A stretch of DNA of 64,000 nucleotides from Blattamonas nauphoetae (lineage: Eukaryota; Preaxostyla; Oxymonadida): NCBI GenBank assembly GCA_033064195.1, contig JARBJD010000025.1:248001-312000 (forward strand), read 5' to 3'. The translations under genes and the position numbers were made by a program. Within the stretch, counting starts at the first letter, position 1. Every line of letters starts with the position of its first letter. Below, piece by piece: positions 1-64,000 of the stretch. The notes below the pieces were generated by a model that was not told where the DNA came from, did no database searches, and saw only the letters and a program-made list of their open reading frames with translations.

Positions 1-2
1 TC

Positions 3-1184
3 AAACCCTCTCAGGAGGTGGAATTCCTCGGTTGGCGCATCAACTCTCGGAATCAATCGGTCAGCGTCACGGAATCAAGGCGGACGAAGTTACTAGCGAA
101 GCTGAGATCTCACACGATCAGTTGTCAACGGAGAGAACGGACGGCAGCCAAGAGTCTGTCCAGCCTCATCGGGTCACTCAATTTTCTTCGTACTTCAATA
201 CCGGAGACCAGCCTTTATCTCAGGAGGCATCATACTCTGCTGGCGGGAGCAGTTCGGAAGCGGGGATGGAGCACGGACATTACTCTGAATCCCCAGCTCT
301 TGGGCGAAACCCAGTTTTGGAAACGGCGCCTCCTTCTCAATCAGCCTCACTCATTCAGACCGACGGCGGCACAGGCGGCGATAACTACGGACGCCAGCCC
401 AACGGGGTGGGGCGCCACCCTTCAGCTGAACAATGGCACTCTCTACTTTCATGGGTTTTGGAGCGAGGGATCCCTCCTTCAGACGAGCAATTGGAAGGAG
501 ACGGCTGCCGTTGGTCAGGCTCTCAAGGCAGCGATGAAACACCTGAGGCACTCTCGGATCACATCAGTCTCTCTCCTCTCGGACAACACGGCAGCAGTAT
601 TCAATCTCCGGAGGCAAAGAGCAGGTCGTCCGCTCCTCAACATCACCAGGAGAGTCCTGAAGACATTCAAGAAGCACAACATCACCCTCCACTCGATCAA
701 CCACATCCCTGTGAAGAACAACGGGATCACGGACTCTCTCTCTCGCCTGCCCCCCCACGGCGAGTATCACCTCCTCCCTCAGGCGCTCCAAATGCTCCAA
801 CAAGAATGGAACTTCGTTCCGGAAATAGATCTGTTCGCGACAAGCAGGAACAGACAATGCAAGATGTTCTACTCTCTCTCAGAGGAGGAAGACGGAGCTG
901 GAAGAGGAGCTCTAACAATAGACTGGTCAGGGATGATGAATCTTCTGATCCACCCTCCGATTCTGCTGATCTCGAAAGTGGTGAGGAAGCTTATCCTTCA
1001 GAAACCGAGGAGAGCAGTACTGATTACTCCAGCATGGAAAGGCCAGCCATGGTCCGCTCTCCTATCCCGCCTCTCCCCCCTGCAGTTGGAGTTGGGGGAC
1101 TACGCCCTCCTGTCGGCGCTGGATCTTCCGCTCGCGGAAACGAAACTACCGCCCGGCAGGATTTTGGCCTCGTTGATCGAATAG
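3..1184 (+). CDS. DIRS RT (C-terminal part) plus RNase H, 5' truncated by the window edge
   Basis: The reading frame is open from the first bases. It begins with the reverse-transcriptase motif FLGWRI, followed by a thumb-like helical stretch (about residues 20-60), then RNase H with TTDASPTGWGA (first Asp), the Glu in NWKETAA, LLSDNTAAV (third acidic site) and a C-terminal region with NHIPVKNNGITDSLSR. After it comes EIDLFATSRNRQ, the segment typical of DIRS and related elements behind RNase H. The catalytic core of the RT lies upstream of the window. It would copy element RNA into DNA and remove RNA from the hybrid. The frame looks undamaged. Confidence 0.85.
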   Translation, partial: KPSQEVEFLGWRINSRNQSVSVTESRRTKLLAKLRSHTISCQRRERTAAKSLSSLIGSLNFLRTSIPETSLYLRRHHTLLAGAVRKRGWSTDITLNPQLLGETQFWKRRLLLNQPHSFRPTAAQAAITTDASPTGWGATLQLNNGTLYFHGFWSEGSLLQTSNWKETAAVGQALKAAMKHLRHSRITSVSLLSDNTAAVFNLRRQRAGRPLLNITRRVLKTFKKHNITLHSINHIPVKNNGITDSLSRLPPHGEYHLLPQALQMLQQEWNFVPEIDLFATSRNRQCKMFYSLSEEEDGAGRGALTIDWSGMMNLLIHPPILLISKVVRKLILQKPRRAVLITPAWKGQPWSALLSRLSPLQLELGDYALLSALDLPLAETKLPPGRILASLIE

Positions 1185-2650
1185 TCGGCAACTCGGACAC
1201 CAGTTCCTTCCCGAACTTCGATTCAGCCGGCGCAGGACCTCCCGTCGTTGGGAACGAACATACCGCCCGGCGCGACCCAGATACTGGTCCCATCTCGAAC
1301 CTCGATACAGTCGGCGCTGGAACTTCCGTCTTCGGAAACGAACATACCGCCCGACACGACCCCGGCATCAGTTCCTTCTCGAACTCCGATGCAGTCGGCG
1401 CTGGAACTCCCGTCATCGGGAACAAACATACCACCCGACACAACTCAGGCATCAGTTCCTTCCCGAACTGCGATGCAGTCGGCGCCGGACCTCCCGCTAC
1501 TGGGAACGACCTTACCGCCCGACAGACCCTGGACGCCCATCTCCAACCCGCCACTCACCCTCCGTCTCCGTTCTTTCGGGAACTTTGCGAAGCGGACGGC
1601 TGGGAGGAGGGTCTCATCAGTTTGGAAGAGAGGAGATTCAAGGCTCAGTCGAAATGGAGACGAGCGTGGCGTTTCTTCCACCAATTCTGTGTCAGCAAGA
1701 GCTACGAGGTGGCCTTCATCATCAATCCAAGCACGAACATCCAGAAAGTTCTCTCGGAGTTCGCCCTATATCTGCGGCCTATACTGAGGAACTCACCTCG
1801 CACCCCAGCCCAACTAGTGTCGAACGTGAAATCGAGCCTTCAGCTCTTTCACCCCTGCCTCGCGAACGACAAGACGGCCCTTCGTTCAATCCAGAAACTC
1901 CTATCGAGAGACACACCACTCGACACCCCACCGATGTACACTAACATTTGGAATATCAACAATCTCCTCCGCTGGACACAGCTGACAGCTCAGAGGGCGG
2001 CTAACGACCCAGAGCTCCACCAGACCAGGACCTTGATGTTAGTCCTTGCGTACACTTGCTGCCGACGTGAAGAGTTGACTAAACTCAAGTGGGATCGAAT
2101 CGAGTGGCCCTCTTCGGTGTTGGAAGGCACACCAGATCGGGCAGTACTATCTGTCAAACAGAAACAACATCAAGACGTATACCACCAGAAGTCTGTCTTC
2201 AATGAGGGCACTCCGAACTACTCCCCGTTCCTCGCTCTTCGCGCGCACCGCCTCAACGTCGACGCTGCGGCTCCTCGCCTCTCACCTCTGCCCTACTCAG
2301 ACTTGACCAACGTCTGGATCAACTTCACCACGGGCCAACCGCTGAACCAGCAGCGCATCGCAGAGAGGATAGCTGCAGCCTTCAGAGAGATGGGCCTCTC
2401 CTCCGACTTCCGCCCGTATTCCATCAAGCACGCTGCAATTAGCTATCTGCGTCTCAAGAGACATGTCAGCCTCAGGGTCCTGAATGCACACGTTGGCTGG
2501 AGCTCGGGCTCCACAGTCGCGGACAGATACTATGTCAAACCGATCCTGGATGGTTCTGACGACTTCACGCTCGTAGCGGCTTGGTGGCAGCCCCTGGAGG
2601 GGGGTCACGGTCACTCAATCGACAAATGTACACTCGACCCAATCCCTTAA
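1034..2650 (+). CDS. DIRS tyrosine recombinase (integrase)
   Basis: The frame is open back to base 32 but overlaps the RT/RNase H frame, as DIRS frames often do. The ATG at 1034 is the first good methionine; the true start is unknown. The N-terminal third is repetitive (84-bp units). From about base 1600 there is a helical core-binding region, then the catalytic domain: CCRREELTKLKW carries the first Arg, SIKHAAISYLRL holds the KHxxxxx box, and NAHVGWSSGSTVADRYY supplies the His/Trp and the terminal Tyr nucleophile. It would integrate circular DNA copies without target duplication. It is intact to the TAA, so the element may be young. Confidence 0.8.
   Translation: MERPAMVRSPIPPLPPAVGVGGLRPPVGAGSSARGNETTARQDFGLVDRIVGNSDTSSFPNFDSAGAGPPVVGNEHTARRDPDTGPISNLDTVGAGTSVFGNEHTARHDPGISSFSNSDAVGAGTPVIGNKHTTRHNSGISSFPNCDAVGAGPPATGNDLTARQTLDAHLQPATHPPSPFFRELCEADGWEEGLISLEERRFKAQSKWRRAWRFFHQFCVSKSYEVAFIINPSTNIQKVLSEFALYLRPILRNSPRTPAQLVSNVKSSLQLFHPCLANDKTALRSIQKLLSRDTPLDTPPMYTNIWNINNLLRWTQLTAQRAANDPELHQTRTLMLVLAYTCCRREELTKLKWDRIEWPSSVLEGTPDRAVLSVKQKQHQDVYHQKSVFNEGTPNYSPFLALRAHRLNVDAAAPRLSPLPYSDLTNVWINFTTGQPLNQQRIAERIAAAFREMGLSSDFRPYSIKHAAISYLRLKRHVSLRVLNAHVGWSSGSTVADRYYVKPILDGSDDFTLVAAWWQPLEGGHGHSIDKCTLDPIP
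1124..1530 (+). repeat. Imperfect 84-bp tandem repeat inside the recombinase ORF
   Basis: About four to five units encode variants of GNEHTARxDPGISSFSN followed by DAVGAGTP. Unit length is 28 codons, so the repeat keeps frame. It forms a low-complexity linker before the recombinase domain. Divergence between units is moderate, which suggests slippage or unequal exchange some time ago. Confidence 0.7.
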
Positions 2651-2822
2651 GGATATGCCTTTCTCATTCATTTCATTCATTATGTTCTCTCTTTGTGTTC
2701 TTTTCAAGACTCCCTGAAGAGAAGCCGAAGGTTTGGAATGCACCTACCGAAGGGGCGGTGCTTTCAACAAACCAAGGCTTCTCTTATTGTACCTGCTTCC
2801 ACAAGCCGCGAGGAGAGCAGAT

Positions 2823-4817
2823 TAGGCTTGTCTGACCGGCACTGACCGGTCAGTTTTCATCGAAAAGTACTGACGGTCACTGACCGGAGAAATTTCGGAA
2901 CCCACAATCGAGATTTACCATTATTCCGAAGTGAATTCAAGATGAACCGAGAATGAAGTCTTCTTCCTAATTTGTGACCGAAACCAGGAACGAGGTACTG
3001 AAATTACTCTATTCATGACAATTTCATCACAATCAACAGGAAAGAACGCTCAGACACCTGAAGTTAGAGTGAGAAGAGAAAAAGAGTGATCAATGGGTTC
3101 GATCCGACTGACTTTTCACCTACAAGTGTTTTCGTGAAAAATACGAGTTGAAAACAGCTTTTCAATTGGTATGATGACTATTTTTGAAGTGAGAGAATCG
3201 GAAAGCGTGAAAAACTGCCTCATCTGTCCGGTCGGTCTGTCGGGAGTTAATACCGAAAGGGCGTGCTTGTTCTTGTTTTGGAACGGCCCAGATTGGATGA
3301 TTGTGACAAAGAGGTTGGGAAAGAGGGAGAATCTTGATATTGTGACGGCGGATACATGTTTGGCGACTTGGGTGAGATGGTATCGAATTCAGATCTCATC
3401 ATCCCTACAAACTTCGTGATTCTCGGTCAGGACATCAATTTTGATGTTAGTCTCTTCTTTCTGTGGAAGGGCGTTCAGGAATATCAACGGGGTGAGTTGG
3501 TTGAAAAGTCTGGGTGATTCTTTCTAGAACAGTCCTCATTGAACCTGTAACGTTTCGGGTTCTCGGTTGAATTGTCGAATCAGCTTTTGCTGTCATCGGC
3601 AGCTTCGATGGGAGCTTCTTCTTCCATTTCAGGACTCTGTTCCAGATTTTGGTTGTCATTGAATAATAAAAATCCTAGATTCGACTTAACGAGATAATTT
3701 GTCGATCTGATACCACTTGACATCGATTTGATGCCAGTTGCTTAAGGAGGTCATCTTTTGTGCTAATGATTAATGCCCGTTCGGTTGGGAGTCCCTGCTT
3801 CTCGATTTTGACTTTGAAAACGTTTGTCATGACTGGAAGTTTCATGAACATGAGTGAGCACTTCTCTGGATCCACATAACTTCTAAATAAAGTGAGAATC
3901 AGAGCAGTTACAGAATCCTGGTTTGTGAATCTCTTCAAGTCATGTAAAGTGGATATGGTGGGATCGATTATGAGAAATGGAAGAGTAGAAGTGACGATGT
4001 GCATGTTGACGGTTCCGACATTCAAATTTTGCTGTTGGGGGAGCCAGGTATGGCAGGTGATAGCTGTGAATGCGTTGGGGAGAACAGAAGCTTGGGGAGG
4101 AATGAGACAGGTTAGTTCTTGCTCAACAGAAGTCAAAAGGTACATAGATCGAGGGGATATGGCCCAGACAATGTGGAAATAGGCCGAAACGATTGATTCA
4201 CTAAACCATGCTGGAGGATCACTGACGACATCGAATGGATTGTGCGACTGGAACTCGTTGGAGATACAAGTATATCGCAGGGATAGTGCTGAAGTTGGAT
4301 GTTCTTGTTGAGAAATAATGGAAGGAGGGAGAGAAGAGACTGTGTTTGGTTCATGTTCTGTGTCGAGTAAATAAGAGAAGAGCAGATGTTCATCGTCACA
4401 GTTCACTTTCCAACTAGGCGTTTTTCCTTCAGTAACAGCAGAGACTGATGGTGAGAGCTGTCCAGTTGCGATGAGACACTCTTCCAGTTCTCCTTTCTGA
4501 TTTGGGCTTCTTCTTGAACTTTGACCTCTTTTCGTTTCCTTTTGTGATCGACTTTTGCAACTGTGTTTCAAATTCAAGTCTTCGCTTAAGCCAACTTTCG
4601 CGAGACAGCCCAGATCAACCCGTCATTTCTTTCTAAATGCAGAACCACTTGAGAGAAGGCAGCCAAACGATTTCATTCAGCAAATGTTGACGTTTATATC
4701 TTCTAGCGTGCCAGTCTCACGTTCTTAACATGCGGCTTGATGGAGTAGTGAGATCTGACCCTTTGAAGAATTCGACACTGACACTGACCGGCACTTTTGG
4801 CCGGTCAGACAAGCCTA
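2823..4817. mobile_element. hAT-like TIR element (1995 bp) inside the DIRS element
   Basis: The two ends are exact inverted copies of TAGGCTTGTCTGACCGGC (18 bp). The element is flanked by the 8-bp direct repeat GAGCAGAT at 2815-2822 and 4818-4825. An 8-bp target duplication with TAGG-type ends is typical of hAT transposons. Subterminal CTGACCGG motifs are repeated. Its only sizeable ORF is not a recognisable hAT transposase, so it is probably non-autonomous. It sits in the 3' non-coding part of the DIRS element, after the recombinase stop. Confidence 0.85.
3675..4577 (-). CDS. Unrecognised 300-aa ORF carried by the hAT-like element
   Basis: A single uninterrupted reading frame. The N-terminus is basic and Ser-rich, followed by about 200 residues with globular composition, containing WFSESIVSAYFHIVW and later HIVTSTLPFLIIDP. 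The spacing recalls Ulp1-like cysteine proteases, which some plant transposons carry, but the expected His-Trp and catalytic Cys are not evident, so that idea is weak. No hAT dimerisation motif or zinc finger is seen. It could be captured host sequence. The ORF is well above chance length, but expression is unproven. Confidence 0.4.
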   Translation of the reverse strand: MNLKHSCKSRSQKETKRGQSSRRSPNQKGELEECLIATGQLSPSVSAVTEGKTPSWKVNCDDEHLLFSYLLDTEHEPNTVSSLPPSIISQQEHPTSALSLRYTCISNEFQSHNPFDVVSDPPAWFSESIVSAYFHIVWAISPRSMYLLTSVEQELTCLIPPQASVLPNAFTAITCHTWLPQQQNLNVGTVNMHIVTSTLPFLIIDPTISTLHDLKRFTNQDSVTALILTLFRSYVDPEKCSLMFMKLPVMTNVFKVKIEKQGLPTERALIISTKDDLLKQLASNRCQVVSDRQIISLSRI

Positions 4818-4825
4818 GAGCAGAT

Positions 4826-5439
4826 GCTTTCTCGAGTTCCTTTGGACTCTGTTCCTGGCAACTGGCGCAGTTTTTTGTTCCTCGTTGAGGATTTTCTGCG
4901 ATCAGACCATTAATAAATATTTTGCTTCCTTCCCGTCGCTCGCGACAGTCTCCATCACCTTTTGGTTTTTACCTAGGTGATTGGAATAAAGTAAGTATTG
5001 GAAACTTCCTTTAGCGAAGTGTTCTCCTTTGGTTCGATTCACATTGGTGGACCGAGCCCCATTACAAACTTACCCGGACCGATCTCCCTGAAGAGAAGCC
5101 TTGGTTTGTTGAAAAGGCGTATTTAGTGTCGTTGAGTCAATTTTCGATTGTCGAATACATTTCGAGGATCTTGCAGTCGTAGAGAGTATGAGAGGAACAA
5201 CAATGATGTCACCAACTGTCACTGAAGTGGAAAACAAAATAAGAACCATCAGGTTGGCCAGAAGGTAGATGAAATCAATCTTAAGTGATGGTTTGCTTCT
5301 CATGTGCACAAGGTTCACTTCAAAAACCCTTTGCTCTCGACGTATCTCCTACGCAGTCGATCTGACTCCATTCTCTGTAATATCTCCACTCCTGTAGAGA
5401 ATGTGACGGCAAGTTGTTCACATCGCAACACACAGCTCC
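4826..5439. other. DIRS 3' tail and adjoining DNA without a clear gene
   Basis: The first ~290 bases are DIRS 3' sequence ending in its inverted repeat. A minus-strand frame at 5070-5318 has a hydrophobic stretch (LLANLMVLILF) but overlaps the DIRS end and has no other support. No RNA gene is seen. Confidence 0.4.
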
Positions 5440-5940
5440 GTTCAATGAGTGCTACCGGGTAACAACCGAGATCTCATGAATGAGCTGATCGTTGGTTGAG
5501 AGAGTCGAGTGTGACGAAAGAACTGGATCGAAGAATGAGGAAACGACAAGACACACGTCAAACACAGAGTGGATACCTTGGTCATGGATGGAATGTGGAG
5601 TGCATCCAATTTCGACGAGATAAACGAGATGTGTTTCGAGACTGTCCAAAAGTTGAGTATGGGAAAGATAATCTGGTCACAATGCATCGTTCAGGGACAC
5701 CAGGAATTGTTTGGAGAGAGGACGGATGACGATGTGACAGTCAAAGACAGTCGCGTTGAGAACGACGAACCCAAAAGAGCAGACCATTTCTGGACGATTG
5801 GAGGCCATCCAAGAATCTGTTCGTCGGCACCAGCAATCAAAGCATTCCCAAAATCTGAGATGAGCTCGCAGAAAGAAGAATGGAGACATTCGAGAGAGGC
5901 AGCTTCGATGTGTCTTTTTAGAAGAAATCTATTTCAGCCT
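5440..5940 (-). pseudogene. Family B gene remnant, downstream of family A copy 1
   Basis: The block repeats behind almost every family A gene. In the minus direction it holds pieces of a helical protein: an ADEQI-like stretch, PEMVCSF/PIVQKWF depending on frame, then HLVYLVEIGCTPHS and IHSVFDVC. The pieces fall in different frames, so this copy is broken. The best-preserved family B copy is at 21174-22200. Function unknown. Confidence 0.5.
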
Positions 5941-5943
5941 GAC

Positions 5944-7005
5944 TCAATTCGATCCCAGCAGCTGTGAGATGGAGTGACAATAGGAAACAGGAAGGAAGCT
6001 ATAATATCCGCCCTCTTCGTGTTTCAGTGTCTTTTCGATTGTGTCTTCGAAGCCTTCCGAAAACAGAGCTTGCATCATCCGTTTCGCCGATTGGGACACT
6101 TCTGGGCCTTCATCCTCCCAATAAATCATCGATCGTCTGAGATCCGCGAGAATATCGCCCAGATATTTTCGATATTCGACGATCGATAGACAACTTGAGA
6201 ATGCCATCACTATCGGAGATGCGATAACAAATTCCAATGTTGGACGATGAAATGGGCCTATCTGAAGGAATGTGCCCAAAAGAGACATGAAGTTGTAAAA
6301 CAACGTTCCATAGAGGAAGGATCGATTTGAGATCAGAAACGTTCCAAATTGAGACGATGGAATCACGACCTTGTGCAAGATAATTTCAAGATGGTTGAAT
6401 GCGTCTGTTGAAGCTGTGATTCCAAGGTCACTGAGAGATGATGGATGAGCGAGCGAGAGAAGGCGTATGATTGTTACGGCCAGATTAATGATTATCGTTC
6501 TATTTTCAGAAATTGACAGTTTGTGAGGTTGCACTGTCGCGAATACATTTGTTATAAGATCTGATTCCACGAGATGAGTTCGAATCTTGACAGATGAAGC
6601 GGACACGACTGCGTTGAAGAACGACCACGCTGATTGATCGACCATAAACTGCGGAGAAGAGAGCAGAGTGACAACACTCTCAATAAAGCCAGAAGACGAT
6701 CCGTCTGAAGAGGGAACGAGGTCAGTCACGAGTTTCGCTGCAAATCGTTCATCTCCAGGTTTCGGTTCGAGGCTGTGCAAAAATCTGGCAGCTCTGTCCA
6801 GTAGGATAAGATCAAATGGATGTTCAGCTTTCACAACGGCGATAAATGAATTGTAAACCCTGCAGTTGTCCTGGAACGACAATTTGGAGTACGAATCGTA
6901 AGTCAGAAATAATTCACGTGATACACTCGAGGTGGAGTGAGATTCCTGTGGATGAGTATAAAAGACATCGAATGATGTTGTCAAGCGAGATGGCTTGCTT
7001 CCCAT
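5944..7005 (-). CDS. Family A protein, copy 1 (353 aa)
   Basis: An intact single-exon gene ending in TGA. Family landmarks in order: LSFQDNCRVYNSFIAVVKAE (residues ~42-62), the LDRAARFLHSLEP helix, KLVTDLVPSS, SGFIESVVTLLSS, LVESDLITNVFATVQPH, PSSQFGTFLISNR, PFHRPTLEFVIASPIVMAF and QSAKRMMQALFSEGFEDT. The regular amphipathic helices suggest an ARM/HEAT-like fold, but the family is not one I can name. No signal peptide or membrane segment. The start MGSKPS matches the short variable N-termini of other copies. It is one of the more divergent members. Confidence 0.7.
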   Translation of the reverse strand: MGSKPSRLTTSFDVFYTHPQESHSTSSVSRELFLTYDSYSKLSFQDNCRVYNSFIAVVKAEHPFDLILLDRAARFLHSLEPKPGDERFAAKLVTDLVPSSDGSSSGFIESVVTLLSSPQFMVDQSAWSFFNAVVSASSVKIRTHLVESDLITNVFATVQPHKLSISENRTIIINLAVTIIRLLSLAHPSSLSDLGITASTDAFNHLEIILHKVVIPSSQFGTFLISNRSFLYGTLFYNFMSLLGTFLQIGPFHRPTLEFVIASPIVMAFSSCLSIVEYRKYLGDILADLRRSMIYWEDEGPEVSQSAKRMMQALFSEGFEDTIEKTLKHEEGGYYSFLPVSYCHSISQLLGSN

Positions 7006-7302
7006 TGAGAAGCAGGAAGGATCCTCCCATTTTGAGTCACACCCGTGTTTAGAGCAAATTCACGACCCAAAAAGCAAATCAATCCTGATAGAATTCGGAA
7101 ATGTTCAGCTTACAAACTTGGGGAAGTGATGAATTGTGAGAATGAGATGAGATACGGTTAAATTGGGAGGACGATTTGAAATGTTTTCAGAGGGAGATGA
7201 CGAGAGATGACGAGATGAAACGAGAGACGAGAAGTGATGGCAGTGTGCAAGCAATGAAGAATGGGTGACCCCGATGACCAGCAAGAAGCACTTCGCCTTT
7301 CA

Positions 7303-7479
7303 AGTGCTGCCCACACAACTCCAACAGAAACAATCACAAAAGGACGACAGAATTGAGGGCTCACGGTACGGCACCTGTCCTGTCTCGATCTCCCACAACA
7401 ACAGACCAAGCTGAAAAAGCAGGCCTGCTCCTTTGTTGGTTGCCGATTTCTGTTCAGATTCGTTCTCCTCGCTTTCTTT
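7303..7479 (-). pseudogene. Protein-kinase-like fragment, downstream half, cut by a Mutator-like element
   Basis: The minus strand reads ...EENESEQKSATNKGAG then QLGLLLWEIETGQVPYREPS. LGLLLWEIETGQVPY is the subdomain IX region of protein kinases (D-x-S-L-G-x-x-x-W-E consensus). The piece joins exactly, through the target duplication that encodes KES, to the upstream piece at 11733-11830. The frame stops soon after, and no catalytic loop is found nearby. It is a remnant rather than a working kinase. Confidence 0.5.
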
Positions 7480-7590
7480 GGGTAGGTCTAGGCTCAGATC
7501 CGAAAAAGTCTAGACGCAGATCTGCAGATCCGTCTAGACGCAGATCTGAAAGTCTACACGCAGATCTGTCATTATTGTCTCAATTTTTCA
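7480..7590 (+). repeat. Left terminal inverted repeat of the Mutator-like element
   Basis: Contains tandem AGATCTG/GTCTAGACGC modules and mirrors the right TIR with a few substitutions. Such modules could serve as internal transposase-binding sites. Confidence 0.8.
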
Positions 7591-8097
7591 CTATAAAACA
7601 TCTAATATCAAAATAAGTGACGTGGAAAACGAAGAATGTGTTGGTGACCTCTCATTTTTTGAAATTGTTGCAGTAAAGTGAAATCAGAGTTGATCTCCCT
7701 CATCGAGAGAAGATGATTGTTCCGCACAAAGAATGACAGTGCCGCACCGAGGGAGGATCCAGTGCACAGATCTTCGCGGAGATTCTGGCAAGCCATGGCG
7801 ATGTGCTGTCTTCCAAAACTGATAGAACGCTTGTTCAGATTTTGTATCCAATCTTCAGCTTTTCCTCATTCTTCACAGTGAACGCGATTGTCGATGCAGC
7901 TGCAGTGTCAGAACCGCCTTTTCTCGTGTTCCTTCCACAACCTCCATCTTCAGATTGTCCATTGTGCTCGTCTGGCCTTCTCCTGAATCGTCTCCACTTT
8001 GAAACTTGTTTCCAGTGTCTTCTCTTCTTTCTTCAGATGTTCAAATCCAAAGTCCAGCGAAGAACACGGCAACTCCACCAGTCCACACACATCATTA

Positions 8098-11000
8098 TCA
8101 TCCCCATCGTCGTTCACTGTCAGCCCGTCCATCTCCCCAAAGAACAGATTCCGTTGCGCACGAGAAAAACGTCAGAGGCTCCAGCTTCGAGTCTCGTTCC
8201 AAATCATCTGATTCCAGGAACACAAGTGATCCGGTCGCATTCGAGTTGATTTCCATGAATGGTGAGCCTTGTGTTGTCGACAGAACTCCCCATGCTTCGA
8301 TGTAGAGCACTGTTCTGAGTGTCTCGTGAGTGAAACTCAGCTATTTGAATGGTGTGTCCACCAGCATCAGTGTGCTCCCTTCCTTGATCCATATCAGGCA
8401 GTGTAGAGAATCTCCCAGCTCCGTGTCTGTGTCTGTTCCAATGTGTCACTTTTCCCAGCGACAGGACACCAGTTTCCACAGACACGAATGTTTCCATCGT
8501 CGTCGCTGGGACCAGCTTAAAGATCATGTGCTTCAGTGTTGCTGTCTTCCCTTCAGCATTCACATCGATCCCAGCATCGCTCTTCTGAGTGATCGTCCGA
8601 ATTTCAGCCTCCGAATGCGACTGAATCACCTCTTCATGTGTTATTCGCATCGTTTTCAGCAATTCCGAGTTCGCCTGCGTCTGAACTTCCTCAAACTCGT
8701 TCGTCTCTGCCAAGCGATATCCTGAATCCAGCGATGAGCAAGTGAAGCGATACGACCCACAGTTCGGATGGGTGCTTGCCTCATTCACGCTTGCGTTCAG
8801 CAGGATGCGAATCTCAGGCGGCTCCAGAGAATACATCAGCACAGATCTAATCTGTGTGGATAAGAACGAGTCTTTCCATTGCGCTGCCTTGATCTGAGTG
8901 TGAAGACGTGATCCTGCAATGAAGATCTTTTCATTGTCTGTGCTCGAATATTCTCATTCGTCAAACGTTGTGTCGGTGAATGATATCGCTCCATTCGATT
9001 CGATCTTGATGATCTGTGTCACCGGAATCTTGTGTCTTCTCGACCATTATCAGATTCTTGAAGGTCACGTTGTTGAGAAGGATCTCGGGCTCGGCGTCTG
9101 TGAACAAACTCAGCAGCGGCTGGGCAAAGATTCCTTGATCTGCCAGCGATGAGTTGAACACGGTGATCTTGATTGTGATCGGCTGTGTTGTTGTTTTTGT
9201 CTAACTGTATTTGTATGTCATCGCGCTCATCGCCATAATTCCCATGTTGTCCAATACCACCCACTCTCCATCATTCTCCAGCGAGATCAGCGAGCATTGG
9301 GCCAACGGGATCACGTTTAATTTCGTCATTGTCATGGCTCCCTGGTTCTTTACTTTCTTCTCACTTTGTTCCTTTTCATCCTCCTGTTTCCCACACTCTT
9401 TCTCCTTCTTCAGTTCGGCTGCCATGTTCTGTTTGATGTTCTTTCTGAACATGGCGGTGTCGATGATTAGACATTGCTTGTCTTTGATGGCTGAATATGG
9501 ACCAAGTGGTTTTTCTCTTTTTCGTTTTGCTTCGCGTTGTTCCTCTTCCTTCCTTTTCTTCTCCATCTTCGCTTCATGTCGCTCCTTCTTTCGTCTTCGT
9601 GCTGCTTCCTGTTCTTCTCGCATCAGTTCTTCTTGTGCTCTTTCCTGTCGTCGAAGCTCGGCCAGTTTTGCTTCAATTTCTCGTCTTCTTGTCGAGGTCG
9701 TTCTTCCTCGTTTTCCCTTTCTTCTTCCTCTCTCTGGCGCTCCTCATCTTCCAATTTCGCCCTCCCCTCTTCTTCATCCTGAAGGCGTTTGAAATCTCTC
9801 TCCGTGACCGCTTCTTCCTCCTCAGCCTTCTCCCTTGCCAATCTCTCTGCTTCCTCGTTTTCCACTTCCTTCTCATCTTCTTCTCCTTTTTCCTTTTCGT
9901 CCACTCCTTCTTCTGATTCGTGAAAAGAATATTCCGAACCGAATATCTTCATCTTTGTATCCAGATTGCTGATTTGGAGTTGCTTCCCCTTCTTCCAATT
10001 TTGCCTCATCATCTTCTTCGACCACAACTTCTTTGTCGTTTTCTTACTCATTTTCGTCTTTTTCGCCTGATTCTTCCTTTTCAGCGTCAGAATTGGATTC
10101 GAAATCAGTACCACGCACCGATCCTACTTTTCCACATTCTGTTTCCCCACATGTTCGTGTTGTCACAATTTCGTTTTCATTTTCGTTGGTTTTTCATTAA
10201 TGCATTGATTTCTTGTCCAACTGAGGATCGAAGCTGTTGCCTTCCTCCATTCCATATTCTTGTTGGTCTTCAAACACTTCCTCCTGTCCATCTTGTTTTT
10301 CAGGTTTGTTTCTTCGAGGAAATCCAATTTTTCTTCTGAAGAGCGTGATTTCCGAGATTCGGAGCTTGATCTTTTGGATGTCCGATTGGATTTCGAACTC
10401 CGGGACGATTTATCTCCTTGAAATTTCTCCCGTGATTTGACTGAGTGTTTGCTGTCTTCTTCTTTTTCTGCTTCTAATTCTGTCCCTTCTACTTGTTCAT
10501 TGTCTTCAAATTGATCGTCTGTTTCTGCTTGTTCATCCACTGGTTCTACAAATTTCGCATCATCCTTATAATTTTGTTCATTTTCTTGCATCTCGTTTTC
10601 TTTATCGTTTGATTCTTCTTTTAGGTTCGTGCGCCAAATGAGCGCGTTTTGACTTCTGCTTCGATTTCTTCGTCTTCAACTTGGTCTTCTTCGAAATATT
10701 CCACTTCTTCAGCTTTTACATCATCTTCCTCCTGCAAATCTTCATGTTCAGATTCAGCTTGCTCATTTTCAGGACCGGCAGTGTTGGGATCTTGATCGTC
10801 GAGATGATCGTTTTCGACAACTTCATCATTCTTGTTTTCTTCCCCATGTGCATTCTGTTAAGATCCGGTATCTTCGCATATTTCTTCATACTGTTCCTCA
10901 GCATCTCTGTCTTCGCGTTCTGATTGCTCAAATTCTTGTAGGTTGTCATCGGCATCTCCATCGTCTTGTTCACCTCATCTTCAACTGCCTCTTCCTGTTT

Positions 11001-11205
11001 GTTCATATTCTCCTTCGATGTCCTCATCAACCTCAAATTGTTGGTCTTCATCCCCTTCCCTTTTGTTTCCTTCGCATCGTCGCCTTTCTTGGTCGTTCTC
11101 AAATGTTGTACTGTTTTCGCTATTCTGGACGTTCTGTTTCAATTCTTCCTCTTTCTGTAAGTAGAAATTCTCAGTTGTGAGCGGATTCGAATACTGAGTG
11201 ACCAC
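8098..11205 (-). pseudogene. Decayed cargo gene: charged coil region plus surface-protein-like (beta-helix type) segments
   Basis: Minus-strand frames at 11205-10981, 10591-10163, 10114-9623 and 9623-9201 encode Glu/Lys/Ser-rich, coiled-coil-like segments. They pass into segments such as SLISLENDGEWVVLDNMGIM, FNSSLADQGIFAQPLLSLFT, EILLNNVTFKNLI and LVPATTMETFVSVETGVLSL. The short Asn- and Val-rich repeats look like right-handed beta-helix surface proteins. The pieces lie in several frames with stops between them, so the gene is broken, or holds introns I cannot place. It lies wholly inside the Mutator-like element and is therefore mobile cargo. Confidence 0.5.
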
Positions 11206-11629
11206 CGTCCGTCGAGGCTGTCGATGGGAGCTGGAGTTGACTTTTCAGACGGAACATAGTGGAGGATGGGCTCGGAGATCAAGGAAAATGAACTTGGAAA
11301 TCAGGTAAGAGAGGTGAAATGACCAAATGGAATGCATACTTCGGTCTGGGTAGTGGAGAATTAAATGCTGGCGGTGTAGAGAAGATGGAGAGTCGGGAGG
11401 GCTATATGTTCGTGAATCCGACGACAAAGTTCCGGAAAAATGTCTGGAAGGGTCTCTCATTGAAAGACGCGTTAATGGGAAGGAACAGTCCGAGATCAAC
11501 CCAGGATCTCTTTGACAACGATGAACCCAGATTGTAAAAAAGTCAGAAAGTAAGAAATGAGCAAAAAAAGTGGAAGTGATGTGGATATTGAGGTGTTTGT
11601 TGAATAAAATGCGGTAAAGAATCGATAAG

Positions 11630-11732
11630 AACGAGTGTAATGACAGATCTGCGTGTAGACTTTCAGATCTGCGCCTAGACCGATCTGCAGATCTGCGTCT
11701 AGACTTTTTCAGATCTGAGCCTAGACTTACCC
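11630..11732 (-). repeat. Right terminal inverted repeat of the Mutator-like element
   Basis: Inverted partner of the left TIR. It differs at the second triplet (GGGTAA versus GGGTAG) and by a few internal bases. Confidence 0.8.
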
Positions 11733-11830
11733 GCTTTCTTTGGGTGGATTCCATCGCTGAGCATCACGCCATTTCTGTTGTTCTCTTTGCAGCAATAGAT
11801 GGTGTCAGGTACTCCAAGCTACTATCGAGG
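11733..11830 (-). pseudogene. Protein-kinase-like fragment, upstream half
   Basis: The minus strand reads LQREQQKWRDAQRWNPPKES, and the final KES is encoded by the target duplication. It continues in frame into the 7303-7479 piece once the element is removed. WRDxxRWxPPxES resembles the variable loop preceding subdomain IX in expanded protist kinases. A stop lies just upstream, so only a fragment remains. Confidence 0.45.
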
Positions 11831-11913
11831 AAAAATGATTGCGAAGGTCTGAAAGAGAGATTTGTTCGTTGACAGGGTCGATGATGTTGGGCAGATTCAG
11901 AAATGGTTTTCTG

Positions 11914-13068
11914 CCACTATCCGAGAACATTCCTTCCCAACAAATTGAGAATCTGTTCTGTTGGTTGATCAGCCACATTCGCAGGTCGCCCGACATTTCC
12001 GTCCATGAGCAGCAGCTCAAGCTCATCCAGCATCCCTTCCGACCACAGTGCTTGCATCAGTTTTGCGCCGTTCTGTTTCGCTTCTCCGCCTTCCTCCTCC
12101 CATTCTGTCAATGATCCGCTAAAGCTCCAAAGAAAGCGTCGAATGGGCCAGTCTGTGTCATCGAACGAGAAGCTGCGTGCGAATGTGAACGGTATCGGAA
12201 GCGAGATGGCCAATTTCAGCGATGGCAGATGATACACACTGATCCAGACGAGAATGTTCAAAAGATCGAGGAAAGACGAAGATGAGGTGGAAGGAAAGAA
12301 GGCTCGATTCTTGATGTGTGTGTGCAGATAAAGAGAGGATGGAACGATCACTTTTTGAAAGATCTGTTCCCGAAGGGTGTTGATTTCACTGGTGGAAGAG
12401 AGGTGAAGGGAACGGAGAGAGTCTGGATCGACGTGTGACACGACAAATGTCAGAATCCAATTCAGACGGATGAAGATCTGCTCTTGAGACGAAACACGAA
12501 GGGCGTGCGATTGAAGAGCAGTGTGGATTCTGTGGATGAGATCAGTGTCAATAAGATGGATCAGACGGCCGAATGTGATTGATACGATTGTGTAGTGAAG
12601 GAATGACAGTGTTGCAAGAACAATTCTTTGATGAGGCGTTGACAACAGGATTTCAATGCTGTCAGTGAACCCATGAGGCGATCTGGATGTAGAGGAAACG
12701 AGGTCGGTGACTAGTTTCTCAGCGTTGGTTTGTGTATTGCAGTCTGCCTCGAAGCTCTTCAATTACAAGACTGCCTTGCTTTGAAGGGCATCATCAAATG
12801 GAAAATCAGCCTTCACCATCGCAAGGAGCGATCTGAACATGCTCAATTTGTCTTCGAATGGCATGGCTGGATGTATGACAGAATCCAAGAAATTGGGAAG
12901 TTCTTGAAATCCATTTGGATCTAAATCTGGAGTGTTGAATAGCATAGTATACTGGGAGTTTGAACAATTCTGATTTGCGTCTTGCATCGTTGATTGAAAG
13001 CGATCACACCCTTTTGACTCTGTCACTTCATCGGAATGGATTCGTTCTCGTCGATCAACCTTGAACAC
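11914..13068 (-). pseudogene. Divergent family A member with one in-frame stop
   Basis: The frame would give about 384 aa but has a TAA at codon ~102, after FDDALQSKAVL, where other members read FLKSLEP a few residues on. The same frame continues undamaged: AEKLVTDLVSS, GFTDSIEILLSTPH, REQIFQKVIVPSS, LPSLKLAISLPIPF and KLMQALWSEGM. It is the most divergent copy (start MFKVDRRER; tail LNLLGRNVLG). A recent nonsense mutation or a sequencing error would both fit. Confidence 0.6.
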
Positions 13069-13626
13069 AAAACAAAAAGTTATGACATGATGTAAACCAG
13101 TGAACTAGACCACACTCGGACTCCTTCTCATCCAACTTTGCTCTCTTTTTATTTACGTTGTTATTTCTTCATAGCAGCTGTCAATATACCACAAATAACG
13201 TATTTATGCGAGACCATCGACATCTGAACAGGAGAGAAAAGGAGGAAGAAGAGATGAGACAGGAAAGGAGAGATGAAAGAAGAGACAAAGAATGAAGAAT
13301 AAGAAGGAAGATGCTGAAGGAATCAACAGCAAAAGACCAAAATAGGCAGATCATACCTCAAACAGATCGGAGGTGGCAGGGGAATGGCTGAAATATGTGG
13401 TTTATCCCCTTTCGACGAGAAACTAGAGTGTTGTTGTGGAGATCGTCCAAAAGTCGAGATTGGGAAAGATAAAATGAAGACAATGCGTCGAAGTGACTTT
13501 TAGAGTAAACTCGAGACAACAGAACACGATAAATTTGTCAAAACATCTCGAAAAGATGGATCCAAGTGAGATGTGAAGGTACAAAAAAAAAGTTAAGTCC
13601 ATTCTGTCGATGTCTTTCTGATGCAA
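13069..13626. other. Intergenic DNA with a purine-rich tract and a family B scrap
   Basis: Bases 13210-13330 are GA-rich (GGAGAGAAAAGGAGG-type). Bases 13370-13490 resemble the start of the family B block (CCAAAAGTCGAGATTGGGAAAG) but are badly eroded. No other gene is seen. Confidence 0.5.
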
Positions 13627-14805
13627 TCAGCTCCTGTCTGCATCATCATTGCTTTCACTGATTACTTCTTCGCCTTCATCGTATGCTACTTCATCTTCAG
13701 AGTGACCAAAGACGATTCCATCGTCGAAGTCGGCGTTGAAAATATTAGAGCCCAGTATTTTTCTGATTGAATGGCAGCGTTTCGAAATATCATTGTTATA
13801 CTCGCTGTCACACATGAATGTCGCAAACTCATCGAGTGTGTCTTCGAAGCCCTCAAAAAACAGAGTGTGGAATAGCTGTTTCGCAGATTGGACCACTTCT
13901 GGGCCGTAATTCTTCCATTCTTGAAGCGAACGGTTGATGCGGCTGAGAAGCGTCCAGTCATAATCATCATCTTCGACGTACGAGAGACAACTCGAGAATG
14001 CCATCACAATCGGAGATGCGAGGACAAATTCCAATGTTGGACAATGGAATGGGCATATATCAAGGAATTTGTACAAGAGAGACATGAACGAAGACAACAG
14101 GTCTCGATTGAGGTCGTATCGATTTGAGATCAGAAATGTCACAAATTGAGAGGACGGGAGCACGGCCTTCTGAAAGATCATTTCACGATGGTTGTACTTG
14201 TCGACTGCATTAGTGATGCCAAGTTGATCTAGAGAGAATGGAGATACGAGATCGATGCAGGAATCGATGATATCGATTAGATTGTCGTATATCTCTTCAT
14301 TTCCAGAAATTGTCGGTGGGTGAGGTTGAATATTTGCCAAGACATTGGTAACGAGATCAGACTCCACGAGACGACATAGAATTGGAGGATTTGACCACAA
14401 GGTTGTTTTCTGGAGAAACGACAACGTTGCTATGACTACAGTCGAGTGGGGAGACGATAAGAGAGTGAAAATGCTCACAACAAAGCCAGAAAGTGATCCA
14501 GTTGAAGAAGGAACGAGGTCAGTTACGAGCTTCACTGCATAATCTGAAATATCCCTCCATGTTGGTTCGATATTCTTCAGAAATTGGGCAGTTTTGTCTT
14601 GAAGGGCATTGTCGAATGGGTGTTCAGCTTTCACGAGGGCAACTAGTGAACAGTATATGGTTGATTTGTTCTCAAACGACAATTCTGACTTTGGATCGAA
14701 AGACAGAAAATGGTGATGCAAAGTGTCCACAGTTGAATGTGAGTCAGGTGAATGATTTAAACAGGAGTCGCTGGTGGTGTGCGAAGTTTCTGAATCGTTC
14801 TCCAT
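13627..14805 (-). CDS. Family A protein, copy 2 (392 aa)
   Basis: An intact single-exon gene ending in TGA. It has all family blocks: LSFENKSTIYCSLVALVKAE, ALQDKTAQFLKNIEP, LVTDLVPSSTGS, LLSSPHSTVVIATLSFL, RLVESDLVTNVLANIQPH, PSSQFVTFLISNRY, PFHCPTLEFVLASPIVMAF and TLFFEGFEDT. It extends further at the C-terminus than most copies, with an acidic tail (DFDDGIVFGHSEDEVAYD). The start MENDSETSHT follows the usual short Ser-rich leader. Predicted all-helical, soluble; role unknown. Confidence 0.75.
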   Translation of the reverse strand: MENDSETSHTTSDSCLNHSPDSHSTVDTLHHHFLSFDPKSELSFENKSTIYCSLVALVKAEHPFDNALQDKTAQFLKNIEPTWRDISDYAVKLVTDLVPSSTGSLSGFVVSIFTLLSSPHSTVVIATLSFLQKTTLWSNPPILCRLVESDLVTNVLANIQPHPPTISGNEEIYDNLIDIIDSCIDLVSPFSLDQLGITNAVDKYNHREMIFQKAVLPSSQFVTFLISNRYDLNRDLLSSFMSLLYKFLDICPFHCPTLEFVLASPIVMAFSSCLSYVEDDDYDWTLLSRINRSLQEWKNYGPEVVQSAKQLFHTLFFEGFEDTLDEFATFMCDSEYNNDISKRCHSIRKILGSNIFNADFDDGIVFGHSEDEVAYDEGEEVISESNDDADRS

Positions 14806-14942
14806 TGAAGTGAGTATTCGATCATCCCATTTTTCCGTGTTTATCGAAACAAATCATTCTGGAAGGGAAACAGACGAAGAGTGTTTAGGAAATGATTCAG
14901 AAATGAAGATAAACAAAGAGAGAAGAACAACAAAAACTTACA

Positions 14943-17822
14943 TCATTCACGATCAATCCTCTTCCGAAGTTCCATTTCAACCAAATCACCCAACTCCTTC
15001 GAGTGGAACAGCAGTGGCCGTCGTGCACGGTCCATCCGCTCCTTCTTTCGCGGACAGTCGATCGGAAGGAGCGGCTCCACGCCTGTCACAAGAGTGTCCA
15101 GCTCAGCGTCGTGCAGTGCGTGGTGTGTTTGAGAGTCGTGAAGTCGTTCTGGTGACAGAGACACTCGTTGCGAGGAGCGAGGGTTGGATGAGGAAGCGGT
15201 GGGAGTGAACAGAATGCGAGTGACGAGAGGGGAGGAGAGAGGTTGGCTGTTGACTGGAGTTGACGGTGTTGACAAGAAAGACGAATTCTCCCCATCTGCC
15301 TCTTCTTCTCTCTCCTTCTTTTCTTTCTCTCGTCTCCGTTCTTCCTCCTCTTCTTCCCTCCTCTCCACTTCCTTCTGTCCCAAAATTCGTCCATCCCTTC
15401 CAATCTGTCCCTTCAGCACTCCGACATCTCCTCTCACCCACATCACTCGTTGTTCCGCCTTTCGTCGTTCTTCCTCTTCTTCCTGCTTCTTTCGTTCCAG
15501 TTCCCGTTTTCGTTCAAGATGCGCTCGCTTTTCGGCCTCGCGTTGCAATCGACGAGATTCAGCTTCTTTCATTCTTTCCTCTTCTCCTCTCTTTCGCTCC
15601 TCTTCCCTTCTTCTCTCCAACTCCTTCAGTCTCTCTTCTTCTTCTTTTCTTCTTTCTTCATCTCGTTGTCTTTCCAGTTCTCTCCTCTCTTCTTCCTTCC
15701 TTCGTTCTTCTTCCCTTCTCCTCCATTCTTCTTCCTTCTCTCGTTCTTTCTCTTTCAACAATTCTTCCCTTCGTTCCTCTTCTTCTCTCCTTCGTTCCTC
15801 TTCTCGAACTCGTTCTTCTTCCAGTTTCCTTCTCTCTTCTTCTCTCCTTCGTTCCTCTTCTCGAACTCGTTCTTCTTCCAGTTTCCTTCTCTCTTCCTCC
15901 ATGAGCCGTTCCTTCTCCTTTCTCTCTTCCTCTTCTTGTTTCATCTTCCTCTCCATTTCCTCCTTCTCCTTTCTTTCCTTTTCCTCCTTCTTCTTTTTCT
16001 TCTCCGAGCTCAACACTGGCTTCTTCCCTTCCTTCCTCTTTCCCTCCTTTCCATCCACTTCCACCACAAACGATGACGGTCCTCTCGGTTTCAGTGTCGG
16101 CCTCAGCGAGTTCAGAAATCGATCATTCGTTGGCGTCGATTGTGTTGCTGTGAATCGAGTTTGATTTTGCTGTGTTTGACTGAAATCGCTTCGAGCAAGT
16201 GAAGGAGTGTTGATCGCATCAGAAAGTTGGGAGGCGAGAGTGGCTGGACTCATCCGATCCATCAACTTCCTGTTCATTTCCCGTTCGCCTTGTTCTTCCT
16301 GTCTCCTCTCTTCTTCTCTCCTCTTCCTCTCCTTCTCCTCTGCCACACTCTCCACACACCCTCCCTCCTCCCCAACCCACTCCAGCACATTCCCATTGTC
16401 AACTGGCCGCACCAGCGACTGTCGTGCTTCCCTCGCTTCTTCCTTCGTGAACCACTCCGAAATCAGCGGTTTCACGAAGGACGAGTGTTTGTGGGAGGAT
16501 GGGTCGGGTTGTGTCGGTCTCGATGAAGTGTGGAGGAGAGTCTGCGGCATTTGGATGAGAGAAAAGAGAGCATTTGGTGTGTTTCTGGCATTTTGGGATT
16601 GAGTGGCCGTTGTTCGTGTCAATCCGCCAGTTTCTCGAATCTCTGATGGATTCGAGCGGACCTGGGACGACAAATGCGGATGAGCAGATGGTATGCAGAC
16701 GGCATTTCGCTCCAAATCGAAGTCGCTCGTTCGGAGGAGTGTTTCGCTTGTTGGCCAGTCTGCTCGATTTGTGGTTTCGTTTGTGATGTGTTTGGGAGGC
16801 GGGGCTGGAAATGTGAAAACTGACAAAGACGGCGATTGTGGGTTGGGCCAACGCGATGTGGATTGCGGTGGTTCTGGAGGGGGAAGATGCAATGGGGTCT
16901 CAGCTGGGTGGGTGTGGGGTGTGTGGTCATTTGGGCGTTCTGTTGGTTGCGTTTGAGGAGCTAGCACTTCGAAATCCCAATTGAATGGAGACTCGTTTCG
17001 GTCTCTTCGTTTCTGCCTGTTCTCTTCGATAACGCGCTTCACATTCTTTCGCCGTTCAATTCGCTTCGCATTTAATTCTTCCAAGTCTTTCTTTCGTCTT
17101 TCCGCCTCTAATTCTTCCTTCTGGATCCTTCGATCTTTGCCATCTCGTCGAGACGATGATCCCGACCGATATTGGGGATAATCTTGCTGGGCCGATTTAT
17201 TCCTTTCATTTCTTTGATTTGTAGTGTATTCACGTTGAGCAAAACTCGACATATGGTTCTGCTGACGGTTCGCTGGAGTCGCCATCCTTCCACCCTTTGG
17301 GGTATCCAATTTCTGAGCTGTCGGGTCTTTTTCAAGAATGTTGTGCGACAAAGTTCGCATTAAAGCCTCGTCGGACAGCATTTCTATCATCATATTCCTC
17401 AATTCATCGAGTGAAAATCGGATGTGTTCCGGTTGGGCGTATCTCGCAAAAATGTGCATCACCAGGATCAATAATGTTGAGGAAGATAATTGTGGAGAGA
17501 TGGGGGCAGGGAGTGATGAGATGATGGGAGAAGACGCGATCAGAGTTGGGTGCACTGTGTGCAAAGGAGGAGTACGAAATGAGGTTGGTGTGTGCGCGGA
17601 TGGGAATGCATGCGAAGTGGCAGGTGTGCTGAGTGTGTTGATGAATGTGGTTGGGGTTGATGATAATGTGGGTTTGTTGATATTGTCATGCTGTTCAGCC
17701 GACGGAAATGAAGCTGAAGTTGTGTCAATAAATGGCGGAATGGGGAGAGTGAAGACAGATGGAAAGGTGGACTCGTCGATAGATGATGTGAGGAAGGTAA
17801 CCATGGCTGGAGAGAGGAACAA
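14943..17822 (-). CDS. Large charged coiled-coil protein (959 aa)
   Basis: One uninterrupted frame. Residues ~1-140 are Ser/Thr/Pro-rich, and ~180-280 are Lys/Arg/Glu-rich with RxRRKNVKRVIEENRQKRR. The middle (~280-560) is low-complexity and Pro/Ser-rich. Residues ~600-860 form a long heptad-like block of repeated EEERRKLEEERVREEERRR motifs, consistent with a single alpha-helix or coiled coil. The C-terminus is more ordinary (LVEMELRKRIDRE). Such proteins are common in protist cytoskeletons, but no defining domain is visible. An in-frame ATG at codon 7 (17804) could be the start instead. Confidence 0.7.
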   Translation of the reverse strand: MFLSPAMVTFLTSSIDESTFPSVFTLPIPPFIDTTSASFPSAEQHDNINKPTLSSTPTTFINTLSTPATSHAFPSAHTPTSFRTPPLHTVHPTLIASSPIISSLPAPISPQLSSSTLLILVMHIFARYAQPEHIRFSLDELRNMMIEMLSDEALMRTLSHNILEKDPTAQKLDTPKGGRMATPANRQQNHMSSFAQREYTTNQRNERNKSAQQDYPQYRSGSSSRRDGKDRRIQKEELEAERRKKDLEELNAKRIERRKNVKRVIEENRQKRRDRNESPFNWDFEVLAPQTQPTERPNDHTPHTHPAETPLHLPPPEPPQSTSRWPNPQSPSLSVFTFPAPPPKHITNETTNRADWPTSETLLRTSDFDLERNAVCIPSAHPHLSSQVRSNPSEIRETGGLTRTTATQSQNARNTPNALFSLIQMPQTLLHTSSRPTQPDPSSHKHSSFVKPLISEWFTKEEAREARQSLVRPVDNGNVLEWVGEEGGCVESVAEEKERKRREEERRQEEQGEREMNRKLMDRMSPATLASQLSDAINTPSLARSDFSQTQQNQTRFTATQSTPTNDRFLNSLRPTLKPRGPSSFVVEVDGKEGKRKEGKKPVLSSEKKKKKEEKERKEKEEMERKMKQEEEERKEKERLMEEERRKLEEERVREEERRREEERRKLEEERVREEERRREEEERREELLKEKEREKEEEWRRREEERRKEEERRELERQRDEERRKEEEERLKELERRREEERKRGEEERMKEAESRRLQREAEKRAHLERKRELERKKQEEEEERRKAEQRVMWVRGDVGVLKGQIGRDGRILGQKEVERREEEEEERRREKEKKEREEEADGENSSFLSTPSTPVNSQPLSSPLVTRILFTPTASSSNPRSSQRVSLSPERLHDSQTHHALHDAELDTLVTGVEPLLPIDCPRKKERMDRARRPLLFHSKELGDLVEMELRKRIDRE
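15380..16010 (-). repeat. Glu/Arg-rich codon repeat tract
   Basis: Degenerate GAAGAG/CGTTCCTC repeats encode the coiled coil. One ~66-bp segment (EERRREEERRKLEEERVRE) is duplicated next to itself at 15790-15900. The tract makes long spurious frames on the other strand. Confidence 0.7.
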
Positions 17823-17981
17823 ATGATGACGACGATGATCAAAGGCGATTTAAGAGAAAAATCGGACAAAAACGACGTGAAAAGGGGAATAGCACACGAT
17901 GTATGACGTTATATTGATGTAATATGTGAGTTTTGTTTCTTATATTCGGCTAGAGGTGAACGAAGATGAATCATCAAAAAT

Positions 17982-18813
17982 TCAAAACAGACAAACGATG
18001 TTTGGTTTCAATTGGCTGAAATGAGTATGTGTCAACGTGAATAGCAGATTCAGCGGATGATGGAAGAGAAGGCTTATTGTCTGATCGGAGAGGTCACCTG
18101 ATGGTGAGAGGTGGTGAAGTCTCTCAACGTCCAGCCACTTCAAACACTCCCGCATCAAAGAATCCACATCCAGCTTCGTCAGCAGAAATGTGGTAGATTT
18201 GGTGAGAGTGTGATGTTCATGGTGAGAGGAATCAGGTGAGGATAGTTGGGCGATAGAGACTGCCATAACGGTGAGGTATTCAGGCGAAACAAGAGCTCCA
18301 TTCCGAAGATGTCGCATAAGTTCTGTGATGAGCAGATTTGAGAGAATTGGCAGATCCATTAGCGATTCAGATGAGACAATTCTGGTTGGATAGAGTAAAA
18401 TTGAGCACAGATGACAAAATATGTTTCAAGAGGAAAGACAAACCGAAGCAAAAGGTACGATAGCATCCCTTGAACACAGCCAAGTTGATGAGAATAAAGC
18501 GATAGAACAAAATTGATGATGACGATTGATGCATCTGCTGAGATGAAGATGACAGTTCAAAATCAGGAAAATAGCAAGAAAAAAGGTGAAAGAGAGAGTT
18601 TAGAGAAAGATAGGAGAGAGCCCAACCGGTTTTGGTTTCAATTTCATTCAGGATCGTTGAGATAGTGTCGTTCAATGCATTCAGACATTCAAGCGGAGAT
18701 GAAGCGGGAGACACGCGCAAATACTCCCAAATGAACGACGAGACGATGTCTGTCATATCTGAATCCGCTTTAGGATTCGAATTTAGGCAATCATGGGAAT
18801 GATCATCACTCAT
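17982..18813 (-). CDS. Small two-exon helical protein of unknown function
   Basis: Exon 1 starts at MSDDHSHD (18813) and includes DIVSSFIWEYLRVSPASSPL and a long hydrophobic helical stretch. A short GT-AG intron of roughly 60 nt near 18370-18440 would join it in phase to ESLMDLPILSNLLITEL and HLRNGALVSPEYLTVMAVS, ending in NIVCLF. A second in-frame ATG occurs at codon 20. Composition suggests a helical repeat. Its first ATG overlaps the ATG of the divergent family A gene at 18812. The exact donor site is my inference. Confidence 0.5.
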
Positions 18814-20620
18814 GAAAAGAAAAAGACAAAACCATCCAAAAAAATCAGCCAAAGTAACTTCTTTGCCTGATTCACCTGAAACTCCTTCGACTGTCTGTTC
18901 AGAACATGAACCGTTCCTGAACTTCAATCCTAACGCCGAATACACTTTCGATGACCAATCAATAATTTACCGTTCTCTTGTTGCCCTGGTGAAAGATAAA
19001 TACCCTTTTGACGATACTCTTCAAGACAAGGCCGTTCAGCTTCTGGAAAGTCTCGAAATGATGTGGTGGGATTCAGATTACCTCAAACAAGTCCTTATAG
19101 ACCTCGTTCCTGCCAATACAATATCCCCATCTGGCTTTATTGATAGCATTATCACTCTGCTGGTGTCTCCACACTCTACAGTTGTTGAAAAAGCATGGTC
19201 TTTCCTAAATTGGGTGGTTAGGAATTCAAGACAGCGATATCGATATGGTCTCGTGAGGTCGGGGATCGTCACCAAACTGTTTGCGAATGTTCAGCCTCAG
19301 ACACTGCCAATATCTGGAAATGAATATGTATTCAAAAACCTGATCGAAATCATCACCCATTGTCTCGTCATTTTATTACCTTTGATTTTCAATGAAATTC
19401 CATACCATCTCAGAGAATTTGCCATCACTGATGCAGTCGACGCATTCAATCTTCGTGAAAAAATCTTTCAGAAGGTCGTGATTCCATCGTCTCAATTTGT
19501 GCTATTTCTGATCACCAATCGTCACAACCTCAATGGAGAGTTGCTCCACTCATTCGTGTCTCTACTGAATTCGCTCATTGGAATAGGTCCATTCCATCGT
19601 CCAACATTGGAATTTGTTCTCGCATCTCCGATTGTGATGGCATTCTCAAGCTTCCTCCAGCGTGTCCAAACAGCCTATTCACTGTCACTTATTCTCAGCG
19701 ACATCGAAGAATTTCTGAAGAGTTGGAAGAAAGAAGGCCCAGAAGTGGTCCAATCTGGACAACGGATGATGCAAGCTCTGTTTTCGGAAGGCTTCCGTAC
19801 CGAGCTCGAACAGGCAATGAGGAACAACAGGAGCGGATATTATGGTCGGAAAGTTGTTCGTTATTATCAATCAATCTCGCGATTGCTGGAATTGAATGAG
19901 AATGATGACGAAGAAGACAGTGAAAACAATGACGAAGAAGACAGTGAAAACAATGACGCAGAAGACAGTGAAAGCGATGATGAAGAAGACAGTGAAGACA
20001 ATGACGAAGAAGAAGACAATGACGAAGAAGAAGACAGTGAAAGCGATGACGAAGAAGACAGTGACCGCGATGACGAAGAAGACAGTGACCGCGATGACGA
20101 AGAAGACAGTGACCGCGATGACGAAGAAGACAGTGAAAACAATGACGAAGAAGACAGTGACCGCGATGACGAAGAAGACAGTGACCGCGATGACGAAGAA
20201 GACAGTGAAAACAATGACGAAGAAGACAGTGACCGCGATGACGAAGAAGACAGTGAAAACAATGACGAAGAAGACAGTGACCGCGATGACGAAGAAGACA
20301 GTGACCGCGATGACGAAGAAGACAGTGAAAACAATGACGAAGAAGACAGTGACCGCGATGACGAAGAAGACAGTGAAAACAATGACGAAGAAGACAGTGA
20401 CCGCGATGACGAAGAAGACAGTGACCGCGATGACGAAGAAGACAGTGACCGCGATGACGAAGAAGACAGTGAAAACAATGACGAAGAAGACAGTGACCGC
20501 GATGACGAAGAAGACAGTGAAAACAATGACGAAGAAGACAGTGACCGCGAAGACGAAGAGTTTCACTCCGTATCCAAATTACTGGTATCGAATATGTATG
20601 ATGGACTGCCTCTCGAATGA
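18812..20620 (+). CDS. Family A protein, copy 3, with a long acidic repeat tail (602 aa)
   Basis: Residues 1-360 are a normal family A protein: YTFDDQSIIYRSLVALVKDK, LQDKAVQLLESLE, DLVPANTISPSGFIDSI, PSSQFVLFLITNR, PFHRPTLEFVLASPIVMAF and MMQALFSEGF. It then carries about 220 residues of DEEDSDRD/DEEDSENN repeats and ends in FHSVSKLLVSNMYDGLPLE. The HSVSKLL..N tail equals the family's normal HSISQLLGSN end, so the acidic tract was inserted just before it. It is the only plus-strand member. The tail would be highly negative and probably disordered. Confidence 0.75.
   Translation: MKRKRQNHPKKSAKVTSLPDSPETPSTVCSEHEPFLNFNPNAEYTFDDQSIIYRSLVALVKDKYPFDDTLQDKAVQLLESLEMMWWDSDYLKQVLIDLVPANTISPSGFIDSIITLLVSPHSTVVEKAWSFLNWVVRNSRQRYRYGLVRSGIVTKLFANVQPQTLPISGNEYVFKNLIEIITHCLVILLPLIFNEIPYHLREFAITDAVDAFNLREKIFQKVVIPSSQFVLFLITNRHNLNGELLHSFVSLLNSLIGIGPFHRPTLEFVLASPIVMAFSSFLQRVQTAYSLSLILSDIEEFLKSWKKEGPEVVQSGQRMMQALFSEGFRTELEQAMRNNRSGYYGRKVVRYYQSISRLLELNENDDEEDSENNDEEDSENNDAEDSESDDEEDSEDNDEEEDNDEEEDSESDDEEDSDRDDEEDSDRDDEEDSDRDDEEDSENNDEEDSDRDDEEDSDRDDEEDSENNDEEDSDRDDEEDSENNDEEDSDRDDEEDSDRDDEEDSENNDEEDSDRDDEEDSENNDEEDSDRDDEEDSDRDDEEDSDRDDEEDSENNDEEDSDRDDEEDSENNDEEDSDREDEEFHSVSKLLVSNMYDGLPLE
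19905..20552 (+). repeat. 24-bp tandem array coding an acidic tract (about 25 copies)
   Basis: The unit is GACGAAGAAGACAGTGACCG plus four bases. Two main versions alternate (ending in ACCGCGAT or AAAACAAT). The 8-codon period keeps frame. Near identity of units points to recent expansion by slippage or unequal exchange. It leaves all six frames open, which makes false ORFs. Confidence 0.9.
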
Positions 20621-21173
20621 CTCCAACTCTTTTCTGCGGACTTTCCTCGGATGTTGGGAATGTGCTGATTGCTGGTGCCGACGAACAGATTCTGAGATTG
20701 CCTCCAATTGTCCAGAAATGGTTTACTCGTTCGGGTTGGTCGTTCTCAACGCGACTGTCTTTGACTGTCACGTCGTCAACAGTCCTCTCTCCAAACAATT
20801 CCTGGCATCCCTGAACGATGCATTGTGACCAGATTATCTTTCCCAATCTCGACTTTTCAACCATCTCAAACACAAATCTCGATTATCTCGTCGAAATTGG
20901 ATGTGCCCCACATTTCCACACTTCTACAGCCATTCACGATTTGTTTGAGGTGTGTCACTCTTTTTGGAGATCGTTCTTTTTTGTTCTCAGGATTCTTTTG
21001 CTTTCGCTCTTCATGTCTCTTCAACTCCTCGACACCCACCCATCCAACTTCGATAAGAGGACCCCCAACACCGTTGAAGTGTGTTTCGAGTGCAGATTAC
21101 GGATTCTGGCCAAGCGGAGGAAGAAAACGGTAAATCAACGAAATGCCAACGATGTGGATAAACACAGACAAAG
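20621..21173 (+). pseudogene. Family B remnant in plus orientation, downstream of family A copy 3
   Basis: Starts directly behind the family A stop: PTLFCGLSSDVGNVLIAGAD, PPIVQKWFTRSGWSFSTR, then NLDYLVEIGCAPHF and IHDLFEVC in a shifted frame. A possible intron (GTGTGTCAC...TTCTCAG) follows the LFE codons. Around 21150 it meets the opposite-strand family B gene tail to tail, so this is one arm of an inverted duplication. Confidence 0.45.
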
Positions 21174-22200
21174 TCACTTCTGCATTTCCAAAAGAAGAGC
21201 ATGCGCATTGTTCCCAACAGCAATCAAATCCTCGTCGCCTGCAGCCTTCCCCTCGTCCTCCTTCTTCCGCCACGTGTCCAGCGCTGCCATCGGGAGAATC
21301 TGGAGGATCGCCTGCTTTGTGGTTGGGACACCAGCGCGGGCGAGAGAGGTCAGGAAGGCAAACACGTTGCAGATGACGTTGTTTGACGGCTTCGAACTTG
21401 TTTTGGGAAAATGATGGGATTTGAGAGAGAGGGACAATTAACGGGAAGAAGAGGGATACCTGAATAGTTGGTCAATTGTTTGCAAAATATTCGCGTCAAG
21501 GAGAGCCTTGTGGTTCTCTACGAAGAAAGAGCGAGAGAATGTGATGGAATGAGGGAGAATGTGCAAAGGCAGACCAGGGACACCAGTCAGGTATGTGAGA
21601 GCTTGAAGTGCGTCCGATTTCTCATTGTCTTCTCCGTTCGCAACTTCAGCGGCAACTGTGGCGATGATCGGTTTGAACTCATCGTCCAGCATCTTCATTC
21701 TGTGGAGAACGCACAGCGTGCTCGCTGCTGTCCGTTCACTGTCCTCGTCAGCCTTCCTCGTCCACAACTTGAAAATCCGTGATAAACTGCCAGAATCCTC
21801 CGTTTCGGATTGGTGTTCGTTGATTTGTTCCAGGCACGAGAAAACGATAGAGAATAAAGACAACGGGGGATGATCATGAAACAAAATGGTGGATGGCTGT
21901 GGAATGGCCAGAACGTGGGGCACATCCCGTTTTGAGGAGATAAACGAGAAGTGTTTCGGGGATGGTCCAAAAGTCGAGATTGCGAAAGATAATCTGGTCA
22001 CAATGTGCCATTCAGGGACACCAGGAATTGTTTGGAGAGAGGACGGTTGACGATGTGACAGTCAATGACAGCCGCGTTGAGAACAACGAGCCCAGAAGAG
22101 TAGACCATTTCTGGACGATTGGAAGCAATCCAGAATCTGTTCGTCGGTTCCAGCAATCAACACATTCCCACCATCCGAAGAGAGTCCGCAGAACTGATTT
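21174..22200 (-). CDS. Family B ARM/HEAT-like gene, best-preserved copy (multi-exon, possibly decayed)
   Basis: In minus order: an ALIAGADEQ/PPIVQKW region (to ~21955), HCDQIIFRNLDFWTI and ETLLVYLLKTGCAP, then QINEHQSETEDSGSLSRIFK, TAASTLCVLHRMKMLDDEFK, IIATVAAEVANGEDNEKSDA and LLDANILQTIDQLF. A GT-AG intron (about 21385-21451) joins this to SNNVICNVFAFLTSLARAG and a tail ending NNAHALLLEMQK at TGA. The helical pairs resemble armadillo repeats. It is the only copy with the last exon. The 5' part changes frame, so it may hold further introns or be a pseudogene. Confidence 0.5.
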
Positions 22201-22242
22201 GAAGTCTTTCGAAAAAGCAGTTTCGACTTGACAATTGAGATC

Positions 22243-23267
22243 TCACTCTTCAGGGACTTCTACATTCGATCGCAGTCTCTGTGAGATCTCAAGGCAATCA
22301 TAACCAACCCTGTTGTCATAATCTCCGTTCTTGTCGTACATCATCATCTGTTCGAGTGTGTCTTCGAAGCCTTCTGAAAACAGTGCTTGGACGATCCGTT
22401 TCCCAGATAGAACCACTTCTGGATCTTCTTCCTTCCAGTATTGCAGTGAACGGTTGGTGTTGTTGAGAGTATTCCAGAGATCACCATCATCTTCGAAGAA
22501 CGAGAGACAATTCGAGAATGTCATCGAAATCGGTGACGCGAAAACATACTCCAATGTTGGACGATGATAAGGACATATTTCAAGGTGTGTGCTTAAAAGC
22601 CACATGATGGAGCGGAACAAGAATCCATGGAGGACTTGTCGATTTGAGATCAGAAATGTCACTAAAGGAGACGATGGGAGCAAGACCTTCTGAAATATCA
22701 TTTTACGATGGTTGTTTTTGTCGAGTGTAGAAGTGATGGAAAGGTTCCGAACGTAATAGGGAGTTGCGAGATAGAGGAGTGATCTGATGATCCTGATTAG
22801 ACGGGAAAGTATCGTTGTATTTCCTGTGATTGGCAGTGGTTGACGAAAGACATCGTTGCCTCAACCAGTGTCGAGTGGGGAGATGACAGGAGAGTCAGAA
22901 TGCTTTCAGAAAAGCCAGAAGGCGATCCAACTGAAGAGGGAACGAGGTCAGTCACGAGTTGTGCCGCAAGTTGCTCGTCGAAAAACGGTTCGAGGATTTT
23001 CAGAAACTGGGCAGCTCTGTCTTGAAGAACATCGTCAAACATATATTCAGCTTTCACGAGGGCAACAAGTGAACAGTAAATCCCCGATTCGTCATCAAAC
23101 GACAAATCTGAGTTCACATCGAAATTAAGGAAAGGTTCTTCTTCAGGTTTGGTAGTCGAAGGCAATTCGAAAGTAACACTCAAACAGGCATCAATGGAGG
23201 AGCTCAAAGTAACAGATTCGTTGTTCATGGAAATGAGAGTTGGATCATCCCATTGTTCGTGGTTCAC
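22243..23267 (-). pseudogene. Family A, copy 4, with an internal deletion and frameshift
   Basis: The N-terminal half (22797-23267) starts MNHEQWDDPT and runs to LVEATMSFVN; the C-terminal half (22243-22701) runs from MIFQKVLLPSS to SNVEVPEE. Near 22850, TMSF is followed directly by QPLPITGNTT in another frame. About 45 residues that other copies have between these motifs (the RLVESDL block) are missing. This is a deletion, not a sequencing slip. The rest is well preserved. Confidence 0.7.
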
Positions 23268-23289
23268 TGATTCTCATCAAACTTCATGC

Positions 23290-24612
23290 ACAATTCACGA
23301 ATTGTTCCTTGAAACGCAATCAAGACGTACAGAATAATGAAATGAGTTCTCAACAATAACAAGTGTACTCCTGTCTGGCACGTTACACCTTCGTAGAGAT
23401 TGTCTCAGTCCATATCTGTTTCTCGCCGCTCCTGATCTCGTCTTCACAAACAATCTCTCACAGCCATTCTCAGCAATCACTTGTTCCATTCTTCAGACGA
23501 GGAACCAGACACTGGGAGCACAGTTGTTCAGTCCAAGCACGAGGTCGGTGGAGGAGTTCCTGTTCTTCTTCAGACATCTGCATCTTCCACACTCGAAGTT
23601 CTCCAAGGTCGACGACAACGACGCCAGTGTGTGTCGACAGAGTTGTGTTGATTGGGGGAAGTGTGTTTGGTCGGATCAGCCGACGAGCGATGCAGTTCAC
23701 CCCTCAATCCAGCAGAGGAACGAGATGGCTGGCCATTCCAGTTCCGATTGTGCCAGCCGAGTTGTGGAGTCCATTCTGTCGTTTGGAGGGGAATGGACGG
23801 CGATCTGAAGAGAGTGACGACAGTGTTGAGAAGAGAGCTCGTTTGGAGGTGTGTTGGCGTGATGGAGTTCCTCATCGTCTGAAAAGCGATTCAACGCATG
23901 CACAGTTCACGAGCACCAGAAATCGGGCGATAATTGAGTCTTCCAAAAGCGAAATCTGATCAGCGCCTCGAAGTCTTGTCCGATCCTTCCTTTCCGGTTA
24001 TTGACTATCCAAAGTAGGTATTGTCCAGAATCGACATCCGAGTGGGAGTTGCAGGTTCGGTTGACTTGCTGTTTGCTTCCGAATGTTAGCTCGCAGTGGA
24101 ACGGCAGTAACCTGTTGCGAAACAAGTTGTTCCATCTCTGACGATGCAGCATGCAGAATAAACTCCATGTGGACCAACACACTCATCAAGAGTGCTTGGA
24201 TCCTTCGATTCTGGATTGCTGTTTGCAGTTCAGTTCCAGGAACAAGAAAAATGAGTGAGAGGATATTCGACGAGCGGGATGATCAGAGATTCAATTGTGG
24301 GTGGCTGAGGAATGGTGTGAATGTGGGATACATCCCAGTTTGATGAGTTAAACGAGATGTGTTTCTGAGATGGTCCAAAAGCCGAGATTGGGAAAGATAA
24401 TCTGGTCACAATGCATCGTTCAGGGACACCAGGAATTGTTTGGAGAGAGGACGGTTGACGATGTGACAGTCAATGACAGTCGTGCTGAGAACGACGAACC
24501 CAGAAGGGCAAACCGTTTCTGGACGATTGGAAGCAATCCAGAATATGTCAGTCGGCACCAGCAATCAACGCATTCCCAACATCCGAGGAGAGTGTGCAGA
24601 AGAGAGAGTGGA
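23290..24612 (-). pseudogene. Spacer unit: unidentified block plus family B pieces
   Basis: Bases ~23360-23900 form a block also found at ~28110-28640, with frames containing MSEEEQELLHRPRAWTEQL and CSQCLVPRLKNG. It is not recognised and its frames are not cleanly open. Bases ~24030-24260 hold the family B piece SVLVHMEFIL, and ~24350-24612 the LIAGADEQ/PIVQKW block, directly downstream of family A copy 5. All appear non-functional. Confidence 0.5.
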
Positions 24613-24613
24613 G

Positions 24614-25735
24614 TCATTCGAGAGAGTCGTCATCGTCTTCACTTTCTTCTTCATCATCGTTTTCAGTGAATTCCATATTCGATCCCAACTTTTTCGAGAT
24701 ATCCAAGCAATAATTGACAACATCGGTGGCAGGATTTCCATCCATTTCGTATTTCAGCCACTGTTCCATTGAATCTTCGAAGCCTTCCGAGATCAGAGCT
24801 TGTATGATCCGTTTCCCAGATTGGGCCACTTCTCGTTCTTCCTCCTTCCATTTCGTCAGCCAATAGTTGAGAAGAATGAGATTGTTGTTGAGAAGTTGAC
24901 AGTCTTCGATGAGCGATTGATTTGTTGAGAATCCCATCACAATCGGAGAGGCGAGAACAAATTCCAATGTTGGACGATGAAATGGGCATAGGTCAATGAA
25001 GTTGGCCAATATATACATGAATGACTTGCACAAGTCTCTGCTGAGAATGTATCGATTTGAGATCAGAAATGTCACAAATTGAGATGATGGAAGAACGGCC
25101 TTCTGAAAGATCATTTCACGATGGTTGAATGCATCGACTGCAGTTGTGATGCCCAGTTTCAAGAGATTGGAAGGATATGTAAGGTCAACAAATCTGTTGA
25201 TGATGATGATGAGATTGTCGAATATCTCTTCATTTCCAGAAATTGGGAGTGTTAGAGGTTGAACAGTCTCTAAGACATTTGATGTGAGATCAGACTCCAT
25301 GAGATGCAGCTTAGTGTGCAAAGGTGAACGATTCGTTGTTTCACAGAGGAACGACAACGCTGCTGCAACTATAGTCGAGTAGGAAGATGACAGTAGAGTG
25401 ACAATACTATCAACAAAGCCAGAATGCGATCCAACTGGAGAGGGAACGAGGTCAGTCACGAGTTTTTCTGCACAGATTTCTTGGTCCGGGATTGGTTCGA
25501 GGTTCTTCAAAAACCGAGCAGCTCTGTCTTGAAGGGCATTGTCGAATGGGTACTCAGCTTTCACCAGAGCAACAAGTGAACAGTAAATTGCCGATTTCTT
25601 CTGAAACGACAATTTTGATTTCATTTTCAAATTGAGGAAAGGTTCCTGCAAGCTGTTGACTGTTGAATGAGATTTCCGTGATTCAGTCAAAGAGGCATCA
25701 GAAGACGTTCTCGAACGAGAATGTCCCTTTTTCAT
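24614..25735 (-). CDS. Family A protein, copy 5 (373 aa)
   Basis: An intact single-exon gene ending in TGA with a short acidic tail (ENDDEEESEDDDDSLE). The leader SRSRTSSDASLTESRKSHST is the same as in copy 8. Family blocks: LSFQKKSAIYCSLVALVKAE, ALQDRAARFLKNLEP, KLVTDLVPSPVGS, SSYSTIVAAALSFL, HLMESDLTSNVLETVQP, PSSQFVTFLISNRY, PFHRPTLEFVLASPIVMGF and IIQALISEGFEDS. Soluble, helical, role unknown. The acidic tail may be a small version of the expanded tract in copy 3. Confidence 0.75.
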   Translation of the reverse strand: MKKGHSRSRTSSDASLTESRKSHSTVNSLQEPFLNLKMKSKLSFQKKSAIYCSLVALVKAEYPFDNALQDRAARFLKNLEPIPDQEICAEKLVTDLVPSPVGSHSGFVDSIVTLLSSSYSTIVAAALSFLCETTNRSPLHTKLHLMESDLTSNVLETVQPLTLPISGNEEIFDNLIIIINRFVDLTYPSNLLKLGITTAVDAFNHREMIFQKAVLPSSQFVTFLISNRYILSRDLCKSFMYILANFIDLCPFHRPTLEFVLASPIVMGFSTNQSLIEDCQLLNNNLILLNYWLTKWKEEEREVAQSGKRIIQALISEGFEDSMEQWLKYEMDGNPATDVVNYCLDISKKLGSNMEFTENDDEEESEDDDDSLE

Positions 25736-25799
25736 TGAAACAGAAGGACCAGCGTTGTCGGGCCCTTTGATTTGACTTAAGATACGAGAAAATGACTTC

Positions 25800-26892
25800 G
25801 ATCGAAGTCACAGCTGAAAATGACTTAGTTCGAAGTCTTCAATGTTGTTAGACCATTTTTGAGCAAAATATTGGGCTTGTTTCGATGAAATGAGACGATC
25901 GAGAAGAAAACTGACACTTATGACGTTGGATTGTGTTCCTGGGCGATGGGGAAGAGGAAACAAACAGCTCAGGTATGTGAGAGCTTGAAGTGCGTCCGAT
26001 TTCTCATTGTCTTCTCCGTTCCCAACTTCAGCGGCAACGGTGGCGATGATCGGTTTGAACTCATCGTCCAGCAACTTCATTCTGTGGAGAACGCACAGCG
26101 TGCTCGCTGCTGTCCGTTCACTGTCCTCATCAGTCTTCCTCGTCCACAAGCACCAGAAATCATGCGATCATTCAGCCATCCAAAAGCGTGATCTGAACAG
26201 CGCCTTGTGGATTTCGTCCGTCCTTCATTTTCGGAAATTGTCTGTCAAACTTGGGCAATGTTCAGAATCGACATCAGAACAAGAGTTGTGGTTTCAGTTG
26301 ACACTCCTTTTCGTTTCGGGATGTGAGCTCGCTGTGGAACTGCAGTAACCTGTTGCAGAACAAGTTGTTTCATCCCTGACGATGAACCATACAGAATAAA
26401 CTCCATGTGGACCAACACACTCATCAAGAGTGTTTGGGTTCTATGTTTTCGGGGGAGTGTTTGCAGGACGGTTCCAGGAACGAGAAAAATGAGTGAGAGG
26501 ATAGTCAACGAGCGAGATGATCATGGAACCAATCGTGGGGGGCTGTGGAAGGGTTTGAAATACGGGCACATCCCATTTCGACGAGATAAACGAGAAGTGC
26601 TTCTGAGATGGGACAAAAGTCGAGATTGGGAAAGATAATCTGGTCACATCGGTTCGGTCAGGGACGGAAGGAATAGTTTGGAGAGAGGACGGTTGACAAT
26701 GTGACAGTCAAAGACAGTCACGTTGAGAACGACCAACCCAAAAGAGCAAACCATTTCTTGACGATTGGAGGCGATCACAGAATCTATTCATCTGCACCAG
26801 CAATCAACGCATTCCCAACATCCGAGGAGAGTCCGCAGAAACGAGTTGGAGTCATTCCAGTGAGGCAGCTTCGACGTGTCATTTGAGTTGCA
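25800..26892 (-). pseudogene. Family B remnant between family A copies 5 and 6
   Basis: In minus order: the LIAGADEQ block (~26890-26600), SVLVHMEFILYGSSSGMKQL (~26250-26500), then TAASTLCVLHRMKLLDDEFK with AEVGNGEDNEKSDALQALTY (~25808-26149). The last exon is missing and frames shift between pieces. Bases ~26340-26890 are almost identical to ~28830-29390, a sign of recent duplication or conversion. Confidence 0.55.
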
Positions 26893-26896
26893 ACTA

Positions 26897-28033
26897 TTAC
26901 TGCCTTCGAGCATTAAATCCCAGCAAGCTTGTGACGGATTGATACTCTTCCACAACACGGAGACCATAATACACACTCTTTTCGTGCATTAACATATGTT
27001 CGAGTGTGTTTTCGAAGCCTTCCGAAATCAGAGCTTGCATCTTCCGTTTGTTACATTGGATCACTTCATGGCCGTGATTCTTCCACTCTCTCAGTGAATA
27101 CCCGATAAGAGTGAGAGTATCACAGTGACAACCATTGTCTTCGACGATCGAGAGACAACTAGAGAAAGCCATCACAATCGGAGATGCGAGAACATATTCC
27201 AATGTTGGACGATGGAATGGGCCTATCCGAAGGAATGTGCTCAATTGATACATGAAAGAGAAGAGTAGGTTTTCTTTGAGGCTGTGCCGATTGGAAATTA
27301 GAAATGTCACAAATTGAGACGATGGAAGCACGACCTTCTGAAAAATCATTTCACGATGGTTGTATGTCTCAACTGCATCTGCGAGGCCAAGGGCTCCGAG
27401 GAAATGTGGAGATGCGAGGGTGAGGCGAAAGAAGATGATTTGGATCAAAGTGTTGATTACCGTTTTGTTTGCTGCAATCGGCAGTGTGTGAGGTTGAACT
27501 GCAGCAAAGACTTTGGTGATGAGATCAGACTCCACGAGCTGACATTGCATTTTGCTCGATGAAGCGCCTGTGGTCTCTTTAAGGAATGACAACGTTGTTG
27601 CCACCACAGTCGAGTGGGGAGATGACAAAAGAGTTGTAATGCTCTCAATAAAGCCAGAAAGTGATCCGTCTGAAGAGGGAACGAGGTCAGTCACGAGTTT
27701 GTGAGCCAGATTTCGATCGGTAAATTTTGGAACGAGGCTCTTCAAAAATTGGACAGCTCTGTCTTGAAGTGCTTTGGCAAAAGGGTCGTCTGCTTTCACG
27801 AGGGCAACAAGTGAATTGTAAATCTTCGATTTGTCCTGGAACGATAATTCCGAGTTGGCGTCGAAATGCAGGAAATGGTCCTCCTTATGCATGACAGTCG
27901 AAGGTGGTTCAGAAGTATCACTCAAACAGGCATCGATGGAGGGATTCAAAATAACAGATTCATCGTTCATGGCAATGAGAGTTGGATCATCCCATTGGTC
28001 GTGACTTACTGATTCCGAACAAATTTCTGGCAC
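26897..28033 (-). CDS. Family A protein, copy 6 (378 aa)
   Basis: An intact frame ending in TAA. The leader holds SHDQWDDPTLIAMNDESVIL, close to copy 4. Family blocks: LSFQDKSKIYNSLVALVKAD, ALQDRAVQFLKSLVP, KLVTDLVPSSDGS, SPHSTVVATTLSFL, QLVESDLITKVFAAVQPH, PSSQFVTFLISNRH, PFHRPTLEYVLASPIVMAF and MQALISEGFENT. The stop lies four bases from the family B block. MPEICSESVS (28033) is the longest start; MNDESV (27969) is an alternative. Confidence 0.75.
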   Translation of the reverse strand: MPEICSESVSHDQWDDPTLIAMNDESVILNPSIDACLSDTSEPPSTVMHKEDHFLHFDANSELSFQDKSKIYNSLVALVKADDPFAKALQDRAVQFLKSLVPKFTDRNLAHKLVTDLVPSSDGSLSGFIESITTLLSSPHSTVVATTLSFLKETTGASSSKMQCQLVESDLITKVFAAVQPHTLPIAANKTVINTLIQIIFFRLTLASPHFLGALGLADAVETYNHREMIFQKVVLPSSQFVTFLISNRHSLKENLLFSFMYQLSTFLRIGPFHRPTLEYVLASPIVMAFSSCLSIVEDNGCHCDTLTLIGYSLREWKNHGHEVIQCNKRKMQALISEGFENTLEHMLMHEKSVYYGLRVVEEYQSVTSLLGFNARRQ

Positions 28034-28089
28034 AATTCACGAATTGTTCTTTGAATTTCAATCGAGGCAAACAAGATAATGAAATGATT

Positions 28090-29400
28090 CATCAACGATA
28101 ATAAATTTTGTCCTGCCTGACACGTTACACTTTTGTCGAGCTTTTCTCAGTCCACATCTGCTTCTCGTTGCTTCTCATCTCGTCATCACAAACAATCTCC
28201 CACAGCCATCCTGAGCAATCACATGTTCCATTTTTCAGACGAGGAACCAGACACTGGGAGCACAGTTGTTCAGTCCAAGCACGAGGTCGGTGGAGGAGTT
28301 CCTGTTCCTCTTCAGACATCTGCATCTCCCAAACTTGATGCTCTCCAACGACACCAACAACGACAACGCCAGTGTGTGTCGACAGAGTTGAGTCGAGTGG
28401 AGAAAGTGAGTTTCGTCGGATCAGCCGACGAGCGATGCAGTTCACTCTCAATCCAGCAGAGGAACGAGATGGCTGGCCATTCCAGTTCCGATTGTGCCAG
28501 CCGAGTTGTGGAGTCCATTCTGTCGTTTGGAGTGGAATGGACGGCGATCTGAAGAGAGTGACGACAGTGTTGAGAAGAGAGCTCGTTTGGAGGAGTGTTG
28601 GCGTGATGGAGTTCCTCATCGTCTGAAAAGCCGTTTAACGCGTGCACAGTCCAAAGGGCGAGAAATCGAGCGATCATTGCGCCTTCCAAGAGAGTCATCT
28701 GAACAGCGTCTCGTTGGCTTTTCGAATCCTTCTTTTCCGGCTATTGACTATCCAACTTGGACATTTTCCAGAGTCGACATCAGAGCGGGGTTTGCGAGTT
28801 CGGTTGACCTGCTTTTCGTTTTGGGATGTGAGCTCGCTGTGGAACTGCAGTAACCTGTTGCAGAACAAGTTGTTTCATCCCTGACGATGAACCATACAGA
28901 ATAAACTCCATGTGGACCAACACACTCATCAAGAGTGCTTTGATTCTTCGATTTCGGATGGCTGTTTGACGATCGGTTTCAGGAACGAGACAACTGACTG
29001 AGAGGATAGTCAACGAGCGAGATGATCATGGAACCAATCGTGGGGGGCTGTGGAAGGGTTTGAAATACGGGCACATCCCATTTCGACGAGATAAACGAGA
29101 AGTGCTTCTGAGATGGGACAAAAGTCGAGATTGGGAAAGATAATCTGGTCACATCGGTTCGGTCAGGGACGGAAGGAATAGTTTGGAGAGAGGACGGTTG
29201 ACAATGTGACAGTCAAAGACAGTCACGTTGAGAACGACCAACCCAAAAGAGCAAACCATTTCTTGACGATTGGAGGCGATCACAGAATCTATTCATCTGC
29301 ACCAGCAATCAACGCATTCCCAACATCCGAGGAGAGTCCGCAGAAACGAGTTGGAGTCATTCCAGTGAGGCGACTTCGATTGGTCATTTCATATGCAATC
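28090..29400 (-). pseudogene. Spacer unit between family A copies 6 and 7
   Basis: The unidentified block (~28110-28640) is a second copy of ~23360-23900 (MSEEEQELLHRPRAWTEQL again), with frame breaks at different places. Then come the family B pieces SVLVHMEFILYG (~28780-29010) and LIAGADEQ (~29040-29395). No intact gene is visible. Confidence 0.5.
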
Positions 29401-29402
29401 TG

Positions 29403-30494
29403 TCATCGCCCTGGCATATTCGATCCCAGCAATTGGGAGATGTAGCGACACTTGTGCACAACACGGAAACAATAATATCCATTCTTATCGTTCATCAGCA
29501 TCTGTTCGAGTGTGTCTTCGAAGCCTTCTGAAAACAGAGCTTGCATCATCCGTTTTCCTGATCGAACCACTTCTGGGCCTTCTCTCTTCCATTCTTGAAG
29601 CGCATAGTTGATGGTGAGGAGAGTAACCCAGACACGATGACTGTCTTCGAAGAACGAGAGACAATTCGAGAATGTCATCGCAATCGGAGATGCGAGGACA
29701 AACTCCAATGTTGGACGATGAAATGGGCCCAGGCGAAGAAGTGATGCCAATAGAGACATGAAGGTGCCGAACAAGATTCCACTGAGGATGAATCGATTTG
29801 AGATCAGAAATGTCAAAAATTGAGACGATGGGATTACGACCTTCCGGAAGATCATTTCATGATGGTTGAATTGGTCAGTTGCTGATGTGATGCGAAGATA
29901 CAATAAAATTGGTGGAGATCCAAGGTCGGCGAAGTAGTCGATGATTCTGGAGAGATCGTTGAGAATCGTTTCATTCCCTGAAATTGGCAGTGTGTGAGGT
30001 TGGACAGTTGCCAAGACATTGGGAACGAGATCAGACTCCACGAGTCGAAGTGGAAGTGTTGAAAGAACTCTTGTCGTTTTGGACAGGAACGACAACGCTG
30101 CTACGACAACAGTCGAGTGGGGAGATGACAGCAGTGTCAGAATACTCTCAACAAAGCCAGAATGCGATCCGGCTGAAGAGGGAACGAGGTCTGTGACGAG
30201 CTTATCAGCTATTTCGTGTTTGAAGACAGTCGGTCCGAAGTTCTCCAAAAACCGGGCAGCTCTGTCTTGAAGAGTTTTGTCGAATGGATATTCAGCTTTC
30301 ACGAGGTCAACAAGCGAGCAGTAAATGGCTGATTTGTCTTCAAACGATAATTGAGCGTTGGGATCGAAAAGTAGGAATGGTTCACGTTCTGAAAGGATTC
30401 CTCCATCCGCGTCGGAGTTTTTGGATAGAATAGAATGATTTGGATTCAATTGATGAGGATATTCCTCTTGCATCGTTGATGACGGTACGATCAT
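29403..30494 (-). CDS. Family A protein, copy 7 (~363 aa)
   Basis: An intact frame ending in TGA. The frame is open up to 30569, but MIVPSST (30494) or the ATG seven codons later fits the family leader length better. Family blocks: LSFEDKSAIYCSLVDLVKAE, TLQDRAARFLENFGP, DKLVTDLVPSSAGS, SPHSTVVVAALSFL, RLVESDLVPNVLATVQPH, PSSQFLTFLISNRF, PFHRPTLEFVLASPIAMTF and MMQALFSEGFEDT. It is closest to copy 9, and both are followed upstream by lipase sequence, so the two units arose together. Confidence 0.75.
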   Translation of the reverse strand: MIVPSSTMQEEYPHQLNPNHSILSKNSDADGGILSEREPFLLFDPNAQLSFEDKSAIYCSLVDLVKAEYPFDKTLQDRAARFLENFGPTVFKHEIADKLVTDLVPSSAGSHSGFVESILTLLSSPHSTVVVAALSFLSKTTRVLSTLPLRLVESDLVPNVLATVQPHTLPISGNETILNDLSRIIDYFADLGSPPILLYLRITSATDQFNHHEMIFRKVVIPSSQFLTFLISNRFILSGILFGTFMSLLASLLRLGPFHRPTLEFVLASPIAMTFSNCLSFFEDSHRVWVTLLTINYALQEWKREGPEVVRSGKRMMQALFSEGFEDTLEQMLMNDKNGYYCFRVVHKCRYISQLLGSNMPGR

Positions 30495-30677
30495 GCCCTT
30501 TGGGCCGGATGACACGAACTGAATCGAGAGCAACACGACAATTTCACAATGAGATACGTTTCTCCACAATATTCAAAACACCACGTCTGTCCAATTTTGA
30601 GCAAAAAAAGGGAACTCTCTGTAAATACAGAATTGCTAAGATAACAGGATAAAAGTGTCGTGAATTAACATAGACGG

Positions 30678-31238
30678 CTAAAAGTCGTCGGGAGGGTTGA
30701 GTGAGTCCTCATATTCCATTTCCTCGGCAGTTGCCGGTGCAATGATGTCCAAAATACGGGCAATCGGGACGGCATCTGTGATGATGCCCATGTGGTCACA
30801 GCCACGGTATGTGTGGAACTTGACGAGTGAGGTGTCTCTCCACTTGCGGGGGACTGCGGAGGGCGAGAAAAGAGGGAGAATAAGGCGAGGGAAGGGAGAG
30901 CGAGATGAATGGTAAGAAAGGGCTCAGAACGAGATGGGACGGATATGAGACACACCGCTGAGTGACACAGTCGGGACTGTGCCGTCGCCATCCACGTAGT
31001 AATCAGAATGCGTGTCCGACCACCAGCGCGGATTGGTCGCGTTCAGAATCACACCAGCTGTGGTATTGACACCTAACGACGACGAAGAAGCGCAGAAAAG
31101 AAGGAGACACGAATGATTGGCAGGAAAGGCAACAAAAATGGAGAAAGATGGAAAAAGTGGGGAAGGGCAGAAAGAGGAGGATCACAGACCAATCGAGTAC
31201 ATCACGTGTGTCATCACCTTCGGCTGCACAAGAGGCTG
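30678..31238 (-). pseudogene. Truncated 3' copy of the LCAT-like lipase gene
   Basis: Contains the last two exons of the gene at 35612-37688 almost unchanged: GVILNATNPRWWSDTHSDYY, DGDGTVPTVSLSG, then KWRDTSLVKFHTYRGCDHMG and ESLNPPDDF-like TAG end. The similarity stops abruptly at about 31238, inside the exon before, and continues as family B sequence. The nucleophile exon is absent, so it cannot be active. Confidence 0.8.
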
Positions 31239-32094
31239 GTTGGCGATGATCGGCTTCAATTCATCGTCCAGCAACTTCATTCTGTGGAGAACGCACAGCG
31301 TGCTCGCTGCTGTCCGTTCACTGCCCTCATCAGCCTTTCTTGTCCACAAGCACCAGAAATCGGGCGATCATTCAGCCATCCAAACTATCCATCTGAATAG
31401 CGTCTCGTGGGTTTTGTCCGATCCTTCTTTTCCGGTCATTGATGATTCAACTTGGCCATTCTCCAGAATTGCCATCAAAGCGGGAGTTGTGCGACCTGAT
31501 GACACTGCTTTTCTCTTCGGAATGTGAGCTCGCAGTTGAACAGCAGCAACCTGTTGCGCCACTATTTTCTCCGTCTCTGACGATGTATCATGCAGAGAAA
31601 ACCCATGTTGACCAGCAGACTCGACAAGAGTGTTTGGATTCATCGGTTTCTGATGGATGTTTGAGGGTCGGTTCCAGGAACGAGAGTAACGAGTGAGAAG
31701 ATAGTCAACTGGCGTGGTGATCTGAAAACCAATCTTGGGTGGCTGTGGGACCGCAGGAATGTGGGGCACATCCCATTTCGACGAGATAAACAAGATGGTT
31801 TCTGAGCAGTCCAAAAGTCGAGATTGGGAAAGATAATCTGGTCACAATGTGTTGGCTAGGGGCGCAAGCAATCGTTTGGAGAGAGGACGGTTGACGATGT
31901 GACAGTCAAACACAGCCGCGTGGAGAACGACCAACCCAAAAGAGCAAACCATTTCTGGACGATTGGAGGCGATCCCAGAATCTGCTCGTCTGCACCAGCA
32001 ATCAGAGCATTCCCAATATCCGAGGAGAGTCTGCAGAATCGAGTTGGAGTCATTCGAGAGAGGTAGCTTCGACGCGTCATTTGAGACGCAATAC
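31239..32094 (-). pseudogene. Family B remnant between lipase fragment and family A copy 8
   Basis: Bases ~31240-31360 hold the LCVLHRMKLLDDELKPIIAN-like piece (antisense of the plus strand), fused to the broken lipase exon. Bases ~31450-31690 hold a weak SVLVHMEFI-like piece, and ~31790-32094 the block GNALIAGADEQILGSPPIVQ. Frames are broken. Confidence 0.5.
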
Positions 32095-32095
32095 G

Positions 32096-33172
32096 TCACC
32101 GATTCTTCACATTCGATCCCAGCTGTTGTGAGATATTCAGGCAATCTTTGACAATGGTGAAACCATAATATCCCTCTTTGCTCCTCATCAACATCTGTTC
32201 GAGTGTGTCTTCGAAGCCTTCCGAAATCAGAGCTCGCATCATTCGTTTCCCGGATTGGACCACCTCTGGACCTGCTCTCATCCAATCATCCAGCGATTGT
32301 TTGATATTGTCGAGCGTAATCCAGAGAGGAATCTCGGTATCGAAGAGCGAGAGACAACTCGAGAATGCCATCACAATCGGAGATGCGACAATAAATTCCA
32401 GAGTCGGTTGATGAAACGTGCCGATTTTAATGAATTTGCACATGAGAGACATGAATGAATCCATCAAGTTTCGATTGAGGACGTGCCGATTTGAGATCAG
32501 AAATGTCACAAATGGAGACGATGGGATCACGACCTTCAGAAAGATCATTTCAAGATGGTTGAATAGATCGACTGTAGTAGCAACGCCAAGGGTCCTGAGG
32601 CACGAAGGGTACGCGAGGTCGGCGAATCTGTCAATGATCTAGATGAGATGGATGCTCATCTCTTCATTTCCTGAGATTGACAGCGTGTGAGGTTGGACAG
32701 CCGTGAAGATATTGCTGATGAGATCTGTCTTCATGAGATTCGCGAGAATTATTGGCAACGAACAGCGTGCTGTTTGTTGGAGGAACGACAACGTTGGTGT
32801 AACTATAGTCGAGAAGGAAGATGACAGTAGTGCGACAATACTATCAACAAAGTCAGAATAAGATCCGTCCGAAGAGGGAACGAGGTCAGTCAAGAGTTTC
32901 GTAGCATAATCTGATGTATCCCTCCATGTTGGTTCCAGTTTCTTCAGAAATTGGGCTGTTTTGTCTTGAAGGGCATTGTCGAATGGGTACTCAGCTTTCA
33001 CCAGAGCAACAAGTGAACAGTAAATTGCCGATTTCTTCTGAAACGACAATTTTGATTTCATTTTCAAATTGAGGAATGGTTCTTGCAAGCTGTCGACTGT
33101 TGAATGAGATTTCCGTGATTCAGTCAAAGAGGCATCAGAAGACGTTCTCGAACGAGATGGATCGTTTCCCAT
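32096..33172 (-). pseudogene. Family A, copy 8, with one in-frame TAG
   Basis: The frame is complete apart from a TAG at 32639-32641, after EEMSIHLI. The same frame continues with IIDRFADLAYPSCLRTLGV and all later blocks (PSSPFVTFLISNRH, TFHQPTLEFIVASPIVMAF, MMRALISEGFEDT). The leader and first 70 residues are nearly the same as in copy 5. It would be about 358 aa if read through. A single recent nonsense mutation is the simplest reading. Confidence 0.65.
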
Positions 33173-33239
33173 TGAAACAGAAGGACCAGCGATGTCGGGC
33201 CCTTTGATTTAACTTAAGATACGAGAAAATGACTTCGAT

Positions 33240-34330
33240 CGAAGTCACAGCTGAAAATGACATAGTTCTAAGTCTTCAATTTTGTTAGACCATTTTTGAG
33301 CAAAATATTGGGCTTGTTTCGATGAAATGAGACGATCGAGAAGAAAACTGACACTTATAACGTTGGATGGTGTTCCTGGGCGATGGGGAAGAGAAAACAG
33401 ACCGCTCAGGTAGGTGAATGCTTGAAGAGCGTCCGATTTCTCATTGTCTTCTCCGTTCCCAACTTCAGCGGCAACAGTGGCGATGATCGGGTTCAATTCA
33501 TCGTCCAGCAACTTCATTCTGTGGAGACCGCACAGCGTGCTTGCTGCTGTCCGTTCACTGTCCTCGTCAGCCTTCCTCGTCCACAAGCACCAGAAATCGG
33601 GTGATTATTCTGCCTTCCAAAAACGTCATCTGAACAGCGCGTTGTGGGTGTCTCCAATCCTTCCTTTCCGGTCACTGACTATCCAACTTGGATATTGTCA
33701 AGAATCGTCATCAGAACAAGAGTTGTGGTTTCAGTTGACACTCCTTTTCACTTCGGAATGTGAGCTCGCTATTGAACGGCAGGAACCTGTTGCGCCACAA
33801 TTTTCTCCGTCTCTGACGATGTATCATGCAGAGAAAACATTGTGCTGACCAACAGACTCGACAAGAGTGTTTGGATTCATCGATTTTGGACGGTTGAGTG
33901 TGGCTCGGTTCCACGAACGAGAGCAAGGACTGAGAAGACAGTCAACTGGCGTGACGATCATAAAACCAATCTTGGGTGGCTATGAGATCGCGGAAATGTG
34001 GAGCACATCTCAGTTTGTAGAGATAAATGCGAAGTGTTTCTGAGATGTTCAAAAGACGAGAATGGGAAAGATAATCTGGTCACAAAGCATCGTTCAGGGG
34101 CGCAAGCAATTGTTTAGAGAGAGGACGGTAGACGATGTGACAATCAAAGACAGCCGCGATGAGAACGACGAACCCAAAACAGCAAACCATTTCTGGACGA
34201 TTGGAGGCCATCACAGAATCTGTTCGTCCGCACCAGCAATCAGCGCACCCCCAACATCCGAGGAGAGTCCGCAGAATCGAGTTGGAATCATTCGAGAGAG
34301 GCAGCTTCGACGTGTCATTTGAGATGCAAG
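33240..34330 (-). pseudogene. Family B remnant between family A copies 8 and 9
   Basis: In minus order: the LIAGADEQ-type block (~34330-34050), a weak SVLVHMEFI piece (~33930-33690), then TAASTLCGLHRMKLLDDELN and VAAEVGNGEDNEKSDALQAF (~33586-33245). The 33000-33590 part is almost identical to 25560-26150. No last exon. Confidence 0.55.
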
Positions 34331-34333
34331 TCG

Positions 34334-35428
34334 TCACCGCCTCGGCACATTCGAGCCCAGAGATTTCGAGATGGAGCTACAATCACGAACAATACTGCTG
34401 CCATAATATTCGCTCTTGTCATGTTTCATTGTCTGTTCCAGTGTGTCTTCGAAGCCTTCCGAAATCAGAGCTTGCATCTTCTGTTTCCCAGATTGGGCCA
34501 CTTGTGGGCCTTCTTCCTTCCATTCTTTGAGTAAAAAGTTGATGGTGAGGAGAGGAACCCAGACACGATGACTTTCTTCGAAGTACGAGAGATAATCAGC
34601 CAATTCCATCGCAATCGGAGATGCGAGGACAAACTCCAATGTTGGACGATGAAATGGGCCGAGTCGAATGAGTGTTGCCAAGAGAGACATGAAGGACTCG
34701 AGCAAGTCACCATTGAGCATGCTCCGATTGGTGAGCAGAAATGTCAAAAATTGAGACGATGGAAGAACAACCTTCTGGAAGATCATTTCACGATGGTTGT
34801 ATGTGTCGACAGGAGAAGTGATTCGAAGGTTCAATAAAGCTGGTGGAGATCCAAGGTTGGCGAAGTAGTCGATGATTCTGGAGAGATAGTTGAGAATCGT
34901 TTCATTTTCTGATATTGGCAGTGTGTGAGGTCGAAGTATCGCGAAGACCTTGACGAGAAGATCAGACTCCACGAGACGATGTCCATTTTCTGTAGACGAT
35001 CTGGGTATTGCTTCGTGGAGGAACGACAACGCTGCAGCGACCAATGTCGAGTGGGGAGACGACAGAAGAGTGGCAAAACTCTCCACAAACCCAGAAGGCG
35101 ATCCGACTGAAGAGGGAACGAGGTCCGTGACGAGCTTGTCAGCTATTTCGTGTTTGTACACAGTCGGTTCGAGGCTCTTCAAAAACCGGGCAGCTCTGTC
35201 TTGGAGGACATTGTCAAAAGGATATTCAGCTTTCACGAGGGCAACAAGGGAATTGTAAATTCTCGATTTGTCCTCAAACGCTAATTGAGAGTTGGGATCG
35301 AATGTGAGAAATGGTTCACGTTCTGAAAGGATTCTTCCATCTGCGTCGGAGTTGTTGGATACAATGGAATGATCTGGAGTCAATTGACGAGAAGATTCTC
35401 CCTGCATCGTTGATGATAGTACGATCAT
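34334..35428 (-). CDS. Family A protein, copy 9 (~364 aa)
   Basis: An intact frame ending in TGA, open up to 35473; MIVLSSTM (35428) is the preferred start by comparison with copy 7. Family blocks: LAFEDKSRIYNSLVALVKAE, VLQDRAARFLKSLEP, DKLVTDLVPSSVGS, SPHSTLVAAALSFL, RLVESDLLVKVFAILRPH, PSSQFLTFLLTNRS, PFHRPTLEFVLASPIAMEL and MQALISEGFEDT. It sits directly downstream (in minus direction) of the complete lipase gene. Confidence 0.75.
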   Translation of the reverse strand: MIVLSSTMQGESSRQLTPDHSIVSNNSDADGRILSEREPFLTFDPNSQLAFEDKSRIYNSLVALVKAEYPFDNVLQDRAARFLKSLEPTVYKHEIADKLVTDLVPSSVGSPSGFVESFATLLSSPHSTLVAAALSFLHEAIPRSSTENGHRLVESDLLVKVFAILRPHTLPISENETILNYLSRIIDYFANLGSPPALLNLRITSPVDTYNHREMIFQKVVLPSSQFLTFLLTNRSMLNGDLLESFMSLLATLIRLGPFHRPTLEFVLASPIAMELADYLSYFEESHRVWVPLLTINFLLKEWKEEGPQVAQSGKQKMQALISEGFEDTLEQTMKHDKSEYYGSSIVRDCSSISKSLGSNVPRR

Positions 35429-35611
35429 GCCCTTTTGGTCGGATGACACGAACTCAATCAAGGACAACACCACAATATCACAATAAGATACGTCTCTCCA
35501 CTATATTGAAGACACCATGTCTGTCCAATGTTGAGCAAAAGAGGAGAACTCTCTGTAAATACAGAATTCGGAAGATAACAGGATAAAAGTGTGGTGAATT
35601 AACATAGACGG

Positions 35612-37688
35612 CTAAAAGTCGTCGGGAGGGTTGAGTGAGTCCTCATATTCCATTTCCTCGGCAGTTGCCGGTGCAATGATGTCCAAAATACGGGCAATCG
35701 GGACGGCATCTGTGATGATGCCCATGTGGTCACAGCCACGGTATGTGTGGAACTTGACGAGTGAGGTGTCTCTCCACTTGCGGGGGACTGCGGAGGGCGA
35801 GAAAAGAGGGAGAATAAGGCGAGGGAAGGGAGAGCGAGAAGAACGGCAAGAAAGGGAGAAGAACGAGATGGGACGGATATGAGACACACCGCTGAGTGAA
35901 ACAGTCGGCACTGTGCCGTCGCCATCCACGTAGTAATCAGAATGCGTGTCCGACCACCAGCGCGGATTGGTCGCGTTCAGAATCACACCAGCTGTGGTAT
36001 TGATACCTAACGACGACGAAGAAGCGCAGAAAAGAAGGAGACACGAATGACGGGCAGGAAAGGCAACAAAAATGGAGAAAGATGGAGAAAGTGTGTGAAG
36101 GGCAGAAACAGAAGGAACACAGACCAATCGAGTACATCACGTGTGTCATCACCTTCGGCTGCGCGAGAGGCTGGTCGGTGATGCTTCGAGTGCGTTGGAT
36201 GGCTGTCTTCACACCAGTCTTGCCTGACTGGTCGTACGTCCACGTCATGTTCTTCATTGTGATGTTGCGCACAATGTCGCCTTTGGAAGCTGAGATACGG
36301 AGAATTAGAGAAGGGGAAAGTGGGGGAAGGGAGGAGATGACAGAGGAGAGGCGGGGAGAGGATTGTGGGTGATTTGAAGATGGAAGAGAAAATGGTGAAT
36401 ATGATGAAAGAAGAAGTGGAAAACACACTTTTGAGCTGGCCAACGACGTAGTCATCGTTGAAGGCGTTCTTGTTGGGGATCATCCAGTGCAGACAGGCAC
36501 AATCCTGCGTCAGAGTGCTGATGGTTGATGCCCCGATCTGTGACGAAAAGAACGACAAAGAATGAACGAATACAATAGAAAAACAACGTGAATCATCAAT
36601 AATCCCAAAAATAACACTCATCTCTCCCTGCACACCCACAGGAACATCCACTTCCTTGGTGACGCCGAAAACCCATATGCTATTGGAGCACCGCCAAAAG
36701 GAGCACCCGAAGTGATGACAGCAAAGATGTATGTGTCGATCCAGGCCTGGTCAACGACACCGCCGGTCACAAAGCGGTGGAGGACGATGCCACCAGAACT
36801 ATGCCCAATGAGCACGACCTTCTTGTTGTTGTTTCTGGGATGAATGAGGAAGAGGGGGACACACGCGCGGAAGGCTGTCTCGACCAGCTTTTTGAGATCC
36901 TCGTAATACGCAGTGGCGGCGTTGCCGAAGACGTTGACGAGGCGCCAGTCATACTAACCAAGACGAGAGAAGAGGAAAGAATGGGAAGGCGTAGAGAGGC
37001 ACACGGGAGCGGCGTACAGATCCTTCCGCTCGACATAGCCTGCTTCAATCAGAGCCTTTGTGAGCGGGTTGTACGCCTGTGTGAGTTTGCCCAGTCTGCT
37101 GTCGAGATAATTGACACCCTGCAGGAACAGGAAGGGGAGTGAAGGAAGGCAAGGAAGGAAGACAGGGAAGGAAGGAGGAGGGATGAAGGAGGGAGATCAG
37201 GCACACTTGCAGTCCACCGAAGTCTTTCACACGAACATCGACGTGGGAAGCTGATTGATACGTCATGGCTGTTGCGTTGAACGTTGGTTTGATGTCCTTC
37301 ATCCATCCTGCGGAAACGAGAACAGAGAGGTAGTAAACATCATGTGAAATGATCGAAAGAAAAGGTAATGACGAGGGAAGTGAAAACGATGGAGAGGGAG
37401 AGACCAAACCTCTGATGACAAGTGGAAGGGTTCGAAGGGTATCAATCCAGAGACGGCCCCATTTGGTCTCGTTCTTCTCCTTCACTTCAAGTCCAGATCC
37501 AGAGAGACCTGAATGAGATATGGACAATGACGAATGTGAAAGAAGGATATACCCGGAATGAGAATGAAGGGGTGACGATTGGCGCGGGCAGCAAAGGTGC
37601 GTTCGGTGACAGGGAGGGGGGTTTGATCTGGGTCAAACAATTGCGGATGACTAAGACGAGTTACGACAAGAATGAGGAATGGAATCAT
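35612..37688 (-). CDS. LCAT / phospholipase A2 group XV-like secreted lipase, nine exons
   Basis: Exons, high to low: 37688-37553, 37508-37410, 37307-37207, 37118-37005, 36953-~36640, 36537-36429, 36289-36125, 36006-35890, 35787-35612, with GT-AG introns of about 45-140 nt. The N-terminus MIPFLILVVTRLSHPQ looks like a signal peptide. HPFILIPG + LSGSGLEVKEK is the LCAT oxyanion/N-terminal motif, VVLIGHSSGG the nucleophile elbow (Ser), DGDGTVPTVS the catalytic Asp, and a late His (FHTYRGCDHMG) completes the triad. Likely an acyl-ester hydrolase/transferase on phospholipids, secreted or lysosomal. The exon 5/6 border shows an apparent frame slip near 36670, so splicing there or integrity is uncertain. 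Confidence 0.8.
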
Positions 37689-38236
37689 TGACAGTTGCAC
37701 TGATATCTCGGAAAGAAAGCGTTAAGTTGGAAAGGCAACTGAAAATGAGAACAGAACTATAGCCCATAAAATGCAATAAGTGACATTTCAGTTCAACAAC
37801 TGCAGAACATCGTCAGTCAAGAACACTCTTGATGTTTAGAAATGATCAACTTTATCCGAAGTTCTCACAAATCACCATCGAATGTGCTTCTTCCACACTG
37901 ATCGCTCGTTGGACTGTGCGAACTACAACAGCGGAACTGACATTCAACCGCACATTCAACAACACCCCAGAAACAGGGCAGCTCTGTATTGACAACAATC
38001 GTGTAATGTGAAGTCAGCTTTCACGAGGGCAACAAGCAAACAGTACATTGTCGATTTGTCGTCGAAAGCTAGGAAAGGTTCATCCCAAAGATGAAAACCA
38101 CGAGACATAAATTATGTCGAGAGACTGTTCATGAGATGGATATTGAGGATGTACGAGAGATGCTCGGTTCTTTTGTACCAATTTGTGGGCTTAACAAAAA
38201 CCCCTCCCGACATTGATCAAATCTCAATCTCGTAAC
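37689..38236. other. Intergenic region with a family A scrap and the 5' flank of the first P gene
   Basis: Bases ~37970-38095 are a minus-strand family A remnant (FDDKSTMYCLLVALVKAD), the last trace of the array. Bases ~38165-38236 match the flanks just upstream of the P genes at 55851 and 61101 (TTTGTGGGCT, CCCTCCCGAC), so this is the junction between the two arrays. Confidence 0.6.
38165..38236 (+). promoter_or_regulatory. Conserved upstream block of P genes (copy 1)
   Basis: TTTGTGGGCT, a variable spacer, then CCCCTCCCGACATTGATCA and TCTCAATCTCG just before the ATG. The same order occurs at 55797-55850 and 61046-61100. Conservation in the diverged tandem copies suggests a core promoter or 5' UTR element. 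Function inferred only. Confidence 0.45.
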
Positions 38237-38879
38237 ATGATTCATCTCATCCTTACAACGTTCTTTAGGCATGGGCACCAGTCACCGGACTCAAACTTTT
38301 CGGACTGACTCGATTTGGCCCTTTTTTTGTGGTTCTTTGAGAGGAATCGTGATTTTGTCGTTGTTGGTGTATTCAATGTGATTGTAATGTCTGAATTACA
38401 TCAATATTTGTGGCAAATGCTTCTCTAATCATTGGATCGGTATGTGAGTTGATCAGCCCTAAATCACTACATGTGACAATGGAAAAAAAAATCATGGATG
38501 TACTGTGACCTTAATTGCTCGCCGACAAAAGAAAACATCATTAAAACTGATTTTGAAAGAAAGTGATGAGAAACGAACATCAGGCATTGCGAAAGAAGCC
38601 GAACAAAGAACGAAGCCGTGAAGTGCTGCCGTGTCTGCGGGTACGGACGAATCACTCACGCCAGCAGATGACACAACAGAGAGCACACGTACAGCGAATT
38701 CATCTCCTGCTTCAGCTTCTCGCTCTGCCCCTCTTCTTCAATTTTGAACGACAGGAGAGGAGACGAGTAGATATCAGTGTAGTCGATGAAAACGATTGAA
38801 GACAAGTTTCTTCGTCCACAAACTCGCCTGTCACCAACATCTCGTGGAGAGATTTCAGTGTGTCGACATTCGTAAAAAG

Positions 38880-40965
38880 TCGCGAGATCAGCGACTGAAC
38901 AAACTTCGAAGGATTGGCAAAAGAATAGAGGAGAAACAGTGCAGACGACGGATCGTCGAACGGATGAATACGATTGCCGTCTTCCTGCTCCTCTTTCTGC
39001 CCGCCAAAACCGACACACGCTTCGCTGGAAGCGCTGACGGTCTCCTCGTCTCATCCCTCCTCTTCTTGCTGTTCTTCGACGTGTTCGTCGACAGATACAG
39101 CGCTGGTTGGTATTCGATGAATCGATGGTCGGCGTAGATGTCGTCCACCTTCTTAAACAGCAGGCTGTGCAGAGCTGATGGCAGGAACGACGAAGGAAGT
39201 CCTTTCGTTGCGGATGTCGCTGGGATCGTCAGCTGGTGAAGTCCACGCAGTGTTGCCAGTGCTATTGGCATTGACACAGGCGGTGTCAGGAAGGACAGCG
39301 CCGCATCGTTCGTTTCCTGTCGTCGTTGCAATCCCCCTGCTGCTCCCTTCCCTCCCAGTGTTCCCGAATGAAGTGTCGACATTTTCTGTCCCTACTCCGC
39401 CGTCACATTCGTCGCAATCACAACCAACTTCGCCGTCACCATCGCGAACGTGAAGGGAGTGCGACCAGACGGTGTGGATTCTCGAACGACACAGCCGCAC
39501 TCGTCGACGCACTGGACGGCGTGATCATCGTCGTGATCACCGAAGGCGAGTTGGCTGCCCTGAAGGGCGTGGTCTGTTGTGCTCTTCTCTCCGACAGCGG
39601 AGATGTCAGAGGACTTTGCGGTGGCGGTGTTAGTTTGGATGAATGGCGCGTCTTCTTGTTTGATTTATCGCGATCGGCTTGTTTTTCGTTTCTTCGGCGT
39701 TCTGTCCAGCTCCAGAACGCTTGATTCGCTTCTTTCCGAACATCTTCGCGATCTGTCTCGCCCCAGATCAGTCGAGGCGTCACAAACGACGAATCATACA
39801 AACACCAAAACGCACCGACATTGATCGGTAGGAACGGTGATTGCTGGATCGTGTTGTTCGCACTGTCCTGAAAGTCAATCATGTTTCCCGAGTTCTTCAG
39901 AGATGCGTTGCTTCGGCCTTTGTGTTTGTCTTCCTTTCGAGAGAGGTGTGTTCACGCGGTCGGAAGATTGATTGCATGATGTCTTCTGATTTTCCGCTTC
40001 CAACCTTCGCAAGCACGTGCTGGCCGGTCTTGTCCTTCAACACGGTGAGCAGAGCGTCTTCTTCAGAGCGGTCTGGAGGGAAGAGAGGGAGGTGAGATTC
40101 ATGAGAACGAAAAAGAGAAAACGATTGGAAGTGAGCTGAGAGCAAAAGTGGTGAAAAACGAAAAAAAGTGAACTTGTACAGAATCAGACCTCCCGTCAAC
40201 GCCAGAAACTCGATCAGGTTGTCCACATCATCGTCCTCCTCACCAACCTTCTTCGCCATCCCGTTTTGATACGTCTGTACCTCTCGCTCCCTCCAAAGTC
40301 TGTCCAACACAACTTCGGCGATCTCGTCCAGATGCATCGATCCGAAAGAGTGATTCCGAGCTTGCGTCGTTTCGATTCCCACCTTCTTCACAAGCGACGG
40401 CTTGAGTTTCATCACTTTCAACACAATCAGCCAGTCCACAAGGTTCGACACATCACTTAAATCTCGCCAACTCCCATCCAGCGAGATGGAGGGTGGTTTA
40501 GTGTAGAAATGGATGGTTGCGTCGAGTTTGTTCGCTGACATTGACATCTTCGGTTCTTGTGGCATCCAAATGGCGCTTTGAGAAGAGGAACTGTATTTGA
40601 ATGTGGGAGTCTGTGTGACGGTGTCTGGACGTTGGGAGGGGATGCTTGAGGCGCGCCGTCCTGTCGAACGGGAAGGTACGGATTTGCCAGCCCTTCACTC
40701 GACTTCACCAGTTACTCCAAGAAGTTCCGAGTTTGGGGCTCTTGGAATTGGAGAGCATACCGACGTTTCAGTTCTCGCACTCCGATACTCGCCACAGCTT
40801 CTCTCACGTGCTATCTGCTCCTTGTCTGTCAGAACCCATGGTTTGATCGGAAGACCTCCCAAAATCGTTTCTGCTTTCTGTTTTGTGTTCGAGTTCGGTG
40901 CTTTTGTCGTGTTGTGGCGGAATTGTGGCAGGAAGTGGATAGAGGATGATGCAGAGGGCGACATG
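38880..40965 (-). pseudogene. Unrecognised multi-exon gene or gene fragment carried by the hAT-like element
   Basis: In minus order: MSPSASSSIHFLPQFRHNTT start (40964), a Ser/Pro-rich part, FKYSSSSQSAIW and MPQEPKMSMSANKLDATIHF, LDGSWRDLSDVSNLVDWLIV, LDEIAEVVLDRLWREREVQT and NLIEFLALTGGLILY. A likely intron follows (about 40070-40190), then SEEDALLTVLKDKTGQHVLA, QSPFLPINVGAFWCLYDSSF and RLIWGETDREDVRKEAN. The LIW..T.RE stretch faintly recalls RME-8/DNAJC13, far too weak for a name. Frames change between parts, so it is either spliced or decayed. Confidence 0.4.
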
Positions 40966-40999
40966 TTAATGTAGAAGAAGTAAGGCGATGAAAGAGAGT

Positions 41000-42400
41000 A
41001 AAGTGATGCCGGCGACAGAAAAACGGCGAAAGAAGATATTTCGGTTCATGCCAAAGTTGCGATGGCGTCAGCTTGGGATGTGGTTTCTGCGGAGTAGATA
41101 GCGGTTGCGTATATTGGATAGGATTCAAAAGCAGAAACGCTGGAGGGAATCACGTTGGATTATTGTTGAAGAAAGGGTGTTTTGTGGACATCAGAAGTTG
41201 GAGAGTCGCTGCCGATGGTTGGCGAGGTTTTAGGCATCAGAGAGAGGGGGGAGAGAAATATACATCCGATTTAGTTGGGCTGGATGAACCGGAGCGGGAG
41301 AGAACATGGCGCGAGAAGCGACTCAGGAATCGATTTGAGAAGATCAGAAACAAATGATTGGCGAGTCAACAGGAAGCAGATATCACGATAATAATCGTGC
41401 AAGTGCACTTCGGATGACTGTCGTGGTTCTGGAATGGGCGAGAAGGCCTCGATATAGAACAACGGGAGGATCCCACTGAAGGACGCCATTTTCTGCTTTT
41501 TTGCATATTTTGAGGTGTTTGGAAAGAAGAAGATGACGTAAAAGAGACAGAAAAGCATAGGTGAACCACAAAAGGAAAAAGATTTCACAAAATACCATTT
41601 CTTGTTGGGATACGAGGAACGATGTGATTAACTGTCAAAATTGAGTGAGATACGTTTCCTGGACAAAATATTGGGACAATATATAAATAAATATACATAG
41701 TTGAGTAGACTTGAAATGGTTGAGGACACAATACTGTCAATAGTCACGAGTGAGACGGTGCTCTGTGTTGTTGGTCCAGAAGAGAGACTGGAGATGTTCT
41801 GAGAATCAAACTTGACTAGAGCAGATCAAGATTGCAAACAGATGTGCCAAACGATGGTTTTGCCCTTATTTTCTCCATAGATAATTTGCGGGGGTGAGTT
41901 GATCCTGAAAGTCAAAATCAGTTTCCTTTTGTCAAATAGAGTGGAAATGAAAAGAAAATCAAAATTCAAACCTTGTCGATTCACGCGCTGAGTTTCAGTT
42001 GAAAAGGAGATCGGACAGTCCAGTCAGTCCGGTGACTATTTGCATGATTGCATGGGCGGATCAGTGACTCAAAGTGACTCGAGATAAAAGTATGGGGTGT
42101 GATGCTGACCTGTGTCTAAATTGGTTTGATTTTTCTGAAAATGAGTTGAATTCTAAAAAATAGTGCGAAATGTGAAAGAAACACTACGAAAAGCGATTGA
42201 TAGAGGATGGAGATTGTGAATGTGTTTTTGAGAGGAATATCCCAGGATATTGAGGTGATTATCAAGACTGCTGCGATGTCCGATTGGAAGTGGGACATTT
42301 TGGGTCTGGATTCCTCATGTTTTGGACTTATGGGGGTGAGTCACTGACTCGATTTTTTTCGGTGACTGGACTCGGTCATTCTTGACTGTCTGTTGCCCAT
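41000..42400. other. Right part of the hAT-like element without a clear gene
   Basis: A minus-strand frame at 41271-41588 has hydrophobic and globular parts (DYYRDICFLLTRQSFVSDLL) and may be another cargo exon. From 41640 the DNA is AT-rich. At 41990-42400 it holds repeated AGTGACTC/GTCCGGTGAC motifs, probably subterminal transposase-binding sites. Confidence 0.4.
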
Positions 42401-42740
42401 GCCTAACGTTCTTTTTCTCGGCCAACTGCACTCTCATGGGCAGGGACCTGAGAAGGATCTGATCGATCAGACCTTCATTGATCAGACCTAATTTTTGTTC
42501 TTAACAAACTGTTTCATTAAAAGAGAGTTTACTTTCGAAAAAAACTGTGAAATGAGTCTAATCGACCATTTGAGAGGCTATCTGGTCATAATTGATTGTT
42601 TATTGGTTGAATTGAACTGGTACGATGAAGAAAATGAAGTGAGTAATTGGAAAAAGAGGAAAATCGATATTCTTAATTAGGAAACGGATCAGACCCCCAC
42701 TTCTGTGAGGTGTGATTACCTTGGGTCGGCATGTCCTCCC

Positions 42741-42779
42741 CCGAAAACCCGTGTCCTATCATAGGACACGGGCTTTCGG
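42741..42779. repeat. Hairpin of TTACC element copy 1
   Basis: Two 19-bp arms around one central base, built on CCCGTGTCCTAT / ATAGGACACGGG, with one mismatched pair. It lies 25 bp inside the left end. The same structure occurs in copy 2 with compensating changes in the outer arms. Confidence 0.9.
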
Positions 42780-44087
42780 AGCTTAATTAGGCGATGGGAG
42801 GGTTTTGTCTACAAAGCATGAAAATGATGTCAAATAAAGTGGTACCCTTTGATTTGAAACACAGACTACATTTTCACATCCATTTTGGATGAATTAGATA
42901 CGAAAAGGGTGGCTGAGATTTGATCAGATCTGTCAAAATGATTATGGTCCGATCAGTGTCGTGATTCGACAAAATACATTTCTTTCATCACAAACATCAC
43001 ATGATGGAGAAATTTACATGACAGAAGTGGGAAATTGATGAATGTGAGATCAGGGATAGTCCAGATGAAAGAGATCAGAGCCACCAACAATGCAGATTGT
43101 ATCTCAACATGTGCAACGGCTATTTCACTCCAATGGTCAATGGTGTCTTTTCTCTGCCTCCACTCATCCTCTTCTTACGCTGGGCCATTTCCTTCGTCTC
43201 CTTCACACACTTCTCCGTCGGCACCTGTGATCGCCTCAAGTTTGTCGGTTGTACGATCTCGCTCAGATAAGCCGCGAAATTAGTCGGAAGTGAGTGTGAT
43301 CTGTCTAATATTCTCGTCGAGCTACGGTGGAGTAGCGTCAGGGTGCGGAATGACGGGATGAGTGTGATTGGTTTGGGATTCTGCTTAATCTCCCTTGTCT
43401 TGTTCAACATTGTCTTTTTCAGTTCGCTTTCCTTCTTTCTGTCCTATTTCTGTCGTTGTTAGTTTGTTCTCCGCATCACTGAGCCCTTCCGCCACTCGTC
43501 TTTTCGCATGCCTCTTCGCCTCATTCAAACATCTCCTTCACCCTTTACCACATCCCCCACTTCACCCACACCTTCCACACTGCATTTTTGGTCATTGCTA
43601 GTTAAAATCGGCAACAAGTGTCCCAATGTGAATGCGGCGTTGGAGAGTGTGTTGATTCCTTTTCATCCCTCCTCCAAGGCAAAGCGAGATTCTTAGCATT
43701 TCTTTCATTTCGTTGGATTGGTACTGAAGAGGGTGAATATGAAGAGAGATGGCGGAGACCAGCAAAAGTGCAAGATGACAATATGGTGGAGCGAGGAATA
43801 AAGGAGCTTGTCGAGGAAGAATAACGACGGCCTCTAAAAATGACTCGGAGCGAGGAATACAGACTGAACCTGTGTATGTTGAATTGTCAATTCAGTCAAG
43901 GAGAGAGGCGGATTGATCTTGGGGGTGATCATGTGAAACAAAGAGACTTATCGGATGGCAATACGAATGAGGCGTATTCGTTGCAATTGGAGAGTGTAGA
44001 TGAACACGATCTGTCGAGAGAAGCTGATTTAGACAAGGTTTGCGTTGGTAAACTGGAGATGAGTCGGATCGAGACTTTGGGGTCGAG

Positions 44088-45038
44088 CTACGGACTGTCC
44101 GGAGAGACGTGCATTTTTGTCAACAATATTGTGTGTAAAGCTTCGTTTGGTTGGTTCTTTACGACGAGAGATGACTCTTGTTGTGAATGAAGAATTGACG
44201 ACGAAGGTTTGGGAATCTGATCTTTTGATGTGGCCACGGACAGGATGTTTGTAACAGACAAATTCCAAAGATTGAACATTGGTTTCATTGAATCAGTCTT
44301 GCTGTGAAGAAGATCCGACGGCGACGATCCGAAGAAGTGTTGGATGTGATCTAATACGAAAAAGAATAACCAAAAAGTGATTGAAATGGAAAACACACAG
44401 GTCGGGCCGGAAGATAAAGGAAACCGTTTGCAGTTTGGAGAAGTGAGGCTCTGGCGTTTCGAATTGAAATGATGTGACAAAGTCATGGTCATAGTGTCTC
44501 TTATATGTCGATAGAAAGAAGTAATTGAGCAATAACGGGGTCTGAATAACCAAGGAGATCATTGTGACGAAGCGAAGGGGGAGGAAGGAAGGATGAACTG
44601 AAGAAATGATGAGATCATGAGAAGATGGACGGAGGAAGTGGTTCATAAAAAATTGAGTGGTAATCAGATGATGAAAGGAATATAGGAAGAGGGAAGTCGC
44701 ACACTTCGATTTCCGAACACCCATTAAACCCCACATATGTTGGCGATGTCGAAGGAGCCTCGGTTGAGTTGACCATCATGGCTGATGAGAGAGAAAAGAG
44801 GGAGGCAGGATGGACTGAAACGAAAGAGAAAAGAAGAGGGGAAGAGAAGTGCTTCAGAATGAGAAGAGGTCAAACTTTCTTTCTGTTGGGGGTGTGTACT
44901 GGCTAGAACCCGACTCAATGGTTCTTTCGAGGATGCCCTCTGCTTGTATCCCATCTGAATCTTTCGCTTTTCTTGTTCATTCCAATCTCTTTCCCAGAAC
45001 GTCTCAGCAGGACTATCATGAAGGGGTCTGTCATCCAT
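44088..45038 (-). CDS. Possible cargo ORFs of TTACC element copy 1, unrecognised
   Basis: Frames at 45038-44724 (MDDRPLHDSPAETFWERDWN), 44736-44293 and 44492-44088 follow each other on the minus strand and could be exons of one gene joined by short introns. The 44736-44293 part is hydrophobic in places (HFLVILFRI; LVIQTPLLLNYFFL), suggesting membrane segments. No domain is recognised, and it may be decayed. Confidence 0.25.
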
Positions 45039-46320
45039 CTCTCCCTTCTATTCTTCTTCATCCTTTCTAGTATTGTGATCCTGTCATCAACTCAAATTAT
45101 CTTTTCTCTTTGAATGTTGCCTTTTCAACCCTCTCCAACAGGTCTTCCTGTCTCTTGTGGAACTTCTTGTCTCAATTGAGGAATCTATTCTTGATCAAAT
45201 CATTTAGAGAGGTAAATATGATGATAAACAATACAATAAGAGCAGACTTGTCCCTTCATTTACTCAACTTTCTTCTTAGTTCGGATTCTTCAGTGGTCAT
45301 CTCAATCACAAGATCTGTGGTCTAAAACATGAGAGTGAGAAAAGTTTATTTACAATAACGAGAAAAGAGCAGACAGGGTTCATCTCCGAACCAGTCTCCA
45401 GACATGAAAGTGTCATTTCGATGATTTGAGTGGGCAATTACCAAAATGTTGGTTTGATAGGACAGATCTGGCCACCATAGGACACGATAGGACAGGACAG
45501 GACAATTGTCCTCCCTCGATTTTATTGCGAAATTGTGATGCAAGTATTGTGAATGCGTCAAATACCTTCCATGTCCTATGGTTTGAGCCCGATTCAGAAT
45601 TGTCCTATCGTGTCCTATGGTGGGCGGATCGACCCCGTTTGTACAATTTTCGCTATTTTTATCAAAATAGGGTGACAAAACACAATAAAAATGATTTTAA
45701 AACAGAAAATGTGCATTGTTATCTCAACTTTCTCTTCATTTTTCGTTTCAGGTTTTCACTGACAGATGAGGCAAGGGACAAGTTCAATTCTTGTCATCGG
45801 TACTTTTATCCAAATTGTCCTCCTCTTTTTTGCTGTCCTGTAGGACAGGACAAGTAGGACATGCCGACCCAAGGTAAAGGTGTGATCCAAGATCACACCT
45901 CATACAGTAAACTACAGACCTGATCAGGTCCCTGCTCATGGGCAAGTGTTGACTTGGTGGGCCACAAGTGATCGAGGTGTGTCTCGACCTTTTGTTCAAC
46001 TATACCGTCCTCTCATCACAAAAGGTTCCATATAGTGATGAGAACATCTGTTTGTCAAACTTTCGATGATAGTGTCGAGATCGTCTCCACGAATTCCAGG
46101 AGTGGTTGATCATGACTGTTGAGAGCGATTGGTGAACACTATCACTTCAACTTTTCGCTTTCTCGGTTCATTTTACTCTTTTATCCGTCATTTCATCCAA
46201 ATTTTTCAATAAATTTTGTTTGATTATTGTTTTCGGTGAAGTGACGGAATGGAACAGCCGAACCAGCAACACACCAAAAATCAGATCACGCTCGATTACC
46301 ATGGGTCGGCATGTCCTCCC

Positions 46321-46359
46321 CCAAAAACCCGTGTCCTATGATAGGACACGGGTTTTTGG
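46321..46359. repeat. Perfect hairpin of TTACC element copy 2
   Basis: 19-bp arms CCAAAAACCCGTGTCCTAT and exact complement, one central G. The outer arm differs from copy 1 (CCAAAAA versus CCGAAAA) on both sides, so pairing is kept while sequence changed. Confidence 0.9.
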
Positions 46360-46844
46360 CGCTTACTTAGGCGTTGTGAAGATTCTGTTGATAAAACATG
46401 GAGATGATGTGAGAGGATGTGTTTTGAATTGGAAAAGAGTTTAAGACATTGTTTTAATGTGTTTTCAGGTGAATTGAAAGCAAAGAAGGAGATTCGGGGA
46501 AGATCGACAATTCAAAAAAAATGAAGGTCCGATCAAGATCATTTTTCGTTAAAGGACACGAATCTGACCACTTTTCTCACATAATTGAGAAAATACAAGA
46601 AAGAAATGTGGTTTTAATGGATGTACGATGAGACAAACACCGGATTAGAGTGAGGATGAAGTTGACACAGATTTTGCATCTCTCTGGCCGCTTTACCACT
46701 CCATTTGTCGATTGGACAATAATTCTTTGTGAATGAGACGACTACTTAAGGCGAACATGTTTGCTCCTTGATCGCTTCAGGGAAAACGAACTTGTCTCTG
46801 GAAGAGAGAGATTCGCTATTCTCACATCAATATGTTGTCCTCAA

Positions 46845-48207
46845 TCAAAATGTATTCACGCATGTATCATGTAGATCGCTATTCTTAGGAGAGATATCTT
46901 CATTTTGAGAGCTGTGAGGAAGAGGAGTGAGGTGTCGCACTGATGCCAAATCTGGGGGGAGATGGAGAGAATGAGACAGAATAACATAAAATATGAAAGA
47001 GGAGATGAGAGTAAAAAGCAACAAAGACGAGAAAGGCAAAGTAGCGAGTGAGGAATGATGAAAGAATGGTAAGCAATCTGAATCGACTTCAGACACAGAT
47101 GTGCTTTCTTTCAAGGACGATCCAGAATCCATCATCCACATACGTGCGAATAAGGGCAGCGAGGTAGAATAGAACTCCTTGGATGACAGGTTAGTGAAGA
47201 TTGACATCACTCCCAGCAACACGAGCAGGATCTGACCAATTTGGAAGGAATGAAGGAGCTGCGAGAGGAGAGAATAGAGGAGAGTGAATAGGAAGATGAG
47301 GAGGGAAAGAGAGACAAGAATCATGAAAGCGAGATCATCGTTCAAAATGGTCCAAAAATAGATCAAGAGTCCAAATACACAAAACAAAGAGCATACATCG
47401 TTCCCTCTCGTCCATCTTTCCTTCTTCCTCCCCAAAACACAGCAAAGCACTCCCATGAGAAGCACAATCGCCCTGTGTCACACATCTTCAAATATATTCG
47501 CAAAAAGGGAAATGCCACTAAAGTGGACGGCGTGGGGTTGATATCTGTCCATGCCAGCGTTCCAGACGAATTGATCAGTTGCTCCGGCGCGGCCGTGGAC
47601 GCATTTGTTCTGATCAGAGTTAACGGAATTGTCAGTTCGACAGGAAGTGTAATGATCGTCCCGTTCTCCAAAATGTGTGTTCTGTGGATTGTTCCTCCAT
47701 CTGAAGTCGCGGTACGAAGTGAACGGTGGTGTCGAAAGCGGTCTTCGTGGTTTGTTCCAGAGTGTCCACAACAACCGAAATCATTCGCTCACTCACCTAT
47801 ACTTCTCCCAAAGCCGTTTGGGACGAATAATCGACGATAAAGCGGCTGAGAGTGGAGTACTGGCAGAGGGAGGAGGTGATAGCTTCGTCGAATGTTGTGA
47901 GAGGCGGGAAAAACGAGGCAAGAATGGTTTCGATGTGACGGAGGGAGTGGGAGAACATCTGATGGAGAGAGGGAGAGAAAGAAGCAATGAAAACAGCAAC
48001 AGGAAGGAGAACGTGAGTTGAAAGAAGTCGAAATCCAGAACTAACTTTTCTCCATCCACAAACTTCCTCGTTCATCCGTCGCTTCTCCACTGCCTTTCTA
48101 AGCGTCTCTTGCACGTGATTGATGATCGCGGCAAGACTGCGTTCTCCTCCTTCATTGAATGAAAATTGTCTCGCGTTGTACGACAGACACAGGCGATTGA
48201 TGGTCAA
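46845..48207 (-). CDS. Multi-exon membrane-protein-like gene carried by TTACC element copy 2
   Basis: Probable exon 1 starts MTINRLCLSYNARQFSFN (48207) and ends VCGWRK. A GT-AG intron joins it to MFSHSLRHIETILASFF and FIVDYSSQTALGE. A further exon holds GTIHRTHILENGTIITLPVE, TSNAS-like and NSSGTLAWTDINPTPS segments, similar in style to beta-helix surface proteins. The last part (47465-46845) has several membrane helices (FMILVSLSLLIFLFTLLYSL, ILLVLLGVM, LLLFTLISSFIFYVI) and ends CVNTF. A surface protein with a membrane tail is my best guess. Exon borders are approximate. Confidence 0.4.
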
Positions 48208-49703
48208 GAATGAATGCTGACCAGAAAAGATGACCAGAAAGACTGCCTTTGGGGGTTGGGACGGAAAGAGAGTGCGTCAGGAGAGATGAAATTGAAGTCT
48301 AGAATCAGAAGTCGGAAAATCGATCAATTGTCAAGAATAAAGATATAAAACCGAAGTATTCCGTTTTGGAGCCAATAGATACTCAAACAAGACATTTCCG
48401 CGGAGAGAGATCATCAGAAGGCGATGGAAAATGCCCAACACACCCAGCGACACTATACCCGCGATAAACCTGAAACAAAGATAAATTCAAGAGGATGACG
48501 GATGGAAGAGGGAATGGGAGTAAGATGAACCCATGAAATTGAGGAGGCGAGACGAGCCGTAGACGGGAAATCTCATGATCTCCTCCAAAAAGACGAGATG
48601 AGAAAAACCAATCGAAGAGAAAGAAGAGATACCTCCGAGAAGTCTATATCCCTTCTCTCACATACTGTACAGTCAGAACACTTGCCCTTGAGAAACAACT
48701 GAATGAACTTGTTCGTTTGGTGGTGGTTCTCCATCAGTTCGATAAAAGCATTTAATTTCCATGTCCATTACTGCTCGGAGTATCTTAGGAATGTCTTGGA
48801 TGAATGCTGGTCTGTTTGTTCAATCATTATCCCTTTTCTTTCGATCAGTTCATTTTTCGTATCGAACAAGAGTTCAATCTCGAAGACATAGAAGAGAACG
48901 AGATCAAGAGGATGACAATAACATAAAGAATGGAAATTGGCAGACAGTTCAGTGGAAATATCACAAAATCTTCGGTAGTCTCAATTTGCATGATGAAGAC
49001 GAGATCTATTCGCATTGAATCGACATTAGAAAGAAAAGAAGAGAATAAAATACAAAGTGAGAGTGAATAGAGTTCTTCATCTTCTCATGTGTCGTTTAAC
49101 TTCGATCATTCCACAGGACAGCTCGACCTTGAGATTCACTGTCTAAAACAGAAGAGAGAGTAAAGAATGACGATAATCACGAGAGAAGAACATGCAAGGA
49201 ACCTTGATCACTCAGTGTGCATTGATAAGAATGTCATTTCGCTGATCTAAGGTCAGTATGATAAAAATGATGGTTTGATAGGACAGATCGAGCCACCATA
49301 GGACACGACAGGACAGGACAGGACAATTGTCCTCCCTCGATTTTATTGTTAAATTGAGACGCAAATATTGTGAATGTCTCAAAAAGCTTTCATGTCCTAT
49401 GGTTTGAGCCCGATTCAAAATTGTTCTATCGTGTCCTATGGTGGACTGATCGACGGCTTTTGGACAACTTTCACGATTTTCATCAAAATAAGGTGAAAAA
49501 ACTCTATTGAAATGATTCTAAAACAGAAAAGATGTGTAATAGTCCTGTTTCTTCCCTCATTTTTCATTTCAAGTTCTCTCCTTCTGACGAAGCAAAAGGT
49601 TGGTTCAATTCTCTCCATCGGCATTTTTATCCAAATTGTCCTCCTCTTTTTGGCTGTCCTATGATGTCCTGCCTATAGGACATGCGGACCCATGGTAAAC
49701 GCT

Positions 49704-49781
49704 CGACGCTTGCGTGGTGCAATCGGTAGATCGCCCGCTTTGAAAGCTTGAGGACGCGGGTTCAAGACCTACCAGCGTCCT
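49704..49781 (+). tRNA. tRNA-like sequence, anticodon TGA (Ser) by position, imperfect fold
   Basis: Acceptor strands GACGCT (49705-49710) and AGCGTC (49774-49779) pair fully. A D-loop-like GTGCAATCGGTAGAT follows. The anticodon arm is CCCGC-TTTGAAA-GCTTG with two mismatches, and the T-arm holds GGTTCAAGACC, a good polymerase III B box. A run of eight T follows at 49783, a Pol III terminator. The variable loop is short, unlike normal tRNA-Ser, and the arms have mismatches, so it may be a decayed or tRNA-derived sequence. GAGGACGC/GCGTCCTC (49750/49775) gives an alternative hairpin. It lies inside the 6-bp-TSD element. Confidence 0.5.
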
Positions 49782-49838
49782 CTTTTTTTTCTCAACTTAG
49801 ATTTTTTTGGCCCACCAACTCGACATTTGCCCTCTCAT

Positions 49839-51175
49839 GTTCCTTGAATTCGGAGGGATCAGCAAGACCTGTCTGACAGCCGATACAGCGTGTCATTCAC
49901 TAGATCAAGCTGTGAAACATGTAAATTGGGAAAACGTCAATTATATCGCAATTCTTGGGCACGCTGAATTGATTGGGGAAGTAACCTTCGATACTAGTGC
50001 TGATAATTTCCAAACGACACCACCTGGAGATGTCACAATCGAAATGTGTCTCGGTGAGCATTTCCTCAGCTCCAACACTGACCACTACGGTCTGACTGGT
50101 ATGGGAACAATTAAGATCAAAGGCACGAGCAACGCAAAGATGACCCTCACTCTCTATTCGAATGTGTCTGCTCCACCGACACCCGGATTTGTGATCTCCA
50201 CATCTCGCACGCCAGACGGGACAAAGAAAGATTATGTGTTTCGTGTGGAGCAGTACGGTGTTCTTGACATAACTCGCTCGCTTTTTGTGCTACCTCTTCA
50301 ACTCCTGTCATACACAACATTTACGAAGCTGACGTCGAAGTTCGAAACCGAACCGTGGGACCAAAAGTCTGCAGCAATCATTGTTAACCAAGGAACGATA
50401 AAAATCGCGAACTTCGTCGAAGTGACTGACCCAGAGCTTGGAGTTCTGATTCTGAAGGACATTAACACCACAGAGTCCTCCGTTGTCCTTCTTCAAGACA
50501 GTGCCACTTCACTAACCAGCCTTGTCCCAAAGGGAATTGTGTGTTCGATCCCAGAGAATGCCACGAAAACATTCAACATCCGAACTTTTTTGTCTGGAAT
50601 ACAACGCAAGGAGGGTCTCGATCTTGTTGAAATCGACCAATATCCACTCGACATCCATCTTTCTGGGAAATGTGCTGTTTATGATTCTGAGGATACAACC
50701 CAGAAGTTTCCTCTGAACAACACGGACATGACAAACATCTCCAAAGCAGCCTTTGTCTTCCCCACAGTGACACTCACCCGTTCGAACCTCAAATTTGCCA
50801 CAAAAACAGGCAGCCAATCGAGTGAACTTGGCAACTATCTTCTTGCCGAATTCACTTCCCAAACAGCATCCCTGGGCGTCGCCGCTCTTCGCCGGCTGAA
50901 AGTGAGCGTTGCTCCTCGCTATCACACCGAAGACGTCGACGACAAGTTGATTCGCTGGGACGAGATGACGTGGTACGTTGGTCAGACGTACTCAGCGATT
51001 GAAAATGGAGGAGTGACGATCAAACAATCAGGGCAGTCAAACTACGCTGTGGCAGCCGTGCCTCGTGCAAATGTGGGGATCAGTGGGGAATACACAGTGA
51101 AGATGGAATTCGATGACCAAGTGAGATATGTCGGGTGTTTGTATTCTGGAGCACGAAAAACAGTTGCCTTCACAT
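49839..51175 (+). CDS. Main body of P copy 1 (probable beta-helix surface protein lacking its ends)
   Basis: About 445 codons, open throughout. Repeated short strands such as LTGMGTIKIKGTS, LGVLILKDINTTESSV and KAAFVFPTVTLTRSNLK suggest a right-handed beta-helix or similar adhesin fold. A conserved C-terminal domain follows, with RYHTEDVDDKLIRWDEMTWY, VTIKQSGQ, YAVAAVPRANVGISGEYTVK and VRYVGCLYSGAR. The open frame continues into flanking elements on both sides, giving false N- and C-termini (MAHQLDICP... and ...GHTFSFA). Two conserved Cys lie in the N-terminal KTCLTADTAC motif. Confidence 0.75.
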
Positions 51176-52034
51176 GGGTGATTATTTTTCAAAAGTTGCT
51201 GGCGTCATATTTTTGTGTTAGTCTGGAGATTTGCCGAACCTTTCCCATAGTCGACATATTCCCCTTCAATCAACACACTGAAGGTTTTGTACATTCATTC
51301 ACCGATTCATCCACTCTTTTCACTCAGATTTCAACTGGCGGTTACCCCTCTTCGCCAATTCTTGGACATACCTTCTCATTCGCGTAAGATCAGTGTTGGT
51401 ACACTTCTTTTGATGTGAACCAACATAGTGTCCATTGCTCATTCTTTTTCATCTTCTCTCTCCAAAGTCGATTTTCAACAGTCTTCCAGACAACTTCGAG
51501 ACTTGTCATCTCACTGATTAAAGTCATAATCTGGTATTTTCAGATATTCTCCTTCATGTTTTGAGTTTTGTTCAGATGATATTGTTCGTCTCGTCCTGGA
51601 ATCAACAAGTGTTTTCTGTTCATCCTCCCTTTTAGATACTATCCTTCAAAACTGATTTTCCTTCACCAATTGACATCAAACAAACCATCCTGACATGTTC
51701 AGATTATTCCAAGGCGATACTACTCGTCTCGAGCGATTGAGCACTGAGATGCTTTTCATGGTTTTTTGAATGATTTGTGCATTTATTTCACTTTTTGCTA
51801 ATGTATCCGTTATTTTTTAGCGTTATACACCACTTCTTGGTTTTATGACGTGTATTGTATCAAAAAGTGTGTCAATTTGTGCTGGTGAAAAAATGGTCGT
51901 CTCAAACGCGATCAAAACAGAATTCACTCAATTTATGGCTCATTATCTCTTTAAGCCTGTAACTGTTAATTAGGCAAAAAATAGTTTTTGGTGACGCTCC
52001 ATAGTGTTTTGCAACCTTTCAAAAATAATCTCCC
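51176..52034. mobile_element. TIR element, 859 bp, inserted in the P1 hydrophobic-tail codons
   Basis: Left end GGGTGATTATTTTTCAAAAG and inverted right end GGGAGATTATTTTTGAAAGG; similarity continues with GTTGC. Target repeat ACAT at 51172-51175 and 52035-52038 (CACAT is also possible). The AT-rich inside has no gene; the P1 frame reads 200 bases into it by chance. Superfamily open. Removing it restores FTSLALLLAVLLGF. Confidence 0.8.
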
Positions 52035-52076
52035 ACATCGCTTGCTCTTCTGCTCGCTGTACTGCTTGGATTCTAG

Positions 52077-52420
52077 ACTCTCACAACGATGAACTCTGCA
52101 TCATGCTTTGGAAGATCAGAAATTTCTCAAACAGAATTATCTTTACTTACAGACACCTTTTGTCTTCCTCATTTCTCTGATCCATAGTTTCTAACTTCAT
52201 CAAAAAAGGGTGAACCGAAGTGATAAGAAGACGAATCATCTGCCAAGAAATGTAGAACCTACAGCTGCAGTTTTCTGACACATAAAACCTCAAATTTCCG
52301 CCTTGTCCATGAGATAACAAATTCTTCGTGATGAAATATTGGAAAAATTCGCAAAAGTCGACATGTGTTCACAAACGATTCTGACAACTATTTGTTATGG
52401 CTCGATCAAATTCATCTTTC
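52077..52420 (+). other. Intergenic region between P1 and SPRY1, repeated at 57288-57662
   Basis: Shares CAACGATGAACTC after the P stop and CCTCATTTCTCTGATCCATA, then TGAGATAACAAATT..TTC before the SPRY start, with the matching region of unit 2. It probably holds the P 3' end signals and the SPRY promoter. Nothing else is seen. Confidence 0.5.
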
Positions 52421-53838
52421 ATGCTTTCACCAACCCAACAGGTGCGATCAGTCTTCTCTTCTTTTCACACCCTGTGTTCGCCTCTCCACTCATTAGAATC
52501 CCGACAACTCAAAAATCATCGAAAACGATGAGAAAGTGTGGATCGTGTTTCTCACGTTCCCTTCGTCACTCTCGTTCTTTCCTTCCTCTCATCCATCTTC
52601 TCTTCCATTCCATAGAATCATTCAACAATCGAGTCAGTGTTGGAATGGCTGAGTGATTCGTCTGTCCATCCAAGAATCAAAGTCAACACAATCCAGTGGT
52701 TCCACATTCCCACTCTCCTCGCCAATTTCATCCAACCATCACATCCACACCAACACGAACAGGAACAAGATCAACAAGACCCCAACCAACTACACAAACA
52801 ACATGAACAACAAGATGAAGAGCCAGCACCATCAGCAGAATCGAACAATCAGCTCCTCACTCAGCTCCTCCAAGCTCTCACCAAGTTCCTCGACCAGTCC
52901 TCCGATTCTCACACTCCAATCCCAAACAAGCGACTCCTCCACTCCTCTCTCTCCCACCTCTCCCCATCTCCCGCTCTCACTCTTTCCATGCGGAGAGAGA
53001 TCGACAGGTGTCTCGTCGCTCTCAACTACGTCGACGACAGTTCATTCGCTGAACAGAAACAGCAGCCAGCGGATCAGACACAGCTGGAGCGAGAAGTGAC
53101 GATGATGCGAGCCGACAAGGACGCGTTTGTGTCGACCGTGATCTCGCTGCAGAAAGAGAAGGACCAGCTGCGAAGCGAGTTGACGAGCACGAAACAGAAA
53201 CTGGAAGAGATGGAGCGGAGACTGACTCAGACACAGCAGACCATCGAAGCGAGACCAAATGCTGTCATTGAACGAACAAAACCTGTTGTGGCGTCTGATG
53301 TCATCGTCGCGTTCAGTCCGATTCACTTTAAACTGAGTGGTTCGACTGTTACACACATCAGTGGGGGCTGGGTCAGTTGCTTCACAAAGCCTGTCTCGAA
53401 AGGCATCCATCGACTGTCCATCAAATCTTCAGAAAGTGTTGGTGTGTCTGTCCTTCTTTCGTCATCTCCGTTCTTTCAGCGTTTGGTGTGCTTGAGCCTT
53501 CCGAGGTTCCAAAATACTTGACCACAAATGTCTTCGCTTCTCCCAAAGTGGCGATGATGCAGAACAGTGGATTTCTCCTGTCCGCTGGCAAAAAGCTTGT
53601 TCAAAATACAATGCCTCATGCAGGGCAGGAGTGGTCGGCGGAGGCTGATTTGGAGAAGAGGACACTCCATTTCTTCCTCGATGGTGTCCAACAGCCACAC
53701 CACTTCATCGACATTCCTGTCCCTCTCGTCTTCGCTATTGATGTCTTCTCAGAGAATGGTCCGATTGAGATCACGTTTTGGGGGGAGTTAAACCAGTCAA
53801 ATGTGACATTTCAAGGCACTGGACACAATCTGGGATGA
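52421..53838 (+). CDS. SPRY-like coiled-coil protein, copy 1 (414 aa, four exons)
   Basis: Exons 52421-52441, 52497-52535, 52616-53441 and 53480-53838; introns are GT-AG of 55, 80 and 38 nt. The total is 1245 bases with frame kept. MLSPTQQ + NPDNSKIIENDEK + NHSTIESVLEWLSDSSVHPR. Then come a Gln/His-rich linker, a helical region, a coiled coil (MMRADKDAFVSTVISLQKEK, KQKLEEMERRL) and a SPRY-type beta domain (VIVAFSPIHFKLSG, GVLEPSEVPKYL, GQEWSAEADLEKRTLHFFLD, IPVPLVFAIDVF, ITFWGEL). The SPRY part suggests protein binding. The start was chosen because it is conserved and in phase in both copies. Related SPRY domains occur on oxymonad kinases; none is seen here. Confidence 0.75.
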
Positions 53839-54099
53839 CTTGTCCTCATTCTTTGTTTTCATCTTCAATCGTTTGATTGAAAAAGCTAGCTGTTTTGAAG
53901 TGTTTTCTGTTGACTCTTTTTTTCGTCAATTGTCTGTAATTTGAGGCAGAGAGGATGCTGGTGAATGTTGAGTAGAACTGAGAAACGATTGAGAGAGACA
54001 GGAGGGAGTGAGTGATGTTGATGCTGGTGACTGGTTTGGTGGTGTCGAGTGGGTAAGCGATGTTTGGGAAATTGTGAACGGCGCGGTTGGGGCTGATGA

Positions 54100-55782
54100 T
54101 TAAAGCGAGCATTTGAGAACGGCAGCCTGGACACGGGAGAGAGACTCCTTGCTCACTCCTTCCAACATTTCCTCGTTTTTCAGTTCTGTCGTCTGATTTC
54201 GGATCGACACGTTTGGAGTGATGTGTTTGAGTTGCGAGCCAGCTGGTTGTTTGAGTTTCATGCTCGCTTTCATGACAGACGGAGAGTGAGACAGATCTGA
54301 CGACAATGTCACTGGTTTTCCAGATGTCCGCGTGTTTTGGAGCGTGCTCGACGGTGAGACTGGATTGGACGTTCGTGGGACCATTTTGAGTGGCTTGTTT
54401 TGAGGCAATGTCGGATTTTGGGATCCTCCAGCGATCATTCCTGGCTGGTTCTGTTGAAGCCGAGGAGGAGGGGGAGTTCGACTGAGCTGTCCAGCGGGCT
54501 GGGAATTTGGGTTGAGCGATGCTCGCCACGATTGGTTGGGTGGAGTGGCAAGAGCGGGCGGTGGATCAGATCCGATGTCTTCCATCGCTGACTTCAGCGC
54601 AGAAGAGAGTGAAAAGGAACTAGCTGCTGTACCTGGCTGAACAACAACATTGGCTGGTCGTGCTTCACTTCCTGTGTGTGTTATTCGACCTGTAGTGGAC
54701 TTGACTTGACGCGATGGGCTCGCACTTTCAGCACGAGGTCCGACGACTTGAGCAGAATTCAGAACGTATTCCGATTCTGGGCTCTTCGTCTGGAGCAGTT
54801 CCCACACTCGTCGGCCAACCAGCGCGATCAGTCGGACGATGAAGTCCTTTCGTCGGTCTTCTTCTTCCAAGTCCAACATCCACCAATCGTTTTGCGTCAC
54901 AATCTCAACCAGATAGCGGCCTTCATAATCTCCCACTGAGTATCGTTCGGCGTCTTTCATGTCATCTGATGATGGTTGGGGATCTGGGGCTGATGATAAT
55001 TGATACAGTTCCAGCTGCTGACGAACGTCGTGAGAGGTGAAAGAAAGAATAGTATTTTGGTTGTCTCCATTCCTGGATTTAGGGCCAACCACACTCACTT
55101 TCAGCGGAACGAGACGAAATTCAGATCGGATCTTCAGATGCTTGCTGAAGGTCGTTTGTTTTGTGACCAGACAGTAGTCTGAAATACATATATAAAACAG
55201 AAGTTGATTGTAAGCAGTCTTCCCCACACTCAGCATTTCTGCTTGAAACACGAAGATTCTGGAAGGCTTCACGAGTTGATATTCGGCTGGGATGAGCTTC
55301 TCCTGGATCTCAAACACTTTGTCCAGTCTTTCCTTTCGATGAACACTTTCGTCCACGAAAGCTGCTGTTTCTTGCATCACATTGGCGGCTGCGTGGATGG
55401 GATCATAATCAGGATGCGAAGGCCAGGTATTAGCGGCCAAGTCGTGAAGCATCATGTTGTATCGAGGGATGCGCTGAATCGGGCGAATAAGAAAGGATTC
55501 CAAAGGCTGACCACCGACTTCGGGATTGGCGGATGCATTGGAGACAAAAGAGCAGAATGCTTTTTTACTCTTCATTCTCTGTTGGAGAATGTCGTTGTCT
55601 CTGTCGTAATTCTGACAGTATTCCACGTAGAGTTTGAGAAAAAGAGCATTTCGTGTGTGGAAATGAAAATTGAGAAGAATTGCATTGGAGACATTTTTGG
55701 GGATGTGAACACCGAAAACCATGAGACACAACAAAGAGAAACTTATTGAGACTGATACTGAAGATAGACAAGTGTCGGCCAT
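54100..55782 (-). CDS. RhoGEF (DH-PH) protein, copy 1, probably N-terminally truncated (560 aa)
   Basis: Residues ~30-150 are the C-terminal half of a DH domain: VSNAILLNFHFHTRNALFLK, LYVEYCQNYDRDN and the signature ESFLIRPIQRIPRYNMMLHDL. Residues ~170-320 form a PH-like domain (PSRIFVFQAEMLSVG, ISDYCLVTKQTTF, EIVTQNDWWMLDLEEEDRRK). The tail is Ser/Pro-rich with PPPPRLQQNQPG and ends LSRVQAAVLKCSL. It would activate Rho-family GTPases. The first DH helices are missing; the N-terminal ~40 residues differ completely between the two copies and may be non-coding read-through, so each may be a 5'-truncated copy. Confidence 0.75.
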   Translation of the reverse strand: MADTCLSSVSVSISFSLLCLMVFGVHIPKNVSNAILLNFHFHTRNALFLKLYVEYCQNYDRDNDILQQRMKSKKAFCSFVSNASANPEVGGQPLESFLIRPIQRIPRYNMMLHDLAANTWPSHPDYDPIHAAANVMQETAAFVDESVHRKERLDKVFEIQEKLIPAEYQLVKPSRIFVFQAEMLSVGKTAYNQLLFYICISDYCLVTKQTTFSKHLKIRSEFRLVPLKVSVVGPKSRNGDNQNTILSFTSHDVRQQLELYQLSSAPDPQPSSDDMKDAERYSVGDYEGRYLVEIVTQNDWWMLDLEEEDRRKDFIVRLIALVGRRVWELLQTKSPESEYVLNSAQVVGPRAESASPSRQVKSTTGRITHTGSEARPANVVVQPGTAASSFSLSSALKSAMEDIGSDPPPALATPPNQSWRASLNPNSQPAGQLSRTPPPPRLQQNQPGMIAGGSQNPTLPQNKPLKMVPRTSNPVSPSSTLQNTRTSGKPVTLSSDLSHSPSVMKASMKLKQPAGSQLKHITPNVSIRNQTTELKNEEMLEGVSKESLSRVQAAVLKCSL

Positions 55783-55796
55783 TGGTGTGATACCAA

Positions 55797-55850
55797 TTTG
55801 TGGGCTGAGTAAATACCCTCCCGACTCTGATCAGAAATCAAATCTCGACA
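55797..55850 (+). promoter_or_regulatory. Conserved upstream block of P genes (copy 2)
   Basis: TTTGTGGGCT and CCCTCCCGACTCTGATCAG before ATG 55851. It also lies just upstream of the divergent RhoGEF frame, so it may drive both directions. Confidence 0.45.
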
Positions 55851-57287
55851 ATGATGCATCTCATCATTACAACGTTAGTTTTATCTGCCAACTGCGCTCC
55901 CATCTTCCTTGAATTCGGTGGATTGAACAAAACGTGCCTGACAGCCGAAACAGCGTGTCATTCTCTTGATCAGGCAGTGAAGCATGCAAATTGGGAAAAT
56001 GCGACTGATATATTAATTCATGGGCACGCCGAATTGATTGTAGAAGTCCACTTCGATTCAAGTTCTGATAAGTTCAAAAAGACTCCTTCTGAAGACATCG
56101 CCTACGAAATGACACTCAACCACCATTTCCTCAACTCCAATACTGATCACTTCGGTCTGACTGGTCTGGGAACAATTAAGATCAAAGGCACAAGCACCAC
56201 GAGGATGACCCTCTCTCTCAACTCCGACTTTATCCATCCCACTTTACTCTTCCCGATCTTTGTGATCTCCACAACTCGCACGCCAGGCGGTGAAAAGAAA
56301 GATTATGTGTTTCGTGTGGAACAATATGGTGTTCTTGAAATTCTAACCCCACTTCTTGTGCGCCCTCTTCAACTCCCGTCAACGACGACATTCACGAAGC
56401 TGACGTCAAAGTTTGAGACCGAACCGTGGAATAAATAATCGGCAGCCATCATCGTTGATAAAGGAGCAATAAACATGGGGAACTGGGTCAGAGTGTATGA
56501 CCCAGAACTTGGTGTTCTGATTCTGAAGGACATTGACACCACAGAGTCTGCCGTGGCCGTTCATCAAACCTTTGCCACCTCACTCACCAGCCTTGTCCCG
56601 AAGGGAATTGTGTGTTCTATTCCAGACAATGCCACGAGCACATTCAGAGTCCACATCGGTGACGCTGGAAAAAAACGCAAGGAGGACGACAAACTTGCTG
56701 GAATCGACCAATATCCGCTAGACATCCATCTTTCTGGCAAATGTGCTGCTTTTGACATTGAGGATTTTGTGGACGAGAAGTTTCTTCTGAACAACACGGA
56801 CATGACAAACATCTCCAAAACTGCCTTCGTCTTCCCCAAAGTGACACTCACCCGTTCGAACCTCAAGTTTGCCGCAAAAATAGGCGGCCAATCGAGTGAC
56901 CTTGGAAACTATCTTCTTGCCGAATTCACTTCCCAAAAAGCATCCCTGAGCGTCGCCGCTCTTGACCGCCTGAAAGTGAGCATTGCGCCTCGCTATCACA
57001 CCGAAGATGTCGACGACAAACTGATTCGCTGGGACGAGATGACGTGGTACGTTGGCCATAAAGACACCGAGATTGAGAATGGAGGAGTGACGATCAAACA
57101 ATCAGGCCAATCATCTTATGCTGTGGCAGCTGTTCCGCGAGCAAATGTGGGGATCAGTGGAGAGTACACAGTGAAGATGGAGTTCGATGACCAGGTGAGA
57201 TATGTCGGATGTTTGTATTCTGGAGCACGAAGCACAGTTGCCTTCACATCGCTTGCTCTTCTGGTCGCTGTGCTGCTTGGATTCTAA
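55851..57287 (+). pseudogene. P surface protein, copy 2, with one premature stop
   Basis: The frame runs 479 codons but has a TAA at 56436-56438, after ETEPWNK, where the sisters read KSAAII. The same frame continues undamaged. Signal peptide MMHLIITTLVLSAN, then FLEFGGLNKTCLTAETACHS, GLTGLGTIKIKGTS, YVFRVEQYGVLEI, GVLILKDIDTTES, APRYHTEDVDDKLIRWDEMT, CLYSGARSTVAF and the hydrophobic tail TSLALLVAVLLGF, which fits a GPI-attachment signal or short anchor. Probably a cell-surface beta-rich protein. A recent nonsense change or sequence error. Confidence 0.75.
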
Positions 57288-57662
57288 GACAATTGCAACG
57301 ATGAACTCCAAATCGTATTTCGGAGGCTCAGATCCACTTTCATGCTGTGAGAATGTCGAATCTCTCTCAACCGACTTCTTCGTTTATTTCGGGCATCTTT
57401 TGCCTCTTCCTCATTTCTCTGATCCATAGTTTCTAACTTGATCAAAAATAATGATCGGAAACGGTTAGAAGACGATTCTCAAGCCGAGAAATGGAGAGGC
57501 TCCAGTGGTAGCTTCTCAACTCATCACCTCTCTTATCTCTGCCTTGACCATGAGATAACAAATTGTTCATTATGAAATATTTGTTAAAATCCTCAAAAGT
57601 CGACATGAATTCACAAACTATTCTGATAATTGTTTGTTATGGCTCGATCAAATTCATCAATC
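57288..57662 (+). other. Intergenic region between P2 and SPRY2
   Basis: Tandem counterpart of 52077-52420; no gene. Contains TGAGATAACAAATTGTTC shortly before the SPRY start, shared with unit 1. Confidence 0.5.
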
Positions 57663-59087
57663 ATGCTTTCAGCATCAAAACAGGTGGGATCATTCTTCTC
57701 TTCTTTTCACACCTGTATTCTCTCCTCCATTCACTAGAATCCCGAGAACTCAAAAATCATCGAAAACGACGAGATAGTTTGTGTCGTGTTTCTCACGTTC
57801 CCTTCGTCACTCTCGTACTTTCCTCCCTCTCAACCCTCTTCTTTTCCACGCCACAGAATCATACAACAATCGAGTCAGTGTTGGAATGGCTGAGTGATTC
57901 GTCTGTCCATCCAAGAATCAAAGTCAACACAATCCAGTGGTTCCACATTCCCACTCTCCTCGCCAATTTCATCCAACCATCACATCCACACCAACACGAA
58001 CAGGAACAAGATCAACAAGACCCCAACCAACTACACAAACAACATGAACAACAAGATGAAGAGCCAGCACCATCAGCAGAATCGAACAATCAGCTCCTCA
58101 CTCAGCTCCTCCAAGCTCTCACCAAGTTCCTCGACCAGTCCTCCGATTCTCACACTCCAATCCCAAACAAGCGACTCCTCCACTCCTCTCTCTCCCACCT
58201 CTCCACCTCTCCCGCTCTCACTCTTTCCATGCGGAGAGAGATCGACAGGTGTCTCGTCGCTCTCAACTACGTCGACGACAGCTCATTCGCTGAACAGAAA
58301 CAGCAGCCAGCGGATCAGACACAGCTGGAGCGAGAAGTGGCGATGATGCGAGCTGACAAGGACGCGTTTGTGTCGACCGTGATCTCGCTACAGAGAGAGA
58401 AGGACCAGTTGCGAACTGAGTTGGCAAGCACGAAACAGAAACTGGACGAGATGGAGCGGAGACTGACTCAGGCTCAGCAGACCATCGAAGCGACACAAAC
58501 TGCTGTCATTGCACGAACAACACCTGTTGTGGCGTCGGATGTCATTGTCGCGTTCAGTCCCACTCACTTCAGACTGAATGGATCGATCGTCACAAAACTC
58601 ACTGGGACACATTGTGGTTGTTTCACGAAACCAATTTCAAAAGGAATTCATCGAATGTCCATCAAAACAACAGCACGAGTCAGTTAGTCCTGTCAATTCT
58701 CCATTCATCTTCTTCCTTCTTTCAGATTTTGGTGTACTTGACGCTTCAGATTATCCCAACCGTCTCACGTTTGATGTGTACGATTCTCCAAAAGCAGCGT
58801 TGATGTACAATGACAGTGGATGCCTCTACTCGGCTCGCCGACCATCTGTCAAGAACACGATTCCTCAGAAAGGGCAGGAGTGGTCGGCGGAGGCTGATTT
58901 GGAGAAGAGGACACTCCATTTCTTCCTCGATGGTGTCCAACAGCCACACCACTTCATCGACATTCCTGTCCCTCTCGTCTTCGCGATCGAGGCCTACGAC
59001 AAAGATGCAACGGTTGAGATATTGAGTTGGGGAGAGTTGAAGCAATCACATGTGACATTTGAGGGAACTGGACGTAAGCTGGGATAG
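57663..59087 (+). CDS. SPRY-like coiled-coil protein, copy 2 (415 aa, four exons)
   Basis: Exons 57663-57683, 57738-57776, 57857-58682 and 58726-59087; introns 54, 80 and 43 nt. Exon lengths match copy 1 except for one codon in the last exon. The first two exons encode MLSASKQ and NPENSKIIENDEI. The Gln/His-rich linker and coil are almost identical to copy 1, while the first SPRY part is diverged (TARVNFGVLDASDYPNRL, CLYSARRPSVKN); GQEWSAEADLEKRTLHFFLD is again identical. This mosaic suggests gene conversion. Likely a protein-interaction module. Confidence 0.75.
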
Positions 59088-59349
59088 ACTGTTTTCGTTT
59101 ATTTGTCTTCATCTTCAATCGTTTGATTGAAAAAGCTAGCTGTTTTGAAGTGTTTTCTGTTGACTCTTTTTTTCGTCAATTGTCTGTAATTTGAGGCAGA
59201 GAGGATGCTGGTGAATGTTGAGTAGAACTGAGAAACGATTGAGAGAGACAGGAGGGAGTGAGTGATGTTGATGCTGGTGACTGGTTTGGTGGTGTCGAGT
59301 GGGTAAGCGATGTTTGGGAAATTGTGAACGGCGCGGTTGGGGCTGATGA

Positions 59350-61032
59350 TTAAAGCGAGCATTTGAGAACGGCAGCCTGGACACGGGAGAGAGACTCCTT
59401 GCTCACTCCTTCCAACATTTCCTCGTTTTTCAGTTCTGTCGTCTGATTTCGGATCGACACGTTTGGAGTGATGTGTTTGAGTTGCGAGCCAGCTGGTTGT
59501 TTGAGTTTCATGCTCGCTTTCATGACAGACGGAGAGTGAGACAGATCTGACGACAATGTCACTGGTTTTCCAGATGTCCGCGTGTTTTGGAGTGTGCTCG
59601 ACGGTGAGACTGGATTGGACGTTCGTGGGACCATTTTGAGTGGCTTGTTTTGAGGCAACATCGGATTTTGGGATCCTCCAGCGATCATTCCTGGCTGGTT
59701 CTGTTGAAGCCGAGGAGGAGGGGGAGTTCGACTGAGCTGTCCAGCGGGCTGGGAATTTGGTTTGAGCGATGCTCGCCACGATTGGTTGGGTGGAGTGGCA
59801 AGAGCGGGCGGTGGATCAGATCCGATGTCTTCCATCGCTGACTTCAGCGCAGAAGAGAGTGAAAAGGAACTAGCTGCTGTACCTGGCTGAACAACAACAT
59901 TGGCTGGTCGTGCTTCACTTCCTGTGTGTGTTATTCGACCTGTAGTGGACTTGACTTGACGCGATGGGCTCGCACTTTCAGCACGAGGTCCGACGACTTG
60001 AGCAGAATTCAGAACGTATTCCGATTCTGGGCTCTTCGTCTGGAGCAGTTCCCACACTCGTCGGCCAACCAGCGCGATCAGTCGGACGATGAAGTCCTTT
60101 CGTCGGTCTTCTTCTTCCAAGTCCAACATCCACCAATCGTTTTGCGTCACAATCTCAACCAGATAGCGGCCTTCATAATCTCCCACTGAGTATCGTTCGG
60201 CGTCTTTCATGTCATCTGATGATGGTTGGGGATCTGGGGCTGATGATAATTGATACAGTTCCAGCTGCTGACGAACGTCGTGAGAGGTGAAAGAAAGAAT
60301 AGTATTTTGGTTGTCTCCATTCCTGGATTTAGGGCCAACCACACTCACTTTCAGCGGAACGAGACGAAATTCAGATCGGATCTTCAGATGCTTGCTGAAG
60401 GTCGTTTGTTTTGTGACCAGACAGTAGTCTGAAATACATATATAAAACAGAAGTTGATTGTAAGCAGTCTTCCCCACACTCAGCATTTCTGCTTGAAACA
60501 CGAAGATTCTGGAAGGCTTCACGAGTTGATATTCGGCTGGGATGAGCTTCTCCTGGATCTCAAACACTTTGTCCAGTCTTTCCTTTCGATGAACACTTTC
60601 GTCCACGAAAGCTGCTGTTTCTTGCATCACATTGGCGGCTGCGTGGATGGGATCATAATCAGGATGCGAAGGCCAGGTATTAGCGGCCAAGTCGTGAAGC
60701 ATCATGTTGTATCGAGGGATGCGCTGAATCGGGCGAATAAGAAAGGATTCCAAAGGCTGACCACCGACTTCGGGATTGGCGGATGCATTGGAGACAAAAG
60801 AGCAGAATGCTTTTTTACTCTTCATTCTCTGTTGGAGGGTGTCGTTGTATATGTTGTACTTCTTGCAATATTCCACGTAGTATCTGAGAAAAAGTGCATT
60901 TCGTGCGTATTTGTGAAAGTTGAGAAGAATCGCATTGGAGACGAAGTTGGACCTGTTAGCGTTGAAGCCCAAGAGGCACAACAGAGATACACTTCTTGAG
61001 ATGGAGATGGAGGACGTAGAAGACAATGCCAC
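59350..61032 (-). CDS. RhoGEF (DH-PH) protein, copy 2, probably N-terminally truncated (560 aa)
   Basis: Same layout as copy 1: partial DH (SNAILLNFHKYARNALFLRY, ESFLIRPIQRIPRYNMMLHDL), PH-like domain and Ser/Pro-rich tail. From about residue 70 to the end the two copies differ at only a handful of bases by eye, including silent sites, but the first 70 residues (MALSSTSSISISRSVS start) are clearly diverged. The sequence AACGCTAACAG just before the conserved part looks like an intron acceptor, so the true upstream exons may be lost. Confidence 0.75.
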   Translation of the reverse strand: MALSSTSSISISRSVSLLCLLGFNANRSNFVSNAILLNFHKYARNALFLRYYVEYCKKYNIYNDTLQQRMKSKKAFCSFVSNASANPEVGGQPLESFLIRPIQRIPRYNMMLHDLAANTWPSHPDYDPIHAAANVMQETAAFVDESVHRKERLDKVFEIQEKLIPAEYQLVKPSRIFVFQAEMLSVGKTAYNQLLFYICISDYCLVTKQTTFSKHLKIRSEFRLVPLKVSVVGPKSRNGDNQNTILSFTSHDVRQQLELYQLSSAPDPQPSSDDMKDAERYSVGDYEGRYLVEIVTQNDWWMLDLEEEDRRKDFIVRLIALVGRRVWELLQTKSPESEYVLNSAQVVGPRAESASPSRQVKSTTGRITHTGSEARPANVVVQPGTAASSFSLSSALKSAMEDIGSDPPPALATPPNQSWRASLKPNSQPAGQLSRTPPPPRLQQNQPGMIAGGSQNPMLPQNKPLKMVPRTSNPVSPSSTLQNTRTSGKPVTLSSDLSHSPSVMKASMKLKQPAGSQLKHITPNVSIRNQTTELKNEEMLEGVSKESLSRVQAAVLKCSL

Positions 61033-61045
61033 TGACTAGTCACAA

Positions 61046-61100
61046 ATTTGTGGGCTGAACAAATCCCCTCCCGACTTTGATCAGATCTCAAATCTCGACA
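61046..61100 (+). promoter_or_regulatory. Conserved upstream block of P genes (copy 3)
   Basis: TTTGTGGGCT and CCCCTCCCGACTTTGATCAG immediately before ATG 61101, in the 68-bp gap to the divergent RhoGEF start. Confidence 0.45.
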
Positions 61101-62541
61101 ATGATTCTCCTCGTCCTTACAACATTCGTTTTTTTCGGCCGACGGTGATACAATCTTCCTCGAATTCGGTGGCATGAGCAAGACGTGCCTGACAGCCGAA
61201 ACCGCCTGCCATTCACTTGATCAAGCGATTAAGCAAGCAAATTGGGAAAATGTGACCTCAATCTTCATCGAAGGCCATGCTGACTTGATTGGGGAAGTTG
61301 TTTTCGATTCAAGTGTTGATAATTTCAAAAAGACTCCTTCAACAGACATCCAATTCAAAATGAGACTCGGTGAGCATTTCCTCAGCTCCAACACTGACCA
61401 CTACGGTCTGACTGGTCTGGGAACAATTAAAATCAAAGGCACAAGCACCACTACGATGACCCTATCTCTCTCCTCAGACATTCCACATCCCACTTTTCAC
61501 AGTCCAGCATTTTATTTATCCACCTCAAGAACCCCCAGCGGTGAAAAGAAACATTATGTGTTTCGTGTGGAGCAGTTTGGTGTTCTTGACATTCAAACCC
61601 TGCTTTTTGTGCTCCCTCTTCAACTCCCGTCAACGACGACATTCACGAAGCTGACGTCGAAGTTCGAAACCGAACCGTGGGACAAGAAATCAGCAGCGAT
61701 CATCGTTGAGAACGGGACGATAATAGCCAACAACCCGGTGTTTGTGTATGACCCAGAACTTGGAGTTCTGATTTTGAAGAACATTCACACCACAGAATCC
61801 CAAGTGGCCATTGTTCAACCCTTTGCCACTTCGTTCACCAGCCTTGTCCCGAAGGGAATTGTGTGTTCGATCCCAGAGAATGCACCGAACACATTCAAGA
61901 TCCTAAGTTTTTCTTCTGGAAAAGAACGCAAGAATTCGAGTGATGATCTTGTTGGAATCGACCAATTTCCACTCGACATCCATCTTTCTGGGAAATGTGC
62001 TGCGTACGATTATGAGGATTTTGTGACTCAGAAGTTTCCTCTGAACAACACGGACATGACAAACATCTCCAAAACTGCGTTTGTCTTCCCCAAAGTTGAA
62101 CTCTCCCGCTCGAACCTCAAATTTTCCACAAAAACTGGCGGCCAATCGAGTGACCTTGGAAACTATCTTCTTGCCAAATTCTCCTCCAAAACCAACTCCC
62201 TGAGCGTCGCCGCTCTTCGCCAGCTGAAAGTGAGCATTGCACCTCGCTATCACACCGAAGACGCCGACGACAAGCTCATTCGCTGGGATGAAATGACGTG
62301 GTACGTTGGAAGAATCGAGACGGAGATGAACGAAGGAGGAGTGATGATCAAACAATCGGGTCAGGCGGACTATGCAGTTGCAGCTGTTCCGCGAGCAAAT
62401 GTGGGGATCAGTGGGGAGTACACAGTGAAGATGGAGTTCGGTGATCAGGTGAGATATGTCGGGTGTTTGTATTCTGGAGCACGAAAAACTGGTGCCTTCA
62501 CATCGCTTGCTCTTCTGCTCGCTGTGCTGCTTGGATTCTAG
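61101..62541 (+). pseudogene. P surface protein, copy 3, frame-shifted in the signal peptide by a T7 run
   Basis: The body is open from 61174 (MSKTCLTAETACHSLDQAIK) to TAG. The conserved ATG at 61101 gives MILLVLTTFVF, but the run of seven T at 61129-61135 puts the following SADGDTIFLEFGG in another frame; six T would restore it. All other landmarks are normal: GLTGLGTIKIKGTS, YVFRVEQFGVLDI, GVLILKNIHTTES, APRYHTEDADDKLIRWDEMT, CLYSGARKTGAF and SLALLLAVLLGF. Either a homopolymer sequencing error, a real mutation, or a switchable tract. Confidence 0.75.
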
Positions 62542-62981
62542 ACACTCACAACGATGAACTCCAAATCGTATTTCGGAGACTCTTGTCCCCTTTCAAGCTG
62601 TGAGAATGTCGGATTAATCGCAAACGACAGACTCTTTTCTTTCGGTCATCTTTTCCCTCTCTCTCATTTCCATAATCCATGATTTCTTGACCGATTTAGA
62701 CCCATTTTTAGAAACATTGGGAAGGTAAACTCTTCAAGTGAGTCGATCGCCCCTAAAATCGTGCTTGACTGTCCAAGACCATCATCCGCTGTTTCTCTAC
62801 ACATCAAATCTCTTCAACTGTGTTAATTTACAAATAACAATCAGGAACATCACTCGTTCAACAGAAATGGGAATCACAGAATCTGGTTTACCGAAAGAGA
62901 AAGTCGTGGAGGGAGAAGTCCCTCCGCGACGTCATAGTGAAAGTCAGTCTCAAAAATGAGAAATAGATCAGTCAACGAGCG
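62542..62981. other. Convergent intergenic region between P3 and P4
   Basis: It starts with the P 3' flank (CAACGATGAACTCCAAATCG) shared with copy 2. A plus frame at 62738-62959 is short and unsupported. No other feature seen. Confidence 0.5.
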
Positions 62982-64000
62982 TTAGAATCCAAGCAGCACA
63001 GCGACCAGAACAGCAAGCGATGCGAAGGCAACTGTCTTTCGTGTTCCAGAATACAAACACCCAGCATAGCTCACAGCGCCATTGAACTCCATCTTCACGG
63101 TGTATTCCCCACTGATCCCCACCTTTGCACGAGGAACAGCTGCCACTGCTTTACCACCTTGTCCCGATTGTGTGATCGTCACTCCCCCTTCGTTCATCTC
63201 CGTCTCGATTGATCCGACGTAAAACGTCATCTCGCGCCAGCGAATCAACTTGTCTTCAACTTCTTCGGTGTGATAGCGAGGCGCAATGCTCACTTTCATT
63301 TGCTGAAGGATTTCGACATTCAGGGAGTTGTGTTCGGACGTGAACGTGGCGAGAAGTTGGTCTCCAGCGTCGTTCAGCTTGCCGTTTGATTTGGAGCTCA
63401 TTTTGAGGTTCGAGCGAGAGATGGCAACTTCAGGGAACTGAAACTCGTTCGATTTGATAGTTTTCACGTCTGTTTTGTTCAGACGAAACACCTTGTCTTT
63501 GTCATCTGAATCATACGCAGCACACTTGTCAGTGAAATGGAAGTCCAGAGGGTACTGCTCAATTGACACGATTTTGCGGTTCCAGTCCGTCAGTACGTTT
63601 CCAGCTCCAATAATATTGATGTTGAATGTTTCTGTGGTTGAATTTGGTATCATACAATAGACACCCTTCGGGACAAGGCTCGTCCGTGATGTCATGTTCA
63701 CGTGATAAAGCGTAACGCTCGATTTCTCAATGTCGATGTCCTTAAGAATCAGAACACCAAGTTCTGGATCAAGGACGGCCAAGTTCATGAGTGATGATAA
63801 CATATTCGGGATGACCAACGCTCCTTTCTCAACGACGATCGCTGCCGATTTCAGATCCCATTCTTCCGTTTTGAACTTCGGCGTCAGCTTCGTTAATTTT
63901 GTGGTCGTCGGAACTTCAAGTGGGTGCACGACAAGCGCGGACATCAGTTCAAGGATACCATACTGTTCCACACGAAACACATACTCCTTCTTTACGCCGC
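62982..64000 (-). CDS. P surface protein, copy 4, divergent, N-terminus outside the window
   Basis: Open from the window edge (GVKKEYVFRVEQYGILELMS) to TAA after the tail SLAVLVAVLLGF. Landmarks: GVLILKDIDIEKSSV, LVPKGVYCMIPN, YPLDFHFTDKCAAYD, RLNKTDVKTIKSNEFQFPEV, APRYHTEEVEDKLIRWREMT, YVGSIETEMNEGGVTITQSG, AAVPRAKVGISGEYTVKMEF and CLYSGTRKTVAFAS. It is clearly more diverged than copies 1-3 from each other, but keeps the C-terminal block and hydrophobic tail. It is transcribed towards copy 3. About one third of the protein is missing here. Confidence 0.8.
   Translation of the reverse strand, partial: GVKKEYVFRVEQYGILELMSALVVHPLEVPTTTKLTKLTPKFKTEEWDLKSAAIVVEKGALVIPNMLSSLMNLAVLDPELGVLILKDIDIEKSSVTLYHVNMTSRTSLVPKGVYCMIPNSTTETFNINIIGAGNVLTDWNRKIVSIEQYPLDFHFTDKCAAYDSDDKDKVFRLNKTDVKTIKSNEFQFPEVAISRSNLKMSSKSNGKLNDAGDQLLATFTSEHNSLNVEILQQMKVSIAPRYHTEEVEDKLIRWREMTFYVGSIETEMNEGGVTITQSGQGGKAVAAVPRAKVGISGEYTVKMEFNGAVSYAGCLYSGTRKTVAFASLAVLVAVLLGF

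Follow-up and report, generated by a model that had tools for sequence, protein, structure and literature searches.

Probable recent insertion of TIR DNA transposons into a surface-protein gene of the oxymonad Blattamonas nauphoetae

The interrupted gene and its inserts

Blattamonas nauphoetae is an oxymonad that lives in the cockroach gut. A stretch of 64,000 nt of its genome, called the window here (C168:248001-312000), was analysed within an assembly of 88.3 Mb in 837 contigs. The published genome, assembled by Canu from Nanopore reads, has similar figures: its description, based on Nanopore and Illumina reads, gives 88.5 Mb, 879 contigs and 25,221 predicted genes (PMC10703272). The window contains a surface-protein gene whose coding sequence is divided into four pieces by inserts totalling 12.4 kb, each bounded by exact target-site duplications (TSDs; Table 1).

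The first-pass annotation had proposed that the four pieces make up one open frame, and that the inserts are six elements with terminal inverted repeats (TIRs) and exact TSDs. Both proposals were confirmed. The pieces add up to 29+24+1337+38 = 1428 nt, which is divisible by 3, and belong to one gene. When each piece was searched separately with tblastn, pieces 3 and 4 were collinear with intact paralogs (matches at 49837-51210 and 52038-52073, the final 35 nt of the former extending into element D), while pieces 1 and 2 gave no tblastn match to the paralogs and were both assigned by eye. The flanks match sister loci on both sides: 38119-38266 upstream matches 60984-61130 at 76%, and 52034-53000 downstream matches 57245-58241 at 86%. 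The predicted B. nauphoetae protein BLNAU_4987 matches the translation of the main coding piece at 100% identity.

Table 1. Coding pieces, inserted elements and sister copies, in window positions
Feature	Position	Strand	Description
Coding piece 1	38237..38265	+	Start codon and first codons, signal-peptide region
Coding piece 2	42414..42437	+	Read by eye
Coding piece 3	49839..51175	+	Bulk of the predicted beta-helix ectodomain
Coding piece 4	52039..52076	+	C-terminal hydrophobic tail, stop codon
Element E	38266..42405	+	4140 bp, TIR TAGGCATGGGCA.../...TGCCCATGCCTA, hAT-like
TSD of E	38258-38265 (left), 42406..42413 (right)	+	ACGTTCTT, 8 bp
Element A	42441..45934	+	TIR CAGGGACCTGA / TCAGGTCCCTG; inserted at the left edge of B
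TSD of A	42433-42440 and 45935-45942		CTCATGGG, exact, 8 bp
Element C1	42716..45877	+	Nested in A; ~3.16 kb, TIR TTACCTTGGGTCGG, TSD AGGTGTGA
Element B	45941..49831	+	TIR GGCAAGTG.../...CATTTGCC
TSD of B	42431-42438 and 49832-49839		CTCTCATG, exact, 8 bp
Element C2	46295..49698	+	Nested in B; ~3.4 kb, TIR TTACCATGGGTCGG, TSD ACGCTCGA
Element D	51176..52034	+	859 bp, TIR GGGTGATTATTTTTCAAAAGTTGC, 4-bp TSD ACAT
Sister copy	55851..57287	+	In-frame stop at 56436-56438
Sister copy	61101..62541	+	One-base frameshift in a T-run near 61129-61135, N-terminal region
Sister copy (L065)	62985..64000	-	Open from start to end; continues past the window edge

The six elements are E, B, A and D, which lie in the gene, and C1 and C2, which are nested; the middle 7.4 kb consists of two adjacent elements rather than a single insert. 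The TSD is 4 bp long for D and 8 bp for E, A, B, C1 and C2 (that of C1 was read separately from the sequence). The order of insertion can be read in part: A and C2 followed B, and C1 followed A. Terminal inverted repeats are present in E, A, C1 and C2. The four longest ORFs of E gave no Pfam match and no transposase was found in E; neither these four nor three ORFs of C1 and C2 matched a hAT transposase in Pfam, and for this reason E, A, C1 and C2 are labelled hAT-like only, non-autonomous at most. A tRNA-like stretch at 49712-49786, within the right end of element B, was noticed by eye and is reported by neither ARAGORN nor Rfam.

Two other ORFs in the window contain tandem repeats. One, at 266-2650 (+), encodes 794 aa that include a Phage_integrase (tyrosine recombinase) domain, and has 84-bp repeats at 1196-1529. 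The other, at 18812-20620 (+), encodes 602 aa, and a 24-bp unit is repeated 27.5 times within it at 19904-20559.

Copies of the elements elsewhere and the age of the inserts

All copy counts given here for the elements are lower bounds. E has at least ten other near-full-length copies at 99-100% identity, and D has at least 26 others at 93-96%, of which two are incomplete at one or both ends; with partial matches included, the listed genomic matches number at least 42 for D and at least 70 for E. C1 has at least five near-full-length relatives at 99% and C2 at least one at 99%. The part of A outside C1 has partial genomic matches at 84-97%, and the left part of B has relatives of up to 93%. 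An exact 4-bp TSD was found at 22 of the 26 D boundaries read, the window copy included, and an exact 8-bp TSD at 8 of 10 E copies. For A, C1 and C2 one site each was read, and the 8-bp TSD was exact.

Some copies were set aside. Five D copies (L016, L028, L032, L033 and L034) have incomplete ends in the match and were excluded from the boundary reading, as was E copy L048, whose match begins at position 116, from the E set. Four more D copies (L017, L035, L036 and L037) have no TSD at the set boundary and were excluded from the frame test described below, which kept 22 of 26; L035-L037 form an 85% subfamily of D whose right end was probably set wrongly, and L017 was retained in the D divergence table. 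The copies are not all independent: the D pairs L019/L030 and L025/L029 have common flanks, and E copies L044 and L046, the two lacking a TSD, have a common left flank.

E carries 0 private substitutions in its 4140 bp among 10 full-length copies, and differs from copy L039 by 0 substitutions and 6 indel columns. D carries 2 private substitutions in its 859 bp among 22 copies, a count that copies outside the sample could change. The D copies L011-L015, which lie on five different contigs, do not differ from one another. A further 46 differences of the window D from the majority are each common to some other copy, and 13 sites are shared with L009 alone; the history of D is thus a mosaic.

The chance that a frame of this length would stay open without selection was also estimated. 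Substitutions that create a stop make up 146 of 4005 (3.6%), and the rate of frameshifting indels was assumed to be 0.12 per substitution. Under these conditions a 1428-nt frame remains open with a probability of 0.89, 0.64, 0.33 and 0.11 at 0.05, 0.2, 0.5 and 1% divergence. Taken with the near-zero private divergence of E and D, these odds mean that the open frame needs no selection after E and D inserted. The suggestion in the first-pass annotation that the insertions are very recent is thus supported for E and D, the two that can be dated. The nearest relative of B is 93% identical. B could predate E and D, since A and C2 must postdate B and C1 must postdate A, and a frame still open over that longer time would be less expected.

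The placement of the copies relative to reading frames was also evaluated. After the flanks were joined, 4 of 22 D copies (the window copy, L014, L024 and L031) lie inside open frames of at least 1000 nt, compared with 24% of points drawn at random from the flanks and 33% of those drawn from the window; with mispaired flanks, the joined-frame length reaches 1413 nt at the 90th percentile. Reading frames thus hold no excess of D copies, and 22 copies, among them two pairs with common flanks, do not show a depletion either. By the same measure 0 of 10 E copies lie in such frames, the window E being scored outside a frame despite lying in the gene because only 24 nt separate it from the next insert. 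Of the three D-interrupted genes outside the window, the two checked, at L031 and L024, both belong to large families, the first with 2765 candidates in the genome (141 scored) and the second with 1248 candidates (86 scored; the nearest other among these at 35% identity). Five minus-strand ORFs in the window, at 5944-7005, 13627-14805, 24614-25735, 29403-30494 and 34334-35428, belong to the same large family as the L031 gene.

The surface-protein family

The two sister copies on the same strand in the window are both damaged, which the first-pass annotation did not mention, and the frameshift in one of them sits in a T-run, so it could be a sequencing error. Across the stretches examined, 28 family loci or fragments were counted. 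Thirteen are open from start to end, and the remaining 15 are split, stopped, shifted, truncated or fragmentary. One of the 28, L063 (C35:1-7500), is probably a second version of L050; it is a near-copy that differs from L050 mostly by gaps, and its sequence, at the start of a contig, is probably unpolished.

Inserts also divide two further family members. At L050 (C374:38800-47200), a C-type element related to C1 and C2 ends just ahead of about codon 12. Farther along, open pieces are separated by two inserts with inverted ends, one near residue 103 and one near residue 405; the first codons of this copy were not seen in the stretch read. At L049, on C365, a 6.3-kb insert with a 9- to 12-bp direct repeat lies at about residue 341, and the first 14 codons were not found within 0.8 kb upstream. 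Different elements have thus entered this family repeatedly and at different sites, which is what one would expect of a redundant family where transposons are active in the genome.

The family was under constraint before the inserts arrived. Piece 3 has a median dN/dS of 0.36 against intact paralogs, and pairs of intact paralogs have 0.33 (78 pairs, range 0.27-0.56). The nearest paralog of piece 3 is at a dS of about 0.41, so this ratio reflects the long period before the insertions and not the time after them. Constraint acted on the gene before the insertions.

Two RhoGEF-domain genes, at 54100-55782 (-) and 59350-60825 (-), alternate with the surface-gene copies. The similarity of the flanks points to a tandem repeat unit.

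Explanations and comparison with known systems

The best reading of the locus, to which we give a probability of roughly 0.87, is recent, plain transposition of TIR DNA transposons into a redundant surface-protein gene. The gene would have taken four such insertions, B, then A on the edge of B, plus E and D, and C1 and C2 would have landed within A and B. A and B would also be young, and the elements would have been mobilised by transposases encoded elsewhere, of hAT type for those with 8-bp TSDs. As the gene reads in the assembly, production of a full-length protein from it is very probably impossible; the gene would not be expressed, and all cells would carry the inserts. The coding pieces would be clean mainly because the datable inserts are very recent, with too little time for decay, and loss of the gene would be tolerated because paralogs remain. 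Against this explanation stand L050, where inserts likewise lie between open pieces of a gene, the possibly greater age of B, and the mosaic history of D.

Transposition and a working gene could coexist if the assembly represents one haplotype or subclone and an empty allele persists in the culture under selection. The absence of substitutions between E and L039 is compatible with an insertion young enough to segregate, but the assembly holds no second, empty copy, and the best other near-full-length match is 75% identical (a collapsed allele would escape this comparison). The terms 'ploid' and 'haplo' are absent from the accessible text of the genome paper (PMC10703272). We consider such an allele unlikely. 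Splicing of the inserts as introns, in the manner of introners, is extremely improbable. Oxymonads are described as intron-rich (PMC1501061), and TIR elements with TSDs can act as introners (PMC9860276), but no GT-AG pair was found at the frame-restoring junctions among all choices at E, A+B or D. The sequence of E already argues against splicing, as no in-frame GT/GC-AG pair lies near its ends; near the ends of the others, one in-frame candidate for A+B and three for D passed a stop check that covered only about 40 codons. D has one AT...AC junction pair, which by eye has no further U12-type match, and a splice-like pair of any kind, on either strand, occurs in three of the 37 insertions read (26 D, 10 E and A+B), each time as AT-AC or its complement.

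The first-pass annotation had also raised a means of removing the inserts precisely, as in an IES-like system, in which they would be cut from the DNA in an expressed stage or nucleus. The exact TSDs and the otherwise open frame would fit this, as would the presence of several inserts in one gene and of a second such gene at L050. Against it, the inserts are multi-copy transposons with differing TSD lengths, so that a single mechanism would have to remove both 8-bp-TSD and 4-bp-TSD elements exactly; the other copies of D and E are spread over the genome with no enrichment in frames; both same-strand neighbour copies bear a stop or frameshift; and for E and D youth alone accounts for the open frame. 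With no exact GT-AG splice either, the proposal is unsupported, and we regard programmed excision as very unlikely. Equally doubtful is a silent reserve, in which surface genes filled with transposons would occasionally be restored by exact insert removal or by gene conversion from a paralog; its split but otherwise open members would be the window gene and possibly the C374 copy.

Plain, recent transposition would mean that non-autonomous DNA transposons have been active recently in an oxymonad genome, where identical or near-identical copies lie at different sites, and that a multi-copy surface-protein family offers them a tolerated landing ground. The locus also calls for caution: recent transposition by itself predicts that the frame around the inserts is intact, so such a frame would count as evidence for programmed excision only together with reads.

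Three known systems invite comparison. Like the IESs of Paramecium, the B. nauphoetae inserts interrupt a gene and their exact removal would leave an open frame. The target of a Paramecium IES is bounded by TA, whereas the duplications here are ACGTTCTT, CTCTCATG, CTCATGGG and ACAT, 8 or 4 bp long. Paramecium IESs are unique-copy sequences, over 90% of them shorter than 150 bp, and their excision, under nuclear dimorphism, is carried out by PiggyMac, a domesticated piggyBac transposase (PMC3464196). D and E, at 859 bp and 4140 bp, are neither short nor unique in copy. The piggyBac transposase profile PF13843 gave 0 matches in the genome, but it gave none in the 14 control genomes either. Introners are likewise transposon-like insertions in genes with TIRs and TSDs (PMC9860276), but E, A+B and D have no GT-AG pair placed for exact removal, and, of the copies tested, 18 of 22 for D and all 9 others for E lie outside frames of at least 1000 nt.

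The third system is the hAT superfamily in its Ac/Ds-type, non-autonomous form. D, with its 4-bp TSD, is not hAT, and B has an 8-bp TSD but the end sequence GGCAAGTG, which is not typical of hAT; the transposase domain is missing from the seven E and C1/C2 ORFs tested. E, A, C1 and C2 share with the superfamily the 8-bp TSDs and short TIRs that are typical of hAT, and hAT dimerisation domains are frequent in the B. nauphoetae genome, with 61 matches, of which 17 lie in open frames of 600-895 aa.
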